From: Branchiostoma floridae
Taxonomy: Eukaryota > Chordata > Leptocardii > Amphioxiformes > Branchiostomatidae
Reading direction: 5' to 3'
DNA: 64,000 nt
NCBI RefSeq assembly: GCF_000003815.2
Contig: NC_049985.1
Coordinates: forward strand, 6,058,874-6,122,873
Under the pieces are notes generated by a model. It was not told the origin of the DNA. It made no database searches and saw only the letters and a list, made by a program, of their open reading frames with translations. A program made the translations under genes and the position numbers. The number at the start of each line of letters is the position of its first letter. Position 1 is the first letter of the stretch. Positions 1-64,000 of the stretch are shown piece by piece.

Positions 1-208
1 TGTGATGTTTATAAGTTATACACAATGGCAGCATATAATGGGCGTGTCATGAATTTGTGGTGGAGGTGTGATCGTGAAAATAAAGCCACATTGTGAAGAG
101 AAATTAAATAGTTATTGTTTGAGCTACTTTAGCCTTTTTCTCAGGGGCATCTTCAATCTTAACATTGTCAGCTGTAACTGTTTTCCCCTCTTTTTTCCTC
201 CCTGCCAG

Positions 209-3200
209 CTCTTGTGTATGAGCTTCTGTACAAGGACGTATTTAAGATGGACCATGACATCGCCGTGGTGAAAGACATGCTGGGTAACAAACAACAGAAG
301 ATCAGGAAGGACAGCACCAGCGAATCCGAGTCCTCACCCTCCAAGAACTGCGGGTAAATAGCCGACATGTAAATGTTAAGTTAGAGTAAAGTTGCCCGTA
401 CATCTGTGCAGATGCTTAGGGGTGTCGCCCATCTCCATTTCGAGTAGACCTTGGGCCACACATTTGTTCAAGCTGCTACAGCAGGGGGCTGGTCCGCTGG
501 TAGTGATGTGTGTTTAACTTCCATACTCTTCCTCATTAGTGCTGAGTGCTAAACAGAGAAAGCAGTATGTACCATTTTTAAAGTCTTGGGTATAACTCGG
601 CCGTGGATCAAACTCACGACCTACCGAATGTAAGGTGAATACTCTATCCACTCAGCCATTGCACCGGTGCAAACATGTAAATGGCCGACATGTATCACGC
701 TTAGCTGGGATCAATTGATCTGCAGATAAGCAAGATTTACAAGGCCTGTTGATGAGATTTATTTGATAAGAAAGCAATCCATTGGGTTGGAGTAGTGTGC
801 GAAAGGGTCACTTACCTCGGTGATAATGAGGCCGTGAAATAAGATTAGTCACTGTTCCTTCTCATAAAGGAAAAGATCTCAGTTAGTGTGTCCTTGATGA
901 CTGGACAAATTCCACAGTATCTGTGACTTAAATATGACTTATATCATGCACACTCTCTTAAAAGATTGTCCTTGGTAAAGGTAAATGTAGGTTTTCCTTA
1001 CTTCACTACCTTGCTATTTGTGTGATGGTTAGCTGCAGCCTTTTATTCGAGTGTGAGCGTGCATGTCCATATATGAGTTGAATTCAACCTCAATGTATGT
1101 GCTTCTTCCTTCAGAAGTGACAAACCTGACAGTGAACTTGAAGGGTCGACCGAGCTGGACGTGTCGACAGAGTCAGACAAGAGTAGAGACAACACAGAGA
1201 GACCAAATGAGAAGGTGAGCGTCAGTAATTACTGTAAATCTCAAAATGTTTGCAGTGGCATTACTTTGCTGTTTTATGCTCTTACAGAAAGTTTATCTTG
1301 CGCATTGTGAATAAGGCATAAAGGATAATGCACACATCAACATTGCATATATTTAGATAGCTCAAATGCCAATAGTAATAATATTTTCTTATATTGGAAA
1401 GCCTTGAGAAGGCCAAAATGCCAATAATGATACAACTCATTCTCCTATTGGAAAATGTTGTCTATTTTCTGTAGCAATGGAAATCTGCAGAAAGCATTGA
1501 AGTGTCCAAAATCCTATCAACTCGAGATTTGTATCTAATATTTGCTACATTCATTTAAGGTTTTTACTTCCATTTTTTGACTTGCAAATTTAAGATATAA
1601 TCAGTCTGTTATGCAGATGGTTATTTCTTTTGATAAGGTTTTATTTAACAGAGTACATGTATGTACGTAATAAATGAAAGGTAATAAGCTAAAGATAGTA
1701 TCATAGCCTTTTCAAAGGGATTTAGGGTTATATCAACTGTCTCTAGGGCACGATATTGGAATACTGAGCGCATCCTTATTCCACTACTTTTTTTCCCCCC
1801 AACCAAAGTCAGGTCTCCATTTTTACACCTGGGTGGAGTGAAGAAAGCCAATTGTGAAGTGCCTTTGGCAAGGACACAAATTCTAACCAGGAATCAAATC
1901 TGAATCGTTGGTCCCATGTCTGCTAGCCTACCCACTCTGCCATTCAACAGCACAAAAAGAGACTATCAAATTTGAATCAAAGTCTCTCATTTATTGTCTT
2001 GTGTCAGCATCTTGTGGATTAATTTGTTTGCCAATAGAGCTCGGCTGTCGAAGACAAAGGGTCTGTGAGTTTGTTACAACGTGCTCTTTGGCTTGTGGCA
2101 ACATTTTACAATGCTTGCCAAGTTCTTACCACTGAGTCTTTCAAATGCTCTAGAGGAAGTACTTACCATTGATTAGAAAATCCATCCAAGAGAGGAGTTG
2201 GCTCTCTTGGGAGACAAAAGCATTGGAGGAAAAGCTTGTTCCATTGATTCACCTTGAAACGTGGCTTAAGTCTCAAGTGTGTCGTATAAATTGGCTCGTG
2301 TTCCTTGAACTGAACTGATGTCAGGGACTAAGAATCGCTTTGTACCAGTTGACCATGTATGAACTTTATTGCTGAACACTCATATATGCCAGTACAACAG
2401 TTACTGTAAAACTATTAAACAACAATACTGCAAGGCTAATGTATCCATACATGATACATAGAGCATTTGCTATAAAATATTATCAATTGCAGTACTATAT
2501 GAATTACGTTTTTAATAATTGTATGGAAAATTTGGTCTTTCTTTTCAAGTGAAGTACAAAGAAAATGACCGATGTGGGAGTCAGACATTATAACAGATAT
2601 CCCATATTAGTCATATTACTTGATTGTCTTGTAGTTGCTCACATGAAATGCTTTTAACAAACATTGTTGTATGACCTGTCTAGAAGAGGTCATGCAAAAG
2701 GGAAAATGAAATATAGTGGACTTAGGCCACACCAGTTCTATTTTTTCCGATTTGTAAAAAAAAAACTTTTCAAATTGATGGCCACACCTCGTGTTGACAA
2801 AATTTTATAGCCTCTCCTTTCTCAAATTAACTGTGGTCCTCAAAGTCAAGTAGCAGTACGTGCCTGTTTCGGACGGTACGTTTATAATTTTTCTTCAAAC
2901 TTCGGACTTTGCTACCAAGGACCCCTAAATTAACTTAACTTAATTAAAATAACTAATGAGTAAGCCCCTCGATCTCTCCTACTCCCGACTTTTTTCAAAA
3001 GTTTATTTTTATCTTTTATTTTCGACCGACCGACCCAATTTTTTTTCTGAAAAAATCCAAGAAACAACAACTAAAATTGGTGTGGCCTTAGCATGGTTAA
3101 TTTATTGATCGGTACAGGGATGTGACTGATGCAGACAAGACAAGAGATTTTACAAGACAGTGATTTTTATTCTCAGGGGACATTACCTGAGTTACCTCTG

Positions 3201-6200
3201 CACAACTTTACAAGATAACAGGTTGTTACGACTGTCGATATATCTGCTATATATATAATGTATTGTCAGCAACTAAGTTGTGTCTATATGTAGTGTCTGA
3301 GCAGTCAGGTCCTTGGGAAGTCTCTGCGTTCCATAGATAAGTTCCTGTTTAAAAAAAGATAAGTCATCTTGAATCAGTTTAGCTGACTGAAGAGCTATTC
3401 TTCCACTGGTCATGTCAGAGAAGACAGATGCTGCATGTATGTAGAGTATTTACAAGTTCATTGCACTAGGGAAATTCTCTCAGCTCTTTTCAATACAAGT
3501 ACTAAGCACAATGAAAAGTGGACCATGGTTTAATGTTCAATTCTAAGGACTACTATCCTGTCCAGTAGCAAACATGCCAGGTGAGCAACACAGCTGGGAT
3601 TCAAATTCCCAACCTCTTGGTTTAGTCAGGATCACTAACCACTTTGCTACACAATTGGTACAGTAAACTTACTGTACTACTATAAATGTGCACAGAGATC
3701 ACAGTACACAAAGTCATGATCAATTGCTGCTTAGCTTTATGCTATCTGCTACTGTACCATTTCAGGCGCCTCATTTGTAAAGACTTGCAATGGTACGTGT
3801 AAGCTGCCTATCCTTATCCCATAGGAAGAAAAAAAGACTTCTGTATCACATGCCTCAGAGGCATTGATCATAATGATCGATAATCTCCTGAGACTATAAT
3901 TGTACACAAAAATGTACATAAAGATGTAGTCAGAATTAATCTCTACACACTTTATCCCATATGTATAGGAAAGAAAAAAGACTTCTATATCACATACCTT
4001 AAAGGCATTGATCATTGACAATACCCTGAGATTCATTGAATACAAAAATGTGCCCAAAATGTAGTCAAAATGAATCTCTACACAACTTTATGCTATCTGC
4101 TACTGTGCCATTTCAGTTGCCTCATTTGTAAAGACTTGTAATGGTACGTGTAAGCTGCCTATCCTTATCCCATAGGAAGAAAAGAAGACTTCTGTCACAG
4201 TATCACATGCCTCAAAGGCATTGATCATAATGATTGATAATACCCTGAGACTCATTGTACACAAAAATGTCGTCAAAATGAATCTCTACACAACTTTGTG
4301 TTACCTGATATCACTACCATTTCAGATCATTTGTAAAGACTTGGTAATGTAATTGTAAGGTGCCTATCGTTATCCCACAGGAAGAAAAGAAGACTTTTGT
4401 ATCAGATACCTAAAGGCATTCATCATGCTCTGAGAATTTACACTTTCCCTGGAAGCTCCAACATCAGATAGCATATAGGGAATGCCTCTACTGTATTTTC
4501 TCAAATAAAGTATTGCACTTTAAAAAGTATTCAAAATTCAAAGGTGTTGCAAGTTGTTACCAAAGTTGGAATGTGTACTTCTTTCCAGGTTATTGCACAT
4601 TATTATTCAGTAAAGGATCTCAAGTAGAGCTTGATTTTTGCAAAATAACCCAGGGAAAAGAGAAGAAAACACCATAAATTTGAATTTATCTGGTTCAAAA
4701 TGTATTCAAGATCAATGAGAAGGGTAGAGTACTTTCAGATTTACAGTTTTTCCATTGCATGTTTCAGTCCTACAGGGTATCAGGGGTGTGTACTTTAATG
4801 GGGAAGCATAATTTAATCGAGAAAATACTTTAATCGTGCATATTTTAATCGAGAAAATGCAGTATTCCCTGGTTTACGGTACACCACCAGTGCGGTGGTA
4901 TTGACAAATGTTATCGCCTGGTGCACAGACCACAGTGATACATGCTTGTTATCTGTGCGTGACCTTGCAGTCCATCATGGCTGCCGTTCCCACCGGCAGG
5001 GTGGTGGGTCGATGCTGTAGCGGTGACCTCTGCTGCAGTTTTCTAGAAAAAAAAAAAATGTTGTTTCCTGTTTACCTAATGTTGAAAAACCTACCGACCC
5101 TAGCCTTTTTTTGGGTGGGCAGTGGAGCCACATATATATAGTTACCAGTTAGAAATTAGCTGTAAAACTCTTCTGCAGTTTTCTAGAGAAAAATGGTGTT
5201 TCCTGTAAGTGTTTCTGCACCTTCCCTAGAAAAACCTGACGACCCTAGTCTTTTTTTTGGGGTGGGCAGTGGAGTCACGGTTAGAATTTTTATTCACCCT
5301 ATACTTCCTATTGAAATTTAAAAAAACCTGCTTGTCCTATATCTATAATGAAGATTAAATGTATCGGATCCACAGATTTGTAACCAGTATGCACAAAATT
5401 AAAGTATAATATACATTGTAAGCATCATTTCAGTTTTACATTCAAGTTGTTAAACTGTATTGTATCACTAGAGTTGTGGCCAAAGTCTTTTGAGAAAATT
5501 AGGGGAAAAAGATAACACCTACCCACTACCCCATTTTTAGGACTGAAACAGGAAACACAACACTTTTTTCCTAGGCCTGGTACATGTGTACATGTGTACC
5601 TGAGTGGTTGGTCGGGGTAGGAATATTGAAGCTGCTGGCATGCTTTCTTTCCTTAAGGCCACAAAATTCTGCGATTTCACTGACTTCAGTCTTCATTGCA
5701 CAAACACAAGTTAGAATCTAAAGGTTCTGGGTTAAAATCCCCAGCAGGCCCCATAGTTGTGCCCTTAAGAAAGCCACTTAACACATGTTTCCTCACTCTA
5801 CTTAATGTGGAAATGAAATCCTCTCAGATGGAGGTCCTGTATTTGAGGAGTGTCATGACATATTGGAAAGAGCACTAGGGTCCTTCCCAGTGCACCTTGT
5901 ACATAAACCTACTGCACAAAACTTGAATGTTGCATTTAAATGGTGGTTTACCAGACAGTTCTGCATGAAAAACAAAAACAAATGGAATGCACATTGTAAA
6001 CAATAATGCCAATTCTCCAACTTGGGATACTCAATGTATGTGATTTTAGCACTCAGAATAGAAGGTGGATTGGACAGAAAAAAAGGCTCTGCCATCATTT
6101 TGTCAAAATGAACATTTGTGGGTCAGGAAGTGTTGGATAAAGAAAGTGATGTGGTAGCCCTTTTGGACCTTAATCAGATTTGTAAGATGATGGCAAAGAC

Positions 6201-9200
6201 AAAACACCTTACATAATGAATGGCAGAGTCTATGTAGAAATACACAACAGCAGAAAAGGCTACAGCCTACAAAACACATGCCATGCACTGTGCACCTTGT
6301 GATATTTGCTGTTTGTGTTATATTCGCAAGGATGAAACCTACAGCAGGTCATTGTGGGCACACGCAACTGTTGATTGATCATAATAATTACAATCCGCCC
6401 CCTCTATTCCACAGGCAACACAAGCGAACGGTGCTGTAGAATATAGTAAGAAGGATGGACGAAGGTTCCCCCTCCCCTTTAAGGTGGCCAAAGCCCTGGA
6501 CCCTGAATGCTACCGAAATGTGGAATATGATACATGGATGGACTCCAAGAAAGGTGAGGATTTACTACTGTCTACTGTGATAGATGCTGATGGTGTTCTT
6601 GATAAACAGACATCATTTATTGATTCAAGCAGTTATAATTTGTAACAATCTTATGTTATATTGATGACCTGGCTAAAGTTGCAATCTACTTTGTATGTCA
6701 TTTTTCATACTAGTCTCTGCCAGAAAGATCTGTCTTATGAGTATATATCAAGGCCTGAAGGGTGAGAATAGATTAAGTGGAGGCGTCCAATACTTCACAT
6801 TATAGATTTATCTCTGATCCTGATCAAACTCACAGCAGAAGTTAGTCTCCCATATTCAGATCTTTGTCTACTACGTAAACTTTTATGCAGTGTCTGCTGT
6901 AATTCTAATGAATGAGCTGACATGAGAAAATTTGACTGCATGATCATCCATTTTACTGGTGCTGTAAATGAGATTGTGAGATTGTGGTCATTTGATTCCA
7001 TGGTAGTTAGAAGATTAGTGTTCGCGGTGGTTTTAAGTAGGCAGTAGTATTTTACAATGTAGCCACAGTGACTGCAAAAACTGCAAAAAAACATGTAACT
7101 TCCACGATGCTGCACGATGTGAATTTCAAGTATCACCAACACTGATCAGACACTGATTAGACTTTGATTTTCTATGTCAAGTAAAACAGACTAGATTCAG
7201 TTGCTTCCAACATCTTTTGCTTTGACCTTATCCATTTTTCCAGTAGACCTTACCCTCTAATGTGGTTTTAAAACAAAGGTTGCTGAGGTCCATTGCAGTG
7301 GGGCATGTATCGACTGACCTGATAACGACACAGTCTTTGCTGCAAGCGTCCTTGTCTTGTAAAACAGACTAGAATCTTGTTGAAGAGATTCATTAGTCAC
7401 ATATGTCCACAGTTGATAGAATTTTCATCTAACAGTGACTACTTTTTTGATTAAGGTAAACACACTGGTAGGTAGATAGCTATTGAAAATTTGGAGGTAC
7501 GTGTGTTTACCTTTAAAAAGTAGTCACTGTTAGATGAAAAATTCTATTAACCAGACTAGAGTCTGCTTCCAACATCTTTTGCGTTGACCTATCTGTAGAC
7601 CTTACCCTCTAATGTGGTTTTAAAACAAAGGTTGCTGAGGTCCATTGCAGTGGGGCATGTATCGACTGACCTGATAATGGCAAAGTCTTTGCTGGAAGCG
7701 TCCTTAGTGTATGCATCATAATTGACCCCAGCGGCATTCGCCGTTCCCCATAACTCACGTCCATTTGACCCAGTTCAGCAGGTATATCAGTGCTTCACAC
7801 CTGTGCCTCTGATGAGATCTTCATTAGCGCTCTTGATATATGATAGAGATAACCTGTCAGGACTTATTGACAGCCGTCCACCCACCAAATGACCCAATTA
7901 CCAATCACCTATAGATGACAGAAAAGCTGACTTAGCACCCACAGCTTCCCCCAGCGTTAGACAGGCGAGGAGACGTTGTGTTTGTGCCAGAGAAATTTAT
8001 GGTAACAAATGTATGGCGCTATCCTCATAATAGCCGGCTTGTAAAAGATTTTACTAGCAATTGAGCATGATGTTTGGGTTCAGGAGGTAGAAGATTTCCA
8101 TCTGATTTTATCGATTGTGGGCCCGCTTTTACAGTTTAGTTGCTGGAGTGTGAATTTCTGGCTGCGCTGATAATGGATTCCACCAGTATTTTAAAGGTTT
8201 GTGTATGATGAAACTGGGCCTTACTGGGTACATTCGTCTTACAAAAAAGTGTGCTAGGAAGAATCACAAGAGGTTTGGGAGATGGATGTTTATTTGGTGC
8301 AAAGTGCTTTTTGGATTAAGCCCCTCAGTTTTCTGTGTCCGTGGGCGGATATCAATGAGTTATAGCCATCAGCACAGGAAGTTATCAGGCTTAAGATTCT
8401 CCCATGACAGCGTTACGTGTCATCTTACCGTGTGGAGATGTAAAACGCTGCAGGATTTGCACATGGTTGATACCCATTGTCTCGACCATTGTTTCTTACA
8501 GAGCAACAGCGTCAGGACATGCACCTGGCGACTATGATGCAGTACGCCCCTGGAGACAAGTGCCAGGTCAGTTCAACCCTTCAGCCTGCTACGGTAGCCG
8601 TTTGGCATCAAATTTGTATCAGTTATCCCATCTTTGATTGAGAAGGAAAACGAGGGCCAGGTCAGTTCAACCCGTCAGCCTGCTACGGTAGCCATTTGGC
8701 ATCAAATTTGTATCAGTTAAGGGGTTAGGGTCTTTGATTGAGAAGGAAAACGAGGGCATGGGAAGGGGGTTATCTGTAGGATTGTGCTGTATCAGTTATT
8801 GCATAATTTCACCATTACAGGTCGTAATGCAATCATTAGTTCAATCAAGGACCTGATGCAAGACAGTTGTTGCACAGGACTTTGAAATGTTGTCGACACA
8901 ACAGACTTTTTCTGTCAGTTCTATCACCCAATCTCTTAAATAATTGCTTTCTTGATGAGATTCATTATGCTTCAAAATTGTTCTGCTACTCTGGGTAGTA
9001 GTAGACCGGTTTATTAAAAACAGCAAGACTCACATGCATGCCTTCTGCATGCTGCTGTTTGGAAAGCTGAATTGCGAGGCTGTTTAGAACAACGAGTCAG
9101 TAAAAAGGTTATTCTTACAAATCGTGTTTGTTGTGAGCAACATTTAAGCATTCGTTCAATGGTAAAATGTTAACAAAATTGAATACTTTTGATCAAAACA

Positions 9201-12200
9201 TGATTTTCAAAGCGGTACTACATATATGTATTATTGATGTATTGACATGATTATGATTAAGTTAGAATTCTATAAATTCAATTAATGGTTTGATTAATGA
9301 TTAAGTTAGAATTCTATAAATTCAATTAAAGGTTTAACATGTACGTATCTAAAATTTTCCCCCAAGGTTCGACTTGAAGGGAACGTCAAGTACTACATGG
9401 CGCATGTGCAGGAGGTGCAGGCAGAGAGCGGGCCGGTTACTGTCTTCATAGAGGAGCTCGGAGAGAAGTGAGGATCTCTTTTATCATATCTCCCTCTGCT
9501 TCAAACAAAGAAGTCAAACCCAACCTGTTTAGAAATAGCCAACACTAGTATTAGAGTAGAATATTGTTTATAACTGTTAATTGTCACTTGTATGTCTCGT
9601 ATGTTTATACCATGTACTTGCAATTAGCCCTCGGGCATGAACTTGCAAATAAACTTCTTCTTTACTACAGTAACTGTAAATGCAGAAACTTTTGCGGTGG
9701 TTTAATGTTCGCGGTTTTTGCGGTGGCCGCTTCACTGCGAATTTAAAACCACCACGAGCAGTAAGTCGAGACTACGGTGCATAAAACCACTGCGAAAAGT
9801 CCTTTTTCTCGCTACCACGAAATTAAATTTCCGCGAACTTAAATGCATTTACAGTATCATAAACCTCATTTTACATGTACCTGTCAGTCAATTTTCCAAT
9901 TTGTGCCTGTCGCTGAGTCAGTTATTAGCTCATCAATATGCTTCTCTCATCTCTATTTGCAATTAATCAAGGACATGTCAGTATGACAGAAAAGCAGGAG
10001 GTTATTCTCTCAGTCATGTTATTACTGTTACTTACAGTTGATTCATTTACTTTCATGGCGGTTTTTAGTTCACAAGCTTCAGACACAGGACATTTTGTCA
10101 GCGTAGTGTAGTGGTGAAACATGGGGTGCCATGATTTTACGATAACAGGACATTTTGTCAGCGTAGTGTAGTGGTGAAACAAGGGGTGCCATGCTTTTAC
10201 GATAACAGGACATTTTGTCAGCGTAGTGTAGTGGTGAAACAAGGGGTGCCATGATTTTATGATAGGAATAATTCAGAGGGAAATCAATTTACAGTACCTT
10301 CCATGGGTGTCACAAGACTTTCATATGATGTTATGATATATGGCTTTTAGTAAGATGTTTAAATCAATAACATTTACTACCGTAATAAAATAACATGTTG
10401 TTGTTTTTCCAGGCATACAGTTCCGGTGAAGTTTTACAATTTACAGCACCTTCCATGGGTGTCACAAGACTTTCATATGATGTTATGATATATGCCTTTT
10501 AGTAAGATGTTTAAATCAATGGCATTTACTACCGGTAATAAAATAAAATGTTATTTTTCCAGACATACCGTCCCAGTGAAGAATCTAAAGCCCATTACCC
10601 AGGTGCCTCCTGGTATGTAAAAAGAAATCAACTTCCTTTTTTTTGTGTTCTTGTGAGATTTAATATTTTGTGATTAGTTTACCAACCTCATCAAGCTTCT
10701 AGTACATTCAATTTGATAAAGGTTAGACATCGAGGTAATAAAAAAGATTTGCCAAAAAGCAGTTACTCAAGCAACTGGATATGATTTTCAACTGCTTTTA
10801 GGCAAGCTTTTTGTAGCCCTTCGACTGATCAGCCCCATGGAGAGGGGAGGAATCTCAATAATTCCCCAACAGCAAGAGATTGTGTACCATAATACAAGCC
10901 TAGTGATTAGTAAGCTTCTCTGGTCCCACCTGGCCAAGTATGCCTATAGTAAGGTCATGATATTACAAAGTACTTTATATTCATTCATTCATTCTGCTAG
11001 TCATTATGCTTAGCAATTAATAGTGAATGCATATAAACACATCTTAGTCAAACATGGCCACCATATGATTAATTACTTGCATGTAGCACTGTGGTTGCAT
11101 AAATGATGATTGATCGTTTTCTGTGACAGTACCAACTGTGCCCATGCCTTGGACAGCAGTGCCAGCTAAGGGGTACAAGAACCTCTCTGGGTATTATCAG
11201 AAGGGTGCCATAGTGCCACAGGAGATAGGTGAGATAGGCAATAACAATGTTAGGGTGTTGCTAATGATCTAAATGAACTTAAGATAACGCTAGTTCACCT
11301 TTTTCCATTGGATAACCTAGATTCGTTGTTTTAAAAAGCTGGGTGAGATTTCAGGTGAACAACATGGGTTTTAAATGTCAACATTTTCAAGATATTGCAA
11401 TGAGAAACCACCTTCCATAATAATTGACGTAATGATCCCCAAATACCTAATTTTTATAATACACAATGGATATAGGTTATGGATAAAAGTGAACTAACAT
11501 TATATAATTGTTCAGAAGATATGTTGAACTTCATGTTTGTTTGTGTTTATCAACTTTATCAAGGTCATGTTTGAAAACTGCAGAGACATGTGTTTATGAA
11601 TCTTGCAATTTATGTTTTGATATTTTACAATATACAATATGAAATCCCATTGTATCATGATTCACTGTGTGTACTGCAGATTTTCTGTTTAAGACAGATG
11701 TGTTCATAAGATGTACGTAAATTTGTATTGATCTTTAATCAACAGTGTTATTGTGTACACTAGTAAATGATCTGTTATCCTCTGAGCCACCCCCCTCCCT
11801 CTCATGTAGTAATGACCCCGTCCATTCTAACCCCGAGCATGTCAGCATGTTATAAATTACCTGTTTTGCACTGTTGTCATTGATTTCAATTGATAGATGT
11901 AGTGTTTCGTCACTTCGGCATGCTCCACTGGGCCGTACTGACGTCATTTTACAACACCTGACAGTACTACTAAAGCCGTTAAGCTCATCTCACTAGAGTA
12001 GATATCCCCAAGGCTGGAATGACTGCGCTACTGGAAAAGTTGCCTTTGCATGTCGTAGACTTAACTCCCGTTTATATAATAGTATTTGTCATAGTAGAGA
12101 TTGGGATCAGGACAATTGCGGATTGTCCTAGGACAGATTAGAGTCTCTCCTAGAGCAGTTTGGAATCGGGATCTGTCCTAGGAAAATCTGTACTAAGTTA

Positions 12201-15200
12201 TAGATTTTGCAGATTGTGATAGGACAGATCACCATCAAATTAAAATTGATTCTACATGTATTGTACTAGCCTAAGGACAGATCCCAATTCCAGTCTTTCC
12301 TAGGCTAGACTCTGATTCTAATCTGTCTTGGGGCAACTTGTGATTATCCAGAATCTCAATTATTTTCTACACCACCAAAAATGCAATTCTTATTCATTCT
12401 GTTGTATGATAAAAGTTATCTTCCACCAAGTAAGTTATTCTCTGACAGTGTGTAAAAAAAAGAGAATAAGAATAAGAAAAATTCTGAGATGGAAGAAAAC
12501 TTGAAAAAGTTTTCTTAAATCCTTTTCTCAGACCAAGTTGCTCTTTCTTATGAAAACTATTTTTGGTAGTGTACAAAATATGTACAATGACATATATATG
12601 TAGCAATTAAACACTACTAGATTTTGTGCTCGACAAATCTCTTTCTTCCATAATCCTTGCTTGATGCTGTTGCGGCTGGTACGTTTGCGTAGTGTGTAGA
12701 TAACCATATGCATGTTTGGCTGTGCATGCCCCGCCGTATAGCCACTAACCCTCCCAACACCCAGTGCGTTCTTCTCTCAGCAGCATGTTTCTCTCCCCCC
12801 TGGCACCCATTTGCAGAAGATCCTCGCAACAAGAGGAAGAACAGGAGGAAGGGAAGGGTAGGAAGAAACTCTTTTGTTTATTGTTTATCGTTTTATTAAC
12901 TCCTGTAGCTGTTGACAGCTTGTAGCTGCAACAGCTACTCTTCCAGGAGTAACAAAATTACACATAAAACTTAGACACTGGGCATAATATACACAACATA
13001 TAACAACATCCCACAGTACTAACAATCGTTATGCAAAATATTATAAAACGCATGATTTTTATTAGGTACATTTTTTTATTGAGTACCTAATGTGCCATAC
13101 ATGTATGTTGAGCTTCGCATGTGTTTCACTAGCTGCTGTTTGAACATCTTGGATGTACTTGCAGAGCTCTTTGTCATTGATTCTGAGTGTTTTAATCAAT
13201 AATTGTGCATACCTTGGTACGATGATACAGTGTTAGCAGAAAATCAATTCAGACATGATATCTGTTTGCAAGCTACATATATCATCTTGTATCAAATTTT
13301 GGATATTTGGTGGAACCGGCCCCTGGGATTTCTCTGTAATTCAAATGTTTCACTCAGTGGTATTACTTACAATCCTACATGTAGCTGGAGGCTGAGTTGT
13401 TTCTTTGCTTCCCAAACTTTTATATTGATGTCTTGATGCATATAGGGGAAAAAAGGTGGATTATGATTATAGCAAAATGTAGTGGAAACTGTAAGTCCTG
13501 AAATGTTCACATTGGTTTTATTTTGGTTTGCACTATGATCCCTCACCACAAAATCGTGACAATAATGTGTTATGTACTAACTGCTGTTCTTCTGAATTCT
13601 TTCAGACCCAAACCCCAAACACTGCAAAAACAGCCATTCCCCTCTGAAGCAAAATTTATAGTTACTGCAAAAATATGATTTAATGAATTATTTTGAGCTG
13701 TATTACATGTAAGAATATCTAAGAGATTATGGATGGTAAAGAGGACTTTCGAGGTAATAATTGGATGGAGGTGATGTCGAACTCTTACCCTTTGTAAAAC
13801 ATAGGAAAACGGCATCCCGCCGTTCATGGTGCAGCGTGTGCAGCCGTCCCTCCCGCCCCGGCTCCAACACGAGGGGCAGTACAGCCCCAAGTACCACCAC
13901 CACCACGGGAGGGAGTACCAGGGCAGAGACTACCAGGGGAGGGACTACCAAGGAAGGGACTACCAGTCCAGGGAGTACCAAGGAAGGGAGTACCAAGGGA
14001 GAGACAGGGACTACCAGCCAAGAGACAGGGACAGGGAGTTCCAGAGGCCTCCTCATGGGCAGAGATACAACGGACAGGCAAGGTATGGAGAAGACATAGA
14101 GAAAGTTGTACGGTAAAATTTAAGTTCGCAGGGACCTTTGCTGTAGTGGGAAAATGGAGTGTTTGCAGTGCTTTTAAGTTCGCGGTAGCGCCATAGACTG
14201 TAGTTCTCGGCAGTTTTAAGTTCGCAGTGAAGTGGCCACTGCAAAAACCGCAAACATAAAACCACTGCGAACATCTCTGCATTTACAGTACTCCTCTCCC
14301 TGACAGTGAATGAACTGAATGCAGCCCATACAATTCTGTTCAAAAATTGGCTGCTTGTGCTCTTTATCATTTGTGCAGACTATAAAGAAAAGAAGGAAAA
14401 GTTACAAATTCTAGGCAGGTGTTGTCCTTACACTGGGTTTTTGTGCAGTGGCATGACAAATTGTAGCTCCAACATTCTTGACTTGGGAACAAATGAGCCC
14501 GAATCCTACCACAAGATGTTAGATTTGGGTTCATCTGCTCTGTGACTTTGCACCCTTCTAGACGCTTCTGATATATCAGCTGTGGACTGTGTTGAGATGA
14601 ACTAAACACAAAGGCTAGCACAAAAAGCAGACATATAAAGTTTTGCAATTATCGTTTAAGCTCTAGGAGCTAGCAGCTCACTCAAAAGAGATTTGTGGTG
14701 TTGCTTGCCCCGTTTTTGCTGTAAGGCACATATTTGGGTTATTCTGTACATTTTTTGACAGGAAATGTTGCCCACCATTCATGTAAATCCTTATGGTTAT
14801 GAGCCTTTGACAGATTCAATTTGCCCTGAGATTGATGCATCGCCCAAGGAGACACTAAAACTTCAAGAAAACTAAAAATAGCACTCCATAAAGCCTCTTT
14901 ACTGATTGACTCAAAGTGCAGGAGGGACTGCCTATTCCCATTCATTGTCTGTCAGGGATTTGATTGAAGTTTATCACTCTGTTTACAAGGCAGTTGCATG
15001 CGAGATCACACTTGGTCAGTGACCCAGCTTTCTCCTCGAGTTATCTCTTAGGTCCAGGAATCGGCAACAGCTTAATAAAAAGGAGCGTCTTTGTGCATTC
15101 CTTATCTCAGTTCTGGCCACACTTGATAAATCAGAGATGTTTGGGGAGGGCACAGAGTCACAGTGCATGCGTGGTAAGAAAAATGGCTTGAGCACATTTC

Positions 15201-18200
15201 CCTTATGCACAAGCATGCAAAGGTCCTATATCTGTAGCCTGGTATCCATCCTATTCTAGCTCTGTTCACTCCTTTGATGGCTTCTCTGCAGAATAGTCTT
15301 GGATCTAATAGTGAGACAATTGGCACTTTATATTCTCATGTAGACTAGTGCTCTGAGTCATGCGGTCCGCGCAATGGCATAGTAACAGGGTTTGAGCAGT
15401 GATTCTAAAGTTCGATCCCCGTTGCACCGCATCTGAGAAATATTTGGTCACCGCAATAAAGCAGAATGTAAAGCTCCTGGGATACAGGCAATGAGCCTCA
15501 GTCGTATTTAAAAGACGGCTTAGTCGCGAGCATATGATTTCCTTGTAATCTACCTAATCATCAGACATCGATGGTTCGGACATGGCTCATACCTGTGGAC
15601 ATCGGTCCATCTCCAACATTCATGTGATGATAGACTCAAGAACTGAAGATGAAATAAATAAATAAATAAATTCAGAACTTGCAGGCCAATCAATTTTCCT
15701 GCTGTGTGGCAGGCATTAGGACCAAATATTTTAATGGGATGCCATGTAAAACATTTCCCAATCATAATTCATATCCAGTTGTTTAACTGACTATTTGGCA
15801 TGTATATTATTACCTTCCTGGATGTCTAACCTAATGTATTACAACATGTAGGACCAAATGTTTTAATGGGGATTGGGCCCAGACTATTTTGCATGGAAGT
15901 TATTGTTGGATCAGAACTGGAGCTAGAATTGGCTGGATTCCAGGCTACTGTAGATCTGTGGGTAGCCCTGAAAGCGTACAGTTGTGCCTCCCCTGTCCAG
16001 TCCCCGGTACCAGCACTATGGCAGGGACTATCACAGCAGGGACTATCAGGGCCGGATGTACCACGGGTCCCCCCACGGCCACAGGTACAGCTCACAGGGG
16101 AGGTATGGTCAGTCCTGCCAAATCAACACCACCGCCACAAAAAATATCTTTTGCACTGCCTCCTGAAAATGCACAACAAAAAGATAAATGCTTTGATCAC
16201 CCTTTCCTAGTTATTCTCTTGAATTACAACTTTCCAATCTCTTATTTCCAATGCCACAGAAAAAGAGACTTGCACACAAAATTTCACCCCATAACAGCTC
16301 TTACTATGTTTACAGAATGTGTCAGCTAAATTATATGTTTTCCTGATGTATTGTGTACATGTATGTCAAAGACTGGTGTATTTGTATCTTTGTAGTTGAT
16401 TGTCAAAGGAAGTCAAACCTTGGTAGCCAACCACCTGGCACAGCCAATTACAGTCCAGTTATAATGTAATCTTCATTAAAACAGTTTCGTCCATCGTCCA
16501 ACGTAGTTAAGACCTCTTGATTGAAGTAACCAGTCCCTCTCACCAACCAGGTTTCCTCAGTTGCTTGAGTGGTTGCTGAGGCCATTAAAGTTACATGTAC
16601 ATGATATGAAGAAGCAAGTACTGTATCTAGTGAGTAGATAGATCAGTGTCGTGGTTTCTGCAGTATCCAGTCAAGACGCTATAATATATTGAAGATGCTA
16701 TTTCAACCCCAAATTTATAACATTATATCAAAAATGTCCTTTCCTCATCTCCCAATACAAGATAAAACCACTGCAAAAGTAAATGGATTGATTTTACAGT
16801 ATTTTTGTCCTGATTTCACCCCAGCTTATGCAATATGTTTTCAGTTTTTCTATAAAGTGCATGTGCCTTCAAGGTAATTTTGTCCTCCCTCTTCCTTCCA
16901 TACATAAAAGAACTAGAAGACTCGCTCCTTTTGACAGATGGGCAATGACACACACGAGTGCCTCCAGCAGTGTAAGAAGTTGCCTCAAATTGAGAGGTTG
17001 CCGGGAGCCCCACATAAAACTAGCGCAAAATGAAGCTATACGTCATCGTCGTCATGAACCTGTGGAAGCCCAGCACTTTTGTCATAAAACATCCTTCCTC
17101 CCCATTTCCTTGCTACGCAGTTGGAGTCTCCTTATATTTCTGTCCATAAAACCAACTCCGGATGTCCTAAAGGAAAAATACCAGGTATACATTTAACACA
17201 GTCATAATCGTATACTAGATGCCATTTTCTTCCCTTGAAGACAAAAACACTACAACCGTCATTCTAAGTGCCATAAAGTCGCTGTGGTTAGTTCTTTTAT
17301 TTTTTCTGTTAAACCACTCTAAGGTGTAACACACCAGTTTTGTTCAGTATATACAAGCTGTGTAAATCTGGACTGTGAGGTTTGATCTAATCATACTAGG
17401 AAAGACCCCCGGACCTCTGTTCTTTTCAGTAAGTGCTGTGGGATCTTAGATGTCTTGAGGTGTGGTTCGCAAACACGGGTCCTCCAGATTTACACCCCAT
17501 CCGAGAGAACGTCAGACTCCCTAACCAAAGCTAGGTATTCATTTCAGTCAGAAAATAGGCCTGGTAAAAAGTATGTTTCGCAGGGGTGCAACATTTGGGA
17601 AGAGGACGTAGGTAATACTATTCATTTTCAGTCAGGAAATAGGCCTTAAGTACCTTACCGAAAGGGTACAACATATTTGGAGCCTACTAGGGAACGTAGA
17701 CTCCAAGTCTCAATAACCCTAACAGCAAGACCAACTTGCCAGCTGATTGTTTGTTCTCCTCTGTTTGCAGGAACCAGCCTCCGCGCTTCATGCGTCAGGA
17801 CCAGATGGATGGGAGGGGACCAGGGCCGCGGCCCGGCAGCAGGTCAGCACCACTGATTAATGGATGAACGGCTTGTTGTGCACAGCAGAAGTCTCGTAGG
17901 AACCATTAATCAATTAAGAACTGTTACAGAAGCAAACAGAGATCCTAATTGCGGTATACGCTTTCCATTTCTTACATGGGGTGGTGTGCTGTTACTGCAG
18001 GGTGTTTGGCATAGTACCCAGAAATCTTAGGCCCAATCTATACACAGTTTTTACCGATATCTGTGGATGTGTCGGGAGGGATCTGGAACGTTGGCCGCCG
18101 GACACCCGTGGCGCTTGCAGTCATTAACAGCTATATAGCCTAATGAGCCTGCGTTATATGCTAATGAGCCCTCCCGAAGTCGGGATACATCTACACACGC

Positions 18201-21200
18201 GCGGAAGCTGTCGGGGACCCGTGCCAAGCTACCGGGGACCCCTGCTAAGCTGTCGGGCGAATGGTCCGGACCTTTCGGGAGAAATTTTCCCGATATCTTT
18301 ATGGCGTTATTGCAGTTCCATCTAGACGCTGAAAAAAAGCTGTCGGCGAGAGGTTGTAGGCTCGCTCGCTATATCGGGAAAAACTGTGTATAGATCGTGC
18401 CTTAGTTTGAACCCTGTCATGATACTAATGTTGTGCCTTTGGGAAAGGCACTTTACACGACTTTCCTCACTTCACCCAGGTGCAATAATGGGTACCTGAA
18501 TTCAGTTTGGGAAGGTAAATGACGTTTGGAGGAGAGGGTTTTGCTCCGACTCCCTATGCCATGCCCTTGACATACTGGACAACAACCATTGCCTCTATGG
18601 CCTCCAACCACTATTGGACTTTCAATTTCTTTGAGTTATTCCTTGCCCTTCTTCTTACTCAAGGACGTCTAAAGTATCAAACATAAGTCCTAATATAGAA
18701 ATTGGGACGTCTTGAAATGTTGCTCACTTGACTATTAAGTTCCAATTTGCCTTGTCCTCATAAGGACAATCCTTGTTAAATCTTGTGCATTGATGTACAT
18801 CTAGCCTTTTCAGGCAAGAAAATCGCAATAGATATTGATGTTGGGAATGTAATAGATTACTCAATTATCGGTTTTATAAGTGCCATGATGTATATTACTT
18901 GGGTACATCCTTTATGTAACGTTTGAGGATAATTTAGACCTGCAATCATTATGGTCTTCGTGGATTTCAGTGTACATTGCACATATCCATCCTCATTTGG
19001 TCCCTGATATCTAATTTACACACCCACAGTTTCCCTGAGGCGTTGGGTGTTAAGGGGTGGCTGTATGGGGGAGGATTTTGATGAATAGCTTCAATCGTAT
19101 AGCTAAGAGGACTGCTCAAAGTATTATGAAGTTTCATAATATTCACACACATACATTTACAAGCTGACAATACTGACAAATTCTAGAATAGCTTACACTT
19201 TGCTGGTAGATTATATGATGCTGCTAAAAGCCCCTGTTGTTACTCTAGCTGAAATAACAAAAGAACAAAGTAAATCTTTCACTTATGTACTTAAGTGTAT
19301 TAGAAAATGCCCTTGAATGGCTTTAGATGTAGTTGATATTCATCTGTACAATATACATCAGATTTTGTGGCATGTTTCCAAGTACAGAGGGTTACATTAC
19401 ATAGTAAGACATGCCGTGACTGGCATAAAAGTGTTTAGCCCAGAACCATGAGGTTTGGGGATCATATTCCCTAATATGCCCTGGTTTAGAGCCCTTGTAT
19501 GTATGTAGAGCCCTTGGGACGGCACCTTAAATGACTTTTCTCTGGCTTCACTTTGGTGAAGTAACTACATGTAACTACATGTAGCTTTGTCTAGGGTTGT
19601 TCCTCTTATAGTACATTGAATGTAGCACATAAAAAAAGCACTATGCTTCAAGAGTACAAAGTTAAATGTATCTTTCGGTGGATCAAAGTTTACAATGTGC
19701 ATACCTTGCTGATGGCCCTCTACCTAGATAATTAATAAGAAGCGAGAAGAAGTTGAACTTACATACATACTAGAATGTATTAGCAATAATGTAGAGGTGA
19801 TAAGATACCTTTTTCTTATATCAAAATTGACCTTATCACTAGCGCTACAACCTGTACTTAGCTTGTTTGAGCACAAATGTACAATAAAGGTCAATCATTC
19901 AATGTGTGACTTTCCCATCACCCAGGTACCAGTACAGTCATGGGCGAGGTCGGGGGCGCGGCAGGAACACCCCCACCCCTCCCCCGGGGCCGCCCCAGGG
20001 GGAGATGGACGAGAAGCAGGCCATCGAGGAGTCCATCGTTCTGTACGAGCTCCAGCAGAGAGACCCTGATGCCTTCCCTGCACTGCCGGTAAGGAGTGGC
20101 ACAGTTAGTACTTGTAGTATCCTTCACTGCCGGTAAGGAAGGGCACAGTAGTACATGTAGTTAGTATTTGATTATACCACTGCTGGGATCCCTGACTCAG
20201 GGGTAGGTAGTAGTCTGCTAGTCTCCAGCAAAGAGACCCTGATGCCTTCCCTGCACTGCCAGTAAAGAGGGGCACAGAAGTAGAACAATCATGTAGTATC
20301 TATAGTATTTGATTATACTGTGTTAGGATCCCAGACACGGGTAGGCAATAGGTTACCTCTGCTAGTCTCCAGCAGAGAGACCCTGATGCCTTCCCTGCAC
20401 TGCCAGTAAAGAGGGGCACAGAAGTTTTCATTCATTTCATTCATCCTCGCCGCATATCAGACTTCGCTGAGGCGGGCCGTCATCGTTCTCCAATTCTTCC
20501 TGTAGTAGAACAGAATTCTTCCTGTAGGGGCACAGAAGTAGAATAATCATGTACATGTAGTATCTAGTATTTGATTATACTGCTGCTGGGGTCCCTGACT
20601 CAGGGGTAGGTAGTAGTCTGCTAGTCTCCAGCAGAGAGACCCTGATGCCTTTCCTGCACTGCCGGTAAGGAGTGGCACACTGCGTCATTTTCTCGTTCAT
20701 AAACCATTGATACAAACTGTTTCCTTCCCAATATTAGCATTGATGTAATTGCCCACCTGTAACCTATTGTATCATGCATCACCAAGGTTTGTAATGCCAT
20801 CTTGTGTTTGGTGATTGTACTGCAGGTACATGTAGTGCCCTGCCAGTAAGGCCAACCTCACATTTCTAAACAGGCTAGGGGCCCGAATGGGCAGCTTTCG
20901 GGAACATGATCATAGTAATCTCTAAAACAAGTTTGTAAAAGCTTGCCCTGATATGTAGTGTCTTAATAGTTTTGACTTTTTCTCTGTAGACATCTAACGG
21001 ACAAGTGCAGCATGTTCAAAGCAACACGGTATGGGGGAGGGGGCGAGGGCGGGGCATGGGGCGCCGCACACCCACCCCTCCCCCTCCCTCCACAACCCCC
21101 AGTGATGGAGGCCACAGCATGACCATGGAGGAAGGCTCTCTCTGCAGCAGCATGCAGGAGCTCAACATGAACGAGAGGGCCAGTCCTGGTGGGTGGGCAG

Positions 21201-24200
21201 GTGTACAATACTACTAGCCTGGATACCATTCTAGTAGTAATTCGCTCCTATGTTTGCTTCAGACTGCTACCTGTCTGGGGAAATGTTTATTTAAATCTTT
21301 TGGTGGTGATGTCAGTTAATGAGCGAATTAAGGATTGGGTTTTAGGGCGCTCGGTCAAAAGGTGTTCCAATACCAAGCTCACACAGGGCATTTAGGGTGT
21401 TGGAACACCTGTTCGAACGGGCCCTAGAATTAATTCACTCATGTGTAGGTACCCAATCAGCACCCTCGTCCATGTTTTGGATGATTAAAAAAAAAGACAA
21501 TTCAGCCATAAGTACTGCAAGAGCTGCTAATGACTCATTTTTCTCTCTTTTGCCTGTAATATCCCAGATGGTGAGCGTATTTGTTCGCCGGTGTCGCACC
21601 AGATGGAAGTGCCTCCCATGAAGCGAGTCATGACCCCCACCAAGGAGTTCGTGCCACGGTCCTCACGAACGCCGTCCCCGTACCAGAACCCGACCCCTCC
21701 ACTGCAGAGTCAAAGGTACAGCTTTGATAATGATATTGATAGCAATCCTTGGTTCTGCATACTCTGTAGAATGTGATGATATGTACGGTACCTATGAAGG
21801 GACCAAGCGAAATGCTGTTTAGAGTGAATCCAAAATATTTATAAAATTCCCTTCCAAAGCTCAGTCATACAGATGAAGCAGAGGAGAAATGCAGGAGAAA
21901 CACACCAGGCAAAAAAAGAGCTATTTCCTGTGTGTATCTTGCCTTTTTTACCCAGTCAGAGAGCTTCTAATGTTTGTTTAAGAGGACATACAACGGACAA
22001 CTTTCCTTTTCGCCAATTAGAGACAGTGAATCTTATGTGTGCCTCTTGTGATTCTTGGTAATCAATCACCCTTGGCCACAGGGGGCATCCTGTATCTAGA
22101 AGACAGCAGGCTGGCAGGGCCTTGTGTTTCTGTGGGTGGAGCAGTTGGTCACGGAAATTAGCTATGATTCCATTGGCTTTCCCTTCTGTTTCCCTCAGCC
22201 ATGCATAGGAATCACATTGGAAAAGTGTTCCTGTATGCATCAACAGTATGAAATGTGAAGAGTTACTTCAACTTATGTATCACTGAAAAATGCTTGTTAA
22301 TATTTGCTTTTCTCCCAAGTATGTTCATAAATTCTCAGCCCCCAGATGCGGTTTCTGGTAAATCTGAGGAAGCTATAGGTACAATAGCATGGCTGTAGTC
22401 ATACATTCATTTAATAATGGACATGATTTTGTGTTTCTTTGTCCTGCCACCACAGTGCCAATGCAGAAATCAGCTCTTCCAACAGCGGCAGTAATCAGCA
22501 GATGTCCACAGATAGCACCTCCTCCCCTGCCTCTACCCCCAACACCCCCCCTCCCCAGACTGTGGCGCCCAACGGTTACGTCCCTTACATGCAGCCCATG
22601 CACGTTCCCTTCTACCCTATCATGATCCAAGCCACCGACAACCTGACGGGGCCCGTCAACCTCAACTTTGGGCCCTCCAGGGACCCGTATGGGAACGACT
22701 TGCCACATTCAGGTAATAATAAGTCTGCCAGGCAAGTTGTATGCTGTACAATAAGTCCTTGCCCTATGTCTTCCATTGCTTGTTTTGTGTAAGAAATGAG
22801 GAAGATTTTCTTGAATTGCAGACTGACTAAGTTTGGCTTTGTAGTTAAAGATAGAAACTGGAGATTGATGTACAATACAATACAAGCTTTCTTGACAGAA
22901 TAGAAAGTACCGTCACTTTTGTACGATTGATATTTGCTGTCAATCCTCTTTTTCAGATGTCTCTACACTTAGATTCTTCTACAACTTGGGCATTGAGGTA
23001 AGGAAAATTGTTGGCTAAAGCTTCAAACTAGCTAGACAGTCAATCTATCTGAATGTGATATGTATTGAAGGAAAGGAATAAAAGCCATCAGAAAATAGTA
23101 GTAAGATTTGATCATGTCCGCATTGTACATGTATTCGCCAAGCAGAGGTTCTGGTTGGGGGGATAGTAGTGGCAAGGATTTTTTACTGCTACTGAGGGGA
23201 GGCAGCAGTAAGAAATCAAGGCTACTCCAATCGAAACCTCTGCTTGGGGAATAGCAGCCTTTAAGCTCCATGATAGAAGGTTTTTGACAAATATACAGAT
23301 GTGAAAACAAAAGGAAAATTCATTGATGCTCTGTGTAATGTATATATTGAACGTTTTGTTGCAATGAGCCCTTTTATCTTTCAGTACTATCGCTGCTGCA
23401 TGAGTATGATGGCCATACAGCACCAGCAGCAGGAGGCAGCCATGGCCAATGCTTACTTCTACAACCAGGCGCAGGGACAGGTGCAGGTACAGAGGTTTCC
23501 TGTGGAGTTATCTTTGCAGAGAAGGTTATGATATTGTTTTCTATGCTGTTTGTAAGCATCTGTGTTTGTCGCATCAACAGTGTTACTCTAGAAGATCTGA
23601 TGTACCTTCATTTGGTTTGTGGATACATGTAGGTGTCGGCAAAATAAAGGACAAGTTTGATTATGTGCCATCTGGTGGCTTTCCATGGAACTACAGGAAA
23701 TGATCTTCGCATTTGTTTAAATCCGATGCTGTCAACAAGCTCTGGTCATGATTTTCGAGCAACATGCTCAGGTTCCACACTTAGCTAATGTTGGATTAGT
23801 AGCATGTCTTGTTGTAATTGATTTCTAGCACAGTATTAGCCAGCCACAAACACATGGAACACAATTCGGATTTGAAAACCCTAAGAGAAAGTCTGCAAGT
23901 TTTGGGGCAAAATTTTACTATTATGACGAACGGAAGCTTACCAACACAGATGAACTCTCATACTGAGATTTCTTGTTGTAATTATTTCCAGCCACAGTAT
24001 CAGCCAGCGAGCAGCTCTGATGGACAGAACAGCAGCGGTCAGCCGGCCCAGGAGGGGGAAGACCCGCAGCAGGAGGGCTCGGACCAGCTGCCGCCCAACG
24101 GTCAGTCCCAGGACAAGCCCCTGCCCCAGGGCGCTCATGTCTACACTTCTGCCAGCTCCTTCAATCCCGGCAATCCGCCTGGCGATTACCATACTGGCGC

Positions 24201-25425
24201 TGGGTCTGATTACCCGCCCGGTAAAACTAACAAGTCGTGCAGTGACGATAATTCTAACGATTCTGTAGGTAATAATAAGGATGTGTCAGTGTCCAGGAGT
24301 AACTCGATGACTAGTGTACAGTCTAGTGGTGACAGTGCTAGTATGAATGTACAGTACGGTAGCGATAGTGTGTGTGGCAGTAGTGTTTCCTATGTGCAAC
24401 CGTCCCCCAACGCCCTTCAGCAGACGTCCTCGAGCACCACTGTCGGTAGCGAGGACTCGTCCCCGGACTACACCGACTCCGGTGTGGCGTCCGAGGGCAG
24501 CGGGTCACAGTCCTCGATCCCCCGCCCCACGAGCCTTGGCCCCGGGCTGCCCAAGAGGCACTACATGGAGCACCGCGGGTCCCCTAAACTCATCCCCGGG
24601 AGGTGGAGCACCCCCGAACGGTCGGGCAGCAGCGATAGCCTGAACCAGGAGGCGTTCCACATGGGCAGGCCGCCATACGGGCCGAAGCGAGGCCCGCGAG
24701 ACAGGCAGCCTGGTTTCTACCGACCCTCCTACTTCCCAAACCGCCCGTACATGTCGCAGCAGCCCCCTCGCCGTCAGTACGAGGGCCAGCCCCTGTACCA
24801 CCCCCAGCTGTACTCCAACCCCGTCCGCTACTCCAACCCCACACACCACATGTCCCAACCCCAGCAGTACTACATGAACCAGTACACAGGTCCCTCCCGC
24901 ATGGCCCTGCATGGCAATATGGGCAGCCAGGCCGCAGGCATGTACAATCGGGCTGCCGGCATGTATACGCACCCCTCCCAGCAGCTTAATGTCCCCCCTG
25001 GTGTCACGTCCGTCCCCTACCCCCCTATGTCCCCCAGCTTGCATGTACCCGCTGCCGCCTTGCATGCGCCTAACATTGCTTCCTCCCCTTCCGCCACAGG
25101 TCAGTATTACCCCGCCCAGGCCCCCGGGCCGGTGGACCCCAACCCGCCTGGCTCCCAGGGCCCCACTCCCATCCCCGTGCCCTCCTCTGCCGCCAATGCC
25201 ACGTACTACACCGCCCATCCCGGAGGGGACATGCCCTCCCATCAGCACTATGCATCAACGTACGACAACCAGGCCAGCTACCAGTACCCCGCCACTATGG
25301 GAGGCTCCTGGCAGCCTGCACACGGCGTGCCCTTGTACGGGAGCCCCAACAAGGTCACGGTCGCTTACGCCACCAACTCTCCACCAGTGGGATATCAGGG
25401 ATATACCGGGGCCCCTCAGATGTAG
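209..25425 (+). CDS. OTUD4: OTUD4 (OTU deubiquitinase 4), 3' 18 coding exons; OTU domain exons off-window
   Basis: Joined exons: 209-353, 1115-1214, 6415-6553, 8502-8566, 9367-9467, 10563-10612, 11130-11228, 12817-12857, 13805-14082, 16001-16102, 17771-17842, 19926-20088, 20990-21188, 21568-21715, 22456-22712, 22957-22997, 23385-23486, 23992-25425. All are GT-AG with matching phases, giving 1177 codons plus TAG. The first exon reads LVYELLYKDVFKMD, the stretch just after the OTU fold in vertebrate OTUD4, so the catalytic part lies upstream of the window. Conserved landmarks are YRNVEYDTWMDSKK, a Tudor-like GDKCQVRL...EELGEKHTVPVKNL, PSLPPRLQH, QAIEESIVLYELQQRDPDAFPALP (split here: QAIEES / LYE / RDPDAFPALP) and LRFFYNLGIEYYRCCM. 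Known role of the family: K48/K63 deubiquitinase and RNA-binding scaffold in cytoplasmic granules. The tail is longer than in human OTUD4. Exon joins are manual and the 13805 and 16001 acceptors are the least certain. Confidence 0.9.
580..680 (-). mobile_element. tRNA-like SINE fragment
   Basis: On the minus strand: TGGCTGAGTGGATAGAG (A-box-like) followed about 40 bp later by GTGAGTTTGATCC (B-box-like), as in a tRNA-derived SINE head. Lies in an OTUD4 intron. Confidence 0.6.
1780..1950 (-). mobile_element. tRNA-like SINE fragment
   Basis: Minus strand shows TGGCAGAGTGGGTAGGCTAG, then TTTGATTCCTGG, then CTTGCCAAAGGCACTTCACA and CTTCACTCCACCCAGGTG. The last two blocks recur at 18430-18485 on the plus strand, so they belong to one SINE family. 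Confidence 0.6.
3540..3662 (-). mobile_element. tRNA-like SINE fragment
   Basis: Minus strand TAGCAAAGTGGTTAGTGATC (A box) and GGGAATTTGAATCCC (B box) at tRNA-like spacing, followed by CACCTGGCATGTTTGCTAC. Lies in an OTUD4 intron. Confidence 0.6.
3733..4440 (+). repeat. Diverged tandem repeat array in OTUD4 intron
   Basis: Units with CTTTATGCTATCTGCTACTG, CATTTGTAAAGACTTG, TAAG[CG]TGCCTATC, AGGAAGAAAA and AAGGCATTGATCAT recur from about 3733, 4084 and 4297, with a partial unit near 3950. Copies differ by point changes and short deletions. Confidence 0.8.
5690..5810 (+). mobile_element. SINE fragment
   Basis: GGTTCTGGGTTAAAATCCCC (B-box-like) followed by GCCCTTAAGAAAGCCACTTA and TTTCCTCACTCTACT, the same tail order as the SINE pieces at 1780 and 18405. 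Confidence 0.45.
7187..7710 (+). repeat. Two direct repeats of about 160 bp flanking a palindromic element
   Basis: 7187-7353 and 7552-7709 share CTTCCAACATCTTTTG, TAGACCTTACCCTCTAATGT, CATTGCAGTGGGGCATGTAT and AAGCGTCCTT. The second copy begins exactly at the right edge of the palindrome at 7412-7551. Confidence 0.85.
7412..7551. mobile_element. 140-bp palindromic MITE-like element
   Basis: Left arm GTTGATAGAATTTTCATCTA...GTAAACACAC and right arm GTGTGTTTAC...TAGATGAAAAATTCTATTAAC are inverted copies of about 54 bp separated by 32 bp. Target duplication is not clear. Confidence 0.75.
8562..8758 (+). repeat. 94-bp tandem duplication carrying an OTUD4 splice donor
   Basis: GCCAG|GTCAGTTCAACCC at the true donor (8566/8567) is repeated 94 bp later at 8656-8661, followed by matching sequence to about 8758 with few changes. 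The second copy is an intact potential donor. Confidence 0.85.
9610..9665 (+). mobile_element. LINE 3'-end fragment
   Basis: TGTACTTGCAATTAGCCCTC, GGGCATGAACTTGCAAATAAAC and a CTTCTTC-rich end look like the tail of a non-LTR element, shown here as short pieces. Only about 55 bp are present. Confidence 0.4.
9666..9856. mobile_element. MITE-like element, copy 1
   Basis: Ends ACAGTAACTGTAAATGCAG and AAATGCATTTACAGTA are inverted; the body has GCGGTGGTTTAATGTTCGCG and CCACGAAATTAAATTTCCGCG blocks (both mirrored). It recurs in the opposite orientation at 14109-14291 and in fragments near 7020 and 10030. Confidence 0.75.
10082..10260 (+). repeat. 60-bp tandem repeat, three copies
   Basis: CAGGACATTTTGTCAGCGTA then GTGTAGTGGTGAAACA and GGGGTGCCATG recur at 10085, 10145 and 10205 with almost no changes. 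The first copy differs at one base in GAAACATGG versus GAAACAAGG. Confidence 0.95.
10289..10612 (+). repeat. 150-bp tandem duplication carrying an OTUD4 acceptor and exon start
   Basis: 10289-10438 and 10441-10590 share intron sequence, the TTTTTCCAG acceptor (10412 and 10562) and the first 18 nt after the phase base. The upstream copy reads HTVPVK then diverges (FYN...) and has no donor before a TGA; the downstream copy is the exon used in the gene model. Confidence 0.85.
12097..12357. mobile_element. 261-bp long-inverted-repeat element
   Basis: Left arm GAGATTGGGATCAGGACAAT...GGGATCTGTCCTAGG and right arm CCTAAGGACAGATCCC...TCCAGAATCTC are inverted, about 85 bp each and moderately diverged. 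Intronic, OTUD4. Confidence 0.7.
14109..14291. mobile_element. MITE-like element, copy 2
   Basis: TACGGTAAAATTTAAGTTCG at the left and CTCTGCATTTACAGTA at the right match the inverse of the element at 9666-9856. It starts 27 bp after the donor of OTUD4 exon 13805-14082. Confidence 0.7.
15234..15949. mobile_element. Element with about 80-bp inverted ends, containing a SINE
   Basis: GTAGCCTGGTATCCATCCTA...GAATAGTCTTGGATC (15234-15305) is repeated in inverse orientation at 15881-15949 (GACTATTTTGC...GGATTCCAGGCTACT). A partial third copy is near 21215 (TAGCCTGGATACCATTCTAG). The right end lies about 50 bp before the OTUD4 exon at 16001. Confidence 0.55.
15355..15665 (+). mobile_element. tRNA-derived SINE with AAAT tail
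   Basis: tRNA-like head with GCGGTCCGCGCAATGGCATAG (A-box region, shown in part), AGTTCGATCCCC (B box, about 15411-15422) and GCACCGC closing the acceptor-like stem, followed by a tRNA-unrelated body and a GAAATAAATAAATAAATAAA tail. Nested in the inverted-end element above. Confidence 0.8.
18030..18401. mobile_element. 372-bp Harbinger-like MITE with TTA target duplication
   Basis: Inverted ends of about 33 bp: GGCCCAATCTATACACAGTT and its mirror AACTGTGTATAGATCGTGCC. TTA lies on both sides (18027-18029, 18402-18404), the TWA duplication of PIF/Harbinger elements. The body has a repeated CTAATGAGCC and several GTCGGG words. A SINE B-box-like GTTTGAACCCTG follows at once, so it may have inserted into a SINE. 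Confidence 0.8.
18405..18620 (+). mobile_element. SINE body fragment
   Basis: GTTTGAACCCTG, CTTTGGGAAAGGCACTTTAC, ACGACTTTCCTCACTTCACC and CAGGTGCAATAATGGGTACC occur in the order of the 1780 (-) copy. The head appears split by the Harbinger-like MITE. Confidence 0.65.
19400..19570 (+). mobile_element. SINE fragment
   Basis: GTTTGGGGATCATATTCCC (B-box-like), then CTTGGGACGGCACCTTAAAT and GACTTTTCTCTGGCTTCACT match the tail of the SINE family above, more diverged. Confidence 0.45.
19851..19905 (+). mobile_element. LINE 3'-tail fragment next to OTUD4 exon
   Basis: ACCTGTACTTAGC...TGAGCACAAATGTACAATAAAGGTC then AATCATTCAAT (shown split) matches the 3' end of the LINE at 53771. Only about 55 bp remain; it ends 20 bp before the acceptor of exon 19926. 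Confidence 0.65.
19926..21188 (+). other. OTUD4 RG-rich and FPALP exons
   Basis: Exon 19926-20088 encodes SHGRGRGRGRNTPTPPPGPP followed by the conserved EKQAIEESIVLYELQQRDPDAFPALP region. Exon 20990-21188 repeats the theme: WGRGRGRGMGRRTPTPPPPS then an acidic segment. The shared RG-run plus TPTPPP block suggests an internal duplication within the coding sequence. RG/RGG runs in this family contribute to RNA binding. The intron between them holds three extra copies of the 3' end of the first exon. Confidence 0.7.
20050..20670 (+). repeat. Tandem copies of an OTUD4 exon 3' end with splice sites (potential microexons)
   Basis: The last 39 nt of exon 19926-20088 plus donor recur at 20223-20267, 20367-20411 and 20626-20670; a CACTGCCGGTAAGG remnant is near 20128. 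Each full copy reads CTCCAG then 33 nt encoding QRDPDAFPALP (20229-20261, 20373-20405, 20632-20664) then GTAAAG, GTAAAG or GTAAGG. TCTGCTAGTCTCCAG before each copy resembles an acceptor. Confidence 0.85.
23132..23253. mobile_element. MITE of the TACTCTCC family
   Basis: TATTCGCCAAGCAGAGGTTC and its mirror GAAACCTCTGCTTGGGGAATA (given in part) bound a 122-bp palindrome-like sequence in an OTUD4 intron. Confidence 0.75.
23808..24010 (+). repeat. Tandem duplication of the terminal-exon acceptor of OTUD4
   Basis: CTTGTTGTAATTGATTTCTAG then CACAGTATTAGCCAGCC at 23808-23845 parallels CTTGTTGTAATTATTTCCAG then CCACAGTATCAGCCAGCG at 23972-24009. The upstream copy has a TTTCTAG acceptor-like end but a changed reading frame. 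Confidence 0.75.
23992..25425 (+). other. OTUD4 terminal coding exon, low-complexity tail
   Basis: This 1434-bp exon begins after attatttccag and ends at TAG 25423-25425. It encodes a disordered tail: Ser/Asn-rich first (SNDSVGNN, SRSNSMTSVQSS), then Pro/Tyr/Gln-rich with many YYP, QQY and PPG motifs, ending YQGYTGAPQM. It is strikingly GC- and C-rich compared with neighbouring AT-rich introns. The open frame extends upstream to 23818, but that part is intron: it lacks conserved sequence and the acceptor at 23991 joins in phase 0 to exon 23385-23486. Confidence 0.85.
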
Positions 25426-28299
25426 TAGGGGGGTGGGGAACAAACCTAGCCGCTAGCATGCCTTTCTTCAGGTCTCTTTTCCGACACGATGTTGTTAAAA
25501 ACGTACCAGTTGTAGTGTTTCAGTGTTATTTATATACTAGCCTGTGGTTCCCTGTATGCGTGTATAGAGGTTCGGATTTAAGCACATTCCATCCCAGTTG
25601 CACAACCAGCCATTGTGTTCGTGGGTGTTGCTCGGGAGCTGCAAGCAGTTGGACACTTAACGATATTTTATATAACTTGAAGTTCTCGTTAAGCTTTAGG
25701 TGTGTCTGACCCTCTATGAGAACTCCTGGCAGCGATTGGTTGATGGTGGACTGATAGAAATAGATGTTATCAAACACATCAGTTTCAGCAAACTATTTTT
25801 GCCATTTTTCAAAGTGTTGATGAAAATCTGGGATCTATTGATGCCTTGTTCAGGCATCGTTCGCAAGCAATATACAGAATTCTTCCTGTTGGAAAAAAAC
25901 TGGCCCAGAACTAAGCCACTTACAATAAGTGTATTGTCATAGCCCTGCCATGCAGGAAAGTGGTTGATATAAAGTTTTGAAAGGTTTCAAAAATTTCCTT
26001 GTTCAGATGTCAATGGTAAAGTTTTGAAGCAATATTCAAAACACAAACTCCCTATCAGGCCCATGTTTTTACCAACCAACCTCGGACAGGAATTCTTGTG
26101 GAGGGTCAGTCCTTGCAGAGCACAGTAACATGAATTAAACTGTTGTGTTGTCCAGTTTGAGGGGTGTGACCTCTCTATAGACAAGTGTTGTAGATGTTAG
26201 TCAAGAGTTGGAACAATGCAATCATGGGTGTGTGATCATGTAGCTGTTGCATTGTAGGTACAGTATACATCATCCTCATTGGTCAAGATTCACAAAAAAG
26301 CTGTTTGCTGTGGCACGTTTGACCAATCACCATCCAGCTCTCACTTCTTGAATCAATCAAAGACATCATATGCTATTCATCCTGCTTAATATCAATGAGC
26401 TTTTGCCAAGCTCTCCAAGATTCTACGGTGAGGTAAGCACTGATTGGCTGGAAACTAGGCCATACCAAATATGGCAAGCTCCAAGATATTAACATTAGGA
26501 AAATGTTTAAAAAGTGAGGGTTAGGTGATGGCCATGTGTATCACAGCAAACAGGTGCTTAGGTTTCGGACAAGTGAAGATGAAGCACATGTTAGCACCAC
26601 CATACTGTGTACAAATGTGTAGAAATACCTAATGTGTTAAGTTGTTTCAAACTTCAAAGCCTTAAATGCAATAAACTTTAGTTAGTGATTACGTGTAGGT
26701 ATGCTGTAGTATTTTCCTTCTAACTTCTCCAGAATGTATTATGTCTTTTGTGATTAAGAAGAAGACTGTCACTAAAGTTTAGTTAGTTAAAACCTTTCAG
26801 CTGTCCATAGAAGTTCTAAAGGTAAAAAACAGTTGTTAGTTTAAGGTTACTTTGTATATGTTGTATGGCTAAGGATGGCATTTTGCTATTTTTTTTCAAA
26901 GTTAGAATTGGATGTAGAACGCAAGAGCAATGTGGAAAGAGTGAGCGAAACATGTCATATCTGAGAAGCTTACGTAAACTGGAATGGAGGAATGCATAGA
27001 CATGATGTTGCAGACAGTGTATATTTACAAGTGAAGACTGTTTTTTTCCCATATAATGAGGTAGTTTCTTTGATTTTGATTTATCTTTAAGCTGAAGTTA
27101 TTTTTGGCGACGCCTCAGGGCATAGCCTCCTTTATTTGTTATTTTGCTTCTCTTAAAAACTGCATGCCAAACTAGAGAGGATAGAAAGTATTACTGGTAA
27201 GAGACGTCCAGAGTTCACCCCAATGAGTGCCTTTTGTTTGATGACCAGATGTTGATCACACCATATTATTATGTTAAATCTGAGATCGTCAACAAATATA
27301 ACTGCTTTGTTGTTGTTTTGCTTTGTTTTGTATTTTGTTTATCAGATTGCTTTCAGCAAATTTGTGGGCACAGTATTTATTGTAAGAGATATGAGATTGC
27401 TGCAGGAGATATGAAAGCCTTATTTATGGGGTGCAATAAGAAGAGATTATGTATAGATGAGAGAGCAACTTTTTTCGTTACGAGAGATGTATATGAGAGA
27501 GAATGTGAAGGACAAAGCAGTGAAGTCATCTTTTTTCTTAAGAACCTTCAGTTTCAAGCCATTTCTTTTTCCTTGTTGTTGTTGTTGTTCCAGTGCTTTA
27601 CCATTGCATGGAATGGCAGCTGACTTCCTCAGCAAAAGAACTATTTTCAATACGAAGTACAGTGCAAGTTTTTTTGGCTTCAATAAACTTTTCCATTATA
27701 GTACTTGAGTGGACATTGTGTTGTGTTGGATGTGTAGTACATGCATGTATATCAAGGTAGGGCTTAGGGGAAAGTTATTAGGGACCTTTGGGACATCAGA
27801 CAAGACCCAATTGCTTCCACAGGAGTCTTCCTTACACCAAGCTTGTAGATTTTTAACTTTTGATGAATTGACTAATGGTAAAACTGTGATAATGAAGAAG
27901 GACAAAGAAGACCTCCTTCTTCAACTGTTGGTTTTCTCGGTAATTCATGCCCTGTGCCAGTACATGCTGCTTTCTCTGCTAATATAGCACTTAGCATTTG
28001 GGAATGACTGTGTTAGTTGAGTAGTTTACACAAACCACTGCCTGTGGACTAACCCCTGTCGTGATACATACAAAGTGGACTGCAGCTGTAGTGATTCATA
28101 CAAAGCTGTGTGGCCCAGGAACACATAAACAGAGATGGGCGCCACCATATGCGCCAATTGCCAATTGGAGAACCAAGAAATTAGAAACAAGAGAAACTTT
28201 GTAAATGTATCATACATTTTTTTATTCATGCAGCTATCTTACACTGTAATTATACAACCAAACAGCTTTCACAAACCAAACCTAGTGAAGGGTACTAGG
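25426..28299 (+). other. OTUD4 3' UTR and OTUD4/TLC intergenic stretch
   Basis: No coding frame is supported here. AATAAA signals in the sense of OTUD4 occur at 26670-26675 and 27682-27687; the latter follows a long AT-rich UTR and would end the transcript near 27.7 kb. From 28221 an antisense AATAAA (TTTATT, 28221-28226) would serve the convergent TLC gene, so the two genes end tail to tail within about 500 bp. Confidence 0.5.
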
Positions 28300-31265
28300 T
28301 TATTCTTTCTTCCCTGAAAAGTGTTTCACAAAGCCTTGGCACATCAGTGCGAACCAGTAGTAATTCAGACTGTTAAACAGCAGACAGCCTAGGACGTAAC
28401 AGACGGACACTTGAAGCGGCAGCTCGTAGAAGTCGTCTTGAGTGGCCATGACCTTGATCAGGTTGAAGGTCGCGATGGCGGTCACCACAACACGGGCGAC
28501 GAAGAACGTCACCAACATGACAACACCGTTCCAGGTGTAGTACTTTGTGTTCTTGTAGCCAAAATCCACAAGGAGATATCTGACATGACAATAAAAGAAG
28601 CAATTTAGTGATCAGGTAATAACTGTGTGTGTAGGTGTAGCCATAACCGATATGTTTTTGGTCATGAGCACTCGATGATTTGTAAGAAAGAACATCACAC
28701 AAACAGGCATCACCGGATCTCCAAGCAGATGTTGAGACTTAATTGTGAAGTTTTCCTACATTTTTGGTGACTAACATGGTCACAATCGTCGAAGGTTGTC
28801 ATAATATTTTGATGCAGTATTTTCAAGCAGGCTGTGACAGAAATAACTGCTAACAAAGATCTAAGTCAGGATTTCCCCTCTGAACTTTTAAGGACACATG
28901 CATGTCAATCCCGACATGAACAGTGATCACAGGATGTTTGTAGGGATGCAGTGTGACATAGAAATGGGAAGCTTGGAAAAGCTAATTAGTAATGATTTTA
29001 TTGAGTACTGAGTACATATAATTCACATTGTCACATCAGTAGCAACACATATACATAGTCATGCATTGAATTGCGGTACGTACACTACATACTAGTAGTT
29101 GAAAGTCATCAATCAGAGCAACATCGAGAATGATTAATTATTCTTAATACTAATTAGAGCTTGTACCTCCACCTCCGTTTTGTACATGTGCTTGGAGATT
29201 TGACACCCCTTTCTACAGCCACACTAGATCAAAACAGGGTGCCGGCTTTAGGATGCAGCTACGAGGACCTCTCATTGGGAGATACGAGTCATCATAACTT
29301 GTGTGTATTTTCCATACCTTAGAAAGACACTTGAATTGGACAGTTCCATCATGATGGTTGTGTTGCCGTAGAAAGCCATACAGGGATAATTCTGGGAGGC
29401 AAGAAATAATAAAGCATGCATGAAAGTTCATCTGTGTTGGTAAATGACATTATGGATAAACTAAACTTTAACTAACCATCACTAAAATTCATTGGGACTT
29501 TTGGGTAAGTTAACGTTAAAGTTAAGTTTATCCATAAGAAATGACATAATTTGAAAATAATAAAAGTCTTAGAAACAGGTCCAACTTTTGTCTATCATTG
29601 TGTTGTGATAATGGCTTTACCATCAATGTGTGGGCAAGATAACAACCTCAGTCTATAAGATGGTTCATGGTGTGAACTGCGCATGTATTGTGGGTAATAA
29701 TTTGTCTAAGCTGCAGATTCCTGAGAAAGGCTGGGATAAAACGAAACCTGTCTGGACATACTAAGTATATTAAGCATGATGGGCACAGTGTTGTCAAGAT
29801 AGGAGCCTTCACCTTTGACATATTGCCCACAATGCATCTCTCTGCGCATGCGCATTCTAAACTGTGAGATGGCTTATTGGAAGACTCCACCTACCATTCC
29901 GATATATGAACAGTACAGAGACATACAGTGGTGGGCGATGTAGAGCTTGGTAGACAGCTGAGTGTGAAGGGCCATCAGTAGAAGATCTGCAAAAAGATTC
30001 CCACATGGCGTACAACTTTAACATGTATTTTGAAGAATCGTGATGTTTAAACTATGATAATTACGCTGACCAGTCCAAACAGATCTCATATATAATGCAA
30101 CTTGTTTGCCCTTCTTTTAAATTTGTCCTATACTTTCATAAATTTGTCTGATTCAATGGCCAGAAGACATAATCCATAATGAATTTATGTACTTCTCATA
30201 TTATTATTATCATTATAATTAAATCAGTATGGCCTTACCTGTGCATGCATATCCCAGGTATATGGACGCTTCCAATCTCACCCAAGGGGAGTCATACCTG
30301 GTTGTGAAAAAATGTTATTATGATTGAAATATTGGACATCAACATTTACAGATATTTCTTGAATAGCTATCATTAACTAAAGACATTCATGATTGAATAT
30401 TAGACATCAATATTTACAGATATTTCTTGAATAGCTATCATTAACTAAAGACATTCTAGTAGTCTTTGTTTTGTCATGATGTCCAGGAAGATTTTCAAAT
30501 AAAGTCTCTCTCATGGCATTATTGGGATAGTAGTAAAGTTGTAAGTTGTTAGGGCTTTTCGCAAGTTAGATGAGTTGCACAAAAACGGCATTAATGCCAC
30601 TATCCATTGGTTATCATACTAAAGGAATACATGCACATGTGCTACTGACTGGCACGCATTTGCTTAGTAGGTGTGTAGATTAATGGATATGCGCAAATTA
30701 TCCTCATGGTTATATTGTCCCCTTTGTCTACATTTGTTTTGTCGTCTTTTATATCATACTTTTCGTTCATGCAAATTGGCCGACTGGGCTCCGGTTTTTA
30801 AATGTGACCCTGGCAACATGACTCCAATACTGATTAAAATGTGGAGTTTAATCGGTTCACTCACCAAACGCCCTCTGGCGGTAGCTCTGTGCAAAGGTAG
30901 GTGTACCAGGACAGGACAGTGACCGGTATGGAATGCAGGATCACCTTAAAACTAGGGAAAAAACGTGCGTTTGGACGATTCACAGATACAGCTCAGTGCT
31001 TCTTATGGACAAAGTACTGTTACAGATACTGAGATAGGAGGAAATCCAAACGGTTTCACGAGGAAAATGTGTATAGGGACTCTATTAGAGATAAATGATA
31101 AAAAAACACCACTCACTTGTCGTCAACAGACACCTGTTTTTCCCTGGTCATGGCTCGGTAGGTGACAGAAAATCGTCCGAAAATTTCGCGACTCAGACGA
31201 AAGGTTAACAACCATGTTAGAAATGAGCAGACAGCAATCAGAGGATAGTACGTTTCTAGTGCCAT
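28300..31265 (-). CDS. TLCD4-like: TLC-domain multi-pass membrane protein, TLCD4 (TMEM56)-like
   Basis: Exons, high to low: 31265-31117, 30951-30865, 30297-30239, 29986-29895, 29391-29318, 28579-28300. All are GT-AG with matching phases, giving 246 aa. It starts MALETYYPLIAV and ends VKHFSGKKE. About six hydrophobic segments are visible: IAVCSFLTWLLTF, FKVILHSIPVTVLSW, IYLGYACTDLLLMAL, LYIAHHCMSLYC, VVMLVTFFVARVVVTAI, VLGCLLFNSLNYYWFAL. The HHCMSLY segment, MELSNSSVFLRYLL and the order of conserved residues match the TRAM-LAG1-CLN8 (TLC) fold as in TLCD4. TLC proteins act in ER, Golgi or plasma-membrane lipid metabolism or sensing; the substrate of this one is unknown. It lies head-to-head with GPA2 and could be another TLCD member. 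Confidence 0.8.
29443..29548. mobile_element. Small palindromic element in TLC gene intron
   Basis: TATGGATAAACTAAACTTTAA and TTAAAGTTAAGTTTATCCATA (shown in part) are inverted, and AAATGACAT occurs just outside each end, a possible target duplication. Confidence 0.6.
29654..29877. mobile_element. 224-bp inverted-repeat element in TLC gene intron
   Basis: GCGCATG...TATTGTGGGTAATA near the left end is mirrored by TATTGCCCACAATGCAT...GCGCATGCGC near the right; outer ends ATAAGATGG / GATGGCTTAT also pair. It ends 18 bp from the donor of exon 29986-29895. Confidence 0.6.
30322..30460 (+). repeat. Two-copy tandem repeat in TLC gene intron
   Basis: ATTTACAGATATTTCTTGAA and TAGCTATCATTAACTAAAGA recur about 69 bp apart, nearly identical. 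Confidence 0.9.
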
Positions 31266-32133
31266 CTTGTCAAGCGTTGTCTCTTCAAAAGCATGTAACG
31301 TTAAGTCGTTAACTACGGAAGCCTCTTAGTAAGTCCACCGGTGGACTCTGCACTACATGTTTTGAAAAGCAAAGGTCAACATAACACGCGTATATACGCA
31401 TGGTGCACGTGAGATCAAAGTCCAAAAAGTCAAAATTCAGGGCCTTTAGTTGTTTGGGAGCAGAATCTATTAAAGGAAAGCTCTATTAATGATTTATCAA
31501 TGTTTTGGTAATAAACAGAGAACATGATACCATTTGTATGTCAGCAATGTTGATTGAAAAATGGAGACGTCGTTACTATTTTTGCTTCATAAACAGTCGT
31601 TTGCCAAAAGCTATGAAACTCTCATGATTTGGGTTTGACAACCAACGTACGCGTGTTTAGCCTATATCCCCAGATCCAGCATTAAGCTTAGCACTCATGA
31701 TTTGTGCGACACTTAAAAGTCCCGTGGTAGGTGTCAATCCGTAAAGGTCGAGTGGTTAATTTTTTTTCATGCATATTCGATCATTCCCCAAAAGCTAAAC
31801 TATCATGAATTGGGCTTGACAACACCATAGGACTTTTACATGTTTTACATGCTTCTTGCTCCAGTACCAGAAGCTAACCACTCGTGATTTGAGGCACAAA
31901 ATGAAGTGTGACACCTAAAAGTCCCATCTTGAGTGTCAAACCATAAAGGTCGTATGGAATACCAATGTTCCTATAGAGCTATGAATGTGACGCCACCGTC
32001 TCAGGTCATAAACCGTCAAGTGATTATAGTAATCTGAGGTTATAAATAACGCCCCCGTGCGATATGATTTGGTACTTTTCAGGTGTCTAAGAGCCATAAA
32101 ACTCGCACGTAACCTCGTATATATTCACAGATT

Positions 32134-32141
32134 TGACGTCA
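32134..32141. promoter_or_regulatory. CRE palindrome upstream of GPA2
   Basis: TGACGTCA, about 140 bp before the TATA-like box at 32276 and in the second copy of a tandem repeat whose first copy has TGACGCCA at 31988. It is the CREB/ATF consensus; activity is inferred. Confidence 0.45.
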
Positions 32142-32275
32142 CCACCTCAGTGTAAACCATCAAGGGATAATGGTATTAATACCGTGCTGTAGATAACACC
32201 CTCACGTGATGTGTCTTGGTTCTTGTCTCTAACAGTCGTTGCTACCCCGATTTTCACGTTTTAACCAACTCTCTG

Positions 32276-32284
32276 TATATAAAG
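32276..32284 (+). promoter_or_regulatory. TATA-like box, candidate GPA2 promoter
   Basis: TATATAAAG, 318 bp before the GPA2 ATG at 32602. The resulting 5' UTR would be about 290 nt. No other TATA match lies closer. Confidence 0.3.
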
Positions 32285-32601
32285 TAACATTGTCTACGGC
32301 TCAAACGTTTGAGGGATTGCATGTACATAAATAAGATATATACATATATGTCAGGATAGAATTGACTCTTGAATTGTAGCCACGACTGCCCAGGAAATGC
32401 TTCAGCCATTTGACATTTAAAAATACTTGTCTTATCAAGAGTCGCAAACATAGATTCGTGCTAGAATGGGCTGAGCAAACTAGGGCGTTGCTGTAAAACG
32501 CACTAGTCAAACGTCGTAAAATACATGAAAAAATCTCTGCTGTGAAAACATTTTTACTCTGACGGAAAAACAAGTACGAAAACGCCTGCCAAACTCAAGA
32601 A

Positions 32602-34492
32602 ATGATGCGCTTCATGCCACTGTTAGCCGTACTGTTTGTAGCGTTTTGTAGCGACGGGGCTCATGCGTTACCAACTGTGAACAAACGGGTCCAGAACGAA
32701 GTAGAGAAGTCCAACGTTGCCGACCCGATGTCTGAGTGGAACCTGGCGCTTCACGGGCCGATGGAGGCACGGCAGACCACCGGGGATTGTCGCCTGGCGG
32801 GTACGTAATGGCCCGGTCAAGTCCGTATGAGTTGCATGTTGTTCTTTTTGGCTAAGGTAAATTTGCGGAAAAGAATACATTTCTTACTTTGACCCACCAT
32901 TCATTCTCCCACGCAGAGGGGACCAAAGTCGTCTCAAAACTCCTCTTGTTTGACAGGACGAGTTTTGAGACGACTTATTTGGTCCCCTCTGCGTAAGAGA
33001 ATGCCACCATTGTGCTGCCTGGTTATCTAACCGTAAAATATTGCTTTGGCCGCACACTTTGTACAAAACTTAAAATGAAAATATGCAGGGAAGGAATCAG
33101 TTTACGTGTCTGTTTTCATCTCACCTAACGATGCCTTGTGTGGTATTCTTCCCCCTGAAATTTTATTGTCAAGTGACAGAATGAAGAGAACAAATATAAA
33201 ATTTGTTGCCGATGAGTCTAACACTATCTTGTAGTTCTAAGCAGACCTCTTCGACAGTGTTTGAAGTCAGTTTCCTTCCCATTTAGGCTACAGAAAAAGG
33301 ATTGCGATGCCATGGTGTCACACGGCTACCGTTCTCATCAACGCCTGCCGCGGACACTGCGAGTCAGAGACCGCGCTGTCTTCAGACGCCACCGTGCAGG
33401 CCTCGGGTGGACTGCATGTCTACACCACTAGGGGGAGCTGCTGCACCATAGCAACGACGCATCAGGTGAGTATCGCATTGGTGGTTAATCACCGGGCAGA
33501 TACCTGAATATCAAGCCGGCTATCAATCTCCATTCGCCCCAGTATGTGCGCTCCTAGCAATTTAGCTTGAATCGAGGATTGAGCTTGCTATCCGGCCTGA
33601 TATTGCTAGTCCCATCAGAGATCTCCTAGGAGATTAATTGGTGGTGCAGAAGAAACCGATTTGTTTGTACAGAAAAATTATTTTGCATTAGAATTGTATT
33701 TTGGATATCTCGTGGATGAGCCATGAATTATAGCAGCTGGAATGACATGATAGGGCATAATAAGAAAATTCTAAAGATGAGCTTTAACCTGCGAGCAGAT
33801 GTTAGGAGGCAAAAGCGTTTTTTGTTTTGTTTTTTGTTTGTTGCCGTTTCTGACACAACTTGCTTGCCTGTGTAGGCTGTTTATAACAGACATTGGTAAG
33901 CAGGCAAACGAAACGATTTTGCCCCCCCCCCACATCTACTTGGAGATTATATGATGTAACTATCGGATTTTTCTTCATCAGTTCCGCATCAATATAAAGT
34001 TATTGCTTCCATTTTCTGTGATATGAACCATCTTAAAATATACTTAACCATTTGCTCAATGTAGTACACGTATCACTATCCCAACTCTCTCTCTCTCTCT
34101 CTCTCTCTTACCCTCTCTCCTCTCGCTCTCTCTCTTCCCTCCCCTCTCTCTCCTCTCTCTCCTCTCTCCCCCTCTTCTCTCTCTCACTTCTCTCATTCCC
34201 TCTCTCCTCTCTCCCCCTCTCTCCTCTCTCTCCCTTCCTCCTCTCTCTCTCCTCTTTTCCCCTCTCTCTCCTCTCTCTCTCTGTGTCTCCTCTCTCACTC
34301 CTCTCTCTGTCCCACTCCTCTCTCTCTCGCCCCTTCTCGCTAGAGGGACCTAAGTGCCATATCTGACTGCCCTGTTCCCCGTGTCCCCCCACCCAGGTGA
34401 CGTTCAGCATGTACTGCTGGAGCGGTGTCCGGACATACACCATCGAGTCTGCTGCCAGCTGCGCATGCGGAGTATGTGACTACAACCAGTGA
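32602..34492 (+). CDS. GPHA2: Glycoprotein hormone alpha-2 (thyrostimulin alpha subunit)
   Basis: Exons 32602-32800, 33287-33465 and 34397-34492 join in phases 1 and 0, giving 157 aa. The N-terminus MMRFMPLLAVLFVAFC...AHA is a signal peptide. A dibasic NKR site follows, then a cystine-knot domain with ten cysteines: DC, WC, NACRGHCES, SCC, YC, SCACGVC. NACRGHCES and the terminal SCACGVC spacing are hallmarks of GPA2; invertebrate GPA2 proteins have NACRGFCES-like motifs. GPA2 pairs with GPB5 to form thyrostimulin, a secreted ligand of LGR-type glycoprotein hormone receptors. No N-X-S/T glycosylation sequon is present, unlike human GPA2. A GPB5 gene is not visible in the window. An AATAAA lies at 34921. 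Confidence 0.9.
32902..33003. mobile_element. 102-bp MITE with 8-bp target duplication, GPA2 intron 1
   Basis: Long inverted arms: CATTCTCCCACGCAGAGGGG at the left and the complement of CCCCTCTGCGTAAGAGAATG at the right, with a CAAAGTCGTCTCAAAACTC stretch mirrored inside. Exact 8-bp flanks CCACCATT lie at 32894-32901 and 33004-33011. An 8-bp duplication fits hAT-like transposition. Confidence 0.85.
34085..34343 (+). repeat. Polypyrimidine (CT)n tract in GPA2 intron 2
   Basis: About 260 bp of almost pure C/T, mainly CTCT runs with short CCC and TTC interruptions, ends about 50 bp before the last GPA2 exon. The open frames across it are low-complexity artefacts. Such mirror-symmetric pyrimidine tracts can form triplex DNA. 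Confidence 0.95.
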
Positions 34493-35755
34493 TGTTCATG
34501 TAGGGGTTAAATGCGCCAAAGAAAAGCTCGGGTCAAATTCCCACGATATAGCTACTTCTGCTACAGGTTTATATGGACTATTATGTGACTACAATGTGTT
34601 GGACACAACCACAAAGAACAAGGTTATCCGTTATGTACCATCCTTTGTATTGTAACGGTTACCAAACAGGATGCAGACACAGTGGACTTTGTCTTGACTA
34701 CACAACGCGTAACATGTTGTTATGTACGGTGTGTTCCTCATGGTGAAAAAGGGATCGTGTGGTTTCATTTACTTATAATTCAAAAATAGATTTACTGGTA
34801 ACAAACAACAACTTAAGCAACCAGTACAATACTACTACGACCAGTTTTATATAGGCTACAATACTTTTCTGAAGTAACTAAATGGGATAGATAATCAATT
34901 CTGTACATTGTGCCAAAGAAAATAAAAGAATAGATAACGTTATCATTTCATGGAACTTCATTATTCCGCAAAAGTTCCACACCGTACAAGTCTTTACCAT
35001 GACCGTGCGTAGCATAGCATGTCGTCATGCGCGGAATGTTCTGAAACCGTGTGGTGTCGGTACTAATATCGTGTTTACCCCAGCTGGTGTATTGATGTGC
35101 ATTACACTGTATCGCACGAAACAGGAGGGCATTGTATTGGTGGAACTTAATCTTTTCGCAAAATGGCTGCCATCCATATACCGTGCACTCGGTCTACTGT
35201 ATACTCTACTGTAATGCTAACCTGTGGCTATTTGATGAATGGGTTGTGACTCGCATCTTAATAAAGGTTTGAGAACCTATGTAAAATGTGAAACATTCTG
35301 AACGGCGTGTGTATACATGCTAAAGTAAAGATGTGGGGTTACTGCTACATACACTGGCATAGTGCTTTCATAACATTTCACATTTTCACAAATCAATTAG
35401 TTGTGCAAACGTATGGCCATGTCGCTAGTGAGTCATGAACAGACAAATACCACTGTGACAATGACTTTATTGAAAGAAATATATACATATATACATATAA
35501 ACAAAGCAATAGATGTATAAAGTTAAATCAGAAAGACGTGCTGAACATTGAGGTAAAAAAGAAAATGAATGTATAAAGTCTGTACACTGATAATCCAAAA
35601 GCATACAATAGAATATTTCTCCATATTTCGGAAACCTTTCAATGATTATTGCTGCCTATTTTCATAATTGAGCATATACAAGCATTTCAATTGAATAATC
35701 TGACATCTGCCGACAAACATATACGGCGAAAGATGGCAACAAATCTAAAATAAAA
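34493..35755. other. GPA2 3' UTR and convergent intergenic stretch
   Basis: No supported gene. Sense AATAAA signals occur at 34921-34926 and 35260-35265. Antisense AATAAA (TTTATT at 35466-35471) could end the coiled-coil gene on the other strand. Related short segments near 34700, 34960 and 35140 (GTACGGTGTG, GGAACTT..TTCGCAAAA) suggest an old local repeat. Confidence 0.4.
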
Positions 35756-36716
35756 TCAGGGAATCGGCTTCCAATCAAATCGCTTAGGTCCACCGAGCCA
35801 AGCCGTGATATCATCATAAAGGCTTTCCCAGATATTGTACAGGTGTTCCTGGACCTTATCGTCAATCTCGTCATAATCATACGGGTTCAAATACCCAAGT
35901 CTCTCTAACACGTCTTCAAACTTTCTATCATGCATTTCAAGGAGGTTCTTCATTCTTTGCATCTTTTGTTCGTTTTGTTTAGACGCCTTCTTGAATTCAT
36001 CTACTTCTCTATTTAGTCTCGTTATTTCTCTATTACGTCTCTCTAATATCTCGGTTGCGTCGTCTTCAACTGCCTTCAACGCTCGTCTCGTTGGTGCCTT
36101 CTGTGCTTGGAGGTCCCGTGGACCACTGCACATACAGAATGAAATTGTTTCATGGACGCATTGTCAGACAGCACAGTTTCGTCTAGTGTGTTTAATGTTT
36201 TTTCATTGTAATCTCAGAATAAACAACACTGAAAATACCGTGGCTCCGGGGAGCGCATACTCCAGTATGTGAGCCCCAGTAAACTAACTAGGATGATACT
36301 CAGACTACAGCATTTGCTACTCTATTGAAATCATAACAGGTCAATTATTTGATTATCTAAGATACGTAGTGTTGCCGCACCGCATTTGAAGTGGTCAAAT
36401 TGGTAGATAGAATTGAGTAGACATATTAATGACTACAAAAAGATTTTCGTCGTCATGCAAAACAAAAACACGACGTCTTACCTTCGGTTTATACCAACAG
36501 GGGCACTGTGTGTGTGGCGTTCTTGTCGTATGGAACCTGTGAAAACAATTGATATAAAATTAACGGAAAATATCCATGGTACAAATCACGTGTTGTTTGA
36601 ATTTCATTTTGTTTTCTTGGAAGGTATTGTGTTTCCCGTTCATGTTACACAGAGTGAAAAATGTACTCACCATATCGGTGTGCAACTTGAACCGAGCCCT
36701 CCTTCGTTGATTCCAT
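35756..36716 (-). CDS. Small coiled-coil protein, unrecognised
   Basis: Exons, high to low: 36716-36671, 36536-36482, 36125-35756, with GT-AG joins in phases 1 and 2, giving 156 aa starting MESTKEGSVQVAHRYG and ending DWKPIP. A charged heptad region, roughly residues 50-110 (EDDATEILERRNREITRLNRE, shown as EDDATEILERR / NREITRLNREVDEF, to KMQRMKNLLEMHDRK), predicts an alpha-helical coiled coil. The C-terminal part is acidic and aromatic (YLNPYDYDEIDDKV, LYNIWESLYDDITAWLGG). No signal peptide or membrane segment. The long frame alone would begin at an internal ATG at 36133, but upstream exons splice in frame and supply a better start. I do not recognise the family and infer no function. Confidence 0.65.
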
Positions 36717-38450
36717 GGTTTCGCGTGCTTTAAAACAGAATGGTACACAATTAAGAACTAGAGAGGCAAGGGGTTTCGTATCACATGAGTAGAAACAGAG
36801 AACAAGAGACTTCCTCTTGTGAAACATTATTTCACAGTATAATTTTCCGAAGTAAAAAAAAAGCCTCATCGTATAAGCCTCATCAACTCTACTCAGATGC
36901 ATTCAATTTAAACTATTGTTGACATCTTGAAATTTCAAAAGAAAATCTACAATTTTTTAATCCCTGTTGCTGCATTATCAACTTCACCACCTGCTGGTCC
37001 CAACGTGTCATTGTGACTGCGACCAAAATGAGCCCATAGATGGAGATTCTTAGGGAACTAAGGAAAAAGATTAGAGCTGTCTGATCATGAGATTGCAAAA
37101 ATAATGTCCAAGAAGAACAAACATGGAGGACAAACTAAACATGACTCGCGGCCATGTAGCTAGTCCTCAAGGCCCCAAAAGACGAAACGTACAAGATTCT
37201 GACCAAACTGGCAAGTGTGAAACACTTGTAACCCAAAGCATTTACCTTTTCACGGTAAGCCTGAATCTGCCACTGTTCTGATGAGGTGAACTTGAGTCTT
37301 ACAGGTCCCCTACTCCCTCGCCAACCTTCACTTCCCCCTCAATTCAGGTATTCTGCTATGGCTACTACCCAGCATGTAATCAATACCGTTTGTATAGCGC
37401 GTCCTGTTTGCATAGTGTGTACATAGCAACGTCCTGGTATCAAAAGACACGGTCAGCACACGGTCAACACACCTGTGCTATTTCATTGTAGTCATTTGAA
37501 TGGAACGGAAATTTCTGACACCCACCCGGCCAGTCGTAGTCCCGATTTACACATGCGTATCATAAAAAACCCTACTCATACACACATATACAAATGTAGC
37601 ATCCTGATCTGTTGTGTACATTTAAAAATCTCTCTTTCAAAAATAATCCCAACATTTGCCTTTTGGTGCCATATTTCATAAGAATTGATCATTGTGATCT
37701 ATTATGTGAGTTTTACTAAGTATTGATCTTGTAATTTATTATGCATTGTCTTTTACCTATATATTTGATTGAGGTATTTTATCTAGTATCGCATATATTG
37801 ATATCATGTTTGTACTGTAAACCTCGCACTTGGCTACTAAGACTTTCAAATCATTAAACCAGTCTAAATTTCTATCTTGCAACGGCCAGAGTACAAAACC
37901 GTTTATTCAGTTGTAGGGATAACGGACACGAGAGTGACCTTTTTTCTTTTTCTCTCTGAGCCGCATATCGGATGTACCTGATTCAACCACCTCAGAATAG
38001 CATTGATAAGGACCGTTGACATGTTTTCCTTACATAACTTGATCAATGAAGATATATTTAATTATATACTAATATATAAGATGAATATAGAAGGAGGGAG
38101 AGGGTGAGAGAACAGTAGGTTATATATACATTTGCAGTATCATTTTCTTAACATAAACATCAGAACTAGATAAGAACACAAAGAATTAAATTCAATGAAA
38201 ACCAGGATTCAATGTCTTTGGCAGTACAGTGATTAGATAAAATTCACAATCACACAGTTTTTATTGGATGGTAAAGTTACATGAGGGAACATTGTCTTTC
38301 CGCCAATTGTGATATTGGTTCATTGTACATGTACAGTTTGCAACCTGTAGTTCAAATGAACACTATAAAACTGAGACAACTGGTGACATCAATACAAAGA
38401 GTTCAGCAATATTAATTAAAGGATAAAGACCATGTGAAATTGTGTGAAAT
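36717..38450. other. Intergenic and 3' UTR stretch, no supported gene
   Basis: AT-rich DNA between two minus-strand orphan genes. The 5' UTR of the coiled-coil gene may extend past 36716, as a possible acceptor (TTTTAAAG) precedes its ATG by 11 bp. Between about 38.05 and 38.44 kb the DNA is likely the 3' UTR of the next gene, with an antisense AATAAA near 38255. Short open frames here have no conserved features. Confidence 0.4.
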
Positions 38451-39771
38451 TCATTCATTGCCCAATGTTTCTTGCACACGTTCATTAGTTGTATGTACAT
38501 ATCTATGAATTTCCTCCCACTCGCTCTCTACATCAGCCATGTTAAAGTGCTGCTCTCGTGCCTGATACGATCCTGAATAATGACAGAGCCCCCCCTTCAT
38601 GTGATCAACTATCCCTACAAATACAACCACCTTATATCTTGTGTACTGTTGTCGCACATAGATCAGGCGCGAATCAGACCCAGTGCCATTAACGTATGCT
38701 TTTCCAAATTTAGGGGGACCGCGTAAGTTTTCATCATTGTGCCTGTATTTTGCGTATTTTCTTAAGCTCGCTATATTTGAGGCCTGTTTGTACTCCTCTC
38801 CTCCTTTCCCAAACATCTTGTATGTCGACTCGCCAACGCTGTACTCCGTCTGCTTAGTCCTGACTGCCTCCATGGCAGGGACAGAGTGGTGGCGGCAGTA
38901 GGGGATTTGTGATTCCAAGCCCTCCTTGAAGCTACTGGGATACGGGATGACAGCATACGTCCCAACCACACTGCAACTGCGATTGGCCAGAGAATCTGGG
39001 TTGTGCCTTTTCGGTTCAACACTATCCTCGAGAATGTGGAATTCTGTCATTTCCTCTCCTTTTTTCTGGATTGCAAGGACGAAAATGTTTTCAAAAGCAT
39101 CCTTTCCACCTTGTGTGTAGCTGTAAAATATTGTCAAAGAATATTTTGAAGCATACCTATGTGCATAAACTATTCGATGATACTAGTATTCGATAGGATC
39201 TCACAGTTGACAAACATATTAAAGAGACTTAGATATGGGGTTTAAAGACAACAATTGATCTACGAAAGCAGTTAGTATGAGCTAATATAGTCTTTGAAAA
39301 GAGACGATACGGTCAAAACAATAAGTACGTTTTAAAACAATCACAACACGCTAATTCTTAAAAAGGATACAACGTTAAGTCCGCAGGATGTGATGTTGCC
39401 AGATTGACAAACTCGGTATGGCTCTCTGCAGGTGCTTTGCCTTCTTCGCACAGTCTCTTGATGTGGTCATGCAAATAGTCTGTCACTATCGCTATGTTGA
39501 AGTCCCCGTCAAAGTTGAACCGGATACTTTTCAGATTATATCGTTTGACGTATCCTTTCCTTTCTTCTTCATTGAGGCGAAAGCGAATAATTCCGGTCCC
39601 TTCGTCCAACTTTCCGTACGACTCATGCCAAACTTCCTGGAGAGGACTTAGAAAAGAGACATACGGACGTGCAGCACCTCCCACCGCCATTTCCCCCACG
39701 CTAACCGGTGAAACTACCAGCGCCCATGCACTATTTGAGATGCATACACCGATCTTGGCTCGTTGGCCCAT
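38451..39771 (-). CDS. Two-exon orphan protein, about 355 aa
   Basis: Exon 39771-39374 joins exon 39120-38451 across a 253-bp intron (donor AC|gttgta, weak; acceptor ttttacag), giving 355 aa in a continuous frame. It starts MGQRAKIGVCISNSAW and ends VQETLGNE. There is no convincing signal peptide or membrane helix. Visible features are a mixed alpha/beta N-terminal half (IRFNFDGDFNIAIVTDYLHDH), and a C-terminal half with YTQGGKDAFENIFVLAIQ, HHSVPAMEAVR and YKVVVFVGIVDHMKGG. I cannot place it in a family. The two long exonic frames, the intact splice join and normal codon use argue that it is real. It is divergent from the kelch gene with 972 bp between the start codons. Confidence 0.65.
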
Positions 39772-40743
39772 TGTCGCCTTTGTTTACTTTTTGCTGAGCG
39801 CTTTGACTTATTGTGCAAACATCAGGGCTACCTTCATAATACAAGCGGCGTCACATGACCACATCCATTGTAAGAAAGGTGGCGGTCACCGTTACGTCTA
39901 CGACAAACCGCCTGAGTCTGAGAGAACTTTTCCAGTTGGGTTTCTTTAATGCCGCTGCTTCCTGATCTCCCGAAGCAAACTCGCAACTGGAACGGCTGTA
40001 CCTTTGGCTTTTGAGCTTTAAAGTTTGAGAATCGTTCAGATACAACTTGTATTTTCCTCTACTTCTATTAAATTTGTACATGTACTTGACTACGAACAAG
40101 CTAAGTGCAAATACGAGTCTAAATCGTTAGGGGGCATGGCAGCGTGCGAGATGAATGTAGGACATCAACCATTTGTAGGTTGTGAGACAACACAAGTACA
40201 AATGACCGTCTCTGTGATCAGTGCTTTTACTTGATTTAGAAGACAGTATGTCGTTGCACGGCAGACAACTTAGTACTGGCCAAATGGCTATGTTGTTTTT
40301 TATTTCGCTATCTATGCAACAACAATAGGCAAATTTTATCAGTACAATGTGCAAGGCCATTACGTCGGAGCCAGTATTTGCATTAACAAGAATTAGTTGA
40401 TACAATGACAACAAATAGCTGGATGTAATGATGATGAATATATGTGATGAAGTAATGATGATGGATAAATCAAAAATCAAATTCAGAAATAAGATCCGAT
40501 GGCACTTAGTTCATAAACTGATGCAAGTCTTCGCTAAACAACGAAACGAAAACGTGTGACGCCCATAAGCATGTAACATTGTATCCTTAAACTACTCATT
40601 ACGTGCAAGCAGTGATGTAGATGTATAAGGTATGAATCGGAGAACTGCTCAAGTTCGAACATAAGCTTTGTTGGTCGTCAGGGGGCGCTTCTGTACTGCC
40701 TGTCACCTCTGCTGGGAGGTACTGCACCGTTATCATCATCAAC
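39772..40743. promoter_or_regulatory. Divergent upstream region, orphan gene / kelch gene
   Basis: Shared 5' region of two head-to-head genes. It contains a dispersed repeat at about 40075-40190 (ACATGTACTTGACTACGAA ... GTTAGGGGGCAT ... TGTAGGACATCA) that recurs at 45025-45137. I see no clear TATA box. Confidence 0.35.
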
Positions 40744-43700
40744 ATGGCTGCCGCAGACCAAGAACGCCACGTCGCCGTCGGTCCGTCAGTTCGTCCTCGT
40801 TCCTACCAAGACAAGAGCTATCAGGACGGGTTTCTTGAAAGTGTGGGTGACTTACAGAAGGCTGGGGTACTGCAGGATGTCGTTATTGAAGTTGAGGGCC
40901 GGCGTTTTCCTTGCCATCGGCTTGTTCTGTCCGCGGCCAGCCCCTACTTCAGGGCCATGTTTACAAGTGGCATGGCGGAAAGTCGGCAGAAGACGGTTGT
41001 TTTACAGGTAGGGTTCGCGGAATGTTTAACGTTAACGATTAGATTAAACAAAATATAGAACATACTAAGAAGTCAAGTATCATATAAACTCAACAGGGGA
41101 AGCGTGTTGTTGACTCCTCATCTTACCCCCCTAACGTTACCCATGCCAGGACACAGTTTTTGGCATACACACGCCTAAAGTGAGAAGCGTCAACACTTCA
41201 AAATCTATAGTAAGGTGTACAAAGGAAGCACAAGAATTTGACAAAATATGTTACGAAATTGGTTAAATTGCAATATTTAAAGTTCGTTCATTCCCATACT
41301 AGTAGTCACTTAAATATGACACCCAGTGGAGGTCATCAATTTTGTGGTAGTTGAAAACAGAGTCTTCACAGTTGAAACTATAATATAGAGTTTTACTGTG
41401 AAAGGGAAAATGTTATGTCAAGTCAAAATCTTAATTTATTCTTAATCATTTACTAGTATGTTGGCAGGGAAGAGGTCACCACAATAATATGAAAATAAAA
41501 TTATTACAATCTTCTCTCCTTCTGCAGGGTTTGGATGCAAGCATGTTTGGGGAGATCCTGACTTACATCTACTCGGGAACCCTCCAACTGTCCATGGACA
41601 AAGTGCAGCCCCTGTACCAAGCAGCTGACCTCCTCCAACTGGACTATGTGAGAGACACCTGCAGCAACTACATGTCCATGAACGTGGAGCACTCAACCTG
41701 TGTGGACCTGTACAAGTTTGCTGATATCTTCTCCATGGACATTGTCCGGAAACGTTGTCTTCAGCTTATCCACAGTCATTTTGCCAAGGTTTGTATTTGC
41801 ATTATAATTATTCTCTGACATGTGACAGGACGTTGGGACATATTGAAGATAGAAGAACAGCTAACATTCTACAGAAATCTAGACTGTCGGTGGATGTATA
41901 CTATTAATCTGCAGCATAGCCTGCTCCAATTGCACCACAACCATCTTAATTCATACAAACCAATGAACTTCCATGCACAAGGACTGTTACAGAACCTGAT
42001 ACTCCTTCTGCCCAAGACCACAAATGTGATGCTGGCGAGTTATACGAATTACAAAGACAGATGTCTTTGTAATTCGTAATTGCCTGCACATCTGCACACA
42101 GTCCCTTGACCTCCAGGTCCCTGGGGGGACTTGGTAGACATGAAGATTGATAGCCAGGGTATGTTACACTTTATGTTAAAACCATAAGAAGGAAAGCAAA
42201 AACTGGTCTGTGACAAACATTTCCGCACATACCTATACTCTGCACGTGCGCCTCCACAGGTTGCCTCCATCGAGGACTTCTGCAGTTTGAATGTTAATCA
42301 GCTGACTGAGATCATCAGCCACGATGGATTGGATGTTAAAGAGGAGACAACAGTGTGGGAGGCTGTGGTGAGATGGGTGCAGCACAGCAGGGAGGACAGG
42401 TGGGTGTCAGTGTATTTTTGGTTCAGCTGACAAAATCAAGGCTTCACTGTTATAGAATGTCGTGTGTGGTTGATACTTCATTGAGAAGCTACTATGATTT
42501 TTTCAACCTTTATTTAGCCTTGAGTACAATCCCTTTGGCCTAACGGAGTTTTTGAGGGTTTAGGGTTTGGAGGTCAAGAGGTCTTTTGTGATCCAGGAAA
42601 TCATCTAAATCCACTCCTACCCTACAGACTACACCACCTACCCAGCATCCTCCCTCACATCCGCTTCAACCTGCTGGCCTCAAACGACACGGCAGCCATA
42701 TTCGATCACCCCCTGGTCAGGGAGGATTCTGGGAGTTCTGAGGTCATCAGGAATATTGTGCAGCAAGGGAACCCCATCCTAAAGCCGCGGCTTGGGATGG
42801 AGACGATGGGAATGGTCCTGATGTCCACCCAAGAGTATGTTCATGTATAATATACTTTAATAAATTTCTTCTAGGTCAGAAACAATCCTAACAATGCACT
42901 ATGTCATTCTGCATTTTGTTTCCTCCAATGCACATTTTTCCTAACTCATTTGCAAGTTATTTGACTTGATAGATGACAGTGCGTGCTGTGATGAAAGAAA
43001 AGGTCTGAATTTGCAGGTTTTATTGACAGTTTGCAATGTATTTTATCCTCTCCAGGCTAGATGAACTCTTCTTCATGAACCCGCGGAAAGGGAAGTACAT
43101 CATCTGCAACTACGATCCTGGAGACATACCTTATGCCAGGGCCATGACAGTCACCAGTGATAACAACATTTACATGCTGACTGTAGAGCACGAGGGTCTC
43201 GACCAGCTTTGCCTGTTTCGGTACAACCATGCAGAGAATGTGTGGCAACGTGCTGGCATTTCCTCAGTGCCTGTGTTGCATAAGTCAGAAGATGATTGTC
43301 TTTGCTATGAAGAGCGCCTTTTTGAAATTGGTGGAATTCTATACTTCATTTCAATTGCAGAGAAAAGAAAAAGAGTTTTTGTTGCTATGAGAAAGTATGA
43401 CGGACACACGGACTGGTGGCTGGAGTGTTGGGGGCTGCAACTGAAGGAAATTTCACAACACACACTTCAGTCCTGCGGCTCACACCTCTATTTCCTCACA
43501 AGTGATGAAATGTATTGCTACGACCCAAGCCAAGACTGTTGGGACAAGCGGACACCGCCGAAACTCATTCCTAACGTTGCCACAGCCATTGCCATGGGAA
43601 CAGAGATCTTCTGCACAGATCTACACTTCACCAACACTATGGTCTACGACACACAGTCAGACCGCTGGCAGAAACTGCAAGGCTGGCCAAAGCCAGAAAA

Positions 43701-43998
43701 CCTTGATATTGATTTTGAATTTCCTCCCGGTCTTTTTGTACTGGAAAACCGTCTGCACATATGGGTAGAAGCTGTGGACTCTGACATAGATGATCCAAAC
43801 TATTCAACAGTATATCGGGTATATGTGTATGACAGGTCTGCTGATGCCTGGAGAGACTTACAGGTTACCCTGCCTGATGATAAGAGATTTAGCACTGTAG
43901 ACTGTCTTGGGCCCCTTTGCCCAGTGGCACATATATACATTCCACACCTTAAGGAAGCACACAAGCACTCCACTAGATACCATTATCATGAAATGTAA
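40744..43998 (+). CDS. BTB-BACK-kelch protein (KBTBD/KLHL family)
   Basis: Exons 40744-41007, 41528-41788, 42260-42399, 42628-42834 and 43056-43998 join in phase, giving 604 aa. Start context is CATCAACATGG. The BTB domain (about residues 25-135) carries LQDVVIEVEGRRFPCHRLVLSA (LQDVVIEVEG / FPCHRLVLSAASPYFRAMF) and LTYIYSGTLQL. The BACK domain (about 140-255) includes CVDLYKFADIFSMD and TVWEAVVRWVQHSRED. The rest forms degenerate kelch blades (YARAMTVTSDNNIYML, MYCYDPSQDCWDKR, VYDTQSDRWQKLQGWP, VYVYDRSADAWRDL). Such proteins are usually substrate receptors of CUL3 ubiquitin ligases. LKPRLGM before the propeller resembles KBTBD2/KBTBD8-type proteins. All blades sit on one 943-bp exon. A possible AATAAA is at 44975. 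Confidence 0.9.
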
Positions 43999-45959
43999 TA
44001 CGAAATAGAGGATTGAGAAATAGGTATTTCTTTTTTTACATCTATGATATCTGTGTGTGCTTGGGGGAATCCAATATAAAAAATGTTTGAAACATTCAAT
44101 GCATTTGTCAATGTTGTTAAGAGATGATTGATTCTGCATGGCTGAAAAAACTTTATGACCATTTGGAGCAACATGTGCAGGCTGCCCCTCAGTACTGCCC
44201 CGCAATTACTTAGGGGCAGTCTGCATATTTTAGCTTGGCAAATTGTAAGTTAAATATGCAGATTGTTTATCATGTTTTGAATGCTGGTAGGTATTATGGA
44301 AAATATGAAATGCACCCCAGCTTGTGGAATAACATGAAAATTTAACCAACATTTTGACTCCAAAAAGTAGGTTTGTGTTTTAATGTCATGTTGATCCATT
44401 ATAGGCCCTGAAAAACTAACGTTACTGCTACATGTAGTTAACTTACATTGTTTACTACTAAATAACTACCAGTACTACTAGTTAACTACCATTAGTTCTA
44501 GTACACTAACATTATTATCAGCAAGGCCATACAAACTTTATTTGTTGCTTCTCGGATTCTTTAAGAAAAAAAAATCGGAACGCCAGGTCTGGTCTAAAAA
44601 AAATTCAAACGGTCTGGGGTGAACTTATCAAGTCAATTATTTAAGCATTATAGATTTATCTATGTTTATGCAATGTCACAAACATCACATTCTGAATGCC
44701 AGTAGTTATGACAGCAAATAGTAGTTGTAACAGATTTTGATATGAAGGAATTTTCAGTCACATTTAACTCTTCAAAGTATGTTTGAGTTTCAGTGTAATA
44801 CATTGTATATAACAGTATGTTGTTCTGCCAAGTAATGTATTGTAATGCAGATAGAGTACAGAAATATTAATTGACAAGCATAATTAACATTAGTACTAGG
44901 TAACAAGTCTGTGTAACTGGATGATTTCTCAGGGCACAGGCCACAGACTGTAGTTGAGCTGTTGTCATAATTCAAATAAAGATAATTTTTTCCAATGATG
45001 TGTAAGAAGTACTGGTGATGGTTTTGCACATGTACTTGACTACGAATCTGAAAGTGCAATTACGAGTCTGAATTGTTAGGGGGCATAACCAAATCGTTAA
45101 TGTGTCAATGTAGGACATCACTCATTTGAAGGATGTGAAACGTTATATAACGTCCTTGGAGAACTTAAGCCAACTTTGAAAATAGCAATCCAGCGCTAGG
45201 ATTTCCAAGCAGATCATACCCGTGACACGGTCAGTATCCAAGACCAAGGGCCGAATACTGAACAATACTTCCATTTGCTCCGATGTTTCATATGCCCATG
45301 GATGCTGCTGCTACCACCGGTAGATGATCTGCTTGGAGATTAGCTTGTTGGGTCCCCCATGGTGCAATTTTTTTTTTTTACTTCTTGCCTCTTAATCCAT
45401 TGTGTAGATATCAGGGTGACCTTAAGCTATAAAATACAAGAAGCGGCACAAGTCTCTCAGCATGATGGTCTGCATTCCTTTTGCTACGAGCTATTTTGAT
45501 TCAAAGTTAATCGTACTCTGCAACTGTAATGGTGGCTTGTCGGGCACAAAAAGTTAGATCTGCCAGTAGCCACATGTTTATTTACAGTACTGTATTTATT
45601 AGCGGGTATATACTGACACAGACGACTGGTGCTTAGCCTGCATTTGAAGCTAAACAACACACTCATTGGTCGTCACCCTACATGTGTGTTTGATACTACT
45701 GGACCGTATCATCACAATGATATTATCAATTCAATTTTTGACATATGATAACCCATATTTTCACAACTTATTTGGATTCAGAAATAAACATTTCCGTCAA
45801 AAAGTTGCATTTTATGCTTCTGTTTTATTTTGCATTCAAACAAGCGGGTCTATCATTTAGCCGCTTTAGAATCATATCAAGACTAGTCAGTCAAACAATT
45901 GATCAGTGTTGAAGTTTCACAGCACACACAAATCCATTCTGGTGGTGATGCCGGCTGCG
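43999..45959. other. Intergenic stretch between kelch gene and EGF/CTLD gene
   Basis: Convergent 3' ends. Sense AATAAA at 44975-44980 and antisense AATAAA (TTTATT) at 45824-45829 are candidate poly(A) signals. The dispersed repeat shared with 40075-40190 lies at about 45025-45137, and a segment near 45400-45460 (TATCAGGGTGACCTTAA...AATACAAGAAGCGGC) resembles 39822-39853. No supported gene. Confidence 0.4.
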
Positions 45960-48900
45960 TCAGTTAAGCCAACACGAGAACGAGGCGCCACCCTCTTCCT
46001 TGCAGTACATGTCACCCGGACAGGAGGCGCTGCTGCACCTGTAGGACTCCGAAATGCGGACTGTCGGAGCTGAAACAAGACAGGCACACCTTTACTACTC
46101 TGAACGACCATCAAGTTTAAGTACAAACTACTTTTGACTGTGAGATTACATGTAGCATATATTGTTCATTTCCCTACAGCTAGCGTTGTAATAATCTATA
46201 GTAGGGCTATTCTTATAACAGTGAGGTTCTTATAGCAGTGTTGCTCTTATAGTAGTGCTGATCTTATAGCAGTGCTGTTCTTATACATCGACAGTCCTGT
46301 TTGTGTGGCAGTGTTGTCCTAATACAGCTGTCCTGCTCTTATGACGGCCCTGTTCTTAGTCTCGCGCGAGACATAAAGAAAACGAATGATACAAATAGAA
46401 AGCCTGATAAAACGCCTTAAAAGCATAAACTATAACAGACGGAGCCTAACCTCTGGTTGAAGAGTAGTTTAGTAGGGCAGTAATGTAATGTAAAGCCAGT
46501 GCAGTGCTTACCCAGGCAGTTGAGGTGGTCCAGCAAGCTCACGCATGTCCAGTCGAATGGGCAGGCTACCAGGGCACACAAGTCTATTTCTGATGAGGCA
46601 AAAACACAAGGGTTTGTGACCAGTACACTTTTATTACATGTTAGGTACAATTTTGTCGTTTTTGACTCCTGAATATGTACAGAACAAAAAAGGTACAAAA
46701 CACAGGAGTGTCTTCCTAAAGATAACTGAGGACATGGTTGAAGTTTCGATACTATTGTTTAACTAAAGGTTGATCCTTGATCTTACTAATGATGTTTTAC
46801 ACCCCCCCCCCCAAATATAAAGTTCAGTGGTAATTATGTTCATGAAGGCCAAGGAGACATAAACTAGCAGAAAATACCAAATGCACAGTTGTCGCCGTTG
46901 TACCCGGCCGGGCATTGGCAACCGTAAGAACTGACTTGATCCTGGCAGATTCCGCCATGTTGGCATGGGTTGGACGCGCACTCATCTGTGTCTGTTCAGC
47001 AAGGATAAAACACCACAAAGACTTGAGTTGAACGGAAAATGTGATACAGTCCATTTTATTTGTAAATTACAGTTGACATTTGCTTCATAATGACTTCTAC
47101 CGATAGCATCTACCACGCCCCACATGTCACTGAAAGTAGTAGAAACTGGCCAAATAGATAAATCACCTGAGGTGTTGGCCGGCCCATGTCGCAAAAGGTA
47201 GCTTTGGCCATGAGCCGGCCAACTCCTCTGGTGTGCCATCTGTTTATTTGGCCAATTTCTATTATTTCTAGCGACACGTGGATCCGGGTAGAGGCTATTC
47301 TACCAAAAACAGATGAACTTCCAGACTAACATCCAGAACGTTTTCGACAATCAATCGTAAGATAATGACTTACTTATTTCACAGAGGCTTCCTTCGAATC
47401 CATCAAGGCAGTCACAGAAAGTGTCGGTGCCACCGAAGCAGGAGCTGCAGTTGCCGCCATTCTGGCAAACGTTGGGCACACAGGGTACGTTGTCTGCAAA
47501 ATACAACTGAAAGGTCACATTTGCAAACAAATACATAATGTTGACCTCCTAGCCGAACGAAATATTGCTCTGTTAATCTAAATTAAACATTTTATATATG
47601 GTTACAACCCCCACCAGCTCTGTCCGGCCACTCCCTGCATAGTGTATTCGAACACCATAGGGTGTCTGCTACTTTACCAGTAACCATGGTGACATCCGTC
47701 TGGTCCAGGTCATGGACCTTTAGGCTTATTTGTTTGGAGAAGAGGAATAACAGGAAATAAAGCCAGGCGACATGCTCAGTTCAGTTAAAGTAAACGCAAT
47801 AACCACAAGTAAAATTTATTTTCTTAAGCTATGCTAACAAAATAGGAACTACAATGTACCAGACTGGCAGACGTAATTGTGTTGCTCCGTGCAGAGTGCT
47901 GTCTTCGCCTTGTAGCTATCGGAGCTGTCCAGGAGAACGCACAGGTCAATCACCGGGTACCAAGGTTCGCCTGCTGACCACGCGACAGCACCGCCTTTCA
48001 AATAAAAGATAGAAAATAAAAGCTAATTGATACAGTTGTGCACAAACACAATAAGAAGTAACATCTTGTTTGAGGTAGAGGTATAAGTTTTGAATATTCG
48101 TTTGATACTTGCCTTAGACGCTTCATTTGATAATTGTCAGTTAGATACTAGATGATCCCACAATCAATACACATTTGAACGACTAAACCGTAGATCATAT
48201 GAATAATTCGTTGCGCCTCATTCGCGATCGAGTTTTAACTTTTTGTAACTTTTACGTGTGGCATCATGATCACTTTGACATCATGTTTGCATGTACCTGA
48301 AACAGGAGTTCCATCACTGTAGACAATAGACAACGGTGCGGTTTTCATGGCCAGCCAGTGAGATTCGCCAGTGGTGGCCGCGATGGTGTCAGCCAGGAAC
48401 TGATGCTGCTGCTGGTCTCTCACATCCACCATACGGCCGCCGATGACTCTGCAGGCCTGGGTCGCGTCTTGATGGGTAAGAGCTGATGTCGAGAACTGGT
48501 AGCAATCCCCCGCAAAAGATACTGGGTGTAAAAAATGGTTCGTTAAATAAACAATCTTATCCGCGAAATAGGAAAGGCATTGAGACAAACACTTGATCAA
48601 TTCAACACCGCTACGCGCGGATGCGATTTATGAATAAATATCATGTGCTTAAAAAAATGATTCTAGATTTTACAGCTACTGCCTGAATGTTGTTAGAAAC
48701 GACTAACCAGAACCATAACTGTGAATTGTTATGACAGCAAGGTCAGTTGTATCAAGGAGGTGATATCCTTGGTTGTATGAAGACGTATGAACGACCAATA
48801 TCATAATTTTTTGTCTCGAATTGTAAAAAGAGGGCTGTTACCAGTGTCACAGATGTTGCCGGTAGTACCCTTCGGACAGACACAGCTGTAGCCGTTCACG

Positions 48901-51788
48901 TGATCCAGGCAGGTCCCTCCCAGCCAACAAGGGCTGCTCGCACACTCGTCGATGTCTAAAACATAAACAAAGACGTACTGTATTCCTGAATGCCATATGT
49001 CATTTTCTGTCATTGTGTCCTTATCCACCCGATCATATCTACCTACTAACGCATTACCAACATTACCAACCTTGGTCACAGTTGTGTCCCGTCCAGCCGT
49101 TCTCACAGCTGCAGGTGTAGCTCGCCACACCATCGGTACATGTTCCGTGTACACAGGGGGAGGACGCGCACTCATCGATGTCTAAAATAAAGGGGTGTCA
49201 TGTGAGTGTTATCACTGCAAGAGATCTAAACTAGCTTCAAAGCAGAAGTGTCAGCTGGATGCAAAAAGAGAAGACTTTGGACATATAGGGACATATGAGT
49301 TGCCATGGGATTTCAGTCAGTCTATCCAGCTATCAGCCGGCCGGCCAGTTCACCCCTAAGCCAATTAACTCCTACTAGGCTTTTTTTAATCCTAACTTGG
49401 CCAAAGTCCCCTATTACTATTTGGCCAGGCGGGAGTCTGGTGGAGACTAGATGTACACCTACTTTATTCACCATGTCTAGCATTTTATTTCCAATACGGG
49501 CGACCATCATATATACGTAATATAGTCCATCCGTCGATGTTCTATCTACCAGCCGAGTTTGTGACGAGGTAAAGTACTGACCTTGATCACAGTTGTGTCC
49601 TGTCCAGCCGTTCTCACAGTAGCAGGAGTAGCTCGCCACCTGGTCAGTGCAGACTCCGTGTACACAGGGGGAGGGCGCGCAATCATCGATGCCTGATAAA
49701 AAGTACAGGTATTATACAGCCTTGTGCACCAAGTGTTTTAAACATTTTTTTTGTCTTATAACACTTTACTTCCAACACATGAATTAAACTCTAAATTTTC
49801 GGTCGATCTCCGTCGACCTTGTTCACAGAATGACCCTTCTATCTCCAGAAGTGACGTCAGGAACACACCACTTTTGCAGGAGGGGGTCATACGTATCAGA
49901 AAGTGTAGGTCGCCCCCCGTCTCTGTTGTTTTTTGTCTTATCTTTTTCTGTATAAAATCCAACCACAATGGCAGTTTATAATAAAGATATCTTCTGTTAA
50001 ATGTCACTACAGGAAAAGGACAGTTTTATGTCAGTGGAAGAGAATACTAACTTTGATCACAGCGGTGTCCCATCCAGCCGTTCTCACAGCTACAGGTGTA
50101 GCTCGCCACACCGTCGGTACAGGTGCCGTGGAGACAGGGGGAGGGCGCGCACTCATTGACGTCTGGGGTAAATGAAAAAAAAAATGTAATGTTAAATGAC
50201 ATCGTGGTAAAATACACATGTTGTAACTTCTTTATCACGTTACTCAGCTGCCAAAATACATCCGGTGGCTTCGTTTTTGTTGTTGAACGACAGCGTTCTA
50301 TGTCTCAATTGATTGCTGTGTATAATGCCATTTATTCACCATACCTAAGATGATCCAACAATGATAGATTGAAATATCAATATTTCTTGAGCGTCATTGA
50401 CTGAACAGAGAACTGCCAAGGAAACAGTTCTAGTACTCACTTCTATCACAGTTGGTTCCTTCCCATCCGTTTTCACACGTACAGGTGTAGCCCCCGAAAG
50501 CCTCCATGCAGGTTCCGTGTACACATGGATTGTATCTCGCACAAGTAGGGACTAGACATAGGAGATAACGTTAGAGTTTTGAATAGACCTATAAATATTT
50601 CATTGAGGTCTGAGGTCCCTGAACTCTAGTTACATTTTAAGTTAGAAGATAAATGAGGGATCACCCCCTCCACCCCGACAAAACAAAACAAAAGAAAAAC
50701 ACAAACAAAACACAGAAAAACATGACTATAAAGCCTTCGTGACATGTTGGTACTCTCTAGACTGAGGTAGGTGGGAGAAGATTGACCTTTTTATCATATC
50801 TCATGTTGAAAAAAAGGTCACAGTTTTTCCCCACCAACCTCTGCTTGGAGAGTACACGGAGGCTTATTTGGGGTATGTGGGGGAGGGTTGTGACTTTTTT
50901 AAATCTCCAGTTAGAAAAAGGTAGCAATTTCGACACAAACCTCTGCTCGGAGAGTACATGGGTACTTACGTATACACAGGGCGTACATGTTGTAGTAGTT
51001 TGCTCCCTCTACGCACATGGTTGCAGTCTCATAGTCCACTCCGCAAGCACTACCGTCAACCTGCCAGCCAGGGATGTACACAAAGGTGTCGTCAAGGGGC
51101 TGACAATGCCGAGGATCTGTTCCAGGTCCACACAGATTATTGGCGAGGACCCAGTGAGTGTCACAGTGGATCCCAGCAGTGTCGTACGCGATGCAGCTGG
51201 GTTCCCAGTAGTACTCACACCCCACCGTACCTACGGAGTGGCATGTATACCTCATCCCCGCCGCCAAACACGTGGCCCTCACGTTGATATTGGTCATCTG
51301 GCCGATCGAAAGGACCTGATAAAAGGCCCAATTGTCCTGTGTAGTGAGGTACCGGTACTGTTGGCCTTAAGAAAGAAAAAAAAGAAGTAAGAAATATTGT
51401 CAACACGTTCTTTGTCCCCACACCTTTCTTCTGGTTCGACTTCGGCTAGACAAGTAACGCAGAAGTTTGATGCTTAATTGCCATTTTCATAAATTTGCAA
51501 AAGAAATCCCACAATGTCCCACCTGAACTTTTGTAAATCATCACTAAAATAAGCAAGGAACAAGCTATCACATCCCCCAACCAACAACACACACACACAC
51601 GTGCACACACAGGGTGCATTAAAAAACGCCGCTCTCCTGAGATTCCCTCCGCAGTTCTTACTCATAATCGATACACCATTGCCACATATTTTACAGCTAA
51701 AATGAATGAAGACCTTTATCATAAGTCTACCTTGTGTTGAAGCCGGACAGACAGTTACAGCCGCGATGAAGAGCAGAAACGGACACAT
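45960..51788 (-). CDS. Secreted multi-EGF protein with C-type lectin-like domain and novel Cys-rich N-terminal domain
   Basis: Thirteen exons, high to low: 51788-51731, 51365-50970, 50551-50441, 50162-50052, 49692-49582, 49181-49071, 48955-48842, 48521-48297, 47994-47860, 47493-47374, 46991-46878, 46589-46512, 46069-45960. Every intron is phase 1; total 597 aa. Order: signal peptide [18 protein letters not shown]; an unrecognised 10-Cys domain (about 20-151); five EGF modules (152-337) on single exons, several with cbEGF D/N-x-D/N-E-C starts; a C-type lectin-like domain (338-457) on two exons starting [20 protein letters not shown]; two more EGF modules; a half-EGF; and a C-terminal Cys-rich piece ending SCWLN. 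The lectin loop has GEPWYP in place of an EPN/QPD motif and lacks WND, so calcium-dependent sugar binding is doubtful. Likely extracellular adhesion or defence; this is inference. Confidence 0.85.
46206..46355 (+). repeat. Degenerate 17-20-bp minisatellite
   Basis: About seven units like GTTCTTATAGCAGTGCT with substitutions lie in the last intron of the EGF/CTLD gene. Confidence 0.8.
46392..46467. mobile_element. Half MITE of the TACTCTCC family
   Basis: AAATAGAAAGCCTGATAAAA, then CAGACGGAGCCTAACCTCTG and GAAGAGTAGT match the right half of the element at 62703-62899. The left half is missing or diverged. Confidence 0.65.
47125..47276. mobile_element. Palindromic element in EGF/CTLD intron
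   Basis: TGTCACTGAAAGTAGTAGAA...CTGGCCAAATAGATAA and TTATTTGGCCAATTTCTATT...AGCGACA are inverted arms; GTTGGCCGGC and GCCGGCCAAC pair in the centre. Confidence 0.7.
50751..50957. mobile_element. Two adjacent MITEs of the TACTCTCC family
   Basis: 50751-50853 runs from TACTCTCTAGACTGAGGTAG to CAACCTCTGCTTGGAGAGTA. 50858-50957 is a second, more diverged palindrome ending AACCTCTGCTCGGAGAGTA. They lie head to tail just before the donor of the 10-Cys exon at 50970. Confidence 0.7.
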
Positions 51789-53770
51789 CTTTGCCGTCTG
51801 TAGAGGCGAGTCAGACTGTGGTACGTGTTAGGTTTGCTCTGCGTGCTATTTCTGAAGGACAAGGGTCTTAGGTGCGAGGATACAGAGTTCTGATTGGTAT
51901 GGACCTCGGTAGACATCACTGTGTCAACGCCATATCCTTAGCTCTGTCGGCTTGTGGCACAATCTTTCCAAACTGGCCCATTAACCTGACTTTGTAATCT
52001 TGGCACAGGGCAGACCAGGTCATTACAATGAGCGAACGCCACACCTGTGACTCTAGCGACGTGTGCCACAAACTTTCCAAACAGGTCCATTACTAAGGCA
52101 TTATCTTGACTTTGCAACCTTTATTTGTAACCACAAGACATATCAGTAACGTACGTCAATTTCAATGAGCGAACACCACACCCATCACTCCAGCGGCGTG
52201 TGCCACAAACTCTCCAAACTGGCCCATTAACGGTTAGTTTGACTTGGTAAACTCAGCACGGGGCACACCAGGCCTTGGGCGGTGTTGTGGCGAGGGGCGT
52301 CTTGAACTGACGTCAAGGTGTAATGTCGCATAACACAGTATTCATGGACGACCCCCGTCCTCAGTAATTGTTCGGGTATAAAATAGAGAGCCGCGGTACT
52401 TGAAAAAGCAGTACATGTAGTTATTTTACTGTGCACAACAGCGAGATGGACACTGTGTAGAAAATTACATGAGCTTTGCGCATGTATAAGTTGAATTACG
52501 ATGTTTGTTCGGTCGGCGTGAATTTGTGCCTTGATTCTCTTACCCTACGTCACATTTCCAATCCGGTACCCGTCCGTAATGCGGTCTCTATAGAAACGCA
52601 GGTATTTCTTGGGGTGAACGCCCGTACGGTCGTTTTACCAAAGCTTTAATAACATGACTTTAAAAACAAACAAAAGCGTAAAAATAAAATCTTAAAACTT
52701 TATCTACTAAGTATCATGTTACAATCAGGCAAGGGCAGTCGTAGGTTCAGAATCTTTTGCATCATAACGACAAATCAGTCTTCTATGTATTTACCTATAA
52801 ACGTTATTTTGCATTGTGAGAGTTGCCACATATCTTAACATAGAAGAAATGGGCGGCAAACGCGGACGAGCCACAAACTCAATTACATTTAAACAGCCCA
52901 TACGTATGTAACAGTTGGTAATAGTGTAATATTGATATATTGTTAATATATGTAAATATAGTCATATAGTAGCCAGCGACATCGTGCGCGGCCGTGCGGG
53001 ATTGCATGTTGAGAGCCCTCTGGTGAGAGCCCGTGATTCGAAGCTTTCGGGAACGAAAGGTATGACATAATAGACACCAAGCTACACAAGATGTGAAGAG
53101 GATAGTAGTGGGAATTATTTGTATGCATTCTTACGTATACATTTCTATTTTCGTTTCCGCAAACAGCACGACCGGGCCCAGGTTTCCAAATGTAACGTTG
53201 GCCTATCAAAGGAAAATTAAGTCATCTCAATCCAGTTCGTGATCGACGCGTCAGAGCACAGTCGTACTTTCGTGCACTTACACCCCCCTCACATTATATA
53301 CGATCTTCGGACGTACTTCGCGATCGCAGGAAGGTCGGCTGATTTTAAGATCTTAAGATGGTCTTGCGTATTTTTCGCCCAAAATCTGTCCCCCTCACAT
53401 ATAAGCGAGCCTCGTGCGATCGACGGTGAATAAATTTATGATAATGAACCTCCCATGACCTCTTGCACGCGGACAAGGGAATACAAAACGTTCCTCAAAA
53501 AAGGCAAGAGATCAATAAATGTTGCTTATTTTGTTGTCGGAATCTTTTTAACCAATGAATGGAATGCGCGGGCATAATAGAAATGACACAAAAAAGGAAA
53601 GTGTGTCACAAAGCCAGCCTACATACTGCCACAGGGGCCACAATGTTAGAATTTCCCTCACATTCCCAGAAATTCAATATTTGTAAACAATCGGAAGTCG
53701 GGTGGGGTGAACGTCGCCCGAACGTCGCCCAACTAACGGGCGTTCGCCATCCGATTTGCGCTCGATGATT
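51789..53770. other. Upstream region of EGF/CTLD gene with diverged tandem repeats
   Basis: No coding gene is supported. About 51950-52272 contains three diverged copies of a 110-150-bp unit with GTGCCACAAACTTTCCAAAC, GCCCATTA and CAATGAGCGAAC blocks. A TATA-like TATAAAATA at 52376 points away from the EGF gene and has no visible gene. A 15-bp ACCCCCCTCACATTA at 53282-53296 recurs inverted at 58240-58254. Confidence 0.45.
51950..52272 (+). repeat. Three diverged tandem units upstream of EGF/CTLD gene
   Basis: Blocks GTG(T)GCCACAA, CTTTCCAAACTGGCCCATTA and CAATGAGCGAAC recur around 51955, 52070 and 52200, with the middle unit longest. Confidence 0.75.
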
Positions 53771-53871
53771 AATGAATGAAGACCTTTATTGTACAATTTT
53801 GCCCAACTGGGCTAAGTACAGGTCACAACAAATCAGGATATATACATACATAAAAGTGTCACAAATCTAGT

Positions 53872-56684
53872 CTAACACAAAAGTTCGGCTTCTTCTCGCT
53901 TCTTGGTAATAGTGAAAATGTAGGACTGTATGGGTTTCGCTATTGTCGGTTTGTCAAAACGCATGAGAAATATAAACTTGTCAGTGCTACTCATGTGTCT
54001 AAAATGAGGGAATCTACTTTCTATATAACTAAATAGAGTATTTCTATCATTCGCATACATATCGCAATCAACAGTGAAGTGCACTTCATCTTCTACCATG
54101 TTTGAGGTACAAAATTGGCAGATTCTTTGTTCTAGAGGAGTGCGGCTGTGCCTTCCCGATTCAATTCGCAGTCGGTGGCAACTGATTCTTAGTTTGGCAA
54201 TGGCAGTTCTATGCCGAATGTTTGTGATTTTCAAATACTGCTCTTCATTGTATGTGGATTTCAGTAGTCTGTACGTTCGGAGTTTGTTTTTCGCACGTAA
54301 ACCTTTATTATCATTATGAATGTTGGTTAGAAAATTCTGGAAATAAATATCATTCAGTCGTTGGTGGATTGCAGAAATTAGGTGGGATATGTTTGGATCT
54401 GTTGACTTACGGGCTTGCCAAACAAAAGGGTAACCACACTCCTCCAAAGTTTTGCGAACACCAGATGCCCAACATTTGGTACCTGATGAATCTAAATTAA
54501 GCTGACATAAGAGAGCGTCTGCCTGCAGACTCTCAGCTGGCACATTCTGTTGAATTCTAATGAAATATTTGATGGCGTTTAGGGAGGCTTCCAGTTGGAT
54601 AGGATACCTCCCTAATTCAGCGCGTACAGCAAGGTTAGATGCAGTTTTCGGAACATTAAGTGAGTGTTTACAAAATTTCAAGTGCACTGTTTCAATAGGA
54701 CAAGATATAGGACTTTTGAATGAGCTCCAAATTTCAGATCCATATAACAAAATAGGTTTAACACAAGTGTCGAAGAGTTTGTTTTTAACTGATAATGGTG
54801 CGTCTGCTTTGTCTAATGATTGTCTAATTCCAAATAGAGCTTTCAATCCCTTGCTGTATAAGTATTTGCTGTTGGCTTTGAATGTGCCAGCTGAGGATAC
54901 AACAATACCTAAATAACAATAAGATGTTACTATTTCTAAAGCATTATTATCAAACAAAAAACTACAATCTTTCGGTAAGCGGCCTCCCTTTGTAAATACA
55001 ATAACCTTTGTCTTTTTCAGGTTAACCTTCAGCTTCCATGATTTACAATATTGTTCTAGTCTAAGTAGGGAGGACTGTAAGCCTTGTTGGGATTCTGAGA
55101 AGATAACCAAGTCATCGGCATATAAAAGACATGGCACTTTCATGTTGTACAGAATAGGAGAATTGCTAGAAAAGTTATCAAATTCAGATACTATATCACT
55201 AATGAACAAATTAAACAATGTTGGACTCAGATTACAGCCTTGTCGAACCCCGCAGTTAGTTACAAATGTTTCGGTAAGACGATTGTTGGTTTTGATACAG
55301 TTATTAGTTTTGGAATACATGTCTTTTATGGTCGATAGGAAGTTTCCTCCTATTCCAAGATTATTTAATTTGAACAGGAGACCCTCTCGCCAAACAGAGT
55401 CGAAAGCTTTGCTAAAATCAACAAAGCATGCGTAAAGACGTGAATTTTGACTGAGATATTTGCTTACTAAAGTAGTTAATACGAAAAGATTATCAGACGT
55501 TCTATAGTTTTTTCTAAAACCGGCCTGTTGAGGTTTAAAAAGGCTGTTCTGTTCCGCATAGTTCACAAGACGAGTATTCAAAATGGACGAGAATAATTTC
55601 CCCAGACAACTCATAATGGAGATACCCCGATAGTTGTCTGGGACTGAGGTATCACCTGACTTGTGTATTGGTACTATATGACTAAGTGACCATTCTTTGG
55701 GAAAGTATCCGTTTTGCAAACATGAATTGAAGAGATGAAGCAGTGTTTTTTGTAGGATTGGTTTACCACACTTCAGCATTTCATTTGTAATCATATCACT
55801 ACCACTAGATTTGCTGTTTTTTAGTTTGGAGATGGCTATATCCAGTTCCTTAGCTGATATCAGAGAGTCCAAAAAGGAATTCTCTGTAGGAGGGAGAGGG
55901 GAGGGAAAATGAGTTTGAACATTTGTTGAGTTATTAGTTGAAGTTTCTGAGTCACTGATGGAAGATTTGTCTATTCTATTAAAATGTTTTAACCACGCCT
56001 CATCCGTTATTTGAGAACTTGGCTCTTGTGTTTTCTCTGACTTCAGTTTCTTCAATAAGTTCCAAAACGCGTTTGGGTTTTCTTCCCTCAAAGAGGACAG
56101 TTGGTTAACGATTTGTTGATGAAAGTCTCGTTTCTTTTTTTTTAATAGTTTTCTATATTCTTTTTTCCTTTTAAAAAACCTTCCTCTCACGTCTGAGTTC
56201 TGTGGATTTTTCTCGAGTAAAGATGCCAGATTTTTTAGCTCCCGTTTCATTTCACAACAGCTTTTGTCAAACCATTTCTTGTTTTTTATTTTCCTTGGCC
56301 GTTTTCTATTAATCTTTAAACACAATGATTTGTAACCGACATCTCTTAATACTGAGCTGAGATCCGAGACGTAGTTTTCAATGTCGTGGGCTGCGCTTTT
56401 GGTTCCTCTAAGTGAAAGGTTATTCAGTCTATCTATAATGTGTGGTTGGCCGAGGGATTGAAAAAACTTTTGTGCAGAGGTTTCATTCCAATGGAATCTT
56501 TTAGAGAGAGGTTTGCTGTTTCCACTTATCTGTTTCTCTTTGGCAGGGTGATTTGAGGATTTTGTACGTAAGACAACAGATAACATGCAGTGATCAGAGA
56601 ATGTGGTTAGGGGGTTAACTCGAAAAAATAAAATGTGTTCTAGAAGCGGTTGGTTGCATATTACATAATCAACAGTGCTGCTAC
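53872..56684 (-). CDS. LINE ORF2 fragment: endonuclease C-terminus and reverse transcriptase
   Basis: A long intact frame ends at 53872. RT motifs are in order: HIVPIHKSGDTSVPDNYRG (motifs 1-2 region), ACFVDFSKAFDSVWREGL (D of motif A), GVRQGCNLSPTLFNLF (motif B) and LLYADDLVIFSE (YADD catalytic motif C). The C-terminus has a Cys/His knuckle RICQFC...EDEVHFTVDC as in CR1/Jockey-group ORF2. The frame continues to 56775, but sequence beyond 56684 departs from the matching copy at 57634 and is not LINE coding. No stop interrupts the RT, so the copy is young or recently active. Confidence 0.85.
56308..56684 (-). repeat. 377-bp exact repeat, copy 1
   Basis: Identical base for base to 57258-57634, offset 950. 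Copy 1 is the LINE endonuclease end, and its flank from 56685 is unrelated AT-rich DNA that runs to the N gap. Confidence 0.9.
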
Positions 56685-56928
56685 AATGTTTTGTCTTATC
56701 AATTTCTAAACAATAATTGTGGTGATGCAATAATGCTGATAGCATAATAATGTTATTTAACAAGAAAAAATACAATATTTGTGAAAAATAACGAGTTTAT
56801 TACTTAATTATGCACCATATTCTGCCATCTAAACACATACATACAATAACTCTTGTCTATTTTCCCGCAAAGATCTTTCTTGTAGGTTCCTTCTGCACAT
56901 TCTGTCCATATATTGTTTTTAATTAATT

Positions 56929-57257
56929 NNNNNNNNNNNNNNNNNNNNNNNNNNNNNNNNNNNNNNNNNNNNNNNNNNNNNNNNNNNNNNNNNNNNNNNN
57001 NNNNNNNNNNNNNNNNNNNNNNNNNNNNNNNNNNNNNNNNNNNNNNNNNNNNNNNNNNNNNNNNNNNNNNNNNNNNNNNNNNNNNNNNNNNNNNNNNNNN
57101 NNNNNNNNNNNNNNNNNNNNNNNNNNNNNNNNNNNNNNNNNNNNNNNNNNNNNNNNNNNNNNNNNNNNNNNNNNNNNNNNNNNNNNNNNNNNNNNNNNNN
57201 NNNNNNNNNNNNNNNNNNNNNNNNNNNNNNNNNNNNNNNNNNNNNNNNNNNNNNNNN
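56929..57257. other. Assembly gap (329 N)
   Basis: A run of N of 329 positions. It is bounded on the right exactly by the start of the second copy of the 377-bp repeat, which suggests contig joining or haplotype overlap rather than real tandem structure. Confidence 1.
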
Positions 57258-57930
57258 ATTAATCTTTAAACACAATGATTTGTAACCGACATCTCTTAAT
57301 ACTGAGCTGAGATCCGAGACGTAGTTTTCAATGTCGTGGGCTGCGCTTTTGGTTCCTCTAAGTGAAAGGTTATTCAGTCTATCTATAATGTGTGGTTGGC
57401 CGAGGGATTGAAAAAACTTTTGTGCAGAGGTTTCATTCCAATGGAATCTTTTAGAGAGAGGTTTGCTGTTTCCACTTATCTGTTTCTCTTTGGCAGGGTG
57501 ATTTGAGGATTTTGTACGTAAGACAACAGATAACATGCAGTGATCAGAGAATGTGGTTAGGGGGTTAACTCGAAAAAATAAAATGTGTTCTAGAAGCGGT
57601 TGGTTGCATATTACATAATCAACAGTGCTGCTACCGTTTGGCTGATGACACGTGAATTTTCCTTGTAGATCACCGGCTATTCTGCCGTTAAGAATTTTAA
57701 GATTTCCTTGAATACATAAATCAGCCACAAATCTGCCAAACTTGTTGGGGGGAGCTTGATCCATGTGTTGTCTATCTAATGTAATGTTTGAGAAGTTATT
57801 CGGGTGATTATCACAGAAAGTGTCATCTTCAACGAAATCTTGTAAATTTCCTAGACGAGAATTTAGGTCACCGCCTAGTAGGATGAAACCCTGAGAACTG
57901 TATTTACATATCTCTTCCTCTAAAATATAC
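57258..57930 (-). pseudogene. LINE endonuclease fragment beyond the gap
   Basis: Minus-strand frame encodes EEEICKYSSQGFILLGGDLNSR (GFILLGGDLNSRLG), HMDQAPPNKFGRFVADL and STVDYVICNQPLLEH, i.e. the APE-type endonuclease directly upstream of the RT frame at 53872-56684. The 377 bp at 57258-57634 duplicate the other side of the gap. The 5' end near 57930 is a truncation. Confidence 0.75.
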
Positions 57931-58543
57931 TATGTCTGTGCTCGCCTATTGGTCTTCAATCGTTGGATTGACGCAAGACTATTGACCGATACCCTTGCGA
58001 GGTACGCACGATTTGCACGCACGATCTGCGACTCGGTAACGAGCTCTGCGATCTCGGAGATCTCCTGCGACTTGTCGCTTATGTTAAGAACATGTTTCGC
58101 TGCACCGGGACCGTCGTAAGACTCCTGAAAATTGCCGGCGATCCCTAAAAATCGCAAGATGATCGTGAGAACACCGGACGTCTTACTCACGAAAATGTCA
58201 TTTAGAGCTCGTAAACTAGTCTTCCGATCGAATCGCGCCTAATGTGAGGGGGGTATGACGAATAAAAATAAACTCTTACTCTTCTGGAGACTTCGTCAAA
58301 CAAACATGTATGATAAATGACAATGAAAAGAAAGTATTAACTAATTTTTGCATGTAACTGACCATTAAGTAAGACATCCTTTTCTATCGGAAATATCGTG
58401 TCACGGTAAGCCTAGAGTGTAAACGCACCCGATTGGACGTGAGGGTTTATGGCGTCATAAAACGTTTATGACACTTTTTTCTTTAATTAAAATGCACCCC
58501 TTCCAAATGTTGCAATGGAACATTCCACGATTCGGTTTGCCCC

Positions 58544-58555
58544 GGTCACGTGACC
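58544..58555. promoter_or_regulatory. Palindromic E-box upstream of acidic repeat gene
   Basis: GGTCACGTGACC, a USF/MITF-type GTCACGTGAC site, about 340 bp before the ATG at 58896. Confidence 0.4.
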
Positions 58556-58740
58556 GAGATACCTCGCTCAGAGCAGAGTGAACTGGCTACAAAACGGGCC
58601 AAACTACAACTTGTACGATCAGAAAAAGGTGTAACAGCGATTGTAAAGGAATTTGTAGGTCCCAATCTACAGAACCGTGCACTGTTACTTCATTTCAATC
58701 AATAATAGGCGAGAAAAATACATTTGAACTTGACGGCTGA

Positions 58741-58748
58741 TGACGTCA
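58741..58748. promoter_or_regulatory. CRE palindrome upstream of acidic repeat gene
   Basis: TGACGTCA, the CREB/ATF consensus, 148 bp before the ATG at 58896. A candidate cAMP-response site; activity is inferred. Confidence 0.4.
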
Positions 58749-58895
58749 TCGATCTGGACGAGGTCACGGCGTCCTAGGTCACTCCGACCTAATCTCTCGG
58801 AGCAGAGCGAACTGGTCATTTCACTTCTTGCCTTGATCGCATTAAGACGTGAAAAATTTCGTGGTGACTTTTACCAACTCATTCGAATCAGAATC

Positions 58896-61469
58896 ATGGA
58901 CGTTTACCGAATCGATTTTGTCTCACTGAATGAGAGTGTGAAGAAGATGAGGCTTCGGACTCGTCTTCTGGAAGAGAGAGGAGTCAAGCTCCCGAAGGTG
59001 AGTCATACAATCGTTGTAAAAAGTAGTTTTATGTCAAACCGGTCGGCAAATGGTCAGAAGTTACTCAAAACTTAAGTCGGGATGGGATCAGTTGTCAAAT
59101 CTTGGACCTTTCTACAGGTGTTCTAAAACTGTTTGTAAATGCCTAGGCCTGCCTGACGTTCTAGAATGTAATTATCATGTGTCCAAGGGACCGGGATCTC
59201 CACAGCGTTCGGTCGTTCGTAGATGCATTGTCACATTGGATGTATTGCTGTCGTAGTAGCACTTGTGAATAGTACTTCTTAGTTTCTTTCCCTCGGGATG
59301 TATCTATAACATGTTGATTTTACCTTTACCCAGGCGCCGTCCCAGAGGCCTGCAGCAGTGGCGGCACCCGTCCCCCTGTCCGTCTCGGAGGGGGACGTGG
59401 TGGCCCGTCAGGGGCCGCTCTCCCAGCCGGGCGCGAAGGTATGGCACCGTTTTAACTTCAAGAGTTTTTCACGCATTGTAAGTTAATAAATAGGGCACCT
59501 AATAAGAGATGAGAGTATGTTTGATAAGAGAATCGAGCACAAGTAGCAGTGCATTTATGCTGCACAGAACGGTATCTGTCCTTGGTGCTGATTTGACCAC
59601 GCGAGGCATTATTGCCAGTAGCACATTGGTAAATGGTAGCGCACATTAAATGTGCACATTGTAAAGAAAAAAAGTAGCGCACATTACACCATTGGCGGTG
59701 AATGAAGAATAGAGAAATTTATGTTATCGATATGTGGTTGTAGTTTATGTATCTGGTACCATAGCAAACGTAGCGATAATATAAATTCTACCGACATTTT
59801 TTTCTTTACTCGTTGTATTACAATAAACATGCAGATAAAAACGATACCCTCTCTCATATTTTTGTTAACTAAACCCGTTGTTGCTATCGTATATTACAGG
59901 ACACTTCCTCCAGCACTCCGGTACTGGTGGACACTCAGAACGCCCCGTCTCAGGTCCCAAACAAGGTGAGTTCTGATCGACACACTACTAACTTTAGCAT
60001 TATCAACAAAATGTGACTTCTTTAGGAAGTAGATTATTGTTGAAGTGATCAGAAATAGATAATTAGGATATGATAATAACTAACAAGTATCTGAATCCAT
60101 GGCACTTTGGTTGACAGCTCAATCCTTATTCTTGACCTCAGTATAGAATAACTAGTTCGTTTTTTTGCCAACAAAGCAATTTAATTGTTAATTGATTGAT
60201 TGACTTGTCTCTCTGTGGATTAGTTGATTGGTTGGTTATTTCTTACTTATCAAACAAACTTTATCTGGTATAGCTTTGCAGACTTTACTTACAGCAAAGC
60301 TTATCACATATCTTATACTTGTTGTTTATTATCAGGGGACATCAGCGCCAACTGTCCGGGCAAAAACATCCCAACTCCCGAGCAAGATGGCGGAAGGGCT
60401 ACAGAAGGACGAGCAGCTCGAGATGACGGTGGAGTTGCTCTGTAGCGCCGCCATAAAGGGTGCATGCGGAGAGCTCCACAATGAGCTGATTTCCTCAAAA
60501 GACCAGAACGTCAGCAAAATCCGGTACCCGGAGGAACTAGAGCACACTAGCCAGCAGGAGGGAGTAGAAGAGAAGGATGAGGGGCTCCTCTGTAGCACCG
60601 CCATAGGGAGAGCATGCAGACAGCTCCTAGGGGACATAATTCCTTCCGGGGATCATGAGCTACAAAACGCAGACAGGAACCTTGATGAACTGGAGCCTGT
60701 CATCCAGGAGAAAGAGGTAGAAGAAAAGAAGGATAATGACCTCGAGATGACGGCGGAGCTCCTCTGTAGCGCCGCCATGCGGGGAGCATGCAGACAGCTC
60801 CTCGGAGATCTCATTCCATCCGGAGATCATGAGCTAAAAAACACAGACAGGGCCCTTGAGGAACCGGAGCCTGCCCTTCAGCAGAAGGAAGTAGAAGATA
60901 AGAAGGAAGAGGAGCTGGAGAGAGCCGAGAAGACAGAAGACGACCTCCATCTGATGGAGGAGCCAGAGCAGAACTCCCCAAAAGAGATTCCATCCGGAGA
61001 TCATGAGCTAGAAAACACAGACCTTGATGAACTTCAGCCTGCCCTTCAGCAGAGGGCGGTAGAAAAGATCGAGAAGATTGAAGGTGATCCGGAGCTGGAG
61101 AGAGCCGTCCAGCTACTATCTTCCACGGCGATACTCGATGCATACACTGATCTCTACGAGGAAATGGCGTTATCGCCTGATACGGAGTTGGAGGAGGACA
61201 ATCTGGAGAAGCAGGAGAGGAGTGGTCTCCAACAGGAAAAAGCGGGTCACGCCCTCCATCAGGAGAGAGATGAGTGTAGTCTCCAGGAGGAGAAGACAGA
61301 AGACGGTCTGCATCTGCAGGAACCAGAGCTGAACTCCCCAAAAGATATTCTTCAGAATAAAAGTACGGCAAAGAAGACCTGGAAGGCACGGGGGAAGAGG
61401 GTGATGAGGAGGCTGAGGAGAGCGTTCCGCGTCCTCACCTCGTGCTGCCGGCCAAGTGTAGCCCCGTAG
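58896..61469 (+). CDS. Acidic internal-repeat protein with basic di-cysteine C-terminus, unrecognised
   Basis: Exons 58896-58997, 59334-59438, 59900-59965 and 60336-61469 are all bounded by phase-0 introns and give 468 aa. It starts MDVYRIDFVSLNESVKKMRL, followed by an Ala/Pro/Val linker and a long Glu-rich body. A helix-like unit recurs: ELLCSAAIKGACGELHNELI, LLCSTAIGRACRQLLGDII, ELLCSAAMRGACRQLLGDLI, and a diverged VQLLSSTAILDAYTDLYEEM. PSGDHEL follows the second and third and occurs once more alone. Two units are 174 bp (58 aa) apart and nearly identical in DNA. The end, TWKARGKRVMRRLRRAFRVL then TSCC, is strongly basic with a CC pair, suggesting membrane attachment by palmitoylation. No known family recognised; the AKAP-like idea is given under findings. 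Confidence 0.75.
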
Positions 61470-62694
61470 TGCTTTGATTGAGTATGTTAATGTTAGCGAC
61501 ATGTGTTAATGTTAGTGAAATTTAGGGTGAATGGTGAAGATTTTATGTTGGCGAAGTTTATGTTGAATGAAAAAACTTAATTCATGTTCATAATTTTCGC
61601 GAAATGTATGATGTAGAATGGAAAATTGTTAATGGAAAACTTAATATGTTAGCGAAATTTATGTTGAGTGGAAATGTTTAATATTAGCGAAATGTATCAT
61701 TGATACAACGAGAGGGCTGGCGGAGTGTCAAACTCAGTGTAAACGATAACGATACTTCACAAGGTAGAAGCGCTGGCTCAACAAAACGTGTAAATATGAA
61801 TGTTTTATTCAAAAAATAAACAGAATGGAGGATGAACTTATTCTTTGTGCACAGCATATTCTAGCAGATCATAGAATTATTCTTAGATATAAAACGGACG
61901 TAGGTATGTCATGGGTATTTTATGAGAACATTCTGTGGTTTATTTATAGTCTCTGTACATCAGTGCTTGTAATCACATACCCACCCATGCACAGCAGACT
62001 CGATAGTGTAGGCACGGACACCGTTACAGCAGGACATTCTGAACGTCACCTGATGGAAGGGCACAATCTGGTAGTCCCTTAATTACCGCATGTACATGTA
62101 GTCTATATATGCATGAAAAAGGCCATGCGGTAAAATAATGCAGTTTTCTCGGTATGTCCAATCACCTGGACACTTGATAGTTTCAGATATTTGTTTTCAG
62201 TATGCGACATACTAAATCTTATATCGCTAAATCCTAAATTCACTATAAGACAAAAGTGAGCAGCCCAAGCAGCGGCGATTTTTTTCAATGACATAACCAT
62301 CCGTTTAACAAACTTTTATACAATCAAAAGTCACGAACATTAAACTTTTTATGGAAATTGAGCTCCTGATGGAAATTGGACCTTGTTCCGAGCAACATTT
62401 TCGGTATACCACTTTACCTCCTCTGTCCTAGGCTACAAGACGAACTGCATCTGTAGAAGCTAGCAGTGTTCTGCCCATCTTAAGGTACTTATCAAATTTC
62501 CTCGTTTCTTATGCAAAGTTGAGCCTTAATTTGCATCGTCTGATATTGTGCACCCTTACTACATGAGATATCATGAAAATTCATTCATTCTTTCTGGAAT
62601 TATTTTTACAGTAGCTGGAAGAATGAATTCGAGACCTGATTCTGCAGTTATTGCAAAGGTTCGCTAGAGGGAATCACTGAACTGTACACCTGTT
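61470..62694 (+). other. 3' UTR of acidic repeat gene and intergenic DNA
   Basis: 61482-61700 is a degenerate minisatellite with units such as GTTAGCGAAATTTATGTTGA plus TGGAAA. An AATAAA at 61815-61820 is a good end of the transcript. Beyond it no coding evidence is seen; the 85-aa frame at 61825 starts after the poly(A) signal and lacks any recognisable feature. Confidence 0.45.
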
Positions 62695-62702
62695 GGAAAA
62701 CC

Positions 62703-62899
62703 TACTCTCCGAGCAGAGGTTAGGCTCCGGCTGTTTTTTAAACGTTTTTTTAGTCGTTTTTATCGGGCTTTCTATTTTGTATTTTATCTTGCTGTGTCAA
62801 AACCTAAACAGCAAAAAAGAATGACAAAATAGAAAGCCCGATAAAAACGACTAAAAAACGTTAAAAAACAGTCGGAGCTTAACCTCTGCCTGGAGAGTA
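62703..62899. mobile_element. 197-bp MITE with 8-bp target duplication
   Basis: Near-perfect palindrome: TACTCTCCGAGCAGAGGTT at the left, mirrored by AACCTCTGCCTGGAGAGTA at the right, with GATAAAAACGACTAAAAAACG arms inside (mirror TTTTTTAGTCGTTTTTATC). Exact GGAAAACC flanks lie at 62695-62702 and 62900-62907. Same family as the copies near 23132, 46392 and 50751. Confidence 0.9.
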
Positions 62900-62974
62900 G
62901 GAAAACCTGTTTCTCAAGTTTTTGAGCAAAGGTCATCTGCCACCAGTGTTGTCAGATGACACTAGTGGCACTTG

Positions 62975-63420
62975 AATTAGTGTTTATACTGTGTGTTGTG
63001 ACCCTTTGTAAATTCAGTGTTTATACCAAGTGTAGTGACCCTTTGTAAATTTAGTGTTTATACCAAGTGTAGTGACCCTTTGTAAATTCAGTGTTTATAC
63101 CAAGTGTAGTGACCCTTGGTAAATTCAGTGTTTATACCAAGAGTAGTGACCCTTAAAGCTTTGTAAATTCAGTGTTTATACCAAGTGTAGTGACCCTTGG
63201 TAAATTCAGTGTTTATACCAAGAGTAGTGACCCTTAAAGCTTTTTAAATTCAGTGTTTATACCAAGTGTAGTGACCCTTTGTAAATTCAGTGTTTATACC
63301 AAGTGTAGTGACCCTTTGTAAATTCAGTGTTTATATCATGTGTAGTGACCCTTAAAGCTTTTTAAATTCAGTGTTTATGCCATGTGTTTATACAGAAGTA
63401 ACCCTTTTCAAATTTAGTTT
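62975..63420 (+). repeat. 37-bp tandem satellite
   Basis: About eleven head-to-tail units of TTTGTAAATTCAGTGTTTAT then ACCAAGTGTAGTGACCC, period 37 bp, with a longer variant of 45-46 bp containing an extra TTAAAGCT. Variant units alternate in places, so higher-order copying occurred. There are no unique spacers and no cas genes. Confidence 0.95.
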
Positions 63421-64000
63421 TATATCGCGTGTAGTGTTTTTTTATCAAGCCCAATAAGAGCCTGCGTACCTGACTTCAGATAGACACAGCCAAACAGACC
63501 GAACTGAATCAGAATTAAGAACTCCACTTGTCCATCATTACCAATCTCACTTTCCAAATTACTGGGGGGTCAATTGTTAAAGAGACATCTTCTCCCTTCA
63601 TCAAACTGGATAAACAAAACAATAAATGCACGTCTTTTGTCGGAGTTCATATTGCACCAGAAATGTTGTGCAGTGTACTTTTAGTTATTCGTCTAAAGAG
63701 TTTGGCACTAGCGATTCTATCGTGGACACAAAGACAACAGACACGGGTGTGTGGTACCAAAACTGCACATCTTAAAAAGCATCAAAACAAATGCACATAT
63801 ATCAATAAACGTAGCTAAGCGATCAGTTCTAGTTGTGGGTTATGCAAGATATCACTTTTCAGGTTTAGTACATGATGGCATCCTTTCTCTATCTTCCTAT
63901 AGAGATATCTGTGTTAATCTCACAATTATTACTGACAAAAAAATCCGCAGCACCTCTACATAATAACACAATAGCACAAAATTCCGCAGCACCTCTACAA
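63421..64000. other. Intergenic DNA with start of a 39-bp tandem repeat at the window edge
   Basis: No supported gene. TCCGCAGCACCTCTACA occurs at 63944 and 63983, 39 bp apart, so a further tandem array may begin here and continue beyond the window. Confidence 0.5.

Follow-up and report, generated by a model that had tools for sequence, protein, structure and literature searches.

Intronic copies of an exon end and an interspersed repeat in a putative OTUD4-like gene of Branchiostoma floridae

The intron 3' of exon 19926-20088 in this stretch of the Branchiostoma floridae genome contains three 33-nt units (Table 1) that copy the end of that exon and that are bordered by potential splice sites. 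The question raised by this locus is whether the units are microexons with which the number of a peptide motif in the protein can be varied, or whether they are passive products of the way in which the intron was built. Positions are those of the window, which is the whole stretch of 64,000 nucleotides that was analyzed, and genome searches were made in an assembly of 513.4 Mb in 431 contigs.

Intronic units and their host gene

The source of the units is the last 33 coding nucleotides of the exon (20056-20088). All three units encode QRDPDAFPALP, and in each of them TCTGCTAGTCTCCAG is found directly 5' and GT directly 3'. Unit 1 differs from the exon end by CAG to CAA and CCG to CCA, unit 2 by CCG to CCA, and unit 3 by TTC to TTT, and all of these changes are synonymous. 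Chance similarity of the units to the exon end is ruled out by the self-BLAST alignments that span them, which have E-values of 1.8e-45 to 4e-17. When the upstream exon, any subset of the units and the exon from 20990 are joined, the eight possible inclusion patterns (8/8) are all in frame and free of stop codons. The sequence-only reading of this DNA had described three intronic copies of the exon 3' end, each with an acceptor-like sequence, a length of exactly 33 nt and a GT donor, in phase 0 throughout so that any number could be included without a frameshift, and with synonymous CAG/CAA, TTC/TTT and CCG/CCA differences as the only changes. Each part of this description was borne out by the sequence and the self-BLAST, with AG and GT borders in 3/3 units.

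The length and phase of the units have a simple source. In the exon, CTC CAG|CAG is read in frame, and because of this a copied block has to contain an AG whose distance to the copied donor is exactly 33 nt, which is divisible by three. Both the 33-nt length and phase 0 are therefore inherited from the exon, and the frame is kept at any inclusion number because the units were copied from an in-frame exon end. Selection is unnecessary as the cause of the 33-nt phase-0 length, given that both properties come from the CTC CAG|CAG of the exon.

The host gene had been named OTUD4 in the sequence-only reading, and part of this assignment holds: an OTUD4-like gene is plausible, but not proven. In favor of the name, an exon-like stretch (VVLCFSHGNHYDSVYP) found about 0.6 kb before the window (L054:9404) contains GNHYD, which we take to be the OTU-type histidine motif, and this stretch may be the last part of an OTU domain that is divided among several exons. 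Against the name, Pfam gave no OTU match at this place, neither in the forward-strand frames of 1-20000 (E cutoff of 0.1 or 1) nor in the 20 kb upstream of the window (E cutoff of 0.1), where one sub-threshold hit belonged to an unrelated family, and none of the 75 OTU matches found genome-wide lies here. The GNHYD stretch searched alone gave no Pfam match and no convincing PDB match, and the PDB search with the frames of 5001-20000 returned 0 matches. As a positive control, the BTB exon of the same window was recovered by Pfam; shorter OTU exons could escape this search. In the literature, a search for OTUD4 with FPALP gave no match, and OTUD4 with amphioxus gave nothing related.

A search with the host exon (E up to 10) returned five matches, namely the exon itself, the next exon (E 0.015, 38% protein identity) and three with E-values of 1.5-7.8. 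The only strong match being the host exon itself, a paralogous exon elsewhere in the genome was rejected. Positions 19942-19985 of the host exon and 21041-21084 of the next exon are 75% identical over 44 nt, both with a G/R-rich part followed by a PTPPP start, which suggests that the two exons arose from each other by an earlier tandem duplication within the gene. Further upstream, at 13902-14005, a 15-nt coding repeat gives rise to GRDYQ/GREYQ repeats in an open frame that possibly belongs to the same gene as the host exon.

Architecture of the array

The true repeated block is 54 nt long (CTCCAG...GGCACA) and consists of 39 nt of the exon end and 15 nt of the intron start. It starts at four places (20050, 20223, 20367 and 20626), the array together with the exon copy spanning 20050-20679, and the blocks alternate with fragments of an interspersed repeat (Table 1). 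The block-to-block spacings are 173 nt for the first interval (S1), 144 nt for the second (S2) and 259 nt for the third (S3). The extra 29 nt of S1 and 115 nt of S3 are largely, but not exactly, explained by a 44-nt local tandem duplication in S1 and by a further insertion of about 113 nt in S3, part of which matches a second genome-wide repeat. After the last block (S4), the intron continues without further similarity to the units.

Table 1. Features of the array and of its flanking exons, in positions of the window
Feature	Position	Strand	Remarks
Host exon, OTUD4-like (name partly supported)	19926..20088	+	Codons from 19927; phase-0 end CCG|GTAAGG
54-nt block, copy 1, with the real donor	20050..20103	+	39 nt exonic, 15 nt intronic
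44-nt local tandem duplication	20077..20161	+	CCG|GTAAGG again after 20132; splicing there would include 44 nt more, with a frameshift
Repeat fragment S1	20147..20224	+	Limits as aligned; acceptor context of unit 1
Unit 1, QRDPDAFPALP	20229..20261	+	CCA|GTAAAG as a weak donor; AGs upstream at -7, -15, -18, -22 and -28
Repeat fragment S2	20286..20368	+	Limits as aligned; 6-nt insertion, through which unit 2 has the best pyrimidine tract among the units
Unit 2, QRDPDAFPALP	20373..20405	+	Top-scoring acceptor of the three; weak donor CCA|GTAAAG
Second insertion within S3	20424..20536 (approximate)	+	20437-20503 matches another genome-wide interspersed repeat
Repeat fragment S3	20548..20627	+	Limits as aligned; acceptor context of unit 3
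Unit 3, QRDPDAFPALP	20632..20664	+	Donor CCG|GTAAGG identical to the real donor; weak acceptor
Last 54-nt block (S4)	20626..20679	+	End of unit sequence in the intron
Downstream exon	20990..21187 (3' end approximate; GT near 21189)	+	Follows TCTCTGTAG, phase-0 start; first part similar to that of the host exon

The genome search found one such locus in the assembly. This single occurrence, together with the high polymorphism of amphioxus genomes, would agree with an assembly artefact in which alleles or noisy repeats have been stacked side by side, but a simple haplotype stack would not have the unequal spacings, the mixed repeat types and the second repeat in one copy alone that are observed here, which makes an artefact highly improbable. 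Judged by the 54-nt blocks, S1 goes with S4 and S2 with S3 (three of the five variable sites split in this way), whereas the repeat fragments group S1 with S3, and this discordance indicates that there has been exchange between the copies.

Searching the genome with the array showed that two of its stretches match many places. Stretch 20557-20630 belongs to an interspersed repeat with many matches genome-wide. When 20540-20640 alone served as the query (656 first-look candidates, 40 scored), at least 41 matches were obtained, of which 3 fall in the window. At least 38 scored matches thus lie outside the window, 28 of these 38 outside copies being used for the comparison of repeat copies. The left end, after a TAG-rich tail, is common to the 28 copies, and the right end differs between them. 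Sequence to the right of the core is held in common with another copy in 9/28, to a length of 40-130 nt, and only 1 of 378 copy pairs have in common a sequence that abuts the core from the left. Many dispersed copies with one fixed and one variable end are what characterizes a 5'-truncated interspersed retroelement, and the element would look like a 5'-truncated, 3'-anchored retroelement that lies antisense to the gene, probably of a non-LTR/SINE-like class. An origin from a known structured RNA was rejected, given that Rfam at the gathering score gave 0 matches in the four loci searched (L031, L033, L052 and L001).

The fragments in S1, S2 and S3 have three differences in common with respect to the majority of the 28 copies. 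Each of these is found in 2-3 of the 28 outside copies and all three together in none of them (0/28), for which reason the fragments probably descend from one insertion. The repeat supplies TCTGCTAGTCT of the acceptor-like stretch of the units, the final CCAG being copied exon, and 15-26 nt lie between the 54-nt block and the repeat core. A plain tandem repeat of the exon border without foreign DNA is ruled out, given that the upstream part is a dispersed repeat.

Direct repeats were also looked for around the 28 outside copies. In one of them (L035) a direct repeat of 43 nt is flush with the right edge, its other copy lying 242-285 nt to the left of the core, and L018 is a shorter version of L035. 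L028, L036 and L052 have direct repeats of 20-37 nt as well, none of which is flush. In the control with swapped flanks, 0/84 had a repeat starting within 80 nt. The second genome-wide interspersed repeat in S3 (20417-20503) has a TTCATTCA-type end, and its matches elsewhere, among those listed, are 91-98% identical.

Splice signals and variation among the copies

Donors and acceptors were scored with a rough matrix of mammalian frequencies. The donor of unit 3 is identical to the real one, and those of units 1 and 2 (CCA|GTAAAG) are without the G at -1 and at +5 of the real donor (CCG|GTAAGG), which places them at the 81st percentile of the GT sites of the window versus 99.7 for the real donor. 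With the same rough matrix, the acceptor of unit 2 reaches the 97.7 percentile versus 96.4 for that of the exon itself. The acceptors of units 1 and 3 are weak, and no unit is strong at both sites. The gap between units 1 and 2 (20262-20372) would be a potential mini-intron of 111 nt.

In 3/3 units the nearest upstream AG stands 7 nt from the acceptor, and four more AGs are found within 46 nt of each unit. For six exons of the gene this distance is 16, 20, 36, 44, 49 and 57 nt, the exons other than 19926-20088 and that from 20990 onward being our own reading of the sequence. UGC is present close to the 3' splice site in 3/3 units. With regard to the branch point, CTGAC occurs at 34 nt for units 1 and 3, and none of the branch-point matches listed for the units is CUAAY. 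For unit 2 no YTNAY was found within 60 nt, which separates little, given that the host exon has none either. Taken together, the splice signals are mixed but speak mostly against exons, and a working microexon array is unlikely.

The AG at -7 would, if used as acceptor, give a 40-nt exon in which the seventh codon is a stop, in 3/3 units. This raises the alternative that the array acts as a brake, with mis-splicing to the CTAG at -7 or to the duplicated donor at 20132 leading to frameshifted transcripts that are degraded. Such a role would be in line with the stop in the 40-nt form of each unit and with the second perfect donor, 44 nt 3' of the real donor, at which splicing would shift the frame. 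The CTAG acceptor, however, scores poorly (33.7 percentile in unit 1, with negative scores also in units 2 and 3), and a poison outcome is the default for random cryptic sites, so it indicates no special function; a brake is quite improbable.

The amount of change does not set the units apart from their surroundings. Three of 33 sites are variable among the four copies of the unit sequence versus nine of 60 among the three copies of the repeat core (Fisher p 0.53, Poisson p 0.27), which means that the units vary no less than the neighboring repeat. All three variable sites of the units are synonymous, for which the null probability goes from 0.016 under equal rates to 0.048 with transitions only, in a post hoc comparison, and the CCG/CCA difference could have arisen in the coding copy itself. 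There are no indels in the 54-nt blocks versus three in the repeat core of S2, which is compatible with selection or with exchange between the copies.

These observations bear on the possibility of regulated alternative microexons, of which zero to three would be included to vary the number of QRDPDAFPALP motifs in the protein. That every combination of units is in frame, that only synonymous changes have occurred and that unit 3 carries a perfect copy of the donor would all be in favor of such exons. The variation of the units, which is no lower than that of the adjoining repeat, argues against them, as does their length of 33 nt, which exceeds the classic microexon limit of 27 nt. A comparison can be made with the eMIC-dependent exons of flies. 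In their description (PMC8797185), the 3' sites are very weak and the 5' sites weak, while the 5' site upstream is strong; UGC stands near the 3' site, UCUC motifs are present, the AG exclusion zones are long and the branch points (CUAAY) are strong. The units resemble these exons in part: they are short phase-preserving candidates with the UGC of TCTGCTAGTCTCCAG, the upstream donor is strong, and the donors of units 1 and 2 and the acceptors of units 1 and 3 are weak, whereas the donor of unit 3 and the acceptor of unit 2 score high. They differ from the same description (PMC8797185) in having AGs where an exclusion zone would be, at -7 and at four further positions within 46 nt, and in the absence of CUAAY among the matches listed for them. 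Regulated microexons are, on balance, unlikely.

Origin of the array and comparison with known systems

The likely explanation for the array is a passive partial duplication of the exon, linked to a mobile element, that gave rise to frame-preserving pseudo-microexons which are mostly skipped. In the simplest reading of the mechanism and of the order of events, an antisense fragment of an interspersed element would have entered the intron right after exon 19926-20088, where 54-nt copies of the exon-intron border would have flanked it much as a long target-site duplication does. Amplification would then have turned this unit, about 144 nt in length, into three intervals, with some exchange between the copies. 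Frame-preserving pseudo-microexons would arise automatically in this way, because 33 coding nt come with every copy, together with a donor and with an AG derived from the edge of a CAG codon. As judged from their splice signals, the units are probably skipped for the most part, and low-level inclusion may occur, most likely of unit 3 or unit 2. The sequence-only reading had left the choice between a young tunable motif array and a recent duplication. The latter is supported, with a more specific cause in the repeat fragment and the 54-nt blocks, while for a tunable array the coding potential and the frame stand but the acceptor context, two of the three donors and the amount of change give no positive support.

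Some observations run counter to this explanation. A target-site duplication of 54 nt is unusually long, and the gap of 15-26 nt from the block to the repeat core and the scarcity of long direct repeats at the outside copies (one of 28 flush, three not flush) speak against the insertion step. The exact donor of unit 3, the acceptor of unit 2 with its score above that of the exon, the variable sites that are synonymous only and the blocks free of indels speak against passive copies.

The insertion step also competes with an origin in which the repeat came first, being already present in the intron when a tandem duplication with breaks in the exon and in this repeat took place, and in which the last copy later lost its repeat. 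This accounts for the sharp CTCCAG border, and for the junction an overlap of only about 2 nt, between ...GTCT in the repeat and CTCC in the exon, would be enough, but an extra deletion is required in the last copy. Such an order of events is possible but doubtful; it would also yield passive copies, so that its odds overlap with those of the preferred explanation, from which it departs in the insertion step alone.

Passive duplication linked to a mobile element has points in common with several known routes to new exons and introns. As in the exonization of interspersed repeats, the acceptor side of the potential exons is here provided by a repeat, but the exon body is copied coding sequence of the host and not repeat. 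Tandem duplication of exonic or exon-intron sequence can give rise to new exon or intron parts, because splice signals are copied with it (PMC2891723). The tandem copy in the present locus likewise brings splice signals with it, but, compared with those duplications (PMC2891723), the copies are situated within an intron that was already there, include no more than 39 exonic nt, alternate with a repeat fragment and offer candidate sites only.

Introners are transposable elements that create introns, with splice sites taken from the element and/or from the target-site duplication; the target duplications named in PMC9860276 are of 3-9 bp, and in one introner family the transcript becomes 12 bp longer, 8 bp of this coming from the duplicated target. 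The present element and its duplicated target could similarly supply donor and acceptor together. The differences from the introners of that account (PMC9860276) are a duplication of 54 nt versus 3-9 bp, a site at the edge of an existing intron, and splicing that is putative. It is rather improbable that the array is an introner-like cassette, in which the element and its flanking duplication would form a mini-intron and an in-frame 33-nt exon with each tandem copy, spliced in some transcripts and perhaps within a neural microexon program. If this were true, the cassette would provide a protein motif array that is variable in copy number. Among the literature titles retrieved on amphioxus microexons, tandem exon duplication, intron gain, SINE/target-site duplication and introners, none names this array.

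The mechanism proposed here, passive duplication linked to an element, is ordinary and its outcome is neat. If it is right, insertion of an element beside a splice donor, followed by tandem duplication, can yield in-frame coding copies bordered by splice sites, which are raw material for exons. It also calls for caution, in that matching phase, matching length and synonymous-only differences may be inherited from the source exon and not selected.

Other features were observed in the window. On the reverse strand, 53875-56796 is an open frame of 974 residues with a reverse transcriptase domain (RVT_1, E 2.4e-41). On the forward strand, two open frames in 40636-43998 show a BTB domain and weak matches that are kelch-like. 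A minisatellite with a basic period of 37 nt and a higher-order period of 81 or 118 nt is found at 62975-63387.
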